Positions 1 to 64,000 of a stretch of DNA of 64,000 bases are shown here, in pieces (the first letter of the stretch is position 1; every line of letters starts with the position of its first letter). The notes under the pieces are model-generated. The model ran no database searches. It was not told where the DNA came from and saw only the letters and a list, made by a program, of their open reading frames with translations. The DNA comes from Bifidobacterium asteroides. GTDB taxonomy: Bacteria; Actinomycetota; Actinomycetes; Actinomycetales; Bifidobacteriaceae. The position numbers and the translations under genes are program-made. Where the stretch lies: contig NZ_CP048272.1 in assembly GCF_019469425.1 (NCBI RefSeq), positions 1,364,001-1,428,000 on the forward strand, given 5' to 3'.

Positions 1-436
1 GCCTGGACACAGTCGGTCCTGGTAGGACCACTTGGTCATCGGCGCTGGGCCAGGATCCCTTGGCAAGACCGACCGGCATCAGCGATGAATCCGCCATAGG
101 AATGGCGATTACACCCTCGCTCTTAATCTTGCCGGCGCGGACATCCGCCATGAGCTGGGTGTCTGATCTGACTGCGTGAACTCCTGGGACTTTTGCCAGC
201 TCCTCGGTTTTGAAGTCCTTCACTCTCTTCTGATCGGGATGGCTGCCCTCCGCGGGGATGATGGCGTAGTTGGCCTGGGCAGCATCGGATGAGACCATCC
301 GCCGCATGGAAACGTCCATGGTGTTGCCGAAGAGGAAGGTCATGGCAATAAACAGTGTTCCGACGACAATGGCGATGCCCGCGGGAACCATCATGCCCAG
401 GTCATGCCGCATCATTTTTCTGGCGACGAACCACAT
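1..436 (-). CDS. ABC transporter permease, FtsX/MacB-like (3' end outside window)
   Basis: Only the N-terminal 145 or so residues are in the window. The ATG is at 436 and translation runs off position 1. The start reads MWFVARKMMRHDLGMM, followed by one hydrophobic segment (about residues 14-34, GIAIVVGTLFIAMTFLF) and then a polar extracytoplasmic region, which is the N-terminal layout of MacB/FtsX-type permeases. It lies 11 bases downstream of a MacB/LolD-type ATPase on the same strand, so the two probably form one transporter that exports a peptide, lipid or drug. The substrate cannot be told from sequence. Confidence 0.8.
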   Translation of the reverse strand, partial: MWFVARKMMRHDLGMMVPAGIAIVVGTLFIAMTFLFGNTMDVSMRRMVSSDAAQANYAIIPAEGSHPDQKRVKDFKTEELAKVPGVHAVRSDTQLMADVRAGKIKSEGVIAIPMADSSLMPVGLAKGSWPSADDQVVLPGPTVSR

Positions 437-447
437 GAGCATTCCCC

Positions 448-1338
448 TCAGCGATGAGCAGCTGAGCCAGCTGTAGCTGCGGAGGCCATGACTTCCTCGG
501 AGAGCAGGGAGTTCATGGAATCCACAGTGGGTCTGTCCTGGTCTGCCACGATCCGCCCATCCGCAAATACCAGGGCACGGTCGGCAAATGAGGCCGCAAA
601 GACATCATGAGTGACCATGATGATGGTCTGCCCCAGCTCGCGGACCGAATCCCGCAGGAAGCTGAGCACTTCGGTCGATGAGGCCGTGTCCAGGTTTCCC
701 GTAGGCTCGTCCGCAAAGACGATTGAAGGCTTGGTGATGAGGGCCCTGGCGATGGCCACACGCTGCTGCTGACCGCCCGAAAGCTCGCTGGGCCGGTGGC
801 TCAGCCTGTCCTCCAGGCCCAGGGTCTTGGCCAAAACCTCCAGCCAGGCTGTGTCTGGCTTGGCACCATCCAGAATCAGAGGCATGAGGATATTCTGCTT
901 GGCCGTAAACATGGGCAGGAGGTTGAAGCTCTGGAAAATGAAGCCCAGGCTCTGGCGCCTCAAGAGGGTCAGCTGATTGTCATTGAGCTTGGTCAGGTCG
1001 ACCACGCCCCTCCGCCCTCCTTGACGGTGGGCCCGCCTGCCCTTCACCCCGACGGCATCGGTCCCGTTCAGGTAGACATGTCCGGAGGTGACGGTGTCCA
1101 AGCCGGCCAAGGTATGCATGAGGGTGGACTTGCCCGACCCGGAGGGACCCATGATGACCGTAAACCTGCCCCGTTCGAATTCGACATCCACACCCCGCAG
1201 GGCATGGACCAGGTTCTCCCCACTCCCATAGTCCTTGGTCAGTCCCCGGGCCTTGATGGCCACCTGGGCAATCTGTCTCGGTTTCCCCGCACCGGACGAA
1301 GAATCGGAAGACGACCTCGTCTTTGCTCCATGTTTCAT
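448..1338 (-). CDS. ABC transporter ATP-binding protein, MacB/LolD type
   Basis: 296 residues. After a polar N-terminal stretch of about 25 residues come Walker A GPSGSGKST, the Q-loop region FIFQSFNLLPMFTAKQN, the signature LSGGQQQRVAIARAL, Walker B IVFADEPTGNLD and the switch His in IIMVTHD. The insertion with FIFQSFNLLP and the DEPTGNLD motif are typical of MacB/LolD/FtsE ATPases. It would power the permease encoded directly downstream on the same strand. The region between residues 100 and 120 contains an extra Arg/Gly-rich insert (RRAHRQGGRRGVVDL) not common in the family. Confidence 0.92.
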   Translation of the reverse strand: MKHGAKTRSSSDSSSGAGKPRQIAQVAIKARGLTKDYGSGENLVHALRGVDVEFERGRFTVIMGPSGSGKSTLMHTLAGLDTVTSGHVYLNGTDAVGVKGRRAHRQGGRRGVVDLTKLNDNQLTLLRRQSLGFIFQSFNLLPMFTAKQNILMPLILDGAKPDTAWLEVLAKTLGLEDRLSHRPSELSGGQQQRVAIARALITKPSIVFADEPTGNLDTASSTEVLSFLRDSVRELGQTIIMVTHDVFAASFADRALVFADGRIVADQDRPTVDSMNSLLSEEVMASAATAGSAAHR

Positions 1339-1426
1339 GCCCCCATCTTACCCACCGCAATATTTCCGCCTGACGGGTCAGGTGCTGTCTGCGACTGGAA
1401 AGGGGTGACGAGAGGACATATACAAA

Positions 1427-1464
1427 GGTGCCCGTCGAAACGTAATGAGGTTTCGACAGGCACC
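1427..1464 (-). terminator. Inverted repeat downstream of metY, likely transcription terminator
   Basis: Two 15-base arms (1427-1441 and 1450-1464) pair with a single mismatch around an 8-base loop. On the minus strand the hairpin is followed by TTTGTATATG. It sits between the metY stop (1534) and the start of the ABC ATPase gene (1338), so it would end metY transcription and separate it from the transporter genes. Confidence 0.7.
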
Positions 1465-1533
1465 CTGTGCTTCTTCGCCTTATTGGTTATATATCACGCA
1501 TATACGGGACCAGGAAGGAAGTATGATTGCCGG

Positions 1534-2853
1534 CTACTTGGCCAGACCGGACTCCTTCAATGCCTGGAAGGCACCCTTGAGGTCATCCAGAATGTCCTCG
1601 ATGTTCTCCGTGCCGATGGAGAGCCTGATCGTACCTGGATGGATGGCCTGATCCTCCAGCTCCTCCGGCGTCTCCTGGGAGTGGGTGGTCGATGCCGGAT
1701 GGATGGCCAGGGACTTCACATCAGCCACATTGGCCAGGAGGGAGAAGAGATGCAGGTTGTTGATGAAGACCCTGGCCGCATCCTTGCCGCCCTTCAGATC
1801 GAAGGTGAAGATGGAGCCGGCGCCGTTGGGGAAGTAGCGCTTGTAGAGTTCGTGGTCGGGGCGGCCCTCGATGGCCGGATGGCTGACCGACTCCACCTCC
1901 GGCACGGTCTGCAGGTAGTCCACCACCTTCAGGGCGTTCTCGACATGACGCTCAACCCTCAGCGAGAGCGTCTCGGTCCCCTGCAGGAGGAGGAAGGCTG
2001 CAAAGGGCGAGATGACGGCACCGGTGTCACGCAGGAGGATGGCGCGGATACGGGTGACGAAGGCCGCAGCCCCCAGATCCTGGTAGAAGCGCAGACCATG
2101 GTAGCTGGGGTCGGGTTCGGTCAAGGTGGGGAACTTGCCGGGCACTGCCGCCCAGTCGAACTTGCCGCCTTCCACGACGACCCCGCCCAAGGTGGTGCCA
2201 TGGCCGCCGATGAACTTGGTGGCCGATTCCACGACAATGTCAGCACCGTGCTCCAGCGGACGGAACAGGTAAGGAGTGGCGAAGGTGTTGTCGACGATCA
2301 CCGGCAGGTTGTGGTCATGGGCGATCTTGGAGATGGCCTCGAAGTCGGGCAGGTCCGCATTGGGGTTGCCGAAGGTCTCGAAGAAGACCAGCTTGGTGTT
2401 CTCCTGGATGGCCGCCTCGAAGTTGGACGGATCCGAAGGATCCACGAAGGTGGTCTCGACACCATCACGGGGCAGGGTGTGCTTGAGGAGGTTGAAGGTT
2501 CCTCCGTAGATGTTCTTGGATGACACGATATGGTCCCCGGTCTGGGTGATGTTCCGGAAGGCATACTCCACGGCTGCGGCTCCCGAGGCCACGGCCAAAC
2601 CGGCGGTGCCGTTCTCCAGGGCGGCGATCCTGTCCTCGAAAACCCCCTGGGTGGAGTTGGTCAGACGTCCGTAGATGTTGCCAGGGTCCTTCAAGGCGAA
2701 CCGGGCCTCGGCGTGGTCGAAGTCGTGGAAGACGTAGCTGGTGGTGGCGTAGATGGGCACGGCCCGGGAATCAGTGGCGGGGTCTGCCTGCTCCTGACCC
2801 ACGTGGAGCTGAAGCGTCTCGAAATGGTACTTGTGCGGGTTCTGGTCGGTCAT
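1534..2853 (-). CDS. metY: O-acetylhomoserine aminocarboxypropyltransferase (PLP-dependent sulfhydrylase)
   Basis: 439 residues, from ATG 2853 with AGGAA upstream; an in-frame upstream extension to 2919 lacks a family match. The protein begins MTDQNPHKYHFETLQLHVG, typical of MetY. Cys/Met-metabolism PLP enzyme features are PIYATTSYVF, NIYGRLTNSTQ (substrate region), SGAAAVEYA, IVDNTFATPYL and the PLP lysine in VVESATKFIGGHGTTLGG. It makes homocysteine (or cysteine analogues) from O-acetylhomoserine and sulfide in methionine synthesis. It is monocistronic, with a terminator-like hairpin downstream. A 7-bp hairpin lies in its leader (2975-2994), but I cannot match it to a known riboswitch. Confidence 0.92.
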   Translation of the reverse strand: MTDQNPHKYHFETLQLHVGQEQADPATDSRAVPIYATTSYVFHDFDHAEARFALKDPGNIYGRLTNSTQGVFEDRIAALENGTAGLAVASGAAAVEYAFRNITQTGDHIVSSKNIYGGTFNLLKHTLPRDGVETTFVDPSDPSNFEAAIQENTKLVFFETFGNPNADLPDFEAISKIAHDHNLPVIVDNTFATPYLFRPLEHGADIVVESATKFIGGHGTTLGGVVVEGGKFDWAAVPGKFPTLTEPDPSYHGLRFYQDLGAAAFVTRIRAILLRDTGAVISPFAAFLLLQGTETLSLRVERHVENALKVVDYLQTVPEVESVSHPAIEGRPDHELYKRYFPNGAGSIFTFDLKGGKDAARVFINNLHLFSLLANVADVKSLAIHPASTTHSQETPEELEDQAIHPGTIRLSIGTENIEDILDDLKGAFQALKESGLAK

Positions 2854-3120
2854 GTCGATTCCTATCTGTTGGTGACGTGCGTCCTCTTCCAAGTTCTTGA
2901 ATGTGACCATAAGCGGCACAAGCCCCTCTGTTCAAGCCAGAATGGACTTTTCGGTATCGTCCTTTTTTATAACAGCTTCCAGAAGGTTGGAAGCAGGCCT
3001 TTTCCGTCTCGACATTGCACACGCGGAGGTACCCGTTTAACCCCTTCGCTGTAGAGTCGGGTAAGCAACGGAGAAGGCTCCGCTGCGAACAGCCTCAGCA
3101 GGCATGAAGGAGTTCAAAAG

Positions 3121-4017
3121 ATGGCCGGACAGACGGACGATCAGAACAGGCTCTACCAGCGCGACAGCAAGTACATCCCCCGAGTCGCCGCTGTGCATGA
3201 CATGTGCGGGTATGGCAAGTGCTCGCTGACGGCCGCCATCCCCATCCTTTCGGCTACCGGATGCGACGTTTGCCCGGTGCCCACGGCCCTGTTCAGCGCA
3301 CACACCATGTTCAAGGAATACACCTTCCACGACACCACCGAGATGCTGCCGGGATACCTGGATGCCTGGCAGAAGGAGGGCGTCGAGCTGGACGGGATCT
3401 ACAGCGGGTTCCTGGGCAGCGCCGAACAGGTCGACATCATTCAGCGCATGTATCGGGAATACCCCAAGGCCCTGCGGCTGGTCGACCCGGTCATGGGCGA
3501 CGGCGGATCCATGTACCCCACCTACACCGAGGAGATGTGCCGGGCCGTGACCAACCTGGTCGATGGCGCCGACCTGCTCATGCCCAACCTGACCGAGGTC
3601 AGTCTGCTGACCGGCATCGACTACGAAGGCCAGGACCTCGACGACGCCCAGGTTGGCCAGCGTCTGGGCCGCCTGCTGGACATGGGCGCGAAAAACGTCA
3701 TCATCAAAGGCATCGACCGGAAGGACGGCAAGCTGCGCAACTTCGTGGCCTCGGCAGATCATGGTGGAGTCGGCGAGCGCACCGAGCTGGTCCACGACAA
3801 GCTGCCCTTCATGATCCACGGAACCGGCGATGCCTTTGCATCCAGCCTCTGCGGGGCGCTCTTTGCGGGGCGAGGCCTGGCCGATGCCGCCCGGATCGCC
3901 GGCGAATTCGTCCGCTCCGCCATGCAGCACACACGCAATCAGCCCGACTATCAGCAGCGCGGGGTCAGCTTCGAGCTGGATCTGGGGCAGATGACCGCCC
4001 TGATGCAGGGGCAGTGA
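3121..4017 (+). CDS. Pyridoxal/pyridoxamine kinase, PfkB/ribokinase superfamily
   Basis: 298 residues. The protein matches PdxK/PdxY-type kinases: VAAVHDMCGYGKCSLTAAI near the N-terminus, a substrate region with PTALFSAHT, LVDPVMGDGGSMY in the middle, and the anion-hole/catalytic motif HGTGDAFASSL near residue 240. It phosphorylates vitamin B6 vitamers to feed the PLP pool. The divergent neighbour metY is a PLP enzyme, which is suggestive but may be coincidence. The start ATG at 3121 follows GAAGGAG with good spacing. Confidence 0.88.
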   Translation: MAGQTDDQNRLYQRDSKYIPRVAAVHDMCGYGKCSLTAAIPILSATGCDVCPVPTALFSAHTMFKEYTFHDTTEMLPGYLDAWQKEGVELDGIYSGFLGSAEQVDIIQRMYREYPKALRLVDPVMGDGGSMYPTYTEEMCRAVTNLVDGADLLMPNLTEVSLLTGIDYEGQDLDDAQVGQRLGRLLDMGAKNVIIKGIDRKDGKLRNFVASADHGGVGERTELVHDKLPFMIHGTGDAFASSLCGALFAGRGLADAARIAGEFVRSAMQHTRNQPDYQQRGVSFELDLGQMTALMQGQ

Positions 4018-4548
4018 GCCCAAGGCCGGTGAAAGCGGTCTAGGAGTCAGGGAATTTGTCAAGAGGGGAGGACCAAGGTGGATGAGTGGAACCCAAACCA
4101 CCTCAATGGCCGCATTCTTGCCGATCGGATACGCGTCTACAAGGTGATAAATCCGTCATAGAGCTATGCGGACCCAGCAGACCGGAGGGCGTTGCCAGCG
4201 AATTCGCCGGCGGTACCTTCCGGTCTCTGTTATCTCGTTGTTTCTGGTTCATTTAGCTGCTTGCTGTCTTGCTCCCCTTCGCTTATTTGCTTTACTTGGT
4301 GCCACTCGTTTCTGTTTCCTTGGTTTCTGTTTCCTTGGGTCAGCTTTGCTTGGTTTCCGTTTTCTTTCGTTTCTGTTTCAGCCCTTCTTGCCTCAGCCGC
4401 CTCTGCCTGATGCAGAGATGAGTGCAATCGATACAGCGTCAGCATCGTCAATCCACCCGTTCATCCACTTTCGTGCGTGCGCAGGTTCATTCGACCACAT
4501 GCCTGGTTCGACTGGTCGCCGACTTCCTTCCAGTGGTCTCCTAGAAAC
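4018..4548 (+). other. Intergenic stretch with a pyrimidine-rich imperfect repeat
   Basis: No gene that I can support. Between about 4245 and 4390 the plus strand is strongly pyrimidine-biased and repeats variants of GGTTTCTGTTTCCTTGG and CTTTGCTTGG. Open frames crossing it are low-complexity (Phe/Leu-rich) and look like by-products of this composition. No promoter could be assigned with confidence. Confidence 0.6.
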
Positions 4549-5277
4549 ATGGACACACAAGCACTGACTAGACCAACCAATCTCCGCACTGTTCTCAACG
4601 ATAAGGATGACAGAACCGATGCCGACGCTATGTTCGCAGACCCATCGGTCACACAGCCCATAATCGCTCTCCCCGATTCCACAAGGTCCACCGACAATCC
4701 AGAAACCACGCGACCTTGGAGAACAAGGTTGGGCACAAGCAACGATGAGTCCATTGACACGAAGCTGGCAGATATTGAACGACAGATCAGAGTCAGTGGC
4801 ATAAACAGCCGAGAGCTGGGACGATTGGGCGAAGATTACGCCTGCCAGTGGCTGCGAGAACGAAACTGGAGAATCCTGGCCCGGAATTGGAGAAGCAGGT
4901 TCGGCGAGCTGGACATCATCGCCCTGGATCCCGAGGCGACTTTGGTCTTCGTAGAGGTCAAGACCAGGCGCACCGGTCGGTTCGGATTCCCAGAACAGGC
5001 TGTCGGCCCGCGCAAGCAGACCCACCTGCGGCGCGCAGCAGTCCAATGGCTGATCAGCCACGACAGAGATCCCGGTGCACGACATCGCGGCACCCGTTTC
5101 GATGTCATCAGTCTGTCAGTCAAGTCCGACCCTGGCAGCAGCATGCATTCCGAGGGCGCTTATCCCCTGGCTTCCTATCAGACTTCCAGCAAGGCCGTCA
5201 GTAGTTCCAACCGTTCGGGCAGGGGCGGATGGAATCCGGGATCGGTCTTCCTCAGACACACCAGGGAGGCCTTCTGA
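4549..5277 (+). CDS. YraN/UPF0102 family endonuclease-like protein
   Basis: 242 residues. The conserved domain starts at about residue 80: GRLGEDYACQWL, then RNWRSRFGELDIIALD and LVFVEVKTRR, the E-D-EVK core of the PD-(D/E)XK-like YraN fold. The first 75 or so residues are poorly conserved and polar, and YraN proteins are usually near 120 residues, so the true start may lie further downstream. The C-terminus also carries a Ser-rich tail. The stop overlaps the start of comM (TGATG), so the genes are probably co-transcribed; YraN next to comM is a common actinobacterial arrangement. The function in cells is not established. Confidence 0.8.
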   Translation: MDTQALTRPTNLRTVLNDKDDRTDADAMFADPSVTQPIIALPDSTRSTDNPETTRPWRTRLGTSNDESIDTKLADIERQIRVSGINSRELGRLGEDYACQWLRERNWRILARNWRSRFGELDIIALDPEATLVFVEVKTRRTGRFGFPEQAVGPRKQTHLRRAAVQWLISHDRDPGARHRGTRFDVISLSVKSDPGSSMHSEGAYPLASYQTSSKAVSSSNRSGRGGWNPGSVFLRHTREAF

Positions 5278-6863
5278 TGCGTCTTGGATCCGCTGAGTCC
5301 GTGGGACTGATGGGCCTCAAGGCCTTTCTCATCCACGTGCAGTCCTTCATCTCCCCAGGGCTGCCCTACTTCTCCATCATCGGTCTGCCGGATGCCTCCT
5401 TGTCGGAGTCACGGGAACGGGTCAAATCCGCCTGCTCGGCCTGCGGATTCCGGTGGCCGCAAACCAGGGTCACCGTCAACATGTCCCCTGCTTCAAAACC
5501 CAAACATGGCTCCTCGCATGATCTGGCCATAGCGACCAGCGTTCTGGAAGCTGGAGGAGCACTGCCGACGGAAGGCCTGGAGCATACGGTCATCCTGGGC
5601 GAGCTCAACCTGGACGGCACGATTCTACCCATCAACGGTCTGCTGCCCATTCTGACCCAGGCCAGAGCTCAGGGAATCACTCGAGCTTTCGTCCCGGCAG
5701 ACAACCTTGCCGAGGCCCGTCTGGTTCCCGATATCGAGGTCGTGGGACTGCGCCACCTGGGCCAGCTCATCCAAGCCTTGGGCGGGCGAAGCAGAGTCGC
5801 CATCCCCGAAGCAGACACTCGCCAGACTTCTGACAAGCCGGCCACCATAGTGCGTGCACATCCCAGAACCGGCCAGCATGAAGACAACTCCCCCGCCAAT
5901 GTCGATCCAACTCCACCCAAGCCGGACATGGCTGACGTGATCGGCCAGGAGGAGACCAAGTGGGCGATGATGGTGGCTGCAGCCGGCGGCCATCACATGC
6001 TCATGGTCGGTCCCCCGGGAGCCGGCAAGAGTATGCTTGCGGAACGGCTTCCCAGCATCATGCCCGCCCTGGATGCTGTCCAACAGCTGGAGGTGGCTTC
6101 CATCCGATCCCTGTGTGGCACGCTGAGCCAGTATGGGATCACCGATGTGCCGCCTTTCGAGGCTCCTCATCATACGATCTCCATGGCGGCCATGGTCGGG
6201 GGCGGCGCAGGACTGGCCACGCCTGGCGCCATCACCCGTGCCCATCGCGGAGTCCTCTTCATGGATGAAGCCCCGGAATTCTCACCAAGGGTGATCCAAT
6301 CCCTGCGCGAGCCCCTGGAGATCGGGCGAATCTTCCTGTCCCGCGCCAAGGGCAGCACCACCTTCCCGGCTCGTTTCCAACTGGTCATGGCTGCCAACCC
6401 ATGCCCCTGTGGATACGGATACGGCACAGGCGAGCGCTGCACCTGCACGCCCCGCGAGCGCCTCCGCTACTGGAACAGGCTGTCAGGACCCATCATGGAC
6501 CGCATCGACATCCAGACCACAGTCCCCCCGGTGACCGACCCGGGATTCGACGACCACCGTCCACGCCAGCACAGCGCCCAGATCCGCAAGCGTGTGACCC
6601 GCGCCCGTCAGACAGCAAAAGAACGCTTCCGCAAGCAGGGCTGGACCTGCAATGCCCAGATCAGCGGCGAATGGCTGCGCCAGAACACATCAGCCAAGGC
6701 ACGTTCGGTTGTGGACCAGGCCCTGCGCAAACAACGGATCAGTCTGCGAGGAGCCGACCGAACCATGCGCCTGGCATGGACTCTGGCGGACCTGGATGGA
6801 CGGACCAGCCCCGATGCCGACGATGTGACCACCGGCATCCTGCTCAGAACGAGGGCTGTCTGA
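5277..6863 (+). CDS. comM: ComM/YifB family magnesium-chelatase-like AAA+ ATPase
   Basis: 528 residues from the ATG at 5277, which overlaps the preceding stop; this start gives MRLGSAESVGLMGL, the usual family N-terminus. Domains: an N-terminal Lon-protease-like fold (about 1-170, with FSIIGLPDASLSESRERV), then an AAA+ module with Walker A GPPGAGKSMLAERLP, Walker B GVLFMDEAPEFS and the PCPCGYGYGTGERCTCTP motif, then a C-terminal Mg-chelatase lid domain. ComM is a hexameric helicase that promotes branch migration during natural transformation. Adjacent dprA supports a DNA-uptake role. Confidence 0.93.
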   Translation: MRLGSAESVGLMGLKAFLIHVQSFISPGLPYFSIIGLPDASLSESRERVKSACSACGFRWPQTRVTVNMSPASKPKHGSSHDLAIATSVLEAGGALPTEGLEHTVILGELNLDGTILPINGLLPILTQARAQGITRAFVPADNLAEARLVPDIEVVGLRHLGQLIQALGGRSRVAIPEADTRQTSDKPATIVRAHPRTGQHEDNSPANVDPTPPKPDMADVIGQEETKWAMMVAAAGGHHMLMVGPPGAGKSMLAERLPSIMPALDAVQQLEVASIRSLCGTLSQYGITDVPPFEAPHHTISMAAMVGGGAGLATPGAITRAHRGVLFMDEAPEFSPRVIQSLREPLEIGRIFLSRAKGSTTFPARFQLVMAANPCPCGYGYGTGERCTCTPRERLRYWNRLSGPIMDRIDIQTTVPPVTDPGFDDHRPRQHSAQIRKRVTRARQTAKERFRKQGWTCNAQISGEWLRQNTSAKARSVVDQALRKQRISLRGADRTMRLAWTLADLDGRTSPDADDVTTGILLRTRAV

Positions 6864-6864
6864 G

Positions 6865-8526
6865 ATGTCCCGACCCTTGATGAAGACCATACCCGACAAC
6901 CAACCGCGACCAATGACCACGGTTGAAAGCGACTGGCTTGCCAGAGCTGTCCTGACCATGGCTGCAGATGGCCCCGATGCCTTCATGATTGCCTGCCTGC
7001 TGGGCTCGGACCAGGCGGCCGACCTGTGCCGAAACCTGATCGAGTTGGGAGCGCCGAACCAGTCGGATGGCAACGACCCTCATGAAGCAGCACGCTCCAA
7101 ACTGGACGAACGCTTTCTTAAGGGGACGGCTCGGTGGGGACGGCAAACGAGCCCTGAAGACCTCACCCGGTTCCACAAGACCAGCGACACCTGGCGAAGA
7201 CGCCTGACTCCCTTGCTGGCCATGGACTCTGGCCAAGTACGGACCATGATGACTGGTGGAGGCCAATTCTGGGTGATGACCCCAGGCGACCCCTGCTGGC
7301 CAGGTCAGGTGGACGACCTGGCACGCCGCTCCGACTGGGCCCCTCCCCTCTGTCTGTGGGGACGAGGCAATCCTGAAGCATTGATCTGCTGTGACCACCC
7401 CTTGGCCGTTGTCGGATCCAGAGCCTGTGACGAGTATGGCCGGTCCATCGCCCATCAAATAGCCAGACAGGCTGCCGGCCAAGGCCACCTGCTCGTCTCC
7501 GGCGGGGCCATGGGCACGGATGCCGCCGCCCACTGGGGAGCCTTGGCCGCTGGCGGCGGACGCACGGTCGCCGTTTTTGCTGGAGGCCTGCTGCATATGG
7601 GTCCCAAACGCAACAGCCGTCTGTTCGAGAACATCGAGGCAGATGGCGGCGCGCTGATCAGTGAACTGCCGCCTGGCACCATCCCTGAGGCGCGTCGGTT
7701 CCTGCTGCGTAACCGAATCATCGCCGCCCTGGCCTCCGACATCGTGGTGGCACAGGCCCGTCACCGATCCGGCGCCCTGAACACCGCCAACTGGGGTGTG
7801 GAATTGGGCCGTCGCGTGCTGGCTGCCCCCGGCAGAATCGACCAGCCGGAAAACACCGGCTGCAACCGCCTCATCCATGAGGGCAAGGCGGAGTTGCTCC
7901 TGTCGGCATCCGACATCCAAGACATCTGCCATCCCGCCCATGCACCTATCCACCCTGGAAGGTCTGTTCAACAAGGAACCAGCGGCTTAGTCAAAACCAC
8001 CGAAGATCATGAGCATCAAGGAAGTATGCAGCCCACGCAGCGCATAAGACCGCTTGACTCCGATCATCCGATCCAAACCACTCACGGCAATCAGCCGCTC
8101 CAGATCACACTCAAACAATCCGGCACTAATGGAGGTAGGCTTCCGACCCACTCTCAGCACAAAGAGCATCCTTCAACCCCGCCATCGAATCCAGGTAGGG
8201 ACTGTGAATGTGAAAAAACTGACGACTTGCCTTTAACCAAGGAAGAGGCAACCGTGCTGGCGGCTATCCGTACCTGCCAGTGCCGGGGCGGTCCGCCCAT
8301 GATGGGACAGCTTCGCGCTGAGCTGGCCAATCAGGGACATGAGCTCTCAGTCAGGCATCTGATGCAGCTGCTGGGTTCCCTGGAGATTTGTGGTCTGATC
8401 AGCCTGCAGAATGGATGCGTGGTAGCTGAAGACCAGAAGAATCAAGCCTTCCAGCGACAGCGATCCAAATCCACCACCCAGCCGTCCGCACCAGCCGATT
8501 CATCGCTGCGGGGAGGAACAAAATGA
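6865..8526 (+). CDS. dprA: DNA-processing protein DprA (Smf)
   Basis: 553 residues, starting 2 bases after comM. The central Rossmann-like domain has [61 protein letters not shown] and [15 protein letters not shown], all DprA signatures. DprA loads RecA on incoming single-stranded DNA. About residues 375-450 form a long polar linker, then a C-terminal winged-helix domain follows (about 455-530). The family is usually 300-400 residues, so the linker is unusually long. The 3' 85 bases overlap the convergent alkyltransferase-like gene. Confidence 0.92.
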
Positions 8527-8786
8527 ACGCCTTCATCCTCCAGCAGCTGACGCTGACGTTCAGGCCCACCAAAAGCGAATCCCGGGGCCAGAGAACCATC
8601 GCGGAAGACCACGCGATGACAGGGAATCACCCCAGGTTCAGGATTGTCATGAAGCGCATAACCCACGAACCTGGCGTTGCGCGGATGGCCAGTCAGAGAG
8701 GCGACCTGCCCGTAGGTGGCCACCTTCCCGCGAGGGATCCGCCTGACGACCTGATACACCTGCTGGGAGAAGGAAAGTTTGGTCAT
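8442..8786 (-). CDS. MGMT-type alkylated-DNA repair/alkyltransferase-like protein
   Basis: 114 residues from ATG 8786. It consists only of the MGMT C-terminal DNA-binding domain: [20 protein letters not shown] (winged helix) and the active-site motif [14 protein letters not shown] with the Cys retained, so it could still accept alkyl groups, unlike Atl proteins where Trp replaces Cys. The N-terminal domain of Ogt/Ada is absent. It converges on and overlaps dprA by 85 bases, an unusually long antisense overlap. Divergent from sdhA. Confidence 0.85.
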
Positions 8787-8864
8787 GAGACCCATTCTGC
8801 CCGCGCAAGCAGACATGGGCTGGAGGAGCCGCCGCTATCAATAGGTCGTGACAGTATCAATGGT

Positions 8865-10766
8865 ATGAATCCGCAGAAGGTCAGAAACCGCTATGATGCC
8901 GTCATCGTCGGAGCCGGAGCGGCCGGGTTGTCGACGGCTCTGGGACTCTACAGAGCTCTGGAGAGCGACGGAAACAGGAACGGCTCGTCGCCAAAGGTCC
9001 TGGTCGTCTCCAAGCTGCAGCCCCTGCGATCCCACACCGGCTCAGCAGAGGGCGGCATTGCGGCCAGTCTGGGCAACCAGGAGAAGGACGACTGGCATTG
9101 GCACTACTACGACACCATCAAGGGCAGCGACTGGCTGGCTGACCAGGATGCCGTGCGGATTCTGGCCGAGCAGGCCCCGGGCATCGTCATCCAGCTGGAG
9201 CATGACGGAGTGGCCTTCTCAAGAACTGAAGACGGGCACATCGCCCAGCGGAAGTTCGGCGGCCATACCGCTGATTATGGCGGCCACCCAGTCAGGAGAG
9301 CAGCCTATGCAGCCGACCGTATCGGCCATCAGATCCTCCACGCCCTTTGGCAGCAGTGCCTGCGTCAGGGAGTCGAGTTCGCCGAGGAGTGGTATGTGAC
9401 CGATTTGGTCGTCGACCCGCCTGCTAATGAGAAAACCGGCGGCCATGCCCGAGGACTGATCGTCCTGGACACCCATGCCGGCAAGCTGCAGGCCATCCAA
9501 GCCGACAATATCGTCCTGTGCACGGGCGGGGCCGGCCGGCTCTTCCATACGACCTCCAACTCCTGGGATCTGACCGGTGATGGCATGGCGCTCGCCCTGC
9601 AGGCCGGCCTGCAGCTGGAGGATATAGAGTTCATCCAATTCCATCCCACCGGCCTGGGCCATACCGGCATCCTTCTTTCAGAAGCCTCCCGCGCAGAAGG
9701 CGGCGTGCTCAGGAACAGTCAGGGCAAGGCTTTCATGCAGGACTACGCGCCGGGACACGGCGACCTGGCCGCCAGGGATGTGGTCAGCCGTTCCATTATG
9801 GCAGAGATTGATGCAGGTCGCGGAGTGGCCGATCCATCGGACCCTGACGGGCCTCATGATTGCGTCTGGCTGGACATGACCGGCATTGACGGCCAGCGCA
9901 TGACCGCCCTGCTCCCCCAGGTCACCGAGACCATCCATCGCTACGCCCACCTGGATCCCACTGTGGACTTGGTTCCGGTCAAACCCACCGCCCACTACAC
10001 CATGGGAGGCATCCCCATCACCGATCGCGGCCGCGTCTATCGTTGGCAGGATGGCCGCCGTCGAATAGTCGACGGACTGTTCGCCGCCGGGGAATGCTCC
10101 TGTGTCAGCGTTCATGGGGCCAACCGACTGGGCGGCAACTCCCTGCTGGATGCCTGCCTCTTCGGTACCCGAACAGGACGCACCATCGCCACCGCCATGT
10201 CCAATGCCGACAAGCCAAACGATATGACCGACACATCTCCGCTCACACAAGCCTTGCAAAAGCGTCAGGCCTTCATGGAAGAGTTGCTTTCTGGCGCAAG
10301 TAAAGCCAACACCTCGGAACCAGCATTGGCCGACAACGAAGATGACGAATCCGACCCCGATGACGATGCCAGCCTGAACAACCCATACGCACTGATGAAT
10401 CGACTGGGACGGCTGATGGAGGAGGCCGTTGCCGTCCGATGCGATCAAAGCAGCATTGAAAAGGGTTTACGCGGCCTGGATCACCTGGATGCTGATGCGA
10501 GACAGCTACGGGCACACAGTGGTACGGCAGTGCTCAACCAGGAGGTGACTGCCATCATGGAGGTGGACAACCTGCTGACCCTGGCTCGGGCCGTCCTGAA
10601 CGCCAGCCTGCAGCGTCGGGAGTCCCGCGGCGCCCTGTGCCGGAGCGATTATCCGCAGCGCGATGACGAACACTACCTGGCTCACACCATGATCGATGCC
10701 AAGGAAAACGTCTCCTGGCAGCCCGTTCATATCGTCGACATGCCTCCCAAGGGTCGCAACTACTGA
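8865..10766 (+). CDS. sdhA: Succinate dehydrogenase/fumarate reductase flavoprotein subunit
   Basis: 633 residues from ATG 8865; upstream in-frame codons overlap the antisense alkyltransferase gene. Features: FAD dinucleotide motif [30 protein letters not shown] (flavin His region), [77 protein letters not shown] and [21 protein letters not shown]. These match SdhA/FrdA more closely than L-aspartate oxidase. About residues 460-515 are an acidic low-complexity insertion. The Fe-S subunit follows in the same direction. No membrane anchor subunit is visible nearby, so the electron acceptor is unknown. Confidence 0.88.
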
Positions 10767-10908
10767 TGGACCCTGATGATGGACTCTGGGACCAATCTGT
10801 TCAGTCAGGTACCTGTTCGACACCTTCCCAGGTCAGGCAGGGATTAGGATGGAGTCCGCGCATATCAGTGGGCATCGGGCCGTTTCCCGAACAAGGACAG
10901 GAGCAACC

Positions 10909-12048
10909 GTGACATCACAGTCCACGGAATCAGACGGATTCAAGGCATCCGCATCGGACCGCGATCCCCGCCCGGTGACCTTCCGAATAGCCCGGTTTAC
11001 CCCACGACCTCAATCAGAGCGTCCGGCGCGAACCAACCCATTCGCCAAAAGCAATCCTTTCGCCACGGCCGGTAACCGACGGGCCCGCGGCCGTCGTTGG
11101 ACGCAGGAGTACACGATTCGTATCGCCCCACAGCGCACCGTTCTGGATGCCCTTCTGCAGATCAAGCGTGAGGTGGATCCCACACTGAACTTCCGGTACT
11201 CCTGTGGCCATGGCATGTGCGGATCGGATGCCGTGCTTATCAACGGCCGTCCGAATCTGCTCTGCACAGCCACCATCGCCGACTGCCTGTCTGTATCCAA
11301 GACCATACCGAACGCATACGCCTCCCCCGGTGTAGCCACTGGGAATCCGCGGGCTCAACAGCCTGCAGCCTTCCGTCGCACCGGCACAGCGACCCCCAAA
11401 AGGGCCGTATCCCCGTCGTCATCGCATTCGGATTCGGTCTCAGACTCAACCGCCACAAACTTCTCGGCCATAGTTCCTACGGAAACTGCAACCGCTGCAA
11501 AAGCTACAGGGCTCACAGACATCCCAAACCCTACAGAAACATCAGTCCATGTGGAATCTTCCGCAATAGAGATTCGCCCGCTTCCCGGCTTCACCCCTCT
11601 CAGAGACCTGATAGTGGAGACCGATGCCATGTTTGACCAGATTCGACGCTTCAAGCCTTATCTGCTCCGTAATGATCCCTCTGCTGATAGCAGCCAAGCG
11701 GGCCAGGCAAAGGCAGCCAACGCAGAACCAGTGTCAGAATACCGGCAAACTCCAGAAGAGCTGGCCCGGTATGAACTGCTCAGCACCTGCATCGCCTGCG
11801 GACTCTGCCAGGGTGCCTGTCCTATTTATGCGGGCGGTGAGGCATTTGCCGGCCCGGCGGCCATGATAGCAGCGGCTCGATTCATCAACGATTCCCGCGA
11901 CAGTCATCGGCAGGAACGTCTTGAGGCCATTGACCAGGTGGACGGTATCCAGGCATGCCAGTCCATACGTGCCTGCACCCGACCCTGCCCCAGAGGGATT
12001 GACGTAGGCGAAGAGATGTGGAAGCTGGTCGAAGCCGTCAAGGAGTAG
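10909..12048 (+). CDS. sdhB: Succinate dehydrogenase/fumarate reductase iron-sulfur subunit with long insertion
   Basis: About 379 residues from GTG 10909, which has CAGGAG 6 bases upstream; an ATG at 10849 is an alternative. The N-terminal plant-ferredoxin domain has SCGHGMCGSDAVLING and LLC, with Asp in place of the third Cys as in E. coli SdhB. The C-terminal domain has CIACGLCQGACP and ACTRPCPRGID for the 4Fe-4S and 3Fe-4S clusters. Between these, after LLCTATIADCL, lies an extra Ser/Thr/Ala-rich stretch of about 85-90 residues, making it well longer than the usual 230-260. Probably forms a complex with the flavoprotein encoded just upstream. Confidence 0.88.
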   Translation: MTSQSTESDGFKASASDRDPRPVTFRIARFTPRPQSERPARTNPFAKSNPFATAGNRRARGRRWTQEYTIRIAPQRTVLDALLQIKREVDPTLNFRYSCGHGMCGSDAVLINGRPNLLCTATIADCLSVSKTIPNAYASPGVATGNPRAQQPAAFRRTGTATPKRAVSPSSSHSDSVSDSTATNFSAIVPTETATAAKATGLTDIPNPTETSVHVESSAIEIRPLPGFTPLRDLIVETDAMFDQIRRFKPYLLRNDPSADSSQAGQAKAANAEPVSEYRQTPEELARYELLSTCIACGLCQGACPIYAGGEAFAGPAAMIAAARFINDSRDSHRQERLEAIDQVDGIQACQSIRACTRPCPRGIDVGEEMWKLVEAVKE

Positions 12049-12121
12049 TCAGACTCATGCACACACAGGCCAGCGTGAGCATGCGACAGGCTTGTGCCCT
12101 CTAGTCGTTACCATGGTTAGC

Positions 12122-12799
12122 ATGGACAAAACCTCGTACAACAACATCGCCAGAGGATGGGAATTCGCCGAGGCAAGCGCTCTGAACGTCGAATCCGACA
12201 AGTTGCAGGCCTTGCGAGACAAGGCTTCGGAGGCCGGATTCGCCCAGTGTTCCCGGTCTCAAGGCGCCTTTCTGCAGTTCTTGGCCGGCCGGAACGCTCC
12301 GGCATCCATCATTCTGGTGGGCAACGGCTCCGTGGTCGAAGCCCTGCGCCTGATGACGGGCCTGCACGGTCATGGTCAGTTCACTGCTGTTGACTCCACA
12401 GCCCAAGGCACCTCTCTAGTCAAAAAAATATTCGCGGGCATGGAGAAAGCCCATCCAGGCATGAGGCTGCGGGCGGTCAACGCGGCTGCCAGAACCTACT
12501 TCCCCAGGCTCAACCCCAGCGACTACGACCTTATCGTCGTCTCGGGCAATGGGGACAACTACCAACAGGTCATGGACCAGGCCCCGCGCCTGCTCAAGGA
12601 CCGGGGACAGCTGATCTTTACGGATGCTTTCGATCTGCTGGAGGACCCGGATAAGGGCGGCGTGCTGAACCCGGCCAACAGAACCACCAAAACGACCACC
12701 TTACGGACCATCATGGATGCCATAAGCAAAGACAATGCCTGGGAATCCTGCCTACTGCCCATCGGTACGGGCATGATCATGGCCACCCGCGCCCGCTGA
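12122..12799 (+). CDS. O-methyltransferase-like protein (class I SAM fold)
   Basis: About 225 residues; ATG 12113 is an equally possible start. The pattern IILVGNGSVVEALRLM, FTAVDSTAQG, YDLIVVSGNGDNY and LLKDRGQLIFTDAFD follows the order of the O-methyltransferase family 3 proteins found in many actinobacteria. The glycine-rich SAM loop is present but weak (LVGNGSVV), and the metal-binding Asp pair is not clearly conserved. Substrate unknown. Standalone, convergent with the following LOG-family gene. Confidence 0.7.
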   Translation: MDKTSYNNIARGWEFAEASALNVESDKLQALRDKASEAGFAQCSRSQGAFLQFLAGRNAPASIILVGNGSVVEALRLMTGLHGHGQFTAVDSTAQGTSLVKKIFAGMEKAHPGMRLRAVNAAARTYFPRLNPSDYDLIVVSGNGDNYQQVMDQAPRLLKDRGQLIFTDAFDLLEDPDKGGVLNPANRTTKTTTLRTIMDAISKDNAWESCLLPIGTGMIMATRAR

Positions 12800-12817
12800 C
12801 TACCATTCGCCTATTAT

Positions 12818-13585
12818 TCAGGCACGGTGACGCAGGATGGTTTCGACAGCCTCATCAGGATCATCAGTGCGGATGACCAGATCGGGGTCCAGCTCAGAAA
12901 TCATGCCCCGCTGCCTCACCGTGTCTGAGATCCAATCGAAGAGCCCCTGCCAGTAGGCCCTGTCGAAGAGGACGATGGGCATGCTGGGTGCCTTATGGGT
13001 TTGGACCAGGGTCAGCACCTCGAACATCTCATCCAGGGTGCCGAACCCACCAGGGCAGACGATGATGCCCGAGGAGTATTTCATGAACATCATCTTGCGC
13101 ACGAAGAAGTAGCGGAAGGTGATGCCCAGATTCACCCAGCGGTTGAGTCCCTGCTCCATGGGCAATTCGATGCCCAGACCGACGGACTTGCCACCGACCT
13201 CAGCAGCGCCCTTGTTGGCCGCCTCCATGATGCCAGGCCCTCCCCCCGTGATGACCGCCATACCGGCCTTGGCCAGGTCGCCGCCCATCTTGCGCGCAGC
13301 CGCATAGGTGGAATCATCCCTGCCGGTCCGGGCTGACCCAAAGATAGCGGCTGCGGGCCCCAGCTCCGCCAATGCACCGAACCCGTCGACGAACTCGGCC
13401 TGGATGCGCAGCACCCGCCAGGGGTCCATATGCAGCCAGTCCGTGTCACCGCCCGACGAGAGCAACCCAGCATTGGCATCCGCCTCGGGAATCATGGGCC
13501 CGCGCATGATGACCGGACCGCTGTGGTAGGTCCGGCCCAGGTCCGGGCCTTCGTCGTCATTGTGATTGTCAACCATATCCGCCAT
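12818..13585 (-). CDS. TIGR00730/LOG family Rossmann-fold protein
   Basis: 255 residues. It has the LOG-family signatures ITGGGPGIMEAANKGA and IIVCPGGFGTLDEMFEVLTL, with the PGGxGTxxE motif that defines the phosphoribohydrolase (lysine-decarboxylase-like) fold. Family members release nucleobases from nucleoside 5'-monophosphates, with cytokinin activation known in plants and some bacteria. The role here is not known. About 60 N-terminal residues precede the domain. It is the last intact core gene before the AT-rich island. Confidence 0.88.
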   Translation of the reverse strand: MADMVDNHNDDEGPDLGRTYHSGPVIMRGPMIPEADANAGLLSSGGDTDWLHMDPWRVLRIQAEFVDGFGALAELGPAAAIFGSARTGRDDSTYAAARKMGGDLAKAGMAVITGGGPGIMEAANKGAAEVGGKSVGLGIELPMEQGLNRWVNLGITFRYFFVRKMMFMKYSSGIIVCPGGFGTLDEMFEVLTLVQTHKAPSMPIVLFDRAYWQGLFDWISDTVRQRGMISELDPDLVIRTDDPDEAVETILRHRA

Positions 13586-15474
13586 GTATGCATTCCTTCA
13601 TCGGGCCCCGATCAGAAGGACCCGCTCGATCCTGTTCCGGCTCTCATGATAGCGGCCCCCGCCGCCTGGCTGATGGCAAGATGGCATGGGAAAGCGACAG
13701 TGGGCGCAACAAACGATCTGTCTAGCACGGTCAAGACGAATGGCAAAGCCTTACAAACCCAATGAATATGCCTATAATCGCCCCTGTTGCTTTGATATCG
13801 CTCGACAAGGCAATCTCGAAATACGCGATTGCTTCCGAAAACGATTATTGGGCCTCACGATAGCCTATTGACTTTGTCGCCGTTTGCATTCTCAAAAGGC
13901 AACGATCAACGTTCCAGGGATATTTATTTGCCGATCTCCGCTCTCTGAGTTCAAATCAATAGCACCTCCCAGCTGAATTGAATCCAACCGACCTGCTTCA
14001 TTGCCATTGGACTCAACGAGTAGCGAAAGACCTCCCTCTCCTTGAGGGACTATGAGCAAATCGCCGCGTCCTCCAGCGAATATCGTTCCTAGCAAACCGC
14101 CCAAAACCAATCGGCCCAGATTGGTGTGCTCCCCGAATGCAGTCACCTGCAGGCCCTGACCCTGTGCGGACTATCGTTGATCCGCATTGCTAAGCTTGCG
14201 CTAGAGCTGACTGAGGAACCTGTAGCCAGAGGCAGCTGCAGGGCGGGCAGGTTACAGGCAGCCGCTGGTCTTCGAAAATTGCCTAACCTGTACTCTTTCG
14301 AAGCGTCTTCAGATTCTGCGTGCGTAAATTCCAATCTGTAATGGGTTCGCCTACCAGTAGTTCAATGGTTCCAGTTGGCTCACCCAAGGTCTGCCCTGTT
14401 CTGATAGTCAACCGATTTGTTGCCCGTAGTGGCCCTAACCAAAGCGTCGACTCATAAGGGGTGATTGTTCCTATCTCACAGTCATTAAGTTCAACTTCGC
14501 ACTTGCATTGGCAACCCTTGAAGTGCAAAGCCTCGACTGGCAACAAGCTCTCTTCATTCAGCCTTGGATCCAAAGATAAATTCTTAATTCTCGACTGAGA
14601 CCTTGTACCAGCCTCTGCAAGATATAAAACCGACTAGCCTAGCAGGAATCGGGTATATGTCAATACACTGGGCCAATAAGACCCCGACCATCCCCCAGAG
14701 CCCATTCGAGGAACAGGATTTCGCCCGGAAGGACCACATCGGCCTTTTCATCTGGCGACGACCAGCGTTTAATCTCAGTTACCTGCTATCCTGAATTCAG
14801 AAGCAAGATGTTACGCACCGCCAGGACGCCAGATAAAACCCCGCCCGGCAGATAACCGAAGGGCTTGCAATCTCGCGTCATCGAAATTAGAGTGCACCCA
14901 AATGCCCCCCCCTTATGGACAAGAGCGGATTCCCATCATCAGTTCGCTGGATAGCTGAGCCGTCCAATGGCATCCAATAACCACCATCACCAGTTGCTAC
15001 CCAAGGCATCACCAGATGCCCCAATTGCAGGTCAACCACATCAGCTGCCTGCCGTAGAACCATCCCATGAATTCCGTCGGGACTGCAACGCGTACTATGC
15101 AGACCGCTACCAGACCACAGCCCTCGCTCTTCCAACATAGGCAGCCTGCTGCCTGGAATCGATACAGACAGGGAAGACCATGCCTGGCCACATTAAGCCT
15201 TGCCAACTGATTCTAACCGAACGATGGGTGCATGCGGGGCCTGTATCCTCGTAACAGGCTGACCCAACTTCGCAGTGATTCATTTCCGGCCTTCTGGAGT
15301 AATCATCATTTGATAAAGGCAAACTCAACATTAACTAACGATATATATCCTCCCCCCGATTTTCGAGTCCTCAGTTGGCGCCAAAGGATATAATGCTGGT
15401 TACTGTTTTAGATTACTACCTGATATCACTGTAATCAAGACTGACACAGAAAACAGACCAACCCAAAAATCTCT
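13586..15474. other. AT-rich decayed region at the left edge of the island
   Basis: No intact gene recognised. Minus-strand open stretches at 13892-14146 (84 residues, Gly/Leu-rich) and 14283-14573 (96 residues, containing GCQCKCEV) might be pieces of one broken gene but match no family I know. Shorter minus-strand frames at 14887-15331 overlap one another in different frames, as expected of a frameshifted remnant. Base composition falls from GC-rich to AT-rich near 13.7 kb, which I take as the island boundary. I did not find a copy of the tRNA-Arg repeat here. Confidence 0.55.
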
Positions 15475-17106
15475 CTAACTTAGAGGATGAGGTATTTTTT
15501 TGATATTTGCTGTACCTTCATTACCGATGTTGTTATAATACTCAAATGGTCGAGTCATATTTAAGATTCTTTGATTTGACCAGCCAAAATCCAATGGAGC
15601 AAGTCCTGGTGCAATAACTACCGATGATACCAGGTCTAATGCTCTTAACCAGTAAGGTGTAGTTTCACATACAACTACACTAACATTACGACTCTTCAGC
15701 GATTCTAACAAATTTTGAATATCTTCATCTAAAGAAAGCATTGAGATTTCATCATACTTACGAAAATCACAATAAGGCATATTCCAACCTAATATTTTAC
15801 TCAAGCGATCTGTCCATTCAGGCAAGTGAAGCATTGCTGAATGGTCTTCAAGTGTTTTAATGCTCTCATAATTTTGAAGCTCTTTCCAGCGCTGATTATT
15901 TCTGCCGTTTTCAACACGGTCCGGGTAAAAAGCGACAGCTTCCTTCGCTGCTGCCAAAGAGGCATCCTCTATCGAAAAACGAGCAGAAGCACCGATAGAG
16001 ACCCATTCGCGTCCCCTCACCGATGCTACAACGACATAAATGGGAAAATCCGTCGGAATAAGCGATAATGACAGTTCAGCCCGGCAAGCTAAAACCCTCG
16101 GCAACAACGCACACACTTTTTGCATAGAGGTATAGTCAATTTTGTAAGTATTCTGATCAGTGTACCAACAGCAAAGGAAAGCGTCTCGTTCAAGTACCTC
16201 CAACAAACCTGACAAACTTGCAGAACCTAGAGTTCTACCCACAGCACCACCAGATGATGAATTTCTTGACCAAACATGTTTTCCGCTTTCTCCAAAAAAT
16301 ACTAACTCTTCCGGTACCCAGCATTCTTTAAAATCTATGATGTCTATGGCTTTTATCCAATCTATTTCCTCTTGATTCTCAAAAGGCACAAACTGATAGG
16401 CAGAAGGAGAAAGATGGAACTTGCCAGCATCGTCAGGTCTTAGACAATCCTTATGGTTCTGAGCAGCAAAGTGAGCTATCTGTAGTTCGTTTGAAGGGAT
16501 ACAATTAGAATAACGTTCTAGTCCCTCGAGGATGCCTTTACGTTTGACCATATCTCTCGATAATTCTTGCCCTGACCATGAAACTTCAAAAGATCTGGTA
16601 TTAGTTGAAATGTATGTGCTACCTAATAGCATTGGTAGTGAGGAATATTCTGGTTTTTCGTACCAATAATCAGTGAGTAGCCCTGTGGTCGGATTAATTA
16701 GAATATCATCCGGTAATCTTAAAGATTTAATAGGCAAATTGGTATCTGATAAATCTATTCTCTTCGAGATTTCCTGCTGCTTTTTGCTTTCACGGATAAA
16801 TAAACCCTGGCTTATATTTCCAGAGAGCAAATCTACACTCCAAGCCCAACATGAATCGTTTTTGATAACTTCTCTAGCAGCGTGCTGTAATGCATCGCAC
16901 AATCCAGCCCAGAGGAATGTATCATCTTCCATGTCAGAGACTGATTCCCATTGACTGAATGCAGGACCATCAACACGAAAGCGCGATCCTCGTTGGACCT
17001 TAGTGTATAATGCAGCTTCACTATCCGTTAATTGTACGCCCGCGATAACGAGAAGATTCAGAGCTCTACTATACGTCTTAGTGACAATAGAATAATCAGT
17101 GTCCAT
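15475..17106 (-). CDS. YcaO-domain azoline-forming cyclodehydratase of the RiPP cluster
   Basis: 543 residues from ATG 17106 (AGG 7 bases upstream); a GTG at 17148 falls inside a hairpin and is less likely. YcaO ATP-binding motifs are seen as GILEGLERYSNC and GSASLSGLLEVLERDAF, with a conserved C-terminal Pro region ending IPHPLS. It would use ATP to cyclise Cys, and possibly Ser/Thr, of the precursor core to azolines, guided by the leader-binding Ocin-ThiF-like protein encoded at the other end of the operon. Last gene of the cluster, directly after the precursor gene. Confidence 0.88.
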   Translation of the reverse strand: MDTDYSIVTKTYSRALNLLVIAGVQLTDSEAALYTKVQRGSRFRVDGPAFSQWESVSDMEDDTFLWAGLCDALQHAAREVIKNDSCWAWSVDLLSGNISQGLFIRESKKQQEISKRIDLSDTNLPIKSLRLPDDILINPTTGLLTDYWYEKPEYSSLPMLLGSTYISTNTRSFEVSWSGQELSRDMVKRKGILEGLERYSNCIPSNELQIAHFAAQNHKDCLRPDDAGKFHLSPSAYQFVPFENQEEIDWIKAIDIIDFKECWVPEELVFFGESGKHVWSRNSSSGGAVGRTLGSASLSGLLEVLERDAFLCCWYTDQNTYKIDYTSMQKVCALLPRVLACRAELSLSLIPTDFPIYVVVASVRGREWVSIGASARFSIEDASLAAAKEAVAFYPDRVENGRNNQRWKELQNYESIKTLEDHSAMLHLPEWTDRLSKILGWNMPYCDFRKYDEISMLSLDEDIQNLLESLKSRNVSVVVCETTPYWLRALDLVSSVVIAPGLAPLDFGWSNQRILNMTRPFEYYNNIGNEGTANIKKIPHPLS

Positions 17107-17147
17107 TTTGTGCCTGCAAGTAAAGTAACCGGTATTCAAAGAAAACA

Positions 17148-17188
17148 CAGGTGTCCTGCTATTCAGGTTTGAATCAGCAGAACACCTG
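17148..17188 (-). terminator. Hairpin between precursor peptide gene and YcaO gene
   Basis: Arms CAGGTGTCCTGCTATTCA and TGAATCAGCAGAACACCTG pair over about 17 bp with one wobble/mismatch and one bulged base around a 4-base loop. On the minus strand the hairpin is followed by TGTGTTTTCTTTG. Such a structure just after a precursor gene is commonly a leaky terminator or RNA-stabilising stem that makes the precursor mRNA more abundant than the downstream enzyme mRNA. Confidence 0.75.
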
Positions 17189-17226
17189 CAGACAAATAAA
17201 TTCTTACTTATCTATGCTCTAACTGT

Positions 17227-17406
17227 TCACGAAGAAGATGATGAGCAGCAGGATGACGAACAGGACGATGTTGAAGAACACATGTTAAAGGTGAAATTCG
17301 CTACATCGTCATTAGGATCTATGAAATCCTCAACCTCAAAGCTTGACGCTTGAATATCGCGAAGGGCTTTTAAGGCCTGTCCTGATTGTTCTTGTAAACT
17401 TAACAT
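17227..17406 (-). CDS. RiPP precursor peptide, 42-residue leader and Cys/Ser/Thr-only core
   Basis: 59 residues. ATG 17406 is preceded by TGAGGTAAATT, a strong ribosome-binding site. The acidic leader contains FEVEDFIDPNDD, the kind of segment bound by leader-recognition domains in azole RiPPs, and ends NFTFNM. The C-terminal 17 residues are CSSTSSCSSSCCSSSSS: four Cys, twelve Ser, one Thr. All can be cyclised to azoles or dehydrated, as in thiopeptides and goadsporin-like peptides. The exact cleavage site is not visible. The gene lies between the ABC permease and the YcaO gene in the same direction. Confidence 0.9.
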   Translation of the reverse strand: MLSLQEQSGQALKALRDIQASSFEVEDFIDPNDDVANFTFNMCSSTSSCSSSCCSSSSS

Positions 17407-17454
17407 AATTTACCTCACATATAGGGCTGTTTATACATATGGTTCAATAGTTTT

Positions 17455-18195
17455 TCACTTATCTAAGTCAAGTGCTCTAGGAAGAAGAAGACTTAGTGGA
17501 GTGAACCAACATACAATAACTAATCCTCCTTTCAAAAAAGTATTGGCATCTCCAATACCAAAAGTTAGATACTGCACACTGTCAACAAGAGCACGGAAAG
17601 GAGTATAAGGAGCAACCGAGTTAACCCAGGCAGGGAGGAAGGATGACGGAAAAAAAGTGCCAGAACAATACACGAACAATACAACAACAATACTTGAAAT
17701 GGCGATTGCAGCAGGGATTGAGTGCACCCATATAGGAATAATAGAACCGAGTTCAAAGAATATTGAAACACCAAAACATATGGGCAGCAAGGTGAATATC
17801 CACGGACCTGCAGGTTTTATACTTACTACAGGAGTATATAAGACAGCAATTATTAAAAGATATTGTACAATCGATAGCAATAAAGATACACACAAAGCGG
17901 ACAAAACTACTGACAAGCTCGATATAGGCGAATTCCTTAAAACTCGCATCATCCCATTTTCACGCCAAATAGTAAAATTCATCGTGGAATTGAACGCCCC
18001 GATAAAACAAGTGCTAAAGCAAATAACTACTGAAAACAATGAAGTTCGTATTATACCCTGGTTAGCCGAGTTAGGCACTTGGTGATCTAGAACTAATAAC
18101 AGAACAAGTGGCAGAAACACGGAGATACATAGATTTATCCTATCTCGATAAAACGCCCTAAATAATGCTGGCGTAAGCGCTCGAAATGAGTTCAT
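17455..18195 (-). CDS. ABC-2 type transporter permease of the RiPP cluster
   Basis: 246 residues with six hydrophobic segments (starting near residues 23, 52, 98, 133, 165 and 220), the usual layout of ABC-2 permeases; WRENGMMRVLRNSP after the second segment is the cytoplasmic loop found in this family. It overlaps the stop of the ATPase gene by 4 bases, so the two are translationally coupled. It likely exports the mature peptide and/or gives self-protection. It is followed 48 bases on by the precursor gene. Confidence 0.88.
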   Translation of the reverse strand: MNSFRALTPALFRAFYRDRINLCISVFLPLVLLLVLDHQVPNSANQGIIRTSLFSVVICFSTCFIGAFNSTMNFTIWRENGMMRVLRNSPISSLSVVLSALCVSLLLSIVQYLLIIAVLYTPVVSIKPAGPWIFTLLPICFGVSIFFELGSIIPIWVHSIPAAIAISSIVVVLFVYCSGTFFPSSFLPAWVNSVAPYTPFRALVDSVQYLTFGIGDANTFLKGGLVIVCWFTPLSLLLPRALDLDK

Positions 18196-19109
18196 AAGTT
18201 CTCTCCAGATTTGGAATTCGATATTTTCACAAATGCATCTTGTAGTTCGGCAGGATGTGATACTAACCCAGTCAAATCGACTCCGTAAGAAGCGAGCTCT
18301 TGCAATGTTGCTCCTTCATTAACTGTGTATATCAACGCAAAACCGTTTTGCCGTGAAACTGTCTCGACGCTTTTACACTTGGTTATAAAGGCAAAGTCTG
18401 TTTCCCTATATGGTAATGACAATACTGTCTGACTTCTCGTTATTTCTATTAACTCCTTAGGTGTGCCTTCAAAGACAGTCGAACCATTTTGAATGATATT
18501 CACCATATTGCAAAGGTTTTGCGCTTCCTCTAGATAATGTGTCGTATATACGATAGTGGTATTCTCTTCTTGTAGCGATCGCAATTGCTGCAAAAAATCT
18601 ATGCGCGCTTCGACATCAAGTGCAGCTGTGGGCTCATCTAAAAACAGAATTTTAGGATGATTAAGGACTGCCGCTGCTAAAGCAATTTTCTGCTGCTGAC
18701 CACCCGAGAGCAAACGTGCCCTTTGATCTTGAACGTCTTTCAACCCCATACGATTAATTAGCATGTCTACGCGCTTTAAATCACAATTATAGATTCTTGC
18801 CAGAGTTTCCAAGTGCTCTCTAGCAGTAGCTCTGTATATGAAAGCGCCTCTTTGCTCTTGAATACCGATTTCCGCGAGTAACTTGCGGTTACGTGGAAAA
18901 GGTGACATGCCTAAAACTGATATTTTTCCTTTATCTGGTTTTAATGCGCCATATAGGCATTCAATCAAAGTGGTTTTACCAGCTCCATTTTTGCCTAGAA
19001 TACCATAGAAATCACCTTTCTTAATAGAAAAAGACAAATCGGTCAAAACCGTCTTCGATTTATAACCTTTAGACAGAGATTTTACTCTGATTACTGTATC
19101 CTCTTCCAT
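18192..19109 (-). CDS. ABC transporter ATP-binding protein of the RiPP cluster
   Basis: 305 residues. Walker A GILGKNGAGKTTL, Q-loop IGIQEQRGAFIYRATAREHL, signature LLSGGQQQKIALAAAV, Walker B ILFLDEPTAALD, and switch His in IVYTTHYLEEAQ. The C-terminal 80 residues form the regulatory extension typical of drug/bacteriocin exporters of the CcmA class. It pairs with the ABC-2 permease encoded 4 bases overlapping downstream. Probable export or immunity function for the modified peptide; no separate immunity gene, such as a target methyltransferase, is visible in the cluster. Confidence 0.92.
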   Translation of the reverse strand: MEEDTVIRVKSLSKGYKSKTVLTDLSFSIKKGDFYGILGKNGAGKTTLIECLYGALKPDKGKISVLGMSPFPRNRKLLAEIGIQEQRGAFIYRATAREHLETLARIYNCDLKRVDMLINRMGLKDVQDQRARLLSGGQQQKIALAAAVLNHPKILFLDEPTAALDVEARIDFLQQLRSLQEENTTIVYTTHYLEEAQNLCNMVNIIQNGSTVFEGTPKELIEITRSQTVLSLPYRETDFAFITKCKSVETVSRQNGFALIYTVNEGATLQELASYGVDLTGLVSHPAELQDAFVKISNSKSGENL

Positions 19110-19112
19110 ATT

Positions 19113-20138
19113 CTATATTATAAACCATTTTGTGCCAAATACTATTAACATCATCAATAATGTGTAATAACAAATGTTGAGACAATAAATAAGGGGATAA
19201 AGCCAAATAATTTTTTGCATTCTTTTTGAACCCCTAGCCCGAAGTAGTATCCTCAGCCTCTTCTGAGTCAAAATTGAAGGTATATTTTTAGTATCTGTAT
19301 AGATTTCTATTATGCGCAAAGCATCAGATCCCTTACAGGGAATCGTATTCCACATCGATACATATATAGATGTAACTACACATATGGATATAAACCACTG
19401 CGGTGTGCTATTCAAAAAAAATCCCAAAATAATAAGAATGTCGTTCATACAGTAAAGACTCAATGGTCCTGCAGCATAAATCATGATTTGTTCTCCACGA
19501 TCCAGCATTTTGATTGCTGGTAGCAGTGAATAAGGCTTAGGAAAAATGCTGATATGCCCTTCTACGTGCCTAAAGGATCGGACGCGAACAAAGAAATTAT
19601 AAATAGTCAGATGCATACATTCATGTACAAGAAGTGTCAATAACAGCCATAAAAGGCAGAAGCCTGCTGTTATTGCAAGCTTAAGTCTAGTTAGCTTATT
19701 ATAATACAGATTTATGTTTCGAGCCCAAAACAAAATCAATAATAACGAAAAAAAGACCATGCCAATCATTGCTGAGGCCAATACAATATAAGAAAATGGG
19801 TGTGTATTGTATTCAATCTTTTTACCAAACGACTTATTAGTGACCTTCGATATATCACTTCTTGATGAACTCTGAACAGTTGTAACAAGTCCCTTCTTTG
19901 CCAGACTCTGTATTATGATTCTTGACTGGCTCACCGGTTTTCCAAGGTACTTGGATATATCTTCGATCGATAATCCTTGTTTATTAAGCAATTCTAAAAT
20001 TTTGTACTCAATCTCTGACACTCCGAGAAAAAAATTATCACATTGAATTTGATATATGAAACCGTCAGAAGAAAACAACTTATGTACGGTTTGATTCCTT
20101 TTGCAGAACCACTTTGTCCCCTCAGTCAAACTCATCAT
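19113..20138 (-). CDS. Winged-helix/PqqD-like domain fused to M50-like membrane metalloprotease
   Basis: 341 residues. Residues 30-95 look like a PqqD-like or winged-helix domain (VSEIEYKILELLNK...GLSIEDISKYLGKPVSQ). Then come about six membrane segments. The second or third carries HECMH (HExxH zinc motif, near residue 170), and a later GPLSLY and NTIPCKGSDALRI resemble the second half of the M50 site-2 protease active site. It overlaps the preceding gene by 4 bases. The most economical role is removal of the leader peptide during or before export, which is inference; it could also be an immunity protein. Confidence 0.7.
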   Translation of the reverse strand: MMSLTEGTKWFCKRNQTVHKLFSSDGFIYQIQCDNFFLGVSEIEYKILELLNKQGLSIEDISKYLGKPVSQSRIIIQSLAKKGLVTTVQSSSRSDISKVTNKSFGKKIEYNTHPFSYIVLASAMIGMVFFSLLLILFWARNINLYYNKLTRLKLAITAGFCLLWLLLTLLVHECMHLTIYNFFVRVRSFRHVEGHISIFPKPYSLLPAIKMLDRGEQIMIYAAGPLSLYCMNDILIILGFFLNSTPQWFISICVVTSIYVSMWNTIPCKGSDALRIIEIYTDTKNIPSILTQKRLRILLRARGSKRMQKIIWLYPLIYCLNICYYTLLMMLIVFGTKWFII

Positions 20139-21145
20139 TTTATTGCTTCATACAAAACAAAGGACAAATATGCTTCTTCACGTATATCGACAAGCATACG
20201 ATTATTTGTCATATGGAGATACGACCTTGCCAAAGTGGCAACAGCATTAACCCTTGATGATGGTAGCACGAGAGAACCATTCACCAAAAAACTCAAGCTT
20301 CCTCTATCTTGCAGCTGATAAATCTGCTCTTTAAGACCTTGACACTTAACAGCCAATTTTGATAGAAATCCTGGTAATTCATTTATTTCATTCTCAAGGC
20401 AAGCATCAACGTAAGGAACAATTTGATTTTTTACTTGTTCAACTGTTGGTTTTATACTCAGCCTCCCTGAACCAGATACGTACCCTGGCGTTAATTGAAA
20501 CGAATGAACCCAGTGATTGTGATAGCTAAGCAGAAAATTAAGTACTTCTTGAAAGGATTCAAATAAACAAGACACGGTTACGGCCATAATCTGTGCACTA
20601 AGCCCTAGCCTTATAGATCTGGTCCCTAAATTACCAGTTTCGATTAATGATCTCACAAGACATGAGGAGTCATGAAAATGTTGCTCGGACATAGTCATAC
20701 CTTCGATGCCACCATAACGTCCATATTCAGGTTCATAAGTATATTTGAATATAGAATTATCGGGACGAAATCGAGGTTTACCATTTTCATCAGTCCATTT
20801 GGCATACTCCTCAGGAGGATACTCATTGTTGAAGGCTTTTCGATAATATGCTGGATCGGCAAGTTCAGGAGTCGGGTGAAGAGAAGGATGTTGCTTCATA
20901 AAATTCGATATCTCACGAATTAGAAAATCGTGTATTTGATCGTCAAACTCCGGGTTTCTTGATTTCACCCTTAGTCTTACATGTGCACCTTCCAGCCAAT
21001 AATTAATAAAAAACCAAGAAGAAATCATTTTTTTCTTGACTAAATCATCAATTAAATGGAACACACATTCTTTGAGAATATATCGAGCATCCATTCCATA
21101 AAAAATATGATATGCTAGCCACTCATTATTTTGTCTTATATTCAT
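20135..21145 (-). CDS. Thiopeptide-type (SpaB_C) protein, probable glutamate-elimination lyase
   Basis: 336 residues. The sequence opens with a pattern typical of SpaB_C domains (WLAYHIFYG, then SSWFFINYWLEGAHVRLR), has YEPEYGRYGG in the middle and YLHMTNNRM near the C-terminus. The RYGG and LHMxxNR patterns correspond to the elimination half of LanB dehydratases such as NisB, where these residues help expel glutamate to form dehydroalanine. Thiopeptide [4+2] cyclases share the fold but, as I recall, not these motifs. It starts directly after the LanB-type gene, consistent with a split dehydratase pair. Confidence 0.8.
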   Translation of the reverse strand: MNIRQNNEWLAYHIFYGMDARYILKECVFHLIDDLVKKKMISSWFFINYWLEGAHVRLRVKSRNPEFDDQIHDFLIREISNFMKQHPSLHPTPELADPAYYRKAFNNEYPPEEYAKWTDENGKPRFRPDNSIFKYTYEPEYGRYGGIEGMTMSEQHFHDSSCLVRSLIETGNLGTRSIRLGLSAQIMAVTVSCLFESFQEVLNFLLSYHNHWVHSFQLTPGYVSGSGRLSIKPTVEQVKNQIVPYVDACLENEINELPGFLSKLAVKCQGLKEQIYQLQDRGSLSFLVNGSLVLPSSRVNAVATLARSYLHMTNNRMLVDIREEAYLSFVLYEAIK

Positions 21146-21146
21146 C

Positions 21147-23066
21147 TCAGACCTTTCTAAAAGTATGACTTATCCCAAAGATGAATTCTTCGATTCTAGA
21201 GTAATTTTGTTTACCAACATTCATTGAAAGAGACGGATATATTTCTTGCAATATCAAATATTCTGAGTCAGACTGCAGCGAACGCATCAAATAATCAACG
21301 GTATAAATACTATGCATCGTAACATAAATCGGCTTACCTGCCTCTCCTTGATGATTAACTACCTTAATAAAGAACGAGTCAGGTAATCCGTGTTTTGTCA
21401 GAAACTTAAATAAGGCAGAATAAGTACCCGTAAGATCGTCTTCTTCAAGAAAGTCATTAAAATAGATAAGCCAAGATTTTCTTGACAACGCGACATCTCC
21501 TATTGTTATACGTGGGATTTTTACTGCTTTTCCATGAACTGGTTTTAAATTCAAATATTGTATAAAATCCGTCTGAGCTGTATGAGGAGGTGCTATAAGA
21601 TCAAGAATTCTTGTTGTTTCAGGACAGGCGGATAAAATCAAATACCCAGTGTAGCATGGGTACAATTCTTCATCCGAAGGTGTGACGAGAGAAATATGAT
21701 TTTGCTCATGACTCCAACAAACTGATAGGGAACGCAAGTCTAATTGTCTGCCAACAGTGGATTCGTGCCCTTTTTCCCCCGGAAGGTAGATTCTATCAGG
21801 AAATATAGGGGAGTGAATGTTCAAGTTTGATACATTCGAACCTGAGGATAGCTCCACTAATGTAACATCATTTTTTTTAGCTAATTCGTACAATTGTTGT
21901 TTTTCTTCCATTAGATCGTGCTCAAAAAGGTGATCAAATCGGGACAGATCAAAACCAGGTGCGCCATAAATTCTATTAATTAGTAATCCTCGATCTTCAC
22001 AATTGACCTTCTGCGCAAAAAATGATAAGTGAGAAAAACGATAGGTGGGTGGCTTATGACTTTCGTTAAATCTTTGCAGCAACAAAGCTATGTCTAGAAC
22101 ATCTCTATTTGAGCTGTTCAGAGATGCCTCTTTTACTTGATCGCAAAAACGTCTGGAATCTTTGACTCGCTGCCAAGCAGATCCAGGTTGTAACCACTGA
22201 GACTGAGCAAGTTGATTATCAGATATTGATCTAATATTAACTCGCAAAAATGGGTCATAATATTCAGTTTGAAAATCATGTATGAAGCTTGCTGCATTGA
22301 CTAAGTTATCATTAGACATTTCTTTTAATACACCACCCATCACATCTCTTACGGGCTGAGTCGTATCCATAATGCGAACGAACTTTTCCAACAATTGACA
22401 TTGATGTGAGCTTAATTTGGGAAGTGTTTTTTGAATCGAATGACCTTCACTGAATACTGCAACATCTTCATGCACAACAGAACGGGGCAGTTTGGCACCA
22501 TGACACGCAGAAGTATATAGTTGCTCTACTTTTGAGGCAATTTCTTTCATACTCTTAAGCCTTTGTTGACCATGAACTTTGCTAAATTGATTCGCAATCT
22601 GCATATACTCGTTGAGCTGTTGGCCAAGCATTCGTGCGTTCTTCTGTGAGCTACACATTAAATATCTGATGGCCGGTAATCTGCCATATCCGTCAAAATT
22701 GCTGTAAACCATACCATCTAGCTCTAGCAAACCTAGGTGTAGGCAACGCAATAGGACATCCCTAGCAGTCTTGGAGTCCATCTGTGAGGATAATTTGTTC
22801 AAGAGCTCATGGACAGTCATCGATTGATCGTTTAGAATTAAATAAATTTGTCTCCTCATGGCAGAAAGCGGAAATTGCAATAAGGATTCTTCATTCAAAA
22901 CTGAGTCGACTCGTTTTAACGAGTCAAAAAATCTCCAGCGAGATCTCCAAATCTGTAAATAACTACCCTCTGTAATATTAACACCATCAGCTAATCTAAC
23001 AGGGAATGCATCGATAAAGTCCAGATTCTCCTTAATTGAGTCTAGAACACGAGCACATACGTACAT
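21147..23066 (-). CDS. LanB-type glutamylating dehydratase, C-terminal part after frameshift
   Basis: 639 residues as an independent frame. Extending it upstream in the same frame gives TYRSISEPN before MYVCARVLDSIKENL, which continues the N-terminal fragment encoded at 23042-23749 if one base is gained in an A7 run (plus-strand T7 at 23093-23099). The joined protein is about 867-886 residues, the normal size of thiopeptide LanB N-domain proteins, which use glutamyl-tRNA to activate Ser/Thr side chains. Motifs such as RRQIYLILND and the region around SVCWSHEQNHISLVTPSDEELYP fit the Lant_dehydr_N family. An internal start at ATG 23066 is possible but has no clear ribosome-binding site. Confidence 0.75.
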   Translation of the reverse strand: MYVCARVLDSIKENLDFIDAFPVRLADGVNITEGSYLQIWRSRWRFFDSLKRVDSVLNEESLLQFPLSAMRRQIYLILNDQSMTVHELLNKLSSQMDSKTARDVLLRCLHLGLLELDGMVYSNFDGYGRLPAIRYLMCSSQKNARMLGQQLNEYMQIANQFSKVHGQQRLKSMKEIASKVEQLYTSACHGAKLPRSVVHEDVAVFSEGHSIQKTLPKLSSHQCQLLEKFVRIMDTTQPVRDVMGGVLKEMSNDNLVNAASFIHDFQTEYYDPFLRVNIRSISDNQLAQSQWLQPGSAWQRVKDSRRFCDQVKEASLNSSNRDVLDIALLLQRFNESHKPPTYRFSHLSFFAQKVNCEDRGLLINRIYGAPGFDLSRFDHLFEHDLMEEKQQLYELAKKNDVTLVELSSGSNVSNLNIHSPIFPDRIYLPGEKGHESTVGRQLDLRSLSVCWSHEQNHISLVTPSDEELYPCYTGYLILSACPETTRILDLIAPPHTAQTDFIQYLNLKPVHGKAVKIPRITIGDVALSRKSWLIYFNDFLEEDDLTGTYSALFKFLTKHGLPDSFFIKVVNHQGEAGKPIYVTMHSIYTVDYLMRSLQSDSEYLILQEIYPSLSMNVGKQNYSRIEEFIFGISHTFRKV

Positions 23067-23749
23067 ATTTGGTTCGGAAATAGAACGATAGGTTTTTTTG
23101 AATCATTGCTCTTACCTTCATAAAACTCAACGAAACCGACGGGTGTAAGCCAAGAAAATGGGCTTGTTTTAGTAGCCGCCCTAACCAGATACTTGATTAA
23201 GTCACTGGATGCTCTTCTGTCCCTAGCTTTAAATTCAATACCGTTCACCATCTTTTGCTTTAGTCTTTCTACACCGTAATAAAGCGTAGGCGACGACATA
23301 ATCACTGCATCGTATATGCTGGGGTATTTATCAAGTAATTTTATGGCCACTCTTTCTTCACGATGAGCTTCAGTATCAAACGCTGAGACAGCATTTTTTT
23401 CTTGATCTTTTGAAGCATTTATAGCTTCTAACAAGCTAACAACTTTTATTTGAGTAGATTTATTCAGAATACCAAGATTCTCAGTGAGTAGCTCTGTATG
23501 CTGGTGTCCGATGCCTTTATTGACTTGTCTTTTTAATTTTATTAATTGCTTTCGATGGTCACCTTTTGCAACTGAGATTTCTGCCTGTAAAGAGCATACG
23601 AGTTCTTCAGAAGCCTGTGAGACACGCTCATCCAGCTTAAGTTGCCTGTTCGATAGTAACGTTAGCTGGTCGCTTGACAGTTCATCAACAATGCTTATAG
23701 GTAAACCTCCGATGCGGATTTGGCCATTTTTTTCATAAATGAAGGACAT
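23042..23749 (-). CDS. LanB-type glutamylating dehydratase, N-terminal part, frameshifted
   Basis: 235 residues from ATG 23749, one base after the SagB-like stop; an in-frame start at 23806 would overlap that gene by 56 bases. The start gives an N-terminus containing RIGGLPISIVDELSSDQL, the usual opening of this family, and AATKTSPFSWLTPVGFVEFY matches the conserved R/KTSPF segment. The frame closes 16 codons after the A7 run (TCA AAA AAA CCT). A one-base shift there gives TCA AAA AAA ACC TAT and enters the downstream 639-residue frame. The heptamer A AAA AAA in this phase is a classic -1 slippery sequence. Confidence 0.75.
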   Translation of the reverse strand: MSFIYEKNGQIRIGGLPISIVDELSSDQLTLLSNRQLKLDERVSQASEELVCSLQAEISVAKGDHRKQLIKLKRQVNKGIGHQHTELLTENLGILNKSTQIKVVSLLEAINASKDQEKNAVSAFDTEAHREERVAIKLLDKYPSIYDAVIMSSPTLYYGVERLKQKMVNGIEFKARDRRASSDLIKYLVRAATKTSPFSWLTPVGFVEFYEGKSNDSKKPIVLFPNQICTYVLVF

Positions 23750-23750
23750 A

Positions 23751-25310
23751 TCATTCACCCATTCCTGTAAAATTAATGGCAGTAAATCTTCCCGTTTCCG
23801 CATCATGGCCCAACAGTATAATTATTATCGGTTCTTTGCCATCGTCAAGAGCTAAAATCGTTTTCAACTTTACTGCATTAAATCCTAGCAACGTTCCTGC
23901 TGAAATTCCTAAGTCTGTCGCCTTTGTATGGATAATTTGACTAAGCGCTGCGCATTGAATTGCTATCTCTCTAAAACCTTGAACTCCGTGATGCTTAGAA
24001 TAATTTATGAGTGAGCTTGAGATTGTAATCATAGAATCAATCCGCTCCAAGTCATAATTCTGCCCCAGAAGTATATTAGACAGCTCATGATGGGAAATAG
24101 TACTGATTTCTGTGCAGTTAAATCGAGAATCTAATCGATACACACCTTTATCTAGACCATTAATATTCACTGATAAAATATGCATTTCCACAGGATTGGA
24201 GAAACCCATTTTTAATAATTTTTCCTGTCCGCGTACTGCTGAGGTCAATATTCCAATTAAGTCGTCATATTTCATACTTTCACCAGTAAAACGGCCGAAA
24301 GAAGTCTCGCGTTTTTTTAAAATCGCGGTTAGCTTGTTAGCCGAAAAATCAGAAATCCATGAAATCCCTGAAAACTCCAACGACTGTGTTAGTTTTTGTG
24401 TCTGCTTTTCTTCACAGACAGCTGCACGCTGCATCGCTTTTATTGTGTTAAATAGAACAGTCTTTTGGCCCCTTTGCCATGACTCAATTCGACACCAATT
24501 GGTCGGACAAAGCTTAGATTTTGAATCACTCTCCAAACCTATTCCAATTAGAGCATAGATGCCTTCTTCTAAAGGGTTAAGATGCAAAAGCTGAGCAATA
24601 GACCACTCGCTAACATTAAAAGCAATATGAAAAGGGCATCTTACAGCGTCCATGGAGTCGACAAAACTCGCGAGAAAAGTTCCGACATCCATGGTTGAAA
24701 CGAGATAGCTAAAATCCACATACTTATACGAGGAAATCCAATAATTGATGGCAACGACCAATACATCATCGAATATTGGAAGTTTGTCTTCAATTTCTTG
24801 CATAATTACGAAGGAATAATCTCCCATGCCTAAACAACCCCAAGTATCCTGTCGAGGAAGGTATATATACAAACCGGCTGGAAGTTGCTTACTCCCGCGT
24901 GTGGCGCGATAGATTGTCAGGGGATATCTTCCCCCACCGGAGGCCATTCCACGTTCGTCAAGATATTGTGAAGCATATCTTAGATTATCCTTTGAACGGT
25001 ATGGCACAATATCCAAATGGAACCCTTGAATTCCGATCGTGTTGTGTAAACTGTAATCTATACAGATTTCAGGATCTACACATCCAGATATATTGGTTAA
25101 ATGATCTGTAGGCTGCAGGGGATATTGTTTGCACCCGATATAGTTCTTTTGATTTAATGGCGCGAGTAAACCCGATGGCATACTATACCCATTCTTGGGC
25201 ATAGTTATCTCTGCGCGATGATATATTAATTTACTGTATTCCTCAGCTACCCTTTCATTTGGTAGTTCATCCCATTCGTGTGCCGTCAGTTGTTTAAACA
25301 CCTTAATCAC
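23751..25310 (-). CDS. SagB/ThcOx-type FMN azoline dehydrogenase
   Basis: 519 residues with the two-lobed nitroreductase layout of thiazole/oxazole dehydrogenases. ASGGGRYPLTIYRATRG (near residue 120) is the conserved SagB core that contacts FMN, followed by GLYIYLPRQDTWGCL. A second related lobe covers about residues 320-519, ending IIIILLGHDAETGRF. It would oxidise azolines made by the YcaO enzyme to aromatic thiazoles or oxazoles. The catalytic Lys-Tyr pair of ThcOx proteins could not be assigned with certainty by eye. Its start overlaps the stop of the Ocin-ThiF-like gene by 4 bases. Confidence 0.85.
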   Translation of the reverse strand: MIKVFKQLTAHEWDELPNERVAEEYSKLIYHRAEITMPKNGYSMPSGLLAPLNQKNYIGCKQYPLQPTDHLTNISGCVDPEICIDYSLHNTIGIQGFHLDIVPYRSKDNLRYASQYLDERGMASGGGRYPLTIYRATRGSKQLPAGLYIYLPRQDTWGCLGMGDYSFVIMQEIEDKLPIFDDVLVVAINYWISSYKYVDFSYLVSTMDVGTFLASFVDSMDAVRCPFHIAFNVSEWSIAQLLHLNPLEEGIYALIGIGLESDSKSKLCPTNWCRIESWQRGQKTVLFNTIKAMQRAAVCEEKQTQKLTQSLEFSGISWISDFSANKLTAILKKRETSFGRFTGESMKYDDLIGILTSAVRGQEKLLKMGFSNPVEMHILSVNINGLDKGVYRLDSRFNCTEISTISHHELSNILLGQNYDLERIDSMITISSSLINYSKHHGVQGFREIAIQCAALSQIIHTKATDLGISAGTLLGFNAVKLKTILALDDGKEPIIIILLGHDAETGRFTAINFTGMGE

Positions 25311-26743
25311 ATTCTCTCTTCTGTCAACGGTGCTATAGCACAGGCTTTAATCCCAACCTTATTTAAGGAATATAAATTCAAATCAGCAGACATGAATACA
25401 TTGCTAAGAGTATTATTAACTTTATTTTTTTGTATTTGAGTAGAAGCCTTACAATCACGTGGGATTACACCAGAATTGTATGCAATATAACGCTCTAGGC
25501 AATCTTCTAACGATTCGATTTTAGTTTGCCCTACACCGACAATTGTGTTGTTTATATTTAACAGTGAGCACCAAACTTGAGGCACCACTTCCTGCATATA
25601 GACTCTTTGAATTGATTTTTTATGCATTTTACAGTATTGTTCAAATACTGCTTTAAAGGGCTCCTCAAGTTCTATATTCATCGGAGCAAATTTAAAATCA
25701 CTCATCTTAATAAGAGAACGAAAATACCTATAAAGAGCATCGCGAAAGGCATCTTTCTCAGTGTAACCCAGTCCGATTGTTAACTGTCTTTGGTTACTAG
25801 GAAACACGCCCCCAGAACGATAATGACCATCTACATCCCGACGACACATCGTATGTTGGTACGTTTCTTCATAAGGCTTCTCATGCAGTTTTAAGCTTAA
25901 AGCATTAAACGCAGCATTGGCTCTCGCCTCGGCTAGAGATTCTACACTCCACCCATATGCATAAGTGATTTGACCGTTTAACCGATATTTAACTTTGCTG
26001 ATTTGTAAATAAGTCTGGTTTATATCGTCGTCGGAGAAAGATTGCAGCAGCCCGGAGAACGGATCCACAATACCAGTCACTCTTACGCTAAGTTCTTTCG
26101 CACGGTAGTGCAGTTGATCACTATCTTGCGTGCTGCGTATTAATAATTTTCCTTTTTCAGCATCATTCCCAGCGTGCGGGTCACAAATCCAAGCAATTTT
26201 GTGTCCAATAGCTTCACCAGTACTTGCATCTACCACAATAATACCGTCATTGGTTTCCGAAAGAGTGGGATCAACAAAGAGTTTGAATAAATCAAATGAG
26301 GCCACTATTCCAGCTATGTGCCATATTCCAGGCGGGATAGATTCGTCTTTATCTTCACGACTGGAGTCATTTATATATCTTGAAATCTCAGTGTTTTCTG
26401 TATTGTTGGCAACGCTGAGTATCGCATCTTTAAGGTGACATGAAGTTGAAGACCGCATTATAGGACCGATAATTATCTTGTCAATCAAAGTGAGTATTGG
26501 TATAACTAGAATCGTTTCGGGCAGTGCGTCTATAAACTCAGAAACCAAGCAAAGATTCTCTATCTTATATTGAAAAATATAAATACTAGTGTCTGAATCA
26601 CCCTGACCTATGCAAGTCCTATCTGCGGGATTGCTTATACGCTTTACATACCCCAAAGATCCTATCCCATTTTGCACTAGCGACTTAGACACAAATTGTG
26701 CAAAAGGTGATTCACTATCTACTACAATACGCTGTCGTGTCAA
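25307..26743 (-). CDS. Ocin-ThiF-like leader-binding protein with degenerate YcaO-like domain, main part
   Basis: 478 residues from a TTG codon that is probably internal: the frame stays open upstream to about 26910 and joins the 80-residue N-terminal fragment after one added base in an A7 run. The joined protein is about 612 residues. The middle has IIIGPIMRSSTSCHLKDAI, the shape of the ThiF-like segment of F proteins. The rest (ELSVRVTGIVDPFSGLL, then YGWSVESLAEARANAAFNAL) resembles YcaO N-domains without the ATP-binding glutamates. It probably delivers the precursor to the YcaO enzyme. First gene of the operon together with the 80-residue fragment. Confidence 0.72.
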   Translation of the reverse strand: MTRQRIVVDSESPFAQFVSKSLVQNGIGSLGYVKRISNPADRTCIGQGDSDTSIYIFQYKIENLCLVSEFIDALPETILVIPILTLIDKIIIGPIMRSSTSCHLKDAILSVANNTENTEISRYINDSSREDKDESIPPGIWHIAGIVASFDLFKLFVDPTLSETNDGIIVVDASTGEAIGHKIAWICDPHAGNDAEKGKLLIRSTQDSDQLHYRAKELSVRVTGIVDPFSGLLQSFSDDDINQTYLQISKVKYRLNGQITYAYGWSVESLAEARANAAFNALSLKLHEKPYEETYQHTMCRRDVDGHYRSGGVFPSNQRQLTIGLGYTEKDAFRDALYRYFRSLIKMSDFKFAPMNIELEEPFKAVFEQYCKMHKKSIQRVYMQEVVPQVWCSLLNINNTIVGVGQTKIESLEDCLERYIAYNSGVIPRDCKASTQIQKNKVNNTLSNVFMSADLNLYSLNKVGIKACAIAPLTEERM

Positions 26744-26901
26744 GTTGTTAAAAACTCTATATGGCGTATCGCAAAAATGTGCTGCAAGCCGAATTTGATT
26801 TGCATAATTCTGACGAATACGCGATGGGATACTCTTTGTATTAAAATCCTTTATAAGAACGATGCAATCACGTTCTATAAGTGATGTCAGTAGTCGTAGA
26901 A

Positions 26902-27144
26902 CTATACTTTGATTTTTTTGTTTACAAAACTAAGAATTGTGGAAATGTTATTATTTCCTCTCAAGAATGGCACTAAGGCGCGAAAAAGTTGGTATTGACC
27001 AATGCCTCTAATTTCAAACTTGGCTCGATTTTGACCAAGAACAAAGAGTACCCCTTTTTCAGTGCGAGAAAACATAACATCATCACGCAGCAGCAGTGTG
27101 TCTGATTGTGAAATTACCATGTAAAGTCCAATTCTTTTATACAT
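26902..27144 (-). CDS. Ocin-ThiF-like protein, N-terminal fragment (frameshifted)
   Basis: 80 residues from ATG 27144. It shows DDVMFSRTEKGVLFVLGQNRA, FEIRGIGQYQLFRALVPFL and NNISTILSFVNKK, the typical N-terminus of Ocin-ThiF/F proteins, which contains the winged-helix leader-recognition region. It ends KIKV at a TAG. The alternative frame through the AAAAAAA run (26913-26919) continues as NQSIVLRLLTSLIERDCIVL and on without a stop into the 478-residue frame. So this is the 5' end of one gene broken by a missing base. An ATG 24 bases downstream (MVISQS) is an alternative start. Confidence 0.7.
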   Translation of the reverse strand: MYKRIGLYMVISQSDTLLLRDDVMFSRTEKGVLFVLGQNRAKFEIRGIGQYQLFRALVPFLRGNNNISTILSFVNKKIKV

Positions 27145-28251
27145 CGAGTATCAACAAAACAGAACCCTTCCTGAATATAATAGCATAGTAAAAACAATAG
27201 TTGCATTTTCTCCCGTAAAGGTTGACGTGCAATTTTGATTTGTCAGATTCAGTCTCATACACAATCCAATGACAAAGCGTGAAAGACTCTGCACGTGGTA
27301 ACAAGCAGTCTATCAGCAAGTTGTATTTCGATAATATTTAAATTATTAAAATTCTCCCTAGATGGGAGAAATGGGATCGACTTAGCCCTATATTGAACAG
27401 TTCATATGCTCTACTTAAGGTTTGTAAATGCCCAGCGAGCTGTAGCGCGATACAACAATTATACGGATTATTAGGTGCAATATGAGAATCTCTTCAACCA
27501 CAATCGCTCCACTGGCACAGAGCAGATTAGTCAGACTTTAGACATACCAAAAAGAAAGACCTGGCTAGTCAGGAATAATAGACTGCCAAAATAGGAAAAG
27601 ATGTACTTGCTATTTACATTCCTGAAGTGTAAGAGCATGAGCCGCTCATGCACGCTATCTTATGTCAATGACCTGAACCGCTATACCAGCCACTCACACT
27701 ATATTTTAAAATAATAACATATATTGTTTTACGTTCATCTGATGTTCGACGGAGCATTAGATTCGTATTCATTGCATGCGACGAGTGCAAAAACCTTTGG
27801 GCAAAAAAATAGTTCTTGCAGCGTACTGATTGAGTATTTAGATAATTTCATGAAACGAGGGCGAAAGAGTAGGGAATTTGCAAGCAGTGTCACACGGACC
27901 TTAGCTACTTACGCAATCTACAGTTTTAGGCAGTTGCTCAGTGGACGCAGTCCGTGCTGATACCATTTGAGCCGTCCACATGATGCTTAGCTTGGCATTT
28001 GCCGTCTGCCCTGTCCATAACTCTGGCTCTAATCCGCTGCCAGTCGCGCAGCAATCGCTTGTGCTTGCCGGAACTCTGCAATTCTGCTGCATTCACTTGA
28101 ATTGGCACTCAAAGGCAGATGTGGACGCGTGGCCTGACTCGTGTCTAAATGTTGAGCTTGTGATGCAGCCAGGCTGGGTTGAAAATACAACCAGGCTCAA
28201 ATTATCTGCAAAGAACCTTTCAAGTCAATATATTATTTTTGCTTTGTTCGA
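27145..28251. other. AT-rich non-coding or decayed stretch upstream of the RiPP operon
   Basis: Probably includes the operon promoter near 27150-27350, where the minus strand is rich in TATTAT/TAATTT elements, but no -10/-35 pair can be named with confidence. The plus-strand frame at 27724-27960 (78 residues) matches nothing I know. The stretch from about 27940 to 28092 holds an HNH endonuclease remnant, listed separately. The rest shows no gene. Confidence 0.5.
27940..28092 (-). pseudogene. Truncated HNH endonuclease remnant
   Basis: Reading the minus strand gives KHKRLLRDWQRIRARVM followed by DRADGKCQAKHHVDGSNGIS and TDCVH, then a stop. This lines up with the intact HNH endonuclease at 32673-32936 (RHDRLPHDWQLIRAEVK, ARANGRCQATHHARGCNGIG, TDCDHIIPG). 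The catalytic His-His region is cut off after DCVH and the start is not preserved. It marks a second, older phage-type remnant outside the tRNA-flanked element. Confidence 0.7.
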
Positions 28252-28776
28252 TCAGCGCACAATCAGTTTTGCGCTTATCTTAACAAAATTATCTTGCTCG
28301 TTGAGCAATGGGATAACATCGTTGATTCTCGCATGTGCTGGATACAAATTTCGCAATGCCATCAAAATACTTACAGCCACATGTACGCTTAAAAGCACGA
28401 TTACAACGCTTCCAACTCGATGAATCCATGGCGATAGGTATGGTGACCCTGGCAGCTGAACAACCATTACTATCAGAGTTATTACTGAAACAAGAACAGC
28501 GCTATATGCCCCCGCGAGAATATGTGCTATAGAAGAATCAAACAACCACCTCTCAGTTGAAGTTCTCAATCCCTTATCCGCTTTAAAGATTTGTCTCCAG
28601 TTTGCAAGCTGACTGAACGTAGTGATCAGTGCACCTGCCAAAATCCCCATCACAGCAATCAAGGTATCGCAAAAATCAAAATGGAGTCTTAACAGATGCG
28701 CAGCTATTCCTGCCGACAGCGGCACTATATAGACAACAAATATCTTCAAAATAGAACGTCGTACCTTTATGGGCAA
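28252..28776 (-). CDS. Small integral membrane protein, four predicted segments
   Basis: 174 residues, TTG start at 28776 with GAAGAG upstream. Hydrophobic segments lie near residues 10-30, 36-55, 88-112 and 120-145, separated by a polar loop (NWRQIFKADKGLRTSTERWLFDSS). No catalytic motif is visible and I do not recognise the family. It is the only frame of normal appearance between the RiPP operon and the phage-like element, so it may be a leftover accessory gene. Function not assigned. Confidence 0.5.
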   Translation of the reverse strand: MPIKVRRSILKIFVVYIVPLSAGIAAHLLRLHFDFCDTLIAVMGILAGALITTFSQLANWRQIFKADKGLRTSTERWLFDSSIAHILAGAYSAVLVSVITLIVMVVQLPGSPYLSPWIHRVGSVVIVLLSVHVAVSILMALRNLYPAHARINDVIPLLNEQDNFVKISAKLIVR

Positions 28777-30150
28777 GTGTATTCTCTTCAGAATCGACTA
28801 ACTTTCTTTAGGATCGGGAGTATAGAAATGTAGCGATTTCCACTGTCTGCGGTTTATCGACATTGGAACCATTGAAATTTCCATGGAACTCCTTCCTCAA
28901 CGGAGCTATTTAATAACAACTTATTAGCGATAGACTTGTGTCGTAGAAAGATTACAATCGACATTAAAGGCAGGAAGATTATACTTGCCATCGTCGGCAG
29001 CAATCAACCTCGGGTTATTCCCGGCATCCTTTTATAAGTCTTTTTAGCCGACCCATCTGACATGGGATAAGTGAACAGCTAATCTACGGTTTCTGCAGTC
29101 ACCGTCTTGATTTTGCCATTTTCCTCGTAAGTAATTCCACCGTTATTTATCATCTTCTTAGACAATTACAAGCTGTCCATAGGTATCATCGCAGCCACAT
29201 CCTGAACGCCTTGCAGCCGACTGAGACTCAATTTTTTTGCACGGCTTTAATCCACTTTTGAGCACTTTATTGATTCATATTCGCCATGCTGCACTAACGC
29301 TAGACACGGTCAGCGTTAACTTCTAATTCTCTCGTGAGCCGAAACCAGACAACGAATGCATTCCAAGCTCGATTTTCTGAGGCTTAGCAGATGCCGAAAT
29401 GCTATCGGACCTATTCCGATAAATAACCGGAGTGGTAGAAAATCTATACCATTCCCCGTTCGCTACTGTTTCAGAATGATCGTCTTTCGAAACTTTCGAT
29501 ATTGATAGGTGATATTTGTACGAGATATATTGTAAAAGGTTTTCACCCTGCGCAGATCTACCATTCACCGTGCAAGCCATGTAGCAAACATTTTTATCGG
29601 GCTCATTTTGTTTGGGTTCAGGGAAAGACATACGTACTTCATATAGACTCGACGCGGCTTTCTTACTTATATTTTCTGGCTCGCCGAATCTGTCGCGTAT
29701 AACCAGTCCTTGTCGCCATAATGACCAAAAGTGATGCTGGCGACAAGTACCTTACCGATTTTCTGGCAAGCTTATACGCAAAAACAAGGAGTCCCTTTTA
29801 AATCCTCCTCGTCAGTTATCAGCTGCAAGTCTTCCGGGTTAATAAAAGCAGATGCTCTTCCCATTACTGTGTCATCAACTCAATTATCTATGCATATATG
29901 AAATCTTCCAGCTCTGTCCAGCAAGTTGACCTGTACACATGACCTTACCATTTTCCAGTCTCGACCTTATAAAGACAGTATAAAAGCAAATCACTCATGC
30001 GATAGGCTTCCTTCCTATCTAATTTGTGTCAACAAAGATTGACACCAACAAGAGCAATCACTGGCTCCAAGAATTTAGAATGGCCGGACATCTTTGCCGA
30101 CTCCTAGACTAAAACTAACTGTATTCATAATACATGACCTAAGACCAGTA

Positions 30151-30162
30151 GGGGGGGGGGGG
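30151..30162. repeat. Homopolymer tract of 12 G
   Basis: Twelve consecutive G on the plus strand inside AT-rich, non-coding sequence. Tracts of this length are prone to slipped-strand length change and are used as phase-variation switches in some bacteria, including pilus loci of bifidobacteria. No intact gene begins close downstream, so a switching role here is not supported. Confidence 0.8.
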
Positions 30163-30878
30163 TCATGCCTACGAAATATGCAACATCGACTGTCAAATCT
30201 GCCCTAAAACTACATCTTTCGCAACTCAGTCATATATTGCTCTCGCTGCACCCGAAATTCAGTAACCTCTCGATTAGCTATACAGCTCTAGAATAGCTGG
30301 TAGCCGACCGATAATCACCAAAGACTCCTGAGAATAGAGACACAGGGGACCAATATGCTACACAGACAATACCGCGGTACACGAATAGACGTTGTCAGTC
30401 AAAGCGAACAAAGCGCGCTTCACAGTAAATCAGCATTAGCTCGGAAGACTGCCAACCCTGTGGTGAATGATCAGTATTCTAGGTCGAAAATTCACATTCC
30501 ACTGGAATGTCTGCACGCTGCAAGATATCAGTCCAGGCGGTCTGGATGGTATATCGCCCTAAGCGTGCAACTCGCAGACGAATCCCTATCTAATAATGCC
30601 AAACTCTCGGAAAATAACCCCATACCCACCCTACAAAGCGTTTCGTCGAAACTTTCCATGCCTTGCTTTCCAGAACCCGAATCCTCTGCCCGAGCCGTCA
30701 AAAGTTGCACACCGTAAAAGCCGGAATTATGGATGAATTAAAAACTGATGAGGTTATCCCATAATCTCAGGCAAGGGCAGGACCTGGCTGGTGCTGTACG
30801 GCGGTCGAATAAACGACGAGGCCGTTGATAGACTGTTGTGTGGCGTTTACGCCTCTTTTCACGGTGCAGATAAGTCTA

Positions 30879-30892
30879 GGGGGGGGGGGGGG
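30879..30892. repeat. Homopolymer tract of 14 G upstream of the SHOCT gene
   Basis: Fourteen consecutive G lie 43 bases before the TTG start of the SHOCT-domain gene and 7 bases before a 13-codon open frame (ATG 30900). The position between promoter and start would allow length changes to alter expression. This is inference; the gene downstream is itself frameshifted. Confidence 0.75.
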
Positions 30893-30935
30893 AGAGAGAT
30901 GAACGCAACTCGTACCATGGCAGTGGAGGCTTACG

Positions 30936-31237
30936 TTGACGGCTAAGAAAATTGAGCCAGGCAATCATTCCGTTATCGTCGATGGCCTCGACTTCCAATG
31001 GTCTGTGCAGATAGACAATGCCTCTGTTTCAACATCAAGCAAATTTGTTACTGCAATCAACTCCATTGCCCGCCAGCATGTGGCTATGCATCCCAGGTTC
31101 CAGAGACTCAGGAGAGTGACGACACAGCTATATCATCAGTATTCGACCAGTTTGCCCATCTTGCAAGCCTCCACGAGTCAGGCGCCCTGGATGACGAAGA
31201 ATACACAGATACAAAACACCGACTGCTAAACATCTGA
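30936..31237 (+). pseudogene. SHOCT-domain protein gene, frameshifted
   Basis: A TTG start at 30936 with GGAGG 7 bases upstream opens a frame reading KFVTAINSIARQHVAMH at its centre, a stretch often seen before SHOCT domains in actinobacterial proteins. The SHOCT domain itself (DQFAHLASLHESGALDDEEY, then TDTKHRLLNI) is in a different frame and stops at 31237. The shift falls between about 31070 and 31110. Joined, the protein would be near 100 residues, normal for this type. The function of such proteins is unknown; many are phage- or island-borne. Confidence 0.65.
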
Positions 31238-31378
31238 GGAACCAGTCGTAGGGCCCCGGTTCAGCAGAGCTTTGCCCTGTGAATACCTTTGTCACTCAAA
31301 TGAGACACAAAATCTTGCCTCAAGCAATTCCCAAAACTATAAAAACGCAGCAATTGCGGCTGTAAGGCTTTCGTGTGG

Positions 31379-31414
31379 TGCGCCAGACAGGATTCGAACC
31401 TGCAACCTGCTGAT
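31379..31414. repeat. Direct repeat, putative attachment site (distal copy)
   Basis: 36 bases identical to 36232-36267, the 3' half of the tRNA-Arg gene (T-arm and acceptor end). This copy is not followed by the rest of a tRNA: the sequence diverges at the anticodon side. It is the expected remnant left when an element integrates into the 3' end of a tRNA gene. Confidence 0.85.
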
Positions 31415-31623
31415 GTACTGAGAGCAAATACCCCATACTGTGCCGAACTACCTAAAGCTATATAGCAGAAGGGAAATTGAGCCGATCAATACAGATAAAG
31501 CTAGGCTGAAATTGGGAGAAAAACGACGTTCATCGTGTCTGAATCGTGTCTGGATGTTTCTTTCCTTGTCCCTGTGGGGTATGGCCGGCTTACGTCATCG
31601 ACCTAAATTGAATCTAGGGGGTT

Positions 31624-31646
31624 GACCCTACCTCTGGGTTAGGGTC
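31624..31646. terminator. Short inverted repeat, possible terminator
   Basis: GACCCTACC and GGTTAGGGTC form a 9-10-bp stem with one bulge and a 4-base loop. It lies just inside the element boundary, downstream of the primase-like gene on the minus strand. There is no T run after it, so the terminator call is tentative. Confidence 0.35.
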
Positions 31647-31715
31647 GGTGGATGGCTTATGGCTGTGGGCTGCGTTCTGCTGCCGTTGGGTTCTTTGCGT
31701 CGGGTTCACTTTTGC

Positions 31716-32333
31716 TTAGGCACTTATGCGCTTGATTACCTCGAAGAGGAAAGTAAGATCCGCGAGCCTGGCCGGGCTGTTTCGCCAGGCGTGGCCCGTG
31801 TAGGTCATGTACCGGCCTTGCGAGTAGGCTTCCGTGTCCATCAGGCCGCGCACCTTGACGCCCTTGCGTTCGGCGCACCTGCCCCAGATGTGCAGGCCCT
31901 GTCCGGAGGGGCTGATCTCGACCCAGGTCCTGCCGGCCACGGGCGCGAGCAGCATCTTGGCCCAGTCGGCCAGGTGCCCCCGGGAGTCGTAGCAGTGATC
32001 CAGATCGATGCAAGCGAACCCGCCGCCCAGGGCGAAGCCCAGGCCGTCCCCCGCCGTGGACTGTTCGGCCATGGGCAGGCTGGTCCAGGTTGCCGGGTCG
32101 GTGCTGGATGCCGGGGCTCCGTCGAAGCGGATCGGCCTCTTGCTGGTTCCGTCGCCTCTGTGGACCAGTTGCCAGCGCAGCCACCGGTCGGCCATGGCCA
32201 TATCCGGGGACACCGGCATCGTCCTGCCCGCCCGGTGGGCCCGCTGACGGCAGGCGTCCGAGCAGAACCTGCGCCGGCGACCCCTCCCCACATGCTCAGG
32301 CAGGGGCTTGCCGCAGAACTCGCATCGTGTCAT
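31716..32333 (-). CDS. Phage-type primase/replication protein with N-terminal zinc finger
   Basis: 205 residues. The N-terminus has CEFCGK and RRFCSDACRQRAH, a four-Cys zinc-finger-like module often found on actinophage proteins. The rest has LGFALGGGFACIDLDHCYD and WVEISPSGQGLHIWG, the acidic and Ser/His motifs of the prim-pol/phage primase N-domain. It is shorter than complete phage primases, which usually continue into a helicase domain, so it is probably a primase-only or truncated form. Encoded on the minus strand of the element with the HNH and capsid genes. Confidence 0.75.
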   Translation of the reverse strand: MTRCEFCGKPLPEHVGRGRRRRFCSDACRQRAHRAGRTMPVSPDMAMADRWLRWQLVHRGDGTSKRPIRFDGAPASSTDPATWTSLPMAEQSTAGDGLGFALGGGFACIDLDHCYDSRGHLADWAKMLLAPVAGRTWVEISPSGQGLHIWGRCAERKGVKVRGLMDTEAYSQGRYMTYTGHAWRNSPARLADLTFLFEVIKRISA

Positions 32334-32672
32334 GCTTTAATTATATCGTGACATTACTCTGAAAACAAGAAAACTAAGCAATATCAGGCATTCAAGTTAT
32401 TACGTGACAACGGTAAAAACATGGTTCCTGTCACGGAATGCAGAGCCTGGCACATTCCCAGGATGCCCCGCAAGCCACAGAAACAGGCCACAAAACGACG
32501 AACGCCAGATACTCGGAAGTCAGGAATTCTGGCGAAAAACGAACGGAAGGACGCACGCATAATCGGAGGTGCTATCCGGCAGTTAATCCACGGTTTCCGG
32601 GGAGGTACCCCCCACCTCGGGAGGGACCAATCCCGAATTTTTTTCGACGGGATGAAGACTGGTTTCACGATA

Positions 32673-32936
32673 CTATGAATTGCGCGCCGCTGTCTCTCTT
32701 GCTGTCTTGGCTTTGTGGCAAGCGTTCGAAAGCCATTGCAAATTGTCCAGTCTGTTATCGTCGCCCGGGATGATGTGGTCGCAGTCGGTTCCGATGCCGT
32801 TGCAGCCTCTGGCATGATGCGTGGCTTGGCATCTGCCGTTCGCTCGGGCTTTGACTTCGGCTCTGATCAGCTGCCAGTCATGGGGCAGCCGGTCATGCCT
32901 GCGTGAGGTCTGCCATCTGCTGCGCTTGGTTGGCAT
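32673..32936 (-). CDS. HNH endonuclease (phage packaging-type)
   Basis: 87 residues from ATG 32936, which has AAGGAG 6 bases upstream. The motif order is C (GRCQATHHARGC), DHIIPGDDNRLDNLQWLSNACH and K, that is, the HNH/ββα-metal fold with the paired zinc Cys residues typical of small phage HNH proteins, many of which act with the terminase. In-frame extension upstream to 33218 lacks any family similarity and is probably non-coding. A broken relative lies at 27940-28092. Confidence 0.85.
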   Translation of the reverse strand: MPTKRSRWQTSRRHDRLPHDWQLIRAEVKARANGRCQATHHARGCNGIGTDCDHIIPGDDNRLDNLQWLSNACHKAKTARETAARNS

Positions 32937-32984
32937 GGCTGCTCCTTGGTGGGTAGGTTGGGTCGTATGAAGGGAGGTGATTAT

Positions 32985-33185
32985 ATGAACAAGGTCAAGG
33001 TGTCGCTGAATCAGCACAGCATAGACCAGATCGGCCAGGTCGCCACACAGGCTTACTCGAGTCAGCTTGGCGATCATTGTGTATTCTGCGGCAAGCCGGT
33101 CAAGCACAACCCTGATACCCCTGTCGGGTCGGCACCGGTATGCGCGGAGTGCGCTAAGGAGCACGGGCTTACACCTGATAAGTAG
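32985..33185 (+). CDS. Small zinc-ribbon-like hypothetical protein
   Basis: 66 residues. ATG 32985 is preceded by AGGGAGGTG 5-6 bases away, an excellent ribosome-binding site that fixes the start. Two Cys pairs (CVFCGK and CAEC) separated by about 20 residues suggest a treble-clef or zinc-ribbon fold. Divergent from the HNH gene. I do not recognise the family; small Cys-pair proteins of this kind are common in actinophages and islands. Confidence 0.7.
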   Translation: MNKVKVSLNQHSIDQIGQVATQAYSSQLGDHCVFCGKPVKHNPDTPVGSAPVCAECAKEHGLTPDK

Positions 33186-33308
33186 ACGCAGGAAGGGCCT
33201 TGCCTGGCTCGCATCCAAAGGTTGGGATTGTGGCGTGGCCAGGCAAGGATGATGCCCGCAGTCGGGAAGAAAGGGGAAAACCTGCGGGCAAGTGCTATAT
33301 CTTGTGCC

Positions 33309-33656
33309 ATGAACATTAACTGGGATGCATGCAGCGCCATAGCCACTGCGGTTGCTACAGCGGTGGCTTTATTCTTGGCTGTTTACAATATCCGCCAAGG
33401 CGTAATAAATGAACGCAAGGCCATAGTCGACAAGGCTTTTGGAATCGCTTTACGGCTTGTGGATGTGGCCGGCGATTTCTACATGCCCAGCAACAACTTC
33501 TCTCCGTCCCTGGTTGCAATTAAGGGCCGATATCTGATCAGGCTACTTACCATATACGGGTATTCATGCGATGAAGACAAGGTTTTTAATTATGACCTGG
33601 AGGAATCTTTTAAGGAACTGGATCGACTCTTTGAACAAATCAAATACAAACAATAA
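33309..33656 (+). CDS. Hypothetical protein with one N-terminal membrane segment
   Basis: 115 residues from ATG 33309. One hydrophobic helix (about residues 8-28, AIATAVATAVALFLAVYNI) is followed by a polar domain with mixed charge that ends near a helix-rich ESFKELDRLFEQIKYKQ. No motif allows a function call. It resembles short membrane-anchored proteins of phage origin. The upstream in-frame extension to 33222 is not convincing. Confidence 0.55.
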   Translation: MNINWDACSAIATAVATAVALFLAVYNIRQGVINERKAIVDKAFGIALRLVDVAGDFYMPSNNFSPSLVAIKGRYLIRLLTIYGYSCDEDKVFNYDLEESFKELDRLFEQIKYKQ

Positions 33657-33790
33657 AGGACCGGGCATCTCTGCCTGGCCCTTACTGTAAACCACTGTGT
33701 TACGGTGGCATTTGCCGCCTGCATTGGCTCTGACCTGTGCCCGGGGTTTGGGCGTGGTTGCTTGCTGATTCTTCTGTTTGGTGTGTTGTT

Positions 33791-34644
33791 TTACTGTTTG
33801 GCTGGTGTCTTGTTGACGGTGAGTCGGGCGAGCCGGTTGGGGCGGAGGACGCCGAATCCTAGGCGCATGGTGACGCGGATGGCCATGGAGTCGTTGGCGA
33901 CGTATGCCTGATCGCTGGTGGCGACGGCGGCTTGGCTGGCGGCGCTGAGGACCCGGCTGCTGTCGTTGAGCAGGATGGTGTCTGCTGAGGTCTGCATGTT
34001 CAGGATGATGAGGATCCCGTAGATGGCTGGCGTGGGGCTGTTGGCCATGTCGGTGGCGATGAGGGGCCGGTCGTTCCTGTCGGTGAGCTTGAGCAGGCTG
34101 GCCCAGGTGCTGTAGCCCATGATGATGCCGGTGGGGCTGCCTCCGTTGTCGCCGACCTTGCCGATGGCGTTCAGGAGGGGGTTGAGCCCTGTGGCGGCGT
34201 TGATGTCTCCCGCGTCGATCATGTCGGGGGTCAGGGCCAGGCCTTTGATGCCGGCTTCGTCGCCCTGCAGGAGGAGCCTGTCAGCCTTGTCGGTGATGGC
34301 CTTGACCATGCCGGCCTGGATGAGGCTGGTGGTCTGCGTGTAGTCGGCGGCTTCGTTGCTGATGGGGTGAGGATGGCGATCTTGTGGGTGTGCACGTACA
34401 TTTCGCTCAGGTCGGGGTCGGTTTCCGTGATCCTGGTGCCTTCGGCGACGATGGCCGCGTCCAGCCCGTCCTTGATGTAGGGGATGCGGGCCACGGGCCC
34501 GTCGCCGCTGATGGTGCCGCCGACGCTGGTCTGGCTGAAGATGAGCGCGTCGGGCGCGATGGTCTTGGCCGGGTAGAAGGTGGAGCCGGGCCACAGGCCT
34601 TCCTTGCCGGTGCCGGTGGTGATGATGTTGGCGTTGTCCGTCAT
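33791..34644 (-). pseudogene. HK97-type phage major capsid protein, frameshifted
   Basis: The N-terminal part (ATG 34644, AGGAA 8 bases upstream) reads through SVGGTISGDGPVARIPYIKD to VHTHKIAILTP. The frame then breaks at a GGGG run (34364-34367, plus strand). Adding one base continues into ISNEAADYTQTTSLIQAG and on to the stop at 33791. The joined protein is about 284 residues and has the HK97-fold pattern of Eg-start, 'iS' helix, GIIMGYSTWASLLKL and a C-terminal MAIRVTMRLGFGVLRP. It would form a phage or satellite shell. No maturation protease or portal gene is seen nearby. Confidence 0.75.
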
Positions 34645-35476
34645 GGTGGTGTTCCTGTTCCGCATGGCGCGTCGGGAACCTGTCCGGGTATGCGGCGGCC
34701 ATGCTCATGCTGGTTGATGAGTCGATGTTCATGTTCCCGCGCCGGTCTCCCTGGACCCTGGCGCGGCTGGCATGGCCTGCACGCCGCTGAAATTATGTAT
34801 AAGGTGAGGCATCCGCATGGCCTGCACACAGACACCTCGCCTTATACTCCTCGCGGCCGGCATGGCGCGGGCGCGTTCCACGAGTATGTGGTCGTAGACC
34901 ATGGGCCGGCCGGGGTGCAGGCTGGTCACGCATTACTTTGCCGCGGTCTTCCTTGAACTCAGCCAAGCACCGGGCCAAGCGCAAACGTGCCGGAACGGTG
35001 GCGAACAAGCTTCTATGACAGGTGCCTCAGGTAGAAGGTCAATTAAGTACTCCCCCGACTCAAGCGGAACCAATATCAGTCGCAGCAAAGCATTCCTCAA
35101 GCTGGATATGACGGAATCATACAGAGATGCAGCCGGGCGGCGGGGGAAGGGGATCTTAGAGGCAGTAAGTACATACCGGACGCACTTAGACAACAGATTT
35201 TAGAGAGGTAGTTGAGGACTGCCAGAGTTTGAAATATGGGCTGAAAACATCAAGTATCAATTGATACCGTTCCGAACTAAAGACATATGTGCTTCCACGA
35301 TGAGGCGACGTGCAACTGAACGCAATAACGGAGACGGACATAAATACCTGGAACGATGATTCCGACAAAGGCGAAGTACCTTGCAAGTTCAGGACAAACC
35401 GCAAATCCAAGCCACTGTCCTCTAGCATTCACAACATAGTGTAAGTTACTTTTGGTAGCTTGTTCCAATATGAGAG
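34645..35476. other. Region between capsid remnant and integrase remnant
   Basis: Overlapping minus-strand frames at 34729-35008 (for example SLHPGRPMVYDHILVERARA) look like the frameshifted remains of a gene upstream of the capsid gene, but I cannot name it. From about 35010 to 35476 nothing is recognised; it may include the lost N-terminal part of the integrase gene on the plus strand. Confidence 0.45.
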
Positions 35477-36138
35477 GTGGCTACTAAACACCTGTGGCTT
35501 ACTATCGACCCACTGTCGGGAATCAAACTCCCACGCAAACAGATCACAGATGAAACGGTGTATCTGACATATGTAGAAGCTGAAGACCTGGCAGAGGAAG
35601 CAGACAAGATCGATCTACCTATGTCGGATACCTTGGTTCGATTCCTCGCATACGTAAGTCTGTGGATCTGCGAAGCAACAGCACTGAAAGACTCAGATCT
35701 AGACTTCAAGAAGCGGCGGGTCAGCGTTCTATGAACCTGAGTGGAAGACAACAAAGGCAGACAGGTCCTAGGATTCCAAAACATGGGGACGCAGGCGGGT
35801 AGCGATTCCCTTTTTCCTTGTTCAGGGCAGCCCCCGAAGCCTTCGTTTTCCGAACCAAACACGAAGAACACATCAACATAAAGAACTGGTATAACCGCAT
35901 CTGGGTGAAAGCGGTGGCCGGGAGCGGACTTGAGATACCTGGGCTCACAATACATAGTCTCCGCCACACTTTCGCATCTCTATCCATCGCTGCAGGGGCA
36001 GACGTGAAAACGGTCCAGAACGCCTTGGGTCATGCGGACGCCAGCATAACCCTGAATGTGTATACGTCGCTCTGGCCTGACCATCTGGATGAAGTGGCCG
36101 AGATCATGGAACAGCAGCGAGACAGGCAACTGAACTAA
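35477..36138 (+). pseudogene. Degenerate tyrosine integrase
   Basis: Two frames. The first (35477-35734) reads LTIDPLSGIKLPRKQITDET, then VRFLAYVSLWICEATALKDS and ends at a stop; the place of the first catalytic Arg (normally TGLRWGEA) is Trp here. The second (35818-36138) has HSLRHTFASLSIAAG, ALGHADAS and NVYTSLWPDHLDE, the HxxR, His and Tyr nucleophile motifs of phage integrases, intact. The N-terminal arm-binding domain is not found. The gene lies beside the tRNA-Arg copy, the usual place for an integrase next to its attachment site. Confidence 0.8.
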
Positions 36139-36196
36139 AGCATTTTCGCCCGTCGTGTCTAATCGTGTCTGAAAGGGAGTGATCCTGATATTAAAT

Positions 36197-36226
36197 AACC
36201 CTTGGAAGCTAATGTTTCCAAGGGTT
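36197..36226. terminator. Bidirectional terminator between integrase and tRNA-Arg
   Basis: Perfect 11-bp arms AACCCTTGGAA and TTCCAAGGGTT around an 8-base loop. On the plus strand it is followed by TCTT (end of the integrase transcript); on the minus strand by ATTTAAT (end of the tRNA transcript). Confidence 0.75.
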
Positions 36227-36231
36227 TCTTG

Positions 36232-36267
36232 TGCGCCAGACAGGATTCGAACCTGCAACCTGCTGAT
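36232..36267. repeat. Direct repeat, attachment site (tRNA copy)
   Basis: 36 bases identical to 31379-31414. This copy lies within the complete tRNA-Arg gene and covers its T-arm and 3' acceptor arm, so the tRNA stays intact after integration. Confidence 0.85.
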
Positions 36268-36305
36268 CCGTAGTCAGCTGCTCTAATCCGTTGGGCTACT
36301 GGCGC
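36233..36305 (-). tRNA. tRNA-Arg (anticodon ACG)
   Basis: 73 bases on the minus strand. A 7-bp acceptor stem GCGCCAG/CTGGCGC, an anticodon arm with loop CTACGGA giving anticodon ACG, and a T-loop GGTTCGAATCC are all readable. No CCA is encoded. It is the integration target of the adjacent phage-like element. Confidence 0.93.
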
Positions 36306-36411
36306 AAGTCATCTTGACGAGGAACTCGTTTTTGACAACTCATTTATATTACCGCAGTTGTGGATTCTGTCCAGTCTGGTGTGTCGCGTGGAAAGCGGGA
36401 AGCCACAGCCT

Positions 36412-37221
36412 TCAGACCGACTGTGACCAAGACAGCCAGAGCAGATATTCCACATTGCCATGGGCTCCCGTTATGGGAGATGGCATGGTAGCACGGACAG
36501 CAAATCCATGCTCACGTGCACAGGCCAAGACCCGCTCCAACGCCTCCTGCCTGCGGTCCTCGTCAGTCACAATGCCATGATGGCCCAGCAGGCTGCGTCC
36601 CACCTCGAACTGGGGCTTGACCAGCAGCAGACAGTTGGCAGCAGGTGCCAGCAAGGCAGGTAGGACGGGAATGACATAGGTCAGCGAGATGAAAGACACA
36701 TCCGAAACCACATATTCCGGATGATACGGCAGATCTCCCGGCTGGACTTCGCGTATGTTGACACCGCTCCTGTCAATCACCCTAGGATCAGCGGCAATCC
36801 GTTCCAGCAACTGTCCGTGGCCCACATCAAGGGCGATAACTCGCCTTGCCCCGTGCCTGAGCAGAACGTCAGTGAAACCGCCCGTGGAAGCCCCGATATC
36901 GAGACAGAGCCTGTCCTGCGGACCGGGCATCCCCTGCGCCGCAAAAGTCGTCAGGGCGCCCTCCAGTTTCAGCGCTCCCCGGGAGGCATAGTCATCGCCC
37001 GGATCCAGAAGAATCACATCGCCTGGCTGGACGCTCTGAGCAGGCTTTGATGCCAGATGATCGTTGACCGTAACCCGGCCCTGCCGAATCAACACCTGGG
37101 CTCTGGCACGTGAATCCGTCAGCCCCTGTGCAGACAGGATACGGTCAAGCCGGTCGCGGGTGTGAGCCACAGTCCTTCGACGACCGTCCGCAGCGCTGAC
37201 GACCGTGTCCTCAACGTTCAC
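36412..37221 (-). CDS. tlyA: TlyA family 16S/23S rRNA (2'-O)-methyltransferase
   Basis: 269 residues. An S4 RNA-binding domain (about 22-80: RLDRILSAQGLTDSRARAQV, GRVTVNDHLASKPAQ) is followed by an FtsJ-like methyltransferase domain with the SAM loop CLDIGASTGGFTDVLL, VIALDVGHGQL, VVSDVSFISLTYV and the catalytic-lysine motif LLVKPQFEVGR. TlyA methylates ribosomal RNA at the capreomycin-relevant sites in mycobacteria. Overlaps the preceding small gene by 4 bases, so it is co-transcribed with that gene and the HAD phosphatase, a cluster common in actinobacteria. Confidence 0.92.
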   Translation of the reverse strand: MNVEDTVVSAADGRRRTVAHTRDRLDRILSAQGLTDSRARAQVLIRQGRVTVNDHLASKPAQSVQPGDVILLDPGDDYASRGALKLEGALTTFAAQGMPGPQDRLCLDIGASTGGFTDVLLRHGARRVIALDVGHGQLLERIAADPRVIDRSGVNIREVQPGDLPYHPEYVVSDVSFISLTYVIPVLPALLAPAANCLLLVKPQFEVGRSLLGHHGIVTDEDRRQEALERVLACAREHGFAVRATMPSPITGAHGNVEYLLWLSWSQSV

Positions 37222-37538
37222 TTGCCCTCCCGGTTCAGGTCGTGCTGGAGCCCGGCCAGCACCTTGCCGAGCAGCTCGACCTGTTGGGCATCGTCCAGAT
37301 CGTCCAATTGAGCCAAATCAGGGAAACGCTCCAAAAGAGGTGCCATGGCCTGCTTATCCATGGGCTCTTCGGGTGCTGAGGCAGTCGTATCCTCATCATC
37401 CGCCTGAGAGGACCGTCCAGAACGCCCAGACTCTACAGGCTGCCCGGTCTGGCCAGACTGGGCAGGTGGCCCGTAGTGATTGGACTCCTGGGATGGTCCA
37501 CTCGCTCCCGGCTGTCCGGAGTCGACCTCTTCCGACAT
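37218..37538 (-). CDS. Conserved hypothetical protein between HAD phosphatase and tlyA
   Basis: 106 residues. The first 65 are polar and Gly/Ser/Gln-rich, probably disordered. The last 40 (APLLERFPDLAQLDDLDDAQ...VELLGKVLAGLQHDL) form an amphipathic helical segment. Similar short proteins sit in the same place in other actinobacteria. Overlaps tlyA (ATGA) and starts 5 bases after the HAD gene, so it is translationally coupled. No function assigned. Confidence 0.7.
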   Translation of the reverse strand: MSEEVDSGQPGASGPSQESNHYGPPAQSGQTGQPVESGRSGRSSQADDEDTTASAPEEPMDKQAMAPLLERFPDLAQLDDLDDAQQVELLGKVLAGLQHDLNREGK

Positions 37539-37543
37539 GGCCG

Positions 37544-38608
37544 CTATGCCCCGACGACGAAGGCGGGCAGATCCAGCGCGTCCATGTCTCCGCCACGATC
37601 CTGGTACTCCCAGAGCGCACAGGCGCAGGCCCGCACAGCATCCAGATCGGACAGGGGGTCGCCGCCACCATCAAGAGCATGCAGAGTCACATGCCCGTCA
37701 TCATCCACCTTTGCGGTTTGGCCGCCGCAGTGCCAGGTCTGGTCGGCCTCCTTACTGGGCTGGGGTTGTGGTGCAGTCAGGCCGCGCAGGTCTTCAGCCA
37801 GATAGGTAGGCCGCAACTTGGCCGGTGCAGTCAGAATGGCAGGTGTTCGGGCCACACCCGTCAGGACGAGCATTGAGTCGTACCCGCCCCGGTTGGCTGC
37901 CTCGATGTCGGTGTCCAGACGATCGCCCACAGGCAGGCACCGGCCGATGTCCAAGCTCTTCTCCTGGCTGTCGGTCAACAGCTGCCGTGCCTCGTCGTAC
38001 ATGGCCGATTCCGGCTTGCCGGCCGAGTCCTCCGGCTGCTTGCCAGTAGCCAGAATCACCGGTTGGAGCATAGCCCCATTCCCGGGCGCCATGCCACCTT
38101 CGCGGGGCAGGGTCTGATCCTTGTTGGTAGTGAAGTAGCGTGCACCGTTTTCGATGGCAAAGGCGGCCTGGGCCAGGTCCTGCCAGCTCAGCTCGGGATA
38201 CCAGGCCTGAATGACGGCCTCTGGCTTATCTGCGGCCTTGTTTACCGGCACCATTCCGTTAAGGCGGATCTGATCACGTAGATGATCGGATCCAATGACG
38301 AGCACCCTGGCTCCCTCCTGCAGGTGTCGGCGTAGCATTCGTGCGGCGACTACGGCCGAGGTGATGACCTGGCCATCGTCCAGGGTCAGACCGAACCCGC
38401 GCAGCTGATCGGCCACTACATGGGGAAACCGGGATGCATTGTTGGTGGTGTAGGCCATGCGCATGCCGAGCGTCTGAGCGCGGTCGATGCCCTCGGCCGC
38501 ATGCTCAACAGGGTCAGCACCCCGGTAGACCACCCCATCCAGGTCAAGCAGTGCCAGATGATAGGTCTTTGCCGGAGCGTCGCCAGTTCCTTTGAGGAAT
38601 ACGGTCAC
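37544..38608 (-). CDS. HAD-superfamily phosphatase, NagD/PGP-like
   Basis: 354 residues from GTG 38608, overlapping the stop of the TPR gene (TAGTG). Motif I LLDLDGVVYRG, motif II region YTTNNASRFP, a type IIA cap with GSDHLRDQI, and motif IV VGDRLDTDIEAANRGGYDSMLVLTGV identify a class IIA HAD phosphatase of the NagD/phosphoglycolate phosphatase/4-nitrophenylphosphatase group. The C-terminal 80 residues after the catalytic core form an extra poorly conserved domain. The substrate is unknown; a housekeeping phosphatase role is likely. Confidence 0.87.
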   Translation of the reverse strand: MTVFLKGTGDAPAKTYHLALLDLDGVVYRGADPVEHAAEGIDRAQTLGMRMAYTTNNASRFPHVVADQLRGFGLTLDDGQVITSAVVAARMLRRHLQEGARVLVIGSDHLRDQIRLNGMVPVNKAADKPEAVIQAWYPELSWQDLAQAAFAIENGARYFTTNKDQTLPREGGMAPGNGAMLQPVILATGKQPEDSAGKPESAMYDEARQLLTDSQEKSLDIGRCLPVGDRLDTDIEAANRGGYDSMLVLTGVARTPAILTAPAKLRPTYLAEDLRGLTAPQPQPSKEADQTWHCGGQTAKVDDDGHVTLHALDGGGDPLSDLDAVRACACALWEYQDRGGDMDALDLPAFVVGA

Positions 38609-40767
38609 TATTCAGTCCTAGCTTCATCAGACGTATCGGACTCATTGACCTGCTCATCCTTGGCCTGTTCAGTTTCATGATCGATAGTGCCTGCCTCGGA
38701 TCCTGCAGCCTGGACAGTCGCGTCACCGTTGTCAGCAGCAGATTTATCGGCGACAGCCACGTCAGCTTCGCTACCGTTCTGGTCACTTTGAGACCCATCG
38801 TCCGAAGTTTCTGCATCAAGGCGAGAGGACTCCCCCCCGGGTTGCTTCACAGTATCTGACGATTCCGGCACTTCAGATTCCGACACTTCAGATGAAGCAG
38901 TTGAGTCGGACGAACCAGTCGAATCAACCGCGTCGGATGTATCAGTCGAATCAGATGTATCAGTCGAATCGGATGAGTCACCAGTGTCAGTTGAGTCCGC
39001 TGAATCGTCCGAAGCAACTGATTCTGGAGATTCCTCAACCAGGCTGTCATCGGCACCCTGATCGGATGCATCAGTGACATCAGACTCAGCGGCCTCAGTC
39101 TCAACTTCAGCCTCATCCGAGTCATCCTCGCCGCCATCCGGGTCAATGGAGAGATCCTCCATCATGGCCGGATCCAGGTGCTCCAGGTCGTAGTCAATCA
39201 GGATTTCCTCGGACTGTCCGCCATTCTGGCCGTCCTCGTCCTCATCCTCGTCGGCATACTCCGCTTCCAGCCGATCCAGCAGGGGTTCCAGCTCCAGGGC
39301 CTCCTGGCTGCGTCCAGCCTGTTCGAGGAAGTTCTGCTCGGCCTGCACAGCGCGCATCCGATAATCGCCGCTGAGCCCACGGGCCTTGACCAGGGCCTGA
39401 ACAGTCTCGATGGCCTTGTCCCACAGGCCCAAATCGCCCAAAGCTCCGGCATAGACCAGGAACATCTCCGCCTTGGACTCGCCCTGCAGCTGACTGCCCT
39501 CCTCGGAGGTGGCCTCCTCAATGGCCTTGCGGGGATTGCCCAGACCCCGCTCGCAGTCGGCGATGAAGGGCAGGTAATCAGAATAGCCGTTCATGCGGTG
39601 TGCGGTGCGGAACTCCTTCAAGGCCAGCTTGTAGTCGCCCTGACGGTAAGCCACCAGGGCCAGCGTCTCACGAGCAAGATCGATCCGCGAGGCCTGCCGG
39701 GCAGCCCACTTGGCATGAGCCAGAGCCCCCTGGGGATCGGTCTCCTCCAGCGCGTAGGCGGCCAGAATGTGCAGGCCGATGTTCTCCGCGTGCTCCTTGC
39801 TCAGTCCGCGCAGGCGCAGACGGTCATCCTTGGAGAGCATGGACCATTCCAGGCCCTTGGGCATCTTGGGCTCGCCAGGCCGACGATCCGTGTAGGGGTT
39901 CTGCGAGGGGTAGGAGATGGTGCCGTCTGAGTTGCGGCGACCGCGGTCATAGCCATTCTGACGGTCACGCTGATAGACTCCGCGGCGATCATCACGACGA
40001 CGGTCATCGTGACCATGCTGGCCCTGGTACCTGTCGCCATGGGAACGGTCGCCCCGATAGCCGCCTTGACGATGGTCGTCACGGGAACGGTCGCCATAGG
40101 AGCGATTGCCATAGGAACGATTCCCACGCGAACGGTCCTGACGTGGACGGTCATCCCGGGAGCGGTTGTTCCATGGACGATCCCCGCCGGACCGCTCATC
40201 CTGTCGACGACCAAACCTACGGTCGTCACCCTGACGGCGGTCACCGTGGAAGCCCTGACCACGATCACGGTCACGGTCATGCCGCTGGTAGCCACGTCCG
40301 GAACGACGTTCGCCATATCCCGACCGACCGCGGTCGTTGTCATGATCACGATGCCCGTATCCGCCATGCCCATTGGCATGGAAGTCACGACGTGGACGGT
40401 CTCCATCCTGCCGACGGCCATGGCGATCCCGGTCGGAATCCCTGCGGAAGCCGCCGTGACCATCCTGACGGTCATGCCTGTATCCGCGATTGTCACGGTC
40501 GAACCGGTCGTGCCCTCGCCCGCGGAAGGGCCTCTGGCCATTCCTGTTCTCGGAACGACGCTCCTCGCCGCCTTCGCCGTCATGGTTGTGGAAGTTGCCG
40601 GAACGGTGACCTCCTGAACGATATCCTCCGGAGCGGTACCCGCCCGAGTGAGAACCGCCCTTGTGGAAGCCCGAAGAGCGATGGCCGCCCGACCGGAAGC
40701 CGCCTGGGCGCGAACCGCCCCGGCCCCGTCCGCGATCGCCCCGGGAATGATTGTGTTCTTCTGCCAT
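38608..40767 (-). CDS. TPR-like protein with Arg/Gly/His-rich N-terminus and acidic C-terminal tail
   Basis: 719 residues from ATG 40767 (AAGGATACTG upstream). Residues 1-295 are low-complexity, dominated by Arg, Gly, Asp, His and Tyr with GGHRSGGY and DRDRxG repeats, resembling eukaryotic RGG regions. Residues 300-505 are helical and TPR-like (LRGLSKEHAENIGLHILAAY, AYRQGDYKLALKEFRTAHRM). Residues 506-719 are almost entirely Asp, Glu, Ser, Thr and Ala. Homologues exist in bifidobacteria with variable low-complexity ends, to my knowledge. The oppositely charged ends invite RNA binding or self-association, which is inference. Confidence 0.8.
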   Translation of the reverse strand: MAEEHNHSRGDRGRGRGGSRPGGFRSGGHRSSGFHKGGSHSGGYRSGGYRSGGHRSGNFHNHDGEGGEERRSENRNGQRPFRGRGHDRFDRDNRGYRHDRQDGHGGFRRDSDRDRHGRRQDGDRPRRDFHANGHGGYGHRDHDNDRGRSGYGERRSGRGYQRHDRDRDRGQGFHGDRRQGDDRRFGRRQDERSGGDRPWNNRSRDDRPRQDRSRGNRSYGNRSYGDRSRDDHRQGGYRGDRSHGDRYQGQHGHDDRRRDDRRGVYQRDRQNGYDRGRRNSDGTISYPSQNPYTDRRPGEPKMPKGLEWSMLSKDDRLRLRGLSKEHAENIGLHILAAYALEETDPQGALAHAKWAARQASRIDLARETLALVAYRQGDYKLALKEFRTAHRMNGYSDYLPFIADCERGLGNPRKAIEEATSEEGSQLQGESKAEMFLVYAGALGDLGLWDKAIETVQALVKARGLSGDYRMRAVQAEQNFLEQAGRSQEALELEPLLDRLEAEYADEDEDEDGQNGGQSEEILIDYDLEHLDPAMMEDLSIDPDGGEDDSDEAEVETEAAESDVTDASDQGADDSLVEESPESVASDDSADSTDTGDSSDSTDTSDSTDTSDAVDSTGSSDSTASSEVSESEVPESSDTVKQPGGESSRLDAETSDDGSQSDQNGSEADVAVADKSAADNGDATVQAAGSEAGTIDHETEQAKDEQVNESDTSDEARTE

Positions 40768-40790
40768 CAGTATCCTTAATTCCTACGTTC

Positions 40791-42122
40791 CTACTTGCCG
40801 GCCCGGCGCTCAAGTGCGCCCAGGGCCTTCTTTCCTCTGCGAACCAGGGCGAAGCGCCCATGCAGAAAGTCCTTGTTCTCCAAAACCTGATCCGGATCCT
40901 CGACCCGCTGGTTATTCAGGTAGAAACCGCCCGAGGCCACAGTCTTACGAGCCTCGGAGACCGAACGGAAGAGCCCGGCCGCGACTCCGGCCTCAACCAG
41001 ACGTTGACCCTCGCTGGCTGTAGGCAGGGCTCGTCCGCCTTGACCATCATCGACCTTGAGACCGTCCAGCGCGGAATCCATCACATCCTCGTCCAGCTCC
41101 TCCAGGGTCTTGCCACGACCGAAGAGGGCACCCGAGGCATCAATGGCCCCCTGGGCGGCATGCTCGCCGTGCACATAGGAGGTCACCTGCCAGGCCAGGA
41201 CCTTCTGGGCCTCGCGAGCGCCAGGATCCTGGGCGGTCCGCTCCTCAAGACGCTCGATCTCGGCCTTGGGCAGGAAGGTGAAGGTCTTCAGCAACTTGAC
41301 CACCTGGTCGTCAGGCTGGTTGAACCAGAACTGGTAGAAGCGGTAGGGGCTGAACATGGTGGGATCCAGCCAGACCGCGTTGCCCTCGGACTTGCCGAAC
41401 TTCTTGCCCTGGGAGTCCGTGATCAACGGGCTGGTCATAACGTTGACAGAGGCATTGCGCACCTTGCGGATCAGGTCCAGACCGCTGGTCAGGTTCCCCC
41501 ACTGGTCGCTGCCGCCCAGCTGCAGACTGCATCCGTAGCGGTCGAAGAGCTCCAGGAAGTCGTTGCCCTGGAGCACCTGGTAGCTGAACTCGGTAAAGGA
41601 GATGCCCTCGTCGGAATTCAGACGGCGGGCCACCGTGTCCTTGGCCAGCATGGTGCCCATGCGGAAGTTCTTGCCCACATCGCGCAGGAAGTCGATGGTG
41701 CTCATGGACCCGGTCCACTCATAATTATTGACGAACCGGACGGGGTTGTCCCCCTCGGTGTCCAGGAAGCGTCCGATCTGTCCACGCAGGCGCTCGGTCC
41801 ATTCGGCCACGGTCTGCTTGGGATTCAGGGTGCGCTCACCCGACTGCCGAGGGTCGCCGATAAGCCCCGTGGCCCCGCCCACAACGGCGATGGGATGCAG
41901 ACCGGCCGCCTGCAGGTGGCGCATGTTGAGCAACTGGACCAGATTGCCCACGTGCAGAGAGGGAGCTGTGGGGTCGAATCCGCAATAATAGGTCACCGAG
42001 GGGTCGGACAGCACCTTCCTGAGCTCGGACTCGTCCGTGCACTGGGCAATGAGACCGCGCCACTTGAGTTCGTCGAAAAGCGAGTCGAAACCCGCCTGCC
42101 TGAAATCGGTGACCTGCGACAT
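40791..42122 (-). CDS. tyrS: Tyrosyl-tRNA synthetase
   Basis: 443 residues. HIGH-type motif [19 protein letters not shown], tyrosine-binding region [36 protein letters not shown]-type loop [13 protein letters not shown], and a C-terminal S4 RNA-binding domain ([18 protein letters not shown]). This is the bacterial TyrRS layout and length. It charges tRNA-Tyr. No T-box leader is recognised upstream. The TPR gene follows 23 bases downstream. Confidence 0.95.
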
Positions 42123-42301
42123 GAGAGGCTACTCCCTATCGAATACTTGATGAATGTATGCTAAACCCTACTATTCTTGCAACAGATACCGACACGGCAG
42201 AGCCCCGGACCGCCGCAGACAAGGCCTCACCAAGCAGGAATCCCCAGGGGGCGAAACCGGATAATCACTGTGAATCGACCACTGCGGATTGGTGATTAAC
42301 C

Positions 42302-42334
42302 GCTGGCCGCTTTTGCCAAGACGGGGCGGCCGGC
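42302..42334 (-). terminator. GC-rich inverted repeat between SGNH hydrolase and tyrS genes
   Basis: Arms GCTGGCCGC (42302-42310) and GCGGCCGGC (42326-42334) pair over 9 bp, with one G-T pair, around a 15-base loop. It lies 33 bases beyond the SGNH stop. There is no T run, so it may be a terminator of the arg-side transcript or only a stem. Confidence 0.4.
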
Positions 42335-42366
42335 TGAATCCTCTCAGCAAAACCACCGCGTCTAAG

Positions 42367-43131
42367 TCAGGAACGCGCAGACACAGACAACTGATTGATC
42401 AGGTCTTGAGGGATGTGGTCGACCACGCAGGCGGCCATGCGCCGGTAACCTTCAACCCCCGGATGAAAGTGATCGATGCCCCAGAAGTCGGGTCGATCGG
42501 TGCCGACATCGTCGCGGGTGGCATCCACGAAGGGCACCGAGGCATCTTGACAGACCTGACGACTGGTCTGAGTCTGGCGGGCTATCCTACGCTCCACCTC
42601 GGCCCTGAGTGCCCGGCCCAGGGCAGGATCCCGATAAAGTTGACCGGAGCTCAGGACCAGCACCTGGCGACCCTTGTTTTTGGCCAGCTCAATGCTGGCA
42701 GCTAGGTCATCCCGCCACTGCTCATCGGTGCGATTGGCCATGATGTCGTTGGATCCTGCACACAGGACCAGCAGATCGGGATGGTCCTGCAGGGCGGGCA
42801 GGAACCGGTAGCGCACCCTGCGGATGGTGGCCCCCAGCCGACCCTGGGTCGACCAGGATACCGGACGCCCCAGCCGGGTGGCCAGGCAGGCGGCTATGTC
42901 AGGAACAAAGCCCTGGCTCTGGTCCTTCACCCCGCAGCCGACCGCCATGGAGTCGCCCACCACCAGCATGGTCAGCGGCTCTAGGTCGCGGCCTTGGTCC
43001 GGAGGCGAGCACAGCCCCTGGCGGGAACCGGGGGGCTCCTTGGCCAGAGTGATGTGCTGTTTGGCCCACCAAGCCTGGACCAGTGCCACCGGATTCATGA
43101 TCGCCGCCGCCTTTCGCTGTTTGCCGTTCAC
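42367..43131 (-). CDS. SGNH/GDSL-family hydrolase
   Basis: 254 residues (an internal ATG at 43098 is an alternative start). The block I motif LVVGDSMAVGCGV carries the nucleophile Ser, block III is LCAGSNDIMAN, and block V is GIDHFHPGVEGY with the catalytic Asp-His pair. No signal peptide is evident, so it is probably cytoplasmic. SGNH enzymes of this kind cleave acyl esters or act as lipases/acetylesterases; the natural substrate is unknown. Separated from argH by 60 bases. Confidence 0.85.
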   Translation of the reverse strand: MNGKQRKAAAIMNPVALVQAWWAKQHITLAKEPPGSRQGLCSPPDQGRDLEPLTMLVVGDSMAVGCGVKDQSQGFVPDIAACLATRLGRPVSWSTQGRLGATIRRVRYRFLPALQDHPDLLVLCAGSNDIMANRTDEQWRDDLAASIELAKNKGRQVLVLSSGQLYRDPALGRALRAEVERRIARQTQTSRQVCQDASVPFVDATRDDVGTDRPDFWGIDHFHPGVEGYRRMAACVVDHIPQDLINQLSVSARS

Positions 43132-43191
43132 CTTGAGGGATTGCCGTTGGGCATTCTAGCGCGGCCATCGGTCCGACGCAGACCAGAAAGA

Positions 43192-45905
<2,714 letters not shown>

Positions 45906-45964
45906 GGCGATCCTCTTTCCTTCTAATTTCACATTTGCAGATATTCAGTTCGTGCCTTCTGCGA

Positions 45965-46501
45965 TCATCGGGCCCTGGCATCCTCCTGGCCGGAGACGAT
46001 GGTCATGAGCCAGTCGGCCCGGGATGATGCCGCCTCATCGTCGGCTGCGATGATCAGAATCGTGTCGTCCCCGGCTATGGTGCCCAGGATGCCCTTGATG
46101 GGCTGGCGGTCCAGGGCGGAAGCCGCATACTGGGCGGCGCCGGCCGGGGTTCTGACCACCAGCAGGTTGCGGGCACGGGCCACCGAGGTGATCAGCCCGG
46201 TCAGGATCTTGGCCAGGTAGGCATCGGTCTTGTTCTCCCCCTCGACCTCAGGCCCCTCGGCTGCAGCGGCCTCCATGGCCTGCTGATCGGTGGTGGCGGG
46301 AATCCAATAGGCCATGCTCCCGTCTGCATAACGCAGCTTGGTGGCGTGCAGGTCGTCCAGGTCCCGGCTCAGTGTGGCCTGGGTCACCTCGATGCCCTGC
46401 TCGGCCAAGAGGGACGACAGCTGCTGCTGGGAGTTGACCCGATGTCGGTTCAGGGCCTGGCGGATGGCGTCCAGCCGGGCCACCTTGGTCGTCGGCCGCA
46501 T
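45965..46501 (-). CDS. argR: Arginine repressor
   Basis: 178 residues from ATG 46501, overlapping the argF stop by one base. The N-terminal winged helix has ARLDAIRQALNRHRVNSQQQL and VTQATLSRDLDDLHATKLRY (recognition helix with SRDL). The C-terminal oligomerisation/arginine-binding domain has GTIAGDDTILIIAADDEAA with the GDDT motif that contacts arginine. It should repress the operon through the palindrome upstream of argC (52144-52157). A Glu/Ala-rich linker of about 20 residues joins the domains. Confidence 0.94.
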   Translation of the reverse strand: MRPTTKVARLDAIRQALNRHRVNSQQQLSSLLAEQGIEVTQATLSRDLDDLHATKLRYADGSMAYWIPATTDQQAMEAAAAEGPEVEGENKTDAYLAKILTGLITSVARARNLLVVRTPAGAAQYAASALDRQPIKGILGTIAGDDTILIIAADDEAASSRADWLMTIVSGQEDARAR

Positions 46502-47475
46502 CAGCACACCCCCTGCAGGAGGGATTCGTCGCCCCGGGAGCGGGCCACCAGCCAGGTCATCAGTGCCTTCTGGGCATGCAACCGGTTTTCAGCCTCGTCC
46601 CAGACCACGGACTGGGGGCCATCGATGACCTCGGCCGTCACCTCCCGGCCCCTGTAGGCGGGCAGGCAGTGCTGGAAGAGGGCATCCGGGCGGGCATGGG
46701 CCATAAGTCGGGCGTTGACCTGATAGGGCAGGAAGGGACGGGAGCGGATGGCATACTGGTCCTCTTCGCCCATGGAGACCCAGGTGTCGGTGAAGACGCA
46801 TTCAGCATCCTCCACGGCCTGGACCGGATCCGTGGTTACCAGAATGGATCCTCCGTTTTCAGCGGCCAGTGTCCGCGCCTGTTCCACCAGGCTCGGATCT
46901 GGCAGGAAGCCGTGGGGGCCGGCAATCCGCACGTTCATGCCGGCCACCGCCCCGCCCAGCAGATAGGAGTTGGCCATGTTGTTGGCTGCGTCGCCCAAAT
47001 ACGCGATGGTCATGCCAGCCAGGGCGTCGACCCCGCCACGGTGCTGGGCCAGGGTCAGGAAGTCGGCCAGGACCTGGCAGGGGTGGAAGGAGTCTGTCAG
47101 CGCGTTGATGACGGGCACATTGGCATGGGCGGCCATGGTCTCCACCCGATCCTGTCCGAAGGTGCGCCAGACTATGGCGGATGTCATCCGCGTCAGCACC
47201 TTGGCGGTGTCCGCCACGGGCTCGCCACGGCCCAGCTGCGAACCAGGACTGTCGATGACCATGGGGTAGCCGCCCAGCTGGGCCACGCCTACGCAGAAAC
47301 TGGTTCTGGTGCGCGTGCTGGGCTTGTCGAAGATGATCGCCACGGCTTGAGGACCCTGGAACGGCCTGGACAAATAGGGATTGGCCCTGAAGGCCATGCC
47401 CAGCCGAAGCACCTCCAGCTGCTCCTCGTGGTTGAGGTCGTCGTCACGAAGCATGTGCCGCAAACCGCTGTTCAT
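46501..47475 (-). CDS. argF: Ornithine carbamoyltransferase
   Basis: 324 residues; ATG 47475 is preceded by GGGAGG. The carbamoyl-phosphate loop STRTRTSFCVGVAQLGG, FHPCQVLADFLTL and the ornithine-site motif QHCLPAYRGREV identify OTC. It makes citrulline. Between argD and argR in the operon. Confidence 0.95.
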   Translation of the reverse strand: MNSGLRHMLRDDDLNHEEQLEVLRLGMAFRANPYLSRPFQGPQAVAIIFDKPSTRTRTSFCVGVAQLGGYPMVIDSPGSQLGRGEPVADTAKVLTRMTSAIVWRTFGQDRVETMAAHANVPVINALTDSFHPCQVLADFLTLAQHRGGVDALAGMTIAYLGDAANNMANSYLLGGAVAGMNVRIAGPHGFLPDPSLVEQARTLAAENGGSILVTTDPVQAVEDAECVFTDTWVSMGEEDQYAIRSRPFLPYQVNARLMAHARPDALFQHCLPAYRGREVTAEVIDGPQSVVWDEAENRLHAQKALMTWLVARSRGDESLLQGVC

Positions 47476-47523
47476 CTCTGCCTCCCTTACCGTGTCATCA
47501 CGATTGTCTCTGAATGCTGCAAA

Positions 47524-48840
47524 TCACCGATTACTCTGCGACGGATCCATGTCCCCGAGACGGATCGGGATCTTGGAGAGAATGTCGACAGCCAGATCGA
47601 TCTGATCGGCCTGGATGATCAGCGGCGGCGCCAGGCGCAGGGCATCAGGGGCCACGGGATTGACTATCAGCCCATGGTCCAGGCACCAGGCAGCCACCTT
47701 GCTGGCACAGGGGGAGCTCAGCTGGACGGCATCCAGCAGACCCCTGCCTCTGACCGAAGTGAAGAGGGGGTTGCCGCAGGCGGCTATGCCATCGCGCAGC
47801 CTCTTGCCCATCTGCTCCGCCCGTTCCAACAGGCCCTCCTGCTGGATGGTCTCCAGGGTGGTCAGCGCCAGGGCCGATCCCAGGGGATTGCCGCCGAAGG
47901 TGGAACCGTGCGTGCCAGGGGTCAGCAGACCAGAGGGCCCGGAACCGAAGGTGATCATCCCGCCCATGGGAAAGCCGCCGGCCACCCCCTTGGCAAAGGT
48001 GAGCACATCAGGGCAGGCACCGCCGGACAGGCTCTGATCCTGGAAGGCGAACCAGTAGCCGGTTCTGCCCATGCCGGTCTGCACCTCGTCAAGAATCATC
48101 AATGCACCATGCCGGCTGCAGAGCTCACGCACCTTTTGCACATAGTCGGGCTCCAGCGGCAGCACGCCAGCCTCACCCTGGATGAGTTCCAGTATGACAG
48201 CGGCCACCGGCTGGTCGGAAGCCTCTTCTCCGGAGAAGGCCTCCTCCAGGGCTTCGGGGTCGCCGGAGGGCAGGAAGCCCATACCCGGCACCAGAGGCTG
48301 GAAGGGCTCGCGGATGGCAGGCTTCCAGGTCAGGCTCAGGGAGCCCATGCTGCGACCGTGAAAACTGTGGGTCAGGGCCAGGATCCGCCCGGGATGGCCG
48401 CCCATGCGAGTGCCATGCAGCCGGGCCAGCTTGATGGCCGCCTCATTGGCCTCGGTTCCGGAGTTGCAGAAGAAGACGCGTGAACCATCCGGGGCCTGGG
48501 CCAGCCCCAGCAGCCGCTCGGCCAGTTCAATCTGAGGCCGGGAGGCGAAGAAGTTGCTGATATGGGCCATCTTGCCGGCCTGCTGGGCCAGGGTCTTGTT
48601 CCAGGCCGGATGGGCATAGCCCAGGGCGTTGACCGCGATCCCTGCCAACATGTCCAGATAGCGGTTGCCGTCGATGTCCCATATCCATGCGCCTTGGCCG
48701 TGGTCCATGACCCTGCCCGGCCTTCCGAAGACCTGCATGTGGACATGGTCATAGCGATCGGCCCATTGGCGACTCCGGGGACCCTCTACCGTTTCGGCTG
48801 GCTCCGCGACGTTGGCGCAATGTTGATCAGCCTTGTTCAT
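47524..48840 (-). CDS. argD: Acetylornithine aminotransferase
   Basis: 438 residues, ATG 48840 with AGGAGGAGCC upstream. Class-III PLP aminotransferase features: [48 protein letters not shown] (PLP Asp) and the PLP-lysine motif [14 protein letters not shown]. The N-terminus is about 35 residues longer than usual. It converts N-acetylglutamate semialdehyde to N-acetylornithine. Its start overlaps argB by 14 bases. Confidence 0.95.
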
Positions 48841-49774
48841 GGCTCCTCCTCATGACCATTTCATGACCCGGCACAACCACGGTGCCGATCCCGTTTTGGG
48901 TGAAGATTTCGGTGAGCATGGAGTGCGGCTGTCGCCCGTCAATGATGTGGGCCTGGCTGACTCCGGCACGCACAGCCTGCAGGCAGGCCTCCATCTTGGG
49001 ACGCATCCCCGCCTTCATGTCTCCGAGCAGACCATCCAAACGATCCACGCCAATGCTGGAAACCAGGGAATCGGTCTGAGGCCAGTTGGCATAGAGTCCC
49101 TCGACATCGGTAAGAATGACCAGTTTTCTGGCGCCCAAGGCCGCAGCCAGGGCAGAGGCGGCGGCGTCGGCATTCACGTTGAGCACCTGGGTGGCGTCCT
49201 GCTCGTCCGGGGCCACAGAGGAGACCACAGGAATCCGCCCAGCATCAATCAGATCCTCCACGGCCGAAGCATCCACAGCCACGACTTCGCCCACCAGGCC
49301 CAAGTCCACCGGGTGACCATCCACCATAGCGGTACGACGGGCAGCGCTGAACAGACCGGCATCTTCTCCAGACAGACCGACGGCCATGGGACCATGGGCA
49401 TTGATGGCACCGACCAAATCCCTGCCCACCTGACCGGTCAGGACCATGCGGACCACCTTCATGATTTCCGGCGTGGTCACCCGAAGACCACCGCGGAACA
49501 CCGAGGGGATACCCAGGGCCTGAAGCATGTCAGAGATCTGGGGGCCTCCCCCATGGACAACCACCGGGTGCATGCCAACCTGCCGCAGGAAGACCATGTC
49601 CTGAGCAAAGCACTGGCGCAGGTGGTCATCAACCATGGCATGGCCGCCGTATTTGACCACGATCCGCTGACCTGCAAACTCCTCCAGCCAGGGCAGGGCC
49701 TCGATCAGCACTTGGGCTTTGCTGACATCGTCCAAGAACCGTTCTGCTTCTGCCTCCTGCTCGCCGTCTGCCAT
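48827..49774 (-). CDS. argB: N-acetylglutamate kinase
   Basis: 315 residues from ATG 49774; an ATG at 49792 is also possible. [10 protein letters not shown] is the nucleotide-binding start of the amino-acid kinase fold, followed by [33 protein letters not shown] and [11 protein letters not shown] typical NAGK, the regulated second step in arginine synthesis. Overlaps argD by 14 bases. Confidence 0.95.
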
Positions 49775-49838
49775 CCTTTTCCCTTTCCTCATTGCCGCTT
49801 CTGCCTCCGGTGCCTCACGCTCGTGCGCACATGCCGGA

Positions 49839-51008
49839 TCAGGTGTGGTAGTCGGCGTTGATGGTCACATATTCGTGGGTCAAATCATCAGTCCAAACCG
49901 CGGCCTGGCGATCGCCTTGGCCAAGATCAATATCGATATGGACCTCAGAAACATGCAGGTCGACCAGGGAGGGGTCCTGGCCGGGACTGCCTCCTTGGCA
50001 GACTTTGACTCCATTGAAGCTGACATCCACACGGTCCGGGTCATAGGCCGCCGTCGAAGCCGGCACAGTGCCCAGGGATGCCACCACGCGACCCCAGTTG
50101 GGATCCTCGCCAGCCACGGCACACTTGAGCAGAGTGGAGCTGGAGACAGCCCGTGCACAGGCCAGGGCCGCGTCCTCGCTCTCGGCGCCGTCCACCTGGA
50201 TGCGGATACGGTGGCGGCTGCCCTCGCCGTCGGCCACAATGCGGCGGGACAGCTCACCGCAGGCTTGGCTGAGCAACTCTTGGAACTGATTGGGATCAGG
50301 CCGAACGCCAGATGCGCCTGAGGCCATGAGCAGGACCGTGTCATTGGTGGACATGCAACCGTCCACATCAATCCGGTTGAAGCTGAGCCGGCAGGCTTCA
50401 GACAAAGCGCGGAGGGCCTGTTCAGGCTCCACAATGGCATCTGTGGTGATCAGACAGATCATGGTGGCCAGCTGCGGGGCGATCATCCCTGAGCCCTTGA
50501 CCATGCCGCCCAGCCGCCAGCCGGACCCGTCCAAGGCCACGGTCTTGGTACAGGTGTCGGTGGTCAATATGGCCTTGGCTGCCGCTTCGCCAGCCTCCTG
50601 GCTGGTCGACAGCTCCTGGGCCGCCTGGTCGATGCCGGCCAGTATGGGATCCAGGTGCAGCAGGTGGCCGATAATCCCTGTGGAACAGACGGCAACCTGT
50701 TCGGCTGGCAGGCCCAGATTCTCGCCTGTTCGCTCAGCCATGGCCTTGGCCTGGTCCAGGCCCTCGGAACCCGTGCAGGCGTTGGCATTGCCCGAGTTGA
50801 TGACCACGGCTCCTGCCCGACCCTCTTCCAAAATCTTGCTGGTCCAGATGACCGGAGCGGCCCGGAAACGGTTGGGGGTGAAGACGCCTACAGCAGTGTC
50901 CATGGGCCCCTTGTTGACAACCAAGGCCAAGTTGCGGCGGCGTGAGCCTCCCGGACGATGGGCGATGGCGGTGCCTGTCTGGAAGCCCGCAGCGTAGGTG
51001 ATGCTCAT
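49839..51008 (-). CDS. argJ: Bifunctional ornithine acetyltransferase/N-acetylglutamate synthase
   Basis: 389 residues. [38 protein letters not shown] (autocleavage site with the nucleophile Thr in ATM) and the C-terminal [12 protein letters not shown] are ArgJ hallmarks. It recycles the acetyl group from N-acetylornithine to glutamate. It overlaps argC by 4 bases at its start. Bifunctionality (CoA-dependent activity as well) cannot be decided from sequence alone. Confidence 0.95.
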
Positions 51009-52096
51009 GGTGCCACTCCTATGGTTGTCAGACCGGTTTCCTCGGGCAGCCCCAAGGCCAGGTTGACGGCCTGAAGGGACTGGCCGGCGGTGCCCCGGGT
51101 CAGGTTGTCGATGGCTGCGAAAGCATAGAGACGGTCGGCGCGCTCATCTGTGAGAACCTGGATCTGGGCCAGGTTCGAACCGTACACGTCAGCCGTGGAG
51201 GGGAGCCTGCCTTGGGGCAGCAGATCAACGAACGGCTCCTTGGCGTAGATCTTTTCCCAGACGGCACGAATGCCCTCCGTGCCTAAGGCACGTCCACGCG
51301 CATTCAGCTTGGCCGAAACCACGGCAAGGATCCCGCGTGACATGGGAACCAGGATGGGGGTCAGCCCCAAGCGAATCGGTTGATGATCTCCAACCAGATC
51401 CGGATTGGAAGCTTCTGCCTTGCGCAGGTTCTGCAGGATCTCGGGGATGTGCCTGTGGGTGCCGCCGACCGAATAGGGATGGGCTGAGTTGATGGCCTGG
51501 GCTGCGAGCAGGTCCAACCTGCCGCTGGAGCGACCGGCACCCGAGTAGGCCACAGCAAGGTCGGCCACCAGGTCATCGGTCTGCACCAATCCGGCGGCCA
51601 GGGCCGGCTGGAAAGCCAGGGTGACTGCGGTTACGTTGCAACCCGGACCAGCTATGCGGCGGGCATGCTTGAGCAGTTCACGCTGACGAACGCCTTCAGC
51701 CGTCAGCAGCTCCGGCATTCCGTAGGTCCAGGGAGAGAAAAAGTGTCCGCCGTAGTAGTCCTGCCAGTCGGCTGGATCGTCCAGCCGATGGTCGGCACCT
51801 AGATCGACCAGCATGGATTTCGGATCCAGCTGCTCTGCCAGAGGACCAGAGGCGCCATGGGGCAGAGCCAGCACCACCAGATCATGACCAGCCAGGGTCT
51901 TGGGATCCGTGGCCTGGATTTTTAGCGAGGCCAGCGAATTCGGAAGATTGGGCGAGAACTCCCCCAGCAGTCGACCCGCTGAACCGCGCCCAGTGACCGT
52001 GCATACCCGGAAGGCGGGGTGAGCGACCATGAGTCGGATCATTTCCGAACCGGCATACCCGGAGGCTCCCACCACGGCCACTGTATATTGGTGCAT
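51005..52096 (-). CDS. argC: N-acetyl-gamma-glutamyl-phosphate reductase
   Basis: 363 residues from ATG 52096 with GGAG 6 bases upstream. NADP-binding start VAVVGASGYAGSEMIRL, active-site Cys in AGPGCNVTAVTLAFQPAL and the SGAGRSSGR motif. First gene of the arginine operon, 48 bases downstream of an ARG-box-like palindrome. Confidence 0.96.
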   Translation of the reverse strand: MHQYTVAVVGASGYAGSEMIRLMVAHPAFRVCTVTGRGSAGRLLGEFSPNLPNSLASLKIQATDPKTLAGHDLVVLALPHGASGPLAEQLDPKSMLVDLGADHRLDDPADWQDYYGGHFFSPWTYGMPELLTAEGVRQRELLKHARRIAGPGCNVTAVTLAFQPALAAGLVQTDDLVADLAVAYSGAGRSSGRLDLLAAQAINSAHPYSVGGTHRHIPEILQNLRKAEASNPDLVGDHQPIRLGLTPILVPMSRGILAVVSAKLNARGRALGTEGIRAVWEKIYAKEPFVDLLPQGRLPSTADVYGSNLAQIQVLTDERADRLYAFAAIDNLTRGTAGQSLQAVNLALGLPEETGLTTIGVAP

Positions 52097-52143
52097 GAAC
52101 GCTCCTTCCACCGGGTACCATCATAAATAGTCATGCGATAAAA

Positions 52144-52157
52144 TGCATAATTATGCA
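52144..52157 (-). promoter_or_regulatory. ARG-box-like operator upstream of argC
   Basis: The perfect palindrome TGCATAATTATGCA, extended to AATGCATAATTATGCAAT with one mismatch, fits the ARG-box shape bound by ArgR (TGnATnnnnATnCA). A weaker half-site (CATGCGAT) lies immediately on the argC side, so two boxes may be in tandem, as is usual for ArgR. The site overlaps the expected argC promoter, and argR itself is in the operon, so autoregulation is expected. The divergent side is the DJ-1-like gene stop, so the box controls argC only. Confidence 0.7.
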
Positions 52158-52170
52158 ATCCGGCGTGTCG

Positions 52171-52773
52171 TTATGCTTTCCTCCGCGCAAAGGGGTCGTA
52201 ACCGGACTCACGGTTGCGGATGTATTCCATCTGGGTGCTGACCTTGTCCGCGGCCTCGGGCCCGCAAGTGTCTTCAACATAGTCCAAGGCCATATCGATG
52301 CCAGCCGAGATGCCCGAAGAGGTGCGGAACTTTCCATCGACCACCCAACGGGCCTCTTTGATCCAATCCACTCTCTCACCCGTGCCGACTACCCAGTCAA
52401 AAGCCAGATCGTTGGAGGTAGCCCGCCGACCATCCAGAGCACCGGCAGCAGCCAGCAGAGCCGAACCCGTGCAGACCGTCAGCACCTGTGAAGACTGCGC
52501 AACCAGCCTCCGCAGACTGCTTAGCCAGCGGCCATCCCCAACCAGGGCGCGCGTACCGGATCCGCCGGGTATAAGCAGAACCCCCTTGGGATCGATCTCC
52601 TCTGGCCCCAGGGCCTCGACCCTGGCGCCGCCCTCGCTGACTGTCGCGCCAGGGCCATCCAGGGAAAATATCCGCACGCCGACAGCATCTGTATGGGTGA
52701 AAACATCAAAGGGCCCGAAGACATCCAGTGGTTCGAATCCATCGAATACGACAATATTGACATCCCGTACCAT
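52171..52773 (-). CDS. DJ-1/PfpI family protein (AraC-N type)
   Basis: 200 residues from ATG 52773. The fold is seen in NIVVFDGFEPLDVFGPFDVF at the N-terminus, GVLLIPGGSGTRALV and the nucleophile elbow VLTVCTGSALLAAAGAL with its Cys, and ISAGIDMALDYVE later. This order is that of GlxA-like N-domains and PfpI-type isonitrile hydratase-like proteins without the DNA-binding half. Role unknown; may act on small carbonyl or isonitrile compounds. Confidence 0.82.
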   Translation of the reverse strand: MVRDVNIVVFDGFEPLDVFGPFDVFTHTDAVGVRIFSLDGPGATVSEGGARVEALGPEEIDPKGVLLIPGGSGTRALVGDGRWLSSLRRLVAQSSQVLTVCTGSALLAAAGALDGRRATSNDLAFDWVVGTGERVDWIKEARWVVDGKFRTSSGISAGIDMALDYVEDTCGPEAADKVSTQMEYIRNRESGYDPFARRKA

Positions 52774-52995
52774 TCGAATGAATCTCTCCCCACTGGCAGG
52801 CATGAATACTCATTGACGCCAATGCTTACTTCCAAGAAGTGGCATCACCACTTCAACCAATGGTACCGCCAGGCCTATAACCACCAGGTCCTTCCTGGCG
52901 CTCTTTCACAGCTTCTTGCTCATAGCCCGCAGGTCATGAACCTGCACAAGTGCCGAAACATCTGCTGACACTGGCGACACCCGCACCTTGAGAGT

Positions 52996-53598
52996 TCAGG
53001 CGCTGACGCCGTCTCCGCCAGAGCCGCCGCCACCCGTTGAGGGCGACGGCATCATCTGCTGGTAGAAGTCATTCAGGGAAATGCCGTTGGCCAACAGCCA
53101 GATCCAGGCCAGGGTGAAGAGCAGATTGATGATCAGGGCAGCCATGGCCAGCCCATAGCCCTTCATATGCAGGCGACGCGTCCGATACATGGAAATGCCG
53201 CCGAGCAGAGCTGGAATCACAGGCATGGGGAGGAACAGCGCCATGAAGAAGGCAATGATGGCGCAGGGATCCCAGTGGCCGTAGACCGGATTTTGGGAGG
53301 GATCGTTCAAATCGGGCATACCCTGGGCAGGCCATCCTGGCGTGCCGGGACGGGCCTGAGAACTCCCAGGATTCCTGCTGCGTCCGGGGGCCTGCTGCCC
53401 TACCATAGGTCTGTTGGCGGGGTTGCCTCGGAACGAATCTGATTCCTTGGCCTTGGGCTCAGGGTCTGGGCGACCGTATATATACGGATTCCATCCTGGA
53501 TAACGATCGGCGCGCGCGCCGTACAAGGGCTGGTCGCCCCCTTCATGATCCTGGCGTTCAGGTCCACCGGCTGTGTCCTGTCCTTGAGAATCCGTCAT
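52996..53598 (-). CDS. DUF4190-like membrane protein
   Basis: 200 residues from ATG 53598. About 115 polar Pro/Gly/Gln-rich residues are followed by two hydrophobic helices (AIIAFFMALFLPMPVIPALLG and LAMAALIINLLFTLAWIWLL) with YRTRRLHMKGYG between them, the DUF4190 pattern. The C-terminal tail is Gly/Ser-rich. A small integral membrane protein of unknown function. Follows pheT by 25 bases on the same strand. Confidence 0.75.
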   Translation of the reverse strand: MTDSQGQDTAGGPERQDHEGGDQPLYGARADRYPGWNPYIYGRPDPEPKAKESDSFRGNPANRPMVGQQAPGRSRNPGSSQARPGTPGWPAQGMPDLNDPSQNPVYGHWDPCAIIAFFMALFLPMPVIPALLGGISMYRTRRLHMKGYGLAMAALIINLLFTLAWIWLLANGISLNDFYQQMMPSPSTGGGGSGGDGVSA

Positions 53599-53623
53599 AT
53601 CCCTCGGTCCCCTTGATGCCGGG

Positions 53624-56230
53624 TCAGGCGCGCAGTACGGCGCCCAGACCCGCAGTCTTGTCAACGATGGCCTGGCGCAGGGATTCGCTGTCCTCGGACG
53701 TCAAAGTACGGTCCGGGGCGCGGAAAGTGACTGCGAAAGCCAGCGATTTTGCATGCTCACCGATCTGATCTCCAGTGAAAACGTCGAACAGCTCGATGGA
53801 TTCAAGACTAGACCCAGCCGCTTCTCTGATGGCGGAAGTCAGGTCGGCGGCCGAGACCGTGTCCGGCACGGTGAAAGCCAGATCCTGACGGACCGGCGGG
53901 AAGGTCGAGACCGGCTTGGCCTGCAGGGGAGTGTAATCCAGATGGTCCAGCACCATGTCCAGACTCAGCTCGAAGGCGGCCGAGTGGACAGGGAAGCCCA
54001 GAGCCTGATCGACCCGAGGATGCAGCTCACCCACCATGCCAACAAGCGAGCCGTCGTTAAGGACCAGCCTGGCGGTACGTCCCGGATGCCACTGGTCGGG
54101 TACCTGCCCGGCCGGGGGCTGATCCAGCCGATAATGTGCCCCCAGCCTGTCCAGGACCCGACGAGCCGATTCGACTGCATCTGTCCAGTCCACATCCCTG
54201 CTGTCCTTGAGCCAGCCGTCCTCCTGGGCACGGCCGGTCAGCAGGGCCGCCACATGCAACCGCTGTTCCGGCAGACCCTGGTCCAGGCGGGCCAGATCCT
54301 CGTCGCTGGGCCGAACGCCGCCCGGAAGGGTGGGCACCGCAGGAGCCTCGGGGTCGCGGCGGAAGACATAGCCGATCTCGAAGAGGCGCACATCCGTGTT
54401 GCCGCGTCGCAGGTTGCGCTCCACGGTGTTGGCCAGCGGCAGCAGCAGGCTCTGCCTTAGATAGGGCCTGTCAGCGGCCATGGGGTTGGCCAGCTCCACG
54501 CTGTTGACATGGGCCCCGTCAAGGTCCATGCCGAAGGCCTTGAAATCATTGTCGCCGACGAACGGGTAGTCCAGAACCTCGGTCAGCCCATATTCGGCCA
54601 GGGTGTCGGCCACCCAACGGCGACGCTGCTGGCGATCGGTCAGGCCAACCGCCCCGGACACCTTGGGTGATGGCACGGTGACAGGGATGCGGTCGTAGCC
54701 CACCAAGCGGGCGACTTCCTCGACCAGATCGCAGCTCTCGCCCAGGTCGGGCCTCCAGGTTGGCGGAGTCACCGACAGCCGGTCTTGAGGATCGCCCTGG
54801 ACCGTGCAGCCAATGTCGCGCAGAATGGCCACGATGCGTTGGGGCTCCACCTCCAGACCGGTCAGACGAGCCACCTCGCTGACGGCAAAGTCGATGACCG
54901 GCATGGGCTTGGTCTGGTCCATATCCAGCGGAGCATCCAGATCCCGGCCACCGGCAAGGCGATGCAACAGGTCGGCAGCCATGGCTGCAGCGGCCGGCTG
55001 CATCTGCGGATCAACCCCGCGCTCAAAGCGCTTGGAGGCCTCCGAAGGCAGCTTGTGGCGACGGGCGGTTCGGGCAATGGTCACTTGGTCGAAGTGGGCG
55101 GACTCGATCAGGATGTTCCGTGTCTTATCCGTCACCTCCCCATATAGACCGCCCATGACTCCGGCCAATCCCAGGATGCGGGATCCTTCTTGTCCCTCGG
55201 GCGAGTCGGTGATGAGCAGATCTTCGATGCTGAGCTCGCGGTCCTTGCCATCCAGAGTGGTCAGGTGCTCACCCTGCCTGGCCCTGCGGACGACGATGGG
55301 CCCACTGAGCTTATCCAGGTCGTAGGCGTGCAGAGGCTGGCCCAGATCCAACATGACGTAGTTGGTGATGTCCACCGGCAAGCTGATGGAACGCATGCCG
55401 GCTCGAACCAGCCGACGGCGCATCCAACTGGGAGTCGCCGCCTTGGGGTCGCATCCGGTCAGGGCCCGCAGATAATACCGGTCGCAACCGGGCTGACCAT
55501 GAATGGGGTTGTCATCCTCAATATGCACGGCCAGTGGAGCCTGATCCTCCTGGGCTGCGGGGGCCGGCACGGTCTTGTTAAGCTCGATCACCGGATCCGT
55601 GTACTCAGCGCCCGTAGAGTGGTGGTATTCCCGGGCAACTCCCCGGTAGGAGAAGGCGTAGCCCCGGTCGGGGGTGATATTAATTTCCAGGACAGGCCTG
55701 TTCATATGCAATAGGGCCATGGCATCGTCCCCTGGCTTGAGCTGCTCGTACTGCTCGGGGGTGAACCCGTAGTTTCGCAGCAGGATGATGCCCTGATGGT
55801 CCGAACCCAGCCCCAGCTCGCGCTCTGAAGCGCACATGCCGTCAGAGATATGGCCATAGGTCTTGCGCGGTTCGATGTGGAAGTCTCCAGGCAGGACAGC
55901 CCCCGGCAGGGTCACCACCACCTTCTCGCCCGCAGCCATGTTGGGTGCCCCGCAGACGATGCCCCGGGGCACCTTGCGACCATGTTCATCCACGGCGTTG
56001 TACTGCTCGCCTACATCCACATGGCACCAGTTGATGGTCTTGCCGTTCTTCTGAGGCTCAGGCTCGGCATCCACCACATAGCCGACCACGATGGGGCCGG
56101 TCACCGTAGACTGGTGGATGTCCTCTTCCTCCAGACCGACCCGGACCAGGTCCTTGGCCAGCTGTTCATAGGTCAGATCCTCAGGGACCTGCACATGCTC
56201 CTTGAGCCAGTCGATATCTACCATTGGCAT
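53624..56230 (-). CDS. pheT: Phenylalanyl-tRNA synthetase beta subunit
   Basis: 868 residues from ATG 56230; ATG 56224 is nearly equivalent. The N-terminal EMAP/tRNA-binding region (VGYVVDAEPEP), the B3/B4 editing domain (TPDRGYAFSYRGVAREYH), the B5 domain with MQPAAAAMAADLLHRLAGG, and the C-terminal FDX-ACB domain (FTVPDTVSAADLTSAIREA) follow in the expected order. Longer frames starting further upstream encroach on pheS and are not real. Partner of PheS, with 7 bases between the genes. Confidence 0.95.
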   Translation of the reverse strand: MPMVDIDWLKEHVQVPEDLTYEQLAKDLVRVGLEEEDIHQSTVTGPIVVGYVVDAEPEPQKNGKTINWCHVDVGEQYNAVDEHGRKVPRGIVCGAPNMAAGEKVVVTLPGAVLPGDFHIEPRKTYGHISDGMCASERELGLGSDHQGIILLRNYGFTPEQYEQLKPGDDAMALLHMNRPVLEINITPDRGYAFSYRGVAREYHHSTGAEYTDPVIELNKTVPAPAAQEDQAPLAVHIEDDNPIHGQPGCDRYYLRALTGCDPKAATPSWMRRRLVRAGMRSISLPVDITNYVMLDLGQPLHAYDLDKLSGPIVVRRARQGEHLTTLDGKDRELSIEDLLITDSPEGQEGSRILGLAGVMGGLYGEVTDKTRNILIESAHFDQVTIARTARRHKLPSEASKRFERGVDPQMQPAAAAMAADLLHRLAGGRDLDAPLDMDQTKPMPVIDFAVSEVARLTGLEVEPQRIVAILRDIGCTVQGDPQDRLSVTPPTWRPDLGESCDLVEEVARLVGYDRIPVTVPSPKVSGAVGLTDRQQRRRWVADTLAEYGLTEVLDYPFVGDNDFKAFGMDLDGAHVNSVELANPMAADRPYLRQSLLLPLANTVERNLRRGNTDVRLFEIGYVFRRDPEAPAVPTLPGGVRPSDEDLARLDQGLPEQRLHVAALLTGRAQEDGWLKDSRDVDWTDAVESARRVLDRLGAHYRLDQPPAGQVPDQWHPGRTARLVLNDGSLVGMVGELHPRVDQALGFPVHSAAFELSLDMVLDHLDYTPLQAKPVSTFPPVRQDLAFTVPDTVSAADLTSAIREAAGSSLESIELFDVFTGDQIGEHAKSLAFAVTFRAPDRTLTSEDSESLRQAIVDKTAGLGAVLRA

Positions 56231-56237
56231 CTGACGG

Positions 56238-57305
56238 TCACTCCCCCATCTCGAACTGCTGGCTGAACCGCACGTCGCCTTCGACCAGGTCGTGCATGTC
56301 ATTGATGTCGTGACGCAGGAGCAGGGTACGCTCCATGCCCACACCGAAGGCGAAGCCTGAGTAGCGCTGCGGGTCCAAGCCGGCCGACCTCAGAACGTTG
56401 GGGTTGACCATGCCGCAGCCTCCCCATTCGATCCATCCGGGGCCACCCTTCTTGTCTGGGAACCAGAGGTCCATCTCGGCGCTGGGCTCGGTGAAGGGGA
56501 AGTATGAGGGCCGCAGTCTGGTCCGGGCCTCGGGACCGAACATGGCCACAGCGAGCTTGTCCAGGGTCCCCTTGAGGTCGGCCATGGTCAAATGCTCGTC
56601 GACGGCGATGGCCTCACACTGGTGGAAAACCGGGGTGTGGGTGGCATCCAGATCGTCGGTGCGAAAGACCCTGCCCGTGCAGGCCACGTAGAGCGGCACA
56701 CCACGGGTTATCAAAGAGCGGGCCTGATCGGGTGAGGTATGGGTGCGCATGACCATGTTGGACCCGACGAAACCGGCGGCATCCCTGGCCTGGCTGCCCT
56801 GGACGTAGAAGGTGTCCTGCATCTGACGGGCAGGATGGTCCGGGCCGAAGTTGAGGGCATCGAAGTTGTACCACTCGGCTTCCAGCTCGGGACCCTGGGC
56901 GATGCTCCAACCCATGGAGACGAAGAAATCCTCTACATCCTCCATGAGCTTGGACAGTGGATGCCGAGCGCCCTGGGGACGGCGGTTGACCGGCAGGGTC
57001 ATATCCACCTGCTCGGCAGCCAGGCGGCGGGACTCCTCCTCCTGGCGCAGCTGCCTCTCCTTGAGCCCGTAGGCACGGCCGAAATCAGCCTTGAGCTTGC
57101 CCACCAGGCGGCCAGCGGTTTTCTTCTGACCTGCCGGCAGGGATCCGATGAGCCGGCCGGCCCCGGCCAGGGCTGAACCTGTCCCCGCATACCTGGCCTT
57201 AATCGCCTGAAGCCCCTCCAGATCGGAGGCCTCGCGAATCCTGCCGATGCCCTCGTTGACCTCGTCGGTCATCGCCGCGGGGTCGAATTCTACCTGTGCC
57301 ACCAT
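56238..57305 (-). CDS. pheS: Phenylalanyl-tRNA synthetase alpha subunit
   Basis: 355 residues from ATG 57305; a TTG at 57326 is less likely. The N-terminal coiled-coil tRNA-binding arm (about 15-90) is followed by the class II catalytic core: motif 1 region HPLSKLMEDVEDFFVSMGW, motif 2 DATHTPVFHQCEAIAVDE, and motif 3 GFAFGVGMERTLLLRHDI. Works with PheT as an alpha2beta2 enzyme. Confidence 0.96.
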   Translation of the reverse strand: MVAQVEFDPAAMTDEVNEGIGRIREASDLEGLQAIKARYAGTGSALAGAGRLIGSLPAGQKKTAGRLVGKLKADFGRAYGLKERQLRQEEESRRLAAEQVDMTLPVNRRPQGARHPLSKLMEDVEDFFVSMGWSIAQGPELEAEWYNFDALNFGPDHPARQMQDTFYVQGSQARDAAGFVGSNMVMRTHTSPDQARSLITRGVPLYVACTGRVFRTDDLDATHTPVFHQCEAIAVDEHLTMADLKGTLDKLAVAMFGPEARTRLRPSYFPFTEPSAEMDLWFPDKKGGPGWIEWGGCGMVNPNVLRSAGLDPQRYSGFAFGVGMERTLLLRHDINDMHDLVEGDVRFSQQFEMGE

Positions 57306-57374
57306 GGACCTTTCCACTGTTGCCAATGCCGTGTCCGGGCCGCAAATCAGCGGAAATCCCGGTCGTTGACGCCT

Positions 57375-58292
57375 TCACATTCTTTCAATACGACTCGACA
57401 TGGCCATGGCATAGAGCAGCACCGCCGCCGAGGTAGCCAGATTGAGCGATTCAGCCCGCCCATATATAGGGATGCGGACGATCTGATCCATGGCCTGCAG
57501 CAGCTCATTGGGCAACCCGCGCGCCTCATTCCCGAAGAGCAGGGCCATGGGCTGACCCGCCGAGTCTGACTTGGCCATGGTGCCGCCCGCCATCAATTCA
57601 GTGAGGGAGCGGACAGGTTTGTCCGGTGTGCCATAGACATCGGCCGCCACCATGGCCCGGCCCTGCCGTCTGCACAGGGCCAGGAAGTCATCGGTGCCCA
57701 TGGTCATCAGGGGTATGTGAAAGGCCGATCCGGCTGTGGATCGAATGACCTTGGGATTGGTAGTTTCTACGCACTGGTCCACAAGGATGACCGCCCTGCA
57801 ACCGGCAGCATCGGCGGTGCGGATGACGGTTCCAGCGTTGCCTGGATCACGAATCTGCCAGAAGGCTGCCACCAGGTCGGGCCCCTCCCCCGTCCGGCTC
57901 AGGGAATTGTCAAGGTCCGTCGGCTGGACCAGAAATCCGTCCGTGCGCGCCTGGGCCAGAATTCCCTGGGTATTGCCGCTAATGGCACGCATGACCCGAG
58001 CGGAGACGAAGTGTCCGTAGCAGTCGGGCAGCTCCCTGGCCTGCTCCAGGATGGCGCCTACGGTCTCGTTGAGCGGCCGCGGATGACCGCCCTGAGCTGC
58101 AGAGGACTCATCCGCCTGAATATAGAGATCAGTCAGCAGGTCGGGACGCCAGCGGATCGCCTCGCGCACGCTCTGCGGCCCCTCTATCAGGAAGCGGCTA
58201 TGACGCTGCCGGGCACGTCGATCCTGCAGTTCAGCCAAGCGGCGAATTCGTTGGGTACGGGGATTGTCAAGAAAGGAGTCATCAAAGGGCAT
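57375..58292 (-). CDS. SpoU/TrmH-family rRNA methyltransferase
   Basis: 305 residues from ATG 58292. The N-terminal substrate-binding domain has RQRHSRFLIEGPQSVREAI. The trefoil-knot SPOUT domain has FWQIRDPGNAGTVIRTADAAGC, VILVDQCVETTNPKVIRSTAGSAF and ALLFGNEARGLPNELL, motifs I-III of TrmH/RlmB-type 2'-O-methyltransferases. Target RNA unknown. Divergent from sodA, 70 bases before pheS on the same strand. Confidence 0.9.
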   Translation of the reverse strand: MPFDDSFLDNPRTQRIRRLAELQDRRARQRHSRFLIEGPQSVREAIRWRPDLLTDLYIQADESSAAQGGHPRPLNETVGAILEQARELPDCYGHFVSARVMRAISGNTQGILAQARTDGFLVQPTDLDNSLSRTGEGPDLVAAFWQIRDPGNAGTVIRTADAAGCRAVILVDQCVETTNPKVIRSTAGSAFHIPLMTMGTDDFLALCRRQGRAMVAADVYGTPDKPVRSLTELMAGGTMAKSDSAGQPMALLFGNEARGLPNELLQAMDQIVRIPIYGRAESLNLATSAAVLLYAMAMSSRIERM

Positions 58293-58386
58293 GGGCACAA
58301 CTCTAGCCCTGGCCAGTCGAAAGCACGGCAGTCGGAGCCTGATGGGCCTATGTCTGTGGGAAAGTTCACTGAAAGAAAAGCCCTTA

Positions 58387-58411
58387 CCCCTTGTGCTCGC
58401 CGGACAAGGGG
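58387..58411. promoter_or_regulatory. Perfect inverted repeat in the sodA upstream region
   Basis: CCCCTTGT and ACAAGGGG form a perfect 8-bp palindrome with a 9-base spacer between the divergent methyltransferase and sodA genes. Outer bases extend the symmetry in part (CCCTTA...TAGGGT). It could be a regulator-binding site for sodA or an RNA stem. No regulator gene is adjacent. Confidence 0.4.
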
Positions 58412-58513
58412 CTAGGGTGAAAGAACCGGTCCGGTCGGCCGCGTCCGTCGTTGGTATGGCGCAGACCGACCATCGCCCATCTGGCTTGGCCAGAATCATT
58501 GTGAGGAGACGAT

Positions 58514-59134
58514 ATGCCCGTATACACACTTCCCGATCTGCCCTACGACTACTCGGCGCTGGAGCCGTACGTGTCCGGCAAGATCATGGAGCTGCACCAT
58601 GACAAGCACCATCAGGCTTATGTGAACGGTGCCAACAAGGCCCTGGAGCAGATCCACGACGCGGCCGAGTCCGGCGACGTTGCTCAGTCCAACCTGCTGG
58701 AGAAGAACCTGGCCTTCAACCTGGCCGGACACAAGAACCACTCCATCTTCTGGAAGAACATGGCCCCGGCAGATGGCCAGGAGCCCACTGGCGAGCTCAA
58801 GGCCGCCATCGAGGACCAGTTCGGGTCCTTCCAGGGCTTCCAGACCTACTTCGAGTCCATGTGCGCAGGCATCCAGGGCTCCGGCTGGGCCGTCCTGGCC
58901 TGGGATACCCTGGGCGAGCGCCTGGTCACCCTGCAGATGTACGACCACCAGGGCAACCTGCCCGTCACCATCTTCCCGTTGGTCCTGCTGGACCTCTGGG
59001 AGCACGCCTACTATTTGGAGTACCTGAACGACCGGGCCAGCTACGTCAAGGCTTGGTGGCACATCGTCAATTGGGAGGACGCCTCCAAGCGCTTCGACGA
59101 GGTGCGCAACATCAACACAACACTGGCCAGGTAA
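58514..59134 (+). CDS. sodA: Superoxide dismutase [Mn/Fe]
   Basis: 206 residues; ATG 58514 is preceded by GAGGAG. Mn/Fe-SOD motifs are complete: ELHHDKHHQAYVN (first His ligand), FNLAGHKNHSIFW (second), GSGWAVLAWD and DLWEHAYYLEY (Asp and third His). Metal preference cannot be settled by eye. Most bifidobacteria lack SOD; the gene points to an oxygen-exposed lineage such as bee-gut species. Stands alone between divergent and convergent neighbours. Confidence 0.95.
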   Translation: MPVYTLPDLPYDYSALEPYVSGKIMELHHDKHHQAYVNGANKALEQIHDAAESGDVAQSNLLEKNLAFNLAGHKNHSIFWKNMAPADGQEPTGELKAAIEDQFGSFQGFQTYFESMCAGIQGSGWAVLAWDTLGERLVTLQMYDHQGNLPVTIFPLVLLDLWEHAYYLEYLNDRASYVKAWWHIVNWEDASKRFDEVRNINTTLAR

Positions 59135-59159
59135 GAGGCCAGCGCTTCCAACCACAGGC

Positions 59160-59207
59160 GGACCCCGTTCCTTTCCTCTCTGCGGGAGGTGGAAGGACCC
59201 GGGGTCC
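59160..59207. terminator. Hairpin between convergent sodA and ECF transporter genes
   Basis: GGACCCCG (59160-59167) pairs with CGGGGTCC (59200-59207), with further partial pairing between TTCCTTTCC and GGAAGGA. It lies between the convergent stops of sodA (59134) and the transporter (59245) and could end both transcripts. There is no clear T run. Confidence 0.55.
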
Positions 59208-59244
59208 CTCCATATCTGGGTCTGCTGCGTAAAAACCCTGATGG

Positions 59245-61737
59245 TCAGTTGCCGAAGAAGGCAATGGAGCCGGTCAGCGCAGCCACGGTCAAGGAAATGG
59301 CAGGCACAGCCAAGCAGATGAGCAGGAAGCCCACATCACATGGTCTGACCTGGGAGACCCGGGCATGGGTGCGTGGTGTGCTGCCGCCGAAGCCCCTGGC
59401 CTCCATGGCCGTGGCCAAGGTCGTCGAACGCCTGATGGACAGGACCAGCAGTGCGAAGGCTTGTGGCATAAAGGCCTTGAAGCGGTTCTCATCGCCCAGT
59501 CCACGGCTGCGGCGCGAGGCGGTCAGAGCCGACCAATCATCTTTGAGAACAGTGAAGAGCCGCATGCCGGCCAGCCCCCCGTAGACGAAGCGATCGGGCA
59601 AGTGGAGCACCTGGCTAAAGGCATCTGCCAGGTCGGTGGCGTCTATTCCCAGTACGGTGATGATGGCGGGGATCCCGATGGCCAGGATTCGCAGAGCAGT
59701 GGCCAGGGCCAAGTCAAGCGAGCGCTGGGTAATGTGGATCATCCCCCACTGCCAGAAGGTGGCGCCGCCGCTCTTGCCATAGAGGATGATCGCCAGGGCC
59801 GAACCTGGCGCCCCCAGGAAGATGGGCCAGGTGGATCTGACCACACGCAGGGGCGTGAAGCCTGCAGTACCCAGCAGCAGGAACTCCAGGATCAGGGCCG
59901 TCGTGGCCGAGACCGGGTCCAAGCTGATCAGCAGGGGCAGAGCCGCCAGAAAGGCCCCCATCAGACGGAAGGCAGGATTGATGGAGGCTATGTATGGCGA
60001 CCGGCTGGCCGGCTTGACCGGTTCGTCCCGATGATCCATGGGCGTGACGGTCAACTTGGCTGCAATGGTCTTCTGATAAGTCTGCGATGACCCCACTGCA
60101 GGCCAGACGGCCTTCTGGGCTCCCGGAGGCATCATCTCCACAAGGCGGGCATCCAGGGCCTGAACCAGTTCCCGGTCGTGGGTGACTAGGATGATGCAGG
60201 CTCCCTGGTCGCGCATGTCTGCAATCAGCTGAGCCATGCTGACCCAGGTGTTCCTGTCCTGACCGAAGGTGGGCTCGTCAAGAATCAGCACCTGGGGTGC
60301 AGCGGCAAGGGCTGAGGCCACAGTGAGCCGCCGCTTTTCGCCGCCCGAGAGCGTGTAAGGGTTGGCACGCGCGTACTGCCTCAGCCTGAATCGGCCCAAC
60401 AGTTCCTGGGCGCGGGCCTTGGCCCCGTCCTCGCTCATGCCGGTGCGGAGGGGGGCCAGTTTGACCTCATCCAGTACCGTGCCCCGGGCGAACTGATGTT
60501 CGGGATTCTGAAAAACATAGGCGATACGCGCCGCCAGCTGGGATGAGGTCCATCGAATGGGCTCGGGCTCAGCAGGCATCTGCCCCTGGGGTCCCCGAAG
60601 CAGGCGATCCTGGGCAAGGACCGAACCGGCCGCCGGCTTCAGCAGGCCAGCCAGGGTCATGGCCAGCGTGGACTTGCCGGCCCCGTTGGCCCCGACCAGA
60701 GCGGTGATCTGTCCGGCCCTGAATTCCAGATCGATATGCTCGGCCACTGCCTTCCCCTGACGGCCCACCGCCAGATCCTGGGCGGTCAGTAGGACGGGAT
60801 GGCCATCCTGGCCGGGGCCAGATTGCCCTGACCGGGTCCGGGCCCGTCCAAGTTCGGGGAGCGAATCCCTGGCGCTCCTGTGGGCTTTGGGAACCCAGAT
60901 GCCCAGGGAGGCCAGGTCCAGCGCAGGATCAGTGAAGACCTCCTGGGGGCTGCCGTCTGCCATGATCACAGTCTTGCGATAGACCGCAGCACCCGATCCG
61001 ACGGTATTGTCTTCAACTTCGCCCAGCCCAAGCACGATGATCCGGTCGATCATATCCATCCAAGGCCCTGCCCGGTGCTCGACCAGAACCATGGTGGAGC
61101 CTTGCCGGTCCAGGACCCTCCTGACGGCATCGACAATCTGCTCGACACCGACCGGATCCAGGTTGGCCGTGGGCTCGTCTAACAGGAGCAGCCCAGGCTG
61201 CATGGCCAGAGCACCCGCCAGGGCCAGACGCTGCATCTGCCCTCCGCTCAGATGCATGGTGGACCGGGTCAGCTGCATGTCAGCCAAACCCACCTCGGCC
61301 ATGGCCTTTCGCACCCGTGGCCAAATCTCCTCGCGGGGCAGCCCCATGTTCTCAGGTCCGAAGGCCACATTGTCGCCCAGCCGCTGAAAGATGGCCTGAG
61401 CATCCGGATCCTGCAGGACCAGGCCCACACGCCCCCGGCTGGAGACAGCGGGATTGCCGTCAATCAGGACCTGGCCCTGGGTCACTCCGCCCTCATCGTC
61501 CTCAACCTGGTCCTGGCCGCTCTGCGGGACATGATCGCCCAGCAACCCGGCCACACCCTCGAGGATGGTCGATTTGCCAATGCCGGAAGCTCCCAGCAGC
61601 AGCACGCGCTGACCTGCAGGAATGCTCAGGGACAGATCCCTGACGGCGAAGTGGTTCCGGTAGGCATGCCGATAACCCCAGCCGCGCAGTTCCAAAGCTG
61701 CTGGTCGGTAGGGATTGTCCTGGATGCTCTGGTCCAC
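59245..61737 (-). CDS. Fused ECF transporter: two ATPase domains plus T-component
   Basis: 830 residues. First ATPase (about 1-290): LLLGASGIGKSTILEGVAG, MHLSGGQMQRLALAGAL, LLLLDEPTANLD. Second ATPase (about 315-560): LVGANGAGKSTLAMTLAGLL, LSGGEKRRLTVASALA, VLILDEPTFGQD. The last 250 residues are the EcfT membrane domain with ASRRSRGLGDENRFKAFMPQ near its C-terminus. All three energising units are in one chain. With the YkoE-like substrate protein encoded 10 bases upstream and a TPP riboswitch, it probably imports a thiamine precursor. Confidence 0.93.
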   Translation of the reverse strand: MDQSIQDNPYRPAALELRGWGYRHAYRNHFAVRDLSLSIPAGQRVLLLGASGIGKSTILEGVAGLLGDHVPQSGQDQVEDDEGGVTQGQVLIDGNPAVSSRGRVGLVLQDPDAQAIFQRLGDNVAFGPENMGLPREEIWPRVRKAMAEVGLADMQLTRSTMHLSGGQMQRLALAGALAMQPGLLLLDEPTANLDPVGVEQIVDAVRRVLDRQGSTMVLVEHRAGPWMDMIDRIIVLGLGEVEDNTVGSGAAVYRKTVIMADGSPQEVFTDPALDLASLGIWVPKAHRSARDSLPELGRARTRSGQSGPGQDGHPVLLTAQDLAVGRQGKAVAEHIDLEFRAGQITALVGANGAGKSTLAMTLAGLLKPAAGSVLAQDRLLRGPQGQMPAEPEPIRWTSSQLAARIAYVFQNPEHQFARGTVLDEVKLAPLRTGMSEDGAKARAQELLGRFRLRQYARANPYTLSGGEKRRLTVASALAAAPQVLILDEPTFGQDRNTWVSMAQLIADMRDQGACIILVTHDRELVQALDARLVEMMPPGAQKAVWPAVGSSQTYQKTIAAKLTVTPMDHRDEPVKPASRSPYIASINPAFRLMGAFLAALPLLISLDPVSATTALILEFLLLGTAGFTPLRVVRSTWPIFLGAPGSALAIILYGKSGGATFWQWGMIHITQRSLDLALATALRILAIGIPAIITVLGIDATDLADAFSQVLHLPDRFVYGGLAGMRLFTVLKDDWSALTASRRSRGLGDENRFKAFMPQAFALLVLSIRRSTTLATAMEARGFGGSTPRTHARVSQVRPCDVGFLLICLAVPAISLTVAALTGSIAFFGN

Positions 61738-61747
61738 GCCCGGACCT

Positions 61748-62422
61748 CTACTTCCCGGCCGTGCGGATATCGCGGCCGGAGGCGAAGCGGTCCAGGGCCC
61801 CGGTTGCGGCGATGGCCTTGTAGAGGTACCAGACCAGCACTCCGGCGATCAGCGCGCCGGAAATCAGGGTGGCTATCAGATAAATCACCCCATAGGGGCC
61901 GGTCAGGTTGATGGCCTGCAGGTGCGTGCAGAAGGAGTACAGCCAGCAGCCGAAACCAGCGGCAGCGCCCGACAGTGCCACCGTGGACATGTTCCAACGC
62001 CGGTAACGCAGCAGCATGAAGACCAGCTCAGCCATGAAGCCCTGAAGCAGACCGATCAGTATGGTCTCCACAGGCACCCAAAGGCTGCCCAGCAGCGACT
62101 CCAGGATGGCGGCGACCAGCTCGGCATAGACGGCTGCACCTGGCTTGCGTACGATGACCGATGCCAAGGGCCCGGCGAATAGGTAGAGGCCGTTGAGAAT
62201 ACCGCCCAGACCAGGCACAACCCCGTCCAGGAAGGACCAGGGAATGGTAGTCACCATGGCGACCACCCAGTAGATGACGGCGGAAGCCACCCCGATGACC
62301 GAGGCAACAGCGATATCCACCACCCTCCACCGTCTGGAGGGGATCCTGACTTGGGAGGGAGTCCTGTCAGACTCCGGCTCCGGTCCGGAAACAGTATTGT
62401 TCATGAAATGACCATCAGTCAT
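61748..62422 (-). CDS. ykoE: YkoE-family ECF substrate-binding membrane protein
   Basis: 224 residues from ATG 62422 with AAAGG upstream; the longer 62476 start has no similarity. Five or six membrane segments and the family stretch LYLFAGPLASVIVRKPGAAV, followed by YAELVAAILESLLGSLW, match YkoE, the S-component that binds hydroxymethylpyrimidine/thiamine. The gene is preceded by a TPP riboswitch and followed by the energising subunits, which fits precursor import. Confidence 0.9.
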   Translation of the reverse strand: MTDGHFMNNTVSGPEPESDRTPSQVRIPSRRWRVVDIAVASVIGVASAVIYWVVAMVTTIPWSFLDGVVPGLGGILNGLYLFAGPLASVIVRKPGAAVYAELVAAILESLLGSLWVPVETILIGLLQGFMAELVFMLLRYRRWNMSTVALSGAAAGFGCWLYSFCTHLQAINLTGPYGVIYLIATLISGALIAGVLVWYLYKAIAATGALDRFASGRDIRTAGK

Positions 62423-62490
62423 GATCTTGTGCCTTTCCTCGGGGCGCCCCCTATGAGCGCCATCCCGTTCAGGCACGGGTCCAGTGACAT

Positions 62491-62557
62491 CCGTGCGCCG
62501 GCATTACCCGGTAAACGTTCGTCCGGTTGAGGCTGAGCCTCCTCTCAGCCGCACGCC
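62491..62557 (-). ncRNA. TPP riboswitch upstream of ykoE
   Basis: On the minus strand the THI-box elements are visible: GGCTGAGAGG (pyrimidine-sensing CUGAGA), then GAACG and CCGGGTAATGCCGGCG (pyrophosphate-sensing helix with the conserved UAAUGCC core), closed by a P1 stem CGTGCG/CGCACG. It lies about 70 bases upstream of the ykoE start, with room for an expression platform; thiamine pyrophosphate would turn the transporter operon off. Boundaries are approximate. Confidence 0.9.
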
Positions 62558-62590
62558 CTTGAGCATACGGCCCCCGTGTCACTTGGCATT

Positions 62591-63967
62591 CTAGAACATA
62601 CGATGGTCAAGGGAATCCAGCAGGAGGGCCTCGGTGATGATGTTGTCGACCAGCCCCTGCAGGGAAATGGACTCGTTCGGACTGTGCGCGTTGGACTGGG
62701 GATCCTCAGGGCCGGTCACCAGGACCTGGGCCTCAGGGAAGAGCCGCTTGAGCTCGGGGATGAAGGGGATGGATCCGCCCTCGCCCTTGTTGACCGGGTC
62801 ACGCCCGAAGGCCTGCCGCATGGACTCCTCAGCCTGCCGAACCACCGGGCTGTCGGCATCCATGGCCCATCCCATGCCCATGTCGCTGGGGGCGACCTCT
62901 ACCCTGGCCCCATGAGGGGCATGAGCAATCAAAAAATCGGCCAGGGCCTGCGCGGCCTGCTCAGGCCGCTGGGTGGGCGCGGTACGCAGCGAAATGCGGA
63001 AGCGGGTCTTGTCGGCCAACACGTTGAAGGAGCCTTTTACTGGATGGGCATCGAAGCCGATCACCGCCGCCGCCGGCTTGGTCCAGAGCCTGGAGGCCAG
63101 GGAGTCGGTTCCGGCCAGTCGGTAGGAGTCCACAACACCGGCATCCGCACGCAGCTGGGCCTGGTCCAGGTCACGCTGCAGACCGCCGATGGGCTGTCCG
63201 CCCTCCAGGCCGGGCACCGCCAGCTGACCCTGGTCGTCATACATGGAGGCAATCAGCATGGCAGCCAGGGTATTGGCATCTAGGATAGGCCCGCCGAACT
63301 GCCCGGAGTGGACTGGATGCTCCAGAACTGTGACCGTGACATCCAGGTCTGCATTCCCCCGCAGAGATGTGGTCAGGCTTGGAGTGTCTGCCGACCAGTT
63401 GCCCGAATCGGCCACGATGATCAGATCCGAGGCGAAGTCATCCCGATGAGCCTGGAGGAACGGAATAAAGCTGCGCGAGCCCATCTCCTCCTCCCCCTCG
63501 ATGAAGACCTTGACATTGACGCGCAGGTCCTTGTCCAAGGCATGCAGAGCACCCGAGTGGATGGCAATGCCACCGCCGTCGTCGGCTGATCCGCGTCCGT
63601 AGAGCCGCCCCTCCTTTTCCACGCCGGTAAAGGGGTCAGTGGACCACTGGGAGGAATCGGGCACCGGCTGCACATCATGATGGGCGTAGAGCAGGACGGT
63701 CGGAGCCTTATCGTCCACCTGCCGGGATCCGATGACCTCAAAGGCGCCCGGAGTCCCGTCAGGGTTGGTGGCCTGAACTACGCGGGCATCCACACCCACC
63801 TGCCTAAGCTGTCCGGCCACATAGTCGGCCGAGCGCCGCATGTGATCCCCGGTGATTCCCTTGGCCGAAACCGAAGCCAAAGCGATCTTGCCCTTGAGCA
63901 GATCGACGATCCGGCTCCTATCGTCTTGCACACGGGTACGGATCGTCTCCAGGCCCAGTTCCGCCAT
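62591..63967 (-). CDS. M20-family metallopeptidase (dipeptidase)
   Basis: 458 residues from ATG 63967, 5 bases from GGAGG; ATG 63970 directly before it is too close to the ribosome site. LLYAHHDVQPVPD carries the first metal His-Asp pair, GRGSADDGGGIAIH the bridging Asp, and VFIEGEEEMGSRSF the catalytic Glu. Similar proteins are PepV/CndP-like dipeptidases that work on short peptides in the cytoplasm. Monocistronic, running toward the TPP riboswitch region. Confidence 0.93.
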   Translation of the reverse strand: MAELGLETIRTRVQDDRSRIVDLLKGKIALASVSAKGITGDHMRRSADYVAGQLRQVGVDARVVQATNPDGTPGAFEVIGSRQVDDKAPTVLLYAHHDVQPVPDSSQWSTDPFTGVEKEGRLYGRGSADDGGGIAIHSGALHALDKDLRVNVKVFIEGEEEMGSRSFIPFLQAHRDDFASDLIIVADSGNWSADTPSLTTSLRGNADLDVTVTVLEHPVHSGQFGGPILDANTLAAMLIASMYDDQGQLAVPGLEGGQPIGGLQRDLDQAQLRADAGVVDSYRLAGTDSLASRLWTKPAAAVIGFDAHPVKGSFNVLADKTRFRISLRTAPTQRPEQAAQALADFLIAHAPHGARVEVAPSDMGMGWAMDADSPVVRQAEESMRQAFGRDPVNKGEGGSIPFIPELKRLFPEAQVLVTGPEDPQSNAHSPNESISLQGLVDNIITEALLLDSLDHRMF

Positions 63968-64000
63968 CATTACCTCCTATAATTGCTTGTGAATCAGTGC

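Follow-up and report, generated by a model that had tools for sequence, protein, structure and literature searches.

Goadsporin, a linear peptide whose azoles and dehydroalanines come from a split LanB, a YcaO and a B protein, is encoded by a cluster that includes an N-acetyltransferase gene. The nearest published class to the locus described here is the uncharacterised 'coryneazolisin', whose types 1 and 2 combine a split lanthipeptide-like dehydratase, an azole cyclodehydratase and a Cys/Ser/Thr-rich core without a [4+2] enzyme, and for which incomplete clusters and signs of transfer have been described (Cox et al. 2015, PMC4603692); the Corynebacterium clusters were compared with ours by description only. 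Coryneazolisin clusters encode a discrete D (YcaO) protein and a second D protein that is fused to a C protein, and their cores consist of 10 Cys/Ser/Thr, an Ile and then 5-7 Cys/Ser/Thr (PMC4603692). In excerpts from the same source, goadsporin is credited with a fused cyclodehydratase and only two clusters. Dehydrazoles depend on a DUF4135 LanM-type dehydratase, PF13575 (PMC10676384), and excerpts from a honeybee survey list bee-gut Bifidobacterium among the carriers of RiPP clusters (PMC10673953). No characterised product of the wider actinobacterial family considered below turned up in the literature searched.

We analyzed a window of 64,000 nucleotides from Bifidobacterium asteroides, the genome of which is a single contig of 2.23 Mb. 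The RiPP operon runs from 27144 to 15475 on the minus strand and encodes F, SagB, LanB, SpaB_C, an M50-like protease, a DrrAB-type exporter, the precursor and a YcaO. The features are as follows:

13681..31284, strand not applicable: island carrying the operon; similarity to 5/5 genus relatives stops at 13680-13682
36231-36305, minus strand: tRNA-Arg, in the region 31378..36305
26902..27144, minus strand: F protein, N-terminal piece (leader-binding part, ocin-ThiF-like), matching A. oris F residues 11-54 (E 9.7e-6)
26913..26919, minus strand: A7 run (coding strand) at the F frame change; downstream frame -1
25307..26890 (about), minus strand: F protein, remainder in the other frame, of which 26809-25865 matches A. 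oris F 103-444 (E 3.5e-15)
23751..25310, minus strand: SagB-type FMN dehydrogenase (azoline to azole), TIGR03605 86.3 bits (cut-off 78.4), overlapping F by 4 nt
23042..23806, minus strand: LanB glutamylation protein, N-terminal piece, with a PF04738 match and aligning to A. oris LanB 1-216
23093..23099, minus strand: A7 run (TCA AAA AAA CCT) at the LanB frame change; downstream frame -1
21147..23066, minus strand: LanB glutamylation protein, C-terminal piece, aligning to A. oris LanB 226-857 (E 4e-67)
20135..21145, minus strand: SpaB_C elimination-type protein, PF14028 133.9 bits, TIGR03891 83.1 bits (cut-off 48.45)
19113..20138, minus strand: membrane metalloprotease of M50 type, its N-terminal domain winged-helix/PqqD-like
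18192..19109, minus strand: ABC exporter ATPase (DrrA-like), TIGR01188 181 bits, PF00005 111.6
17455..18195, minus strand: ABC-2 permease (DrrB-like), PF01061 58.5 bits
17227..17406, minus strand: precursor, 59 aa, leader motif SFEVEDFID, last 17 residues all Cys/Ser/Thr (profile E 2.2e-10)
15475..17148, minus strand: second-type (downstream) YcaO that retains the active-site motifs and has PHPLS at its C-terminus, PF02624 155.5 bits

Pfam and TIGR matches confirmed the operon genes and families that a sequence-only reading had assigned to this minus-strand stretch, and its claim of an AT-rich island stands as well: operon GC is 0.387 (38.7%) compared to 0.606 and 0.629 in the flanks, and the three parts of the island have 0.504, 0.387 and 0.439. 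The operon site is variable and lies near tRNA-Arg, a 37-nt copy of whose 3' end is found at 31378-31414; tRNA and copy flank phage remnants (31378..36305). Judged by GC and by this hotspot, the operon is probably of foreign origin, presumably through horizontal acquisition. Scans for promoters (33 found vs 40.1 expected) and terminators (15 vs 10.0) were uninformative. The locus is probably a horizontally acquired, reduced member of the actinobacterial azole/dehydroamino-acid RiPP family, close in logic to coryneazolisin.

That family comprises F, a first YcaO (YcaO1), SagB, LanB, SpaB_C, M50, an ABC exporter and a Cys/Ser/Thr-rich precursor, often with a second YcaO (YcaO2), and the same gene set was found in the relatives' loci. 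The window likewise joins a SpaB_C of the HMxxNR-type clade to SagB, LanB, F, an exporter and a precursor of FEVxD type, but is without YcaO1. It is like the Actinomyces oris plasmid cluster NZ_CP116225 (L003) and the locus of the order-level genome G622 (L075), with which it shares F, SagB, LanB, SpaB_C, M50, precursor and YcaO2; its SpaB_C and SagB are 36% and 29.4% identical to the A. oris homologues. Unlike the window, L003 and L075 carry YcaO1, and their F and LanB genes are unbroken; their locus GC is 0.67 and 0.51, respectively, and L003 has four precursors. Relatives were detected in 18/393 other genomes of the class and 5/395 of the order, and in none of the 188 other family genomes searched. 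The cluster is thus present in one of 189 family genomes, in agreement with the rarity suspected earlier. Among genome contigs, 13 pattern matches yielded one relative, and among viral contigs none of 23 was confirmed.

The predicted precursor was borne out by a profile built from the precursors of 24 relatives, the window excluded: among 1678 window segments it was the sole strong match, the next reaching E 0.049. Its position is the same in L069, L070 and L081. Of the 24 cluster loci, 12 yielded a precursor bearing the leader motif, and the motif filter gave none in the other 12 (L005, L062-L068, L074, L078, L080, L082). A plasmid search with the precursor returned one chance-level match (E 1). 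Compared to the coryneazolisin core, the 17 terminal Cys/Ser/Thr residues are uninterrupted by Ile.

The proposed azole and dehydroamino-acid chemistry stands, as do the roles given to the individual genes, each chemical step being a prediction. F would bind the leader via the FEVxD-type motif and hand the core to YcaO, which would convert Cys and some Ser/Thr to azolines for oxidation to azoles by SagB. LanB would attach tRNA-derived Glu to the remaining Ser/Thr, and SpaB_C would eliminate it to leave dehydroalanine or dehydrobutyrine. Leader cleavage at the membrane would fall to the M50 protease, and release of the linear peptide to the DrrAB-type exporter. In view of the failure to find a [4+2] pyridine synthase, the product is not expected to be macrocyclic and is likely a linear azole/dehydroalanine peptide from the 17-residue core. 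The M50-type protein is the probable leader peptidase. An M50 gene is present in 22/24 loci of relatives, and HExxH and a downstream Asp are invariant in all 13 aligned M50 proteins, of which 11 match the Peptidase_M50 model and three, weakly, PqqD. The window protein matched neither model, hitting HTH-type models and DUF742. Conserved residues are kept at 43/72 positions in SagB, 51/78 in YcaO and 9/17 in M50 of the window, fewer than in the four relatives scored in the same way, which speaks against this reading.

The single SpaB_C, the only PF14028 match in the genome, retains HxRxR, RYGG and HMxxNR, and all 18 family members keep HxRxR, [RK]YGG and HMxxNR, whereas HxRxR or HMxxNR occurs in 0/7 'second' proteins of adjacent thiopeptide-type pairs. 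With the pyridine synthase model NF045556, all five 'second' proteins tested passed the cut-off of 325 (370-418 bits), compared to 49.5 bits for the window protein, the one family member for which score was set against cut-off. The family forms one clade (99/98) separate from thiopeptide-type proteins; the row L051, a misframed translation falling outside this clade, was disregarded in tree and motif set. A true thiopeptide cluster, with this SpaB_C as pyridine synthase, is nevertheless what some comparisons would favour. With the family's SpaB_C profile, solved TsrE (3.9e-12) and the pyridine synthase TbtD (6.6e-11) score better than 9g04 (1.6e-9), than 5ehk, a lantibiotic dehydratase (1.1e-8), and than NisB (1.3e-4); an unrooted tree places the family beside pyridine synthases (96/93), and NF045556 is matched by 18/18 members with E values of at most 0.001 (best 1.8e-32). 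Since profile and unrooted tree side with pyridine synthases, it is motifs and cut-offs that carry the elimination call. Given the low NF045556 score, the retained elimination motifs and the two SpaB_C proteins in the thiopeptide-type pairs examined, as against one here, we rejected the thiopeptide assignment as very unlikely. Of the former label 'thiopeptide or goadsporin-type', the thiopeptide half fell: the window shares YcaO, SagB, split LanB and an ocin-ThiF-like F protein with thiopeptides but is without a pyridine synthase in cluster or genome. The goadsporin half held as a likeness in logic, and coryneazolisin is the closest described class. The split lanthipeptide-like dehydratase without [4+2] protein, a coryneazolisin trait, is found in the window, where LanB itself is frame-split. 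Dehydrazole was discarded as a class: at E 0.01 none of the 10 operon proteins matched PF13575, and the dehydratase is of LanB type.

In contrast to the two D proteins of coryneazolisins, there is one YcaO in cluster and genome, the single PF02624 match. It groups with a clade of four YcaO2 rows (support 100/99), a placement made less sure by its very long branch (2.94), and retains 47/63 conserved columns; about 190 residues precede its YcaO domain, and F is a separate gene. In 25 of the 26 other clusters YcaO1 lies beside F, and the remaining one is truncated by its contig end, while here SagB directly overlaps F at the place that YcaO1 occupies in most relatives. A search of the island for YcaO1 remnants found none, every match beyond the kept YcaO having E 0.6 or worse.

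The operon had been called complete, which must be withdrawn: besides the absence of YcaO1 next to F, both F and LanB are split by a frame change. The 80-aa ORF at 26902-27144 is the N-terminal piece of F only, with a stop right after the A7 run. TIGR03693 (ocin_ThiF_like) was matched by F of 4/4 relatives scanned, every score under its cut-off, while the window pieces matched nothing in that scan. Both LanB pieces stay below the PF04738 cut-off of 28 (26.7 bits for the N-terminal piece, 22.8 for the other), and a PDB search with the C-terminal piece gave no matches. Because YcaO1 is missing and F and LanB are interrupted, the cluster may not work as it stands; in the assembled genome the pathway probably is crippled or runs on YcaO2 alone. 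The breaks may reflect mutation, assembly error or slippage.

That the splits are real one-base slippage mutations in a recently inactivated locus, which has lost YcaO1 and makes no product, is a serious reading, if short of an even chance. Each break shifts the frame by -1 at an A7 run, YcaO1 is gone, and the relatives' ORFs gave a single 18-residue match (E 0.009) against 27145-31284. Yet the F remainder and the LanB C-terminal piece retain 21/36 and 43/65 conserved columns, a share similar to that of unbroken SagB, YcaO and M50, and coding base patterns continue beyond both breaks; any loss of function would therefore be recent. The same one-base deficits at A7 runs would arise if both were homopolymer assembly errors, with F and LanB intact in the cell and YcaO1 alone truly missing, which we regard as possible but somewhat doubtful. 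Such errors would appear mainly in the island because long A/T runs are scarce elsewhere in the window, which lists just two of at least seven outside it (12422, 32638). However, only two of the 13 A/T runs of at least seven in operon genes coincide with a frame break, the other 11, two of length 8 included, sitting in unbroken frames, and a 41.6 kb backbone compared with one relative revealed no clear mid-gene frame break.

It is unlikely that transcriptional or ribosomal slippage at A7 yields enough full-length F and LanB for the locus to work on YcaO2 alone. In LanB the heptamer A AAA AAA is in phase, the downstream pieces of both genes are well preserved, and the close 4-nt F/SagB overlap recurs in L076/L077. 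Against this, the A7 run of F is out of canonical phase, downstream RNA structure is no better than chance (z -0.05 and -1.22), and relatives encode F and LanB as one ORF per locus each (20 and 24 loci). A programmed frameshift was rejected, no supporting structure having been found. Bolder still, and improbable, is a naturally minimised working system from an unsampled low-GC actinobacterial lineage, in which YcaO2 alone would heterocyclise, A7 slippage would supply full-length F and LanB, and nearly all 17 core residues of the linear peptide would become azoles or dehydroamino acids.

The window cluster is a novel variant of a RiPP type already known and uncharacterised. It brings this little-studied type, linear, with azoles and dehydroalanine and a core of Cys/Ser/Thr only, into a family whose 188 other species genomes lack it. 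Moreover, the locus separates YcaO2 from YcaO1, so that how the two YcaOs share the work becomes testable.

A SpaB_C search profile from the four-row alignment A1 retrieved matches of at least 269 bits in 18 of 393 other genomes of the class and 5 of 395 of the order, and all other SpaB_C matches in these genomes reached at most 125 bits, several being adjacent pairs. Within the family, only the window's own genome had a match (1/189), which bears out the rarity among the host's relatives that the sequence-only reading had proposed. The window YcaO was matched in 1 of 27 genus genomes, and a phylum sample of 396 genomes yielded no members beyond those already found. The accessible text of PMC10673953 reports RiPP clusters from bee-gut Bifidobacterium without giving their type; our literature search, which omits many subscription papers, had none of the window's cluster type in bifidobacteria among the matches listed and no match for it in Actinomyces oris. 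The name coryneazolisins was given by Cox et al. (2015; PMC4603692, part of text), the one source in that literature containing the word.

The minus-strand operon genes overlap or are closely spaced. Family scans recovered YcaO, ABC-2 exporter, Lant_dehydr_C and SagB, confirming the families assigned earlier, with both LanB pieces matching Lant_dehydr_N under the cut-off. The M50-like protein matched HTH models and, weakly, the epipeptide metalloprotease model NF058609 (41 bits of 225); it was not among the 11 of 13 aligned M50 proteins that matched Peptidase_M50, and HExxH plus an Asp were invariant in its alignment with 12 relatives. These M50 proteins (alignment A4) carry an N-terminal winged-helix/PqqD-like domain (PqqD in 3/13, best E 0.012), suggesting that the protease might recognise leaders through a domain of its own.

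In the available part of PMC10676384, thiopeptides and goadsporin/spongiicolazolicins are given as the two main classes that combine the modifications (azoles and dehydroamino acids). Among seven adjacent SpaB_C pairs, NF045556, a model for [4+2] pyridine synthases, was passed by 5/5 downstream and 0/4 upstream members tested; by this model, the downstream members tested are predicted pyridine synthases. The motifs HxRxR and HMxxNR, which we take from NisB work to be the SpaB_C elimination site, occur in 18/18 members of the window protein's family vs 0/7 downstream pair members. Pointing the opposite way, and counting against an elimination reading, the family profile is more similar to TsrE and TbtD than to lantibiotic dehydratases, and the family adjoins pyridine synthases in the SpaB_C tree. 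We rejected the suggested thiopeptide identity of the window cluster on the NF045556 cut-off, which the window protein misses, on its being the genome's one SpaB_C, and on the motifs, kept by the family and absent from downstream pair members.

We compared 26 clusters, comprising the loci of all 23 SpaB_C relatives, L003 (an A. oris plasmid), L004 (a Streptomyces NBC_00316 plasmid) and L005. YcaO1, the type beside F, was present in 25; the 26th, in G719, ends at a contig end. L076 and L077 have a YcaO1 divergent from F and a 4-nt overlap of F with SagB, the junction found in the window. Of the 24 loci in the YcaO tree, 16 yielded the downstream YcaO2, as did G489. Single-YcaO clusters (for example L004 and L071-L073) retain YcaO1, whereas the window does the reverse.

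The precursor claimed for the operon, previously without a position, was found at 17227-17406. The 24 peptides of the profile set, which come from 12 of the 24 loci, share a T(F/L)E(V/I)-type leader motif and a C-terminus nearly all Cys/Ser/Thr; the last 17 residues of the window peptide are 4 Cys, 1 Thr and 12 Ser. Searched by leader only, it still ranked top of 1678 segments, weakly (E 0.035; next 3.2). In L004, a likely precursor at 5251-5424 (+) is missing from the record's gene table, and a hypothetical protein is annotated over it on the opposite strand.

Homology to A. oris F and LanB changes frame (tblastn) around 26913-26919 and 23093-23099, respectively, each an A7 run requiring a -1 change. 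Operon genes hold 13 A/T runs of at least 7; these 2 fall at breaks, the other 11 do not.

Conserved columns retained by the window proteins
F: 7/9 and 21/36
LanB: 16/22 and 43/65
SagB: 43/72
YcaO: 51/78
M50: 9/17
SpaB_C: 43/51
ABC: 56/63

Against the backbone of the relative G019, 41,590 aligned columns held 21 gaps, 11 not multiples of three. Most of the latter were intergenic or compensated; one lay 18 nt into an ORF from its start, and three lay near the 5' end of ORF 57375-58529 with incomplete compensation. In GC-rich DNA the assembly appears sound, but long A runs are too scarce in it for judgement.

Similarity of genus relatives to the window stops at 13,680-13,682 in 5/5 compared. Its resumption is visible in the two whose stretches reached there: at tRNA-Arg (36220) in L017, with an extra 130-bp match at 31285-31414, and at 31285 in L018, in phage remnants before tRNA-Arg. 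G019 has other genes at this hotspot; by eye, they include two ABC exporters, an AraC-like regulator and a 1254-aa protein (L017, 1710-18181). Because third-position GC in the operon is 0.28-0.38 vs a locus GC of 0.51-0.77 for the 24 relatives' clusters measured, composition indicates that the donor is not among the relatives found.

The 3' end of tRNA-Arg recurs as an exact copy of 37 nt at 31378-31414, which brackets phage or satellite remnants (31378-36305) with a capsid match (PF05065, 57.9 bits) and primase-polymerase and HNH matches slightly under cut-off. Upstream of the operon, a gene-poor stretch (27145-31284) holds poly-G tracts of 12 and 14 (30151-30162, 30879-30892), possible phase-variable or error-prone sites. 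Its largest plausible ORF by eye (28252-28776; 174 aa, membrane-like, weak NrsF match) is possibly an immunity gene or unrelated.
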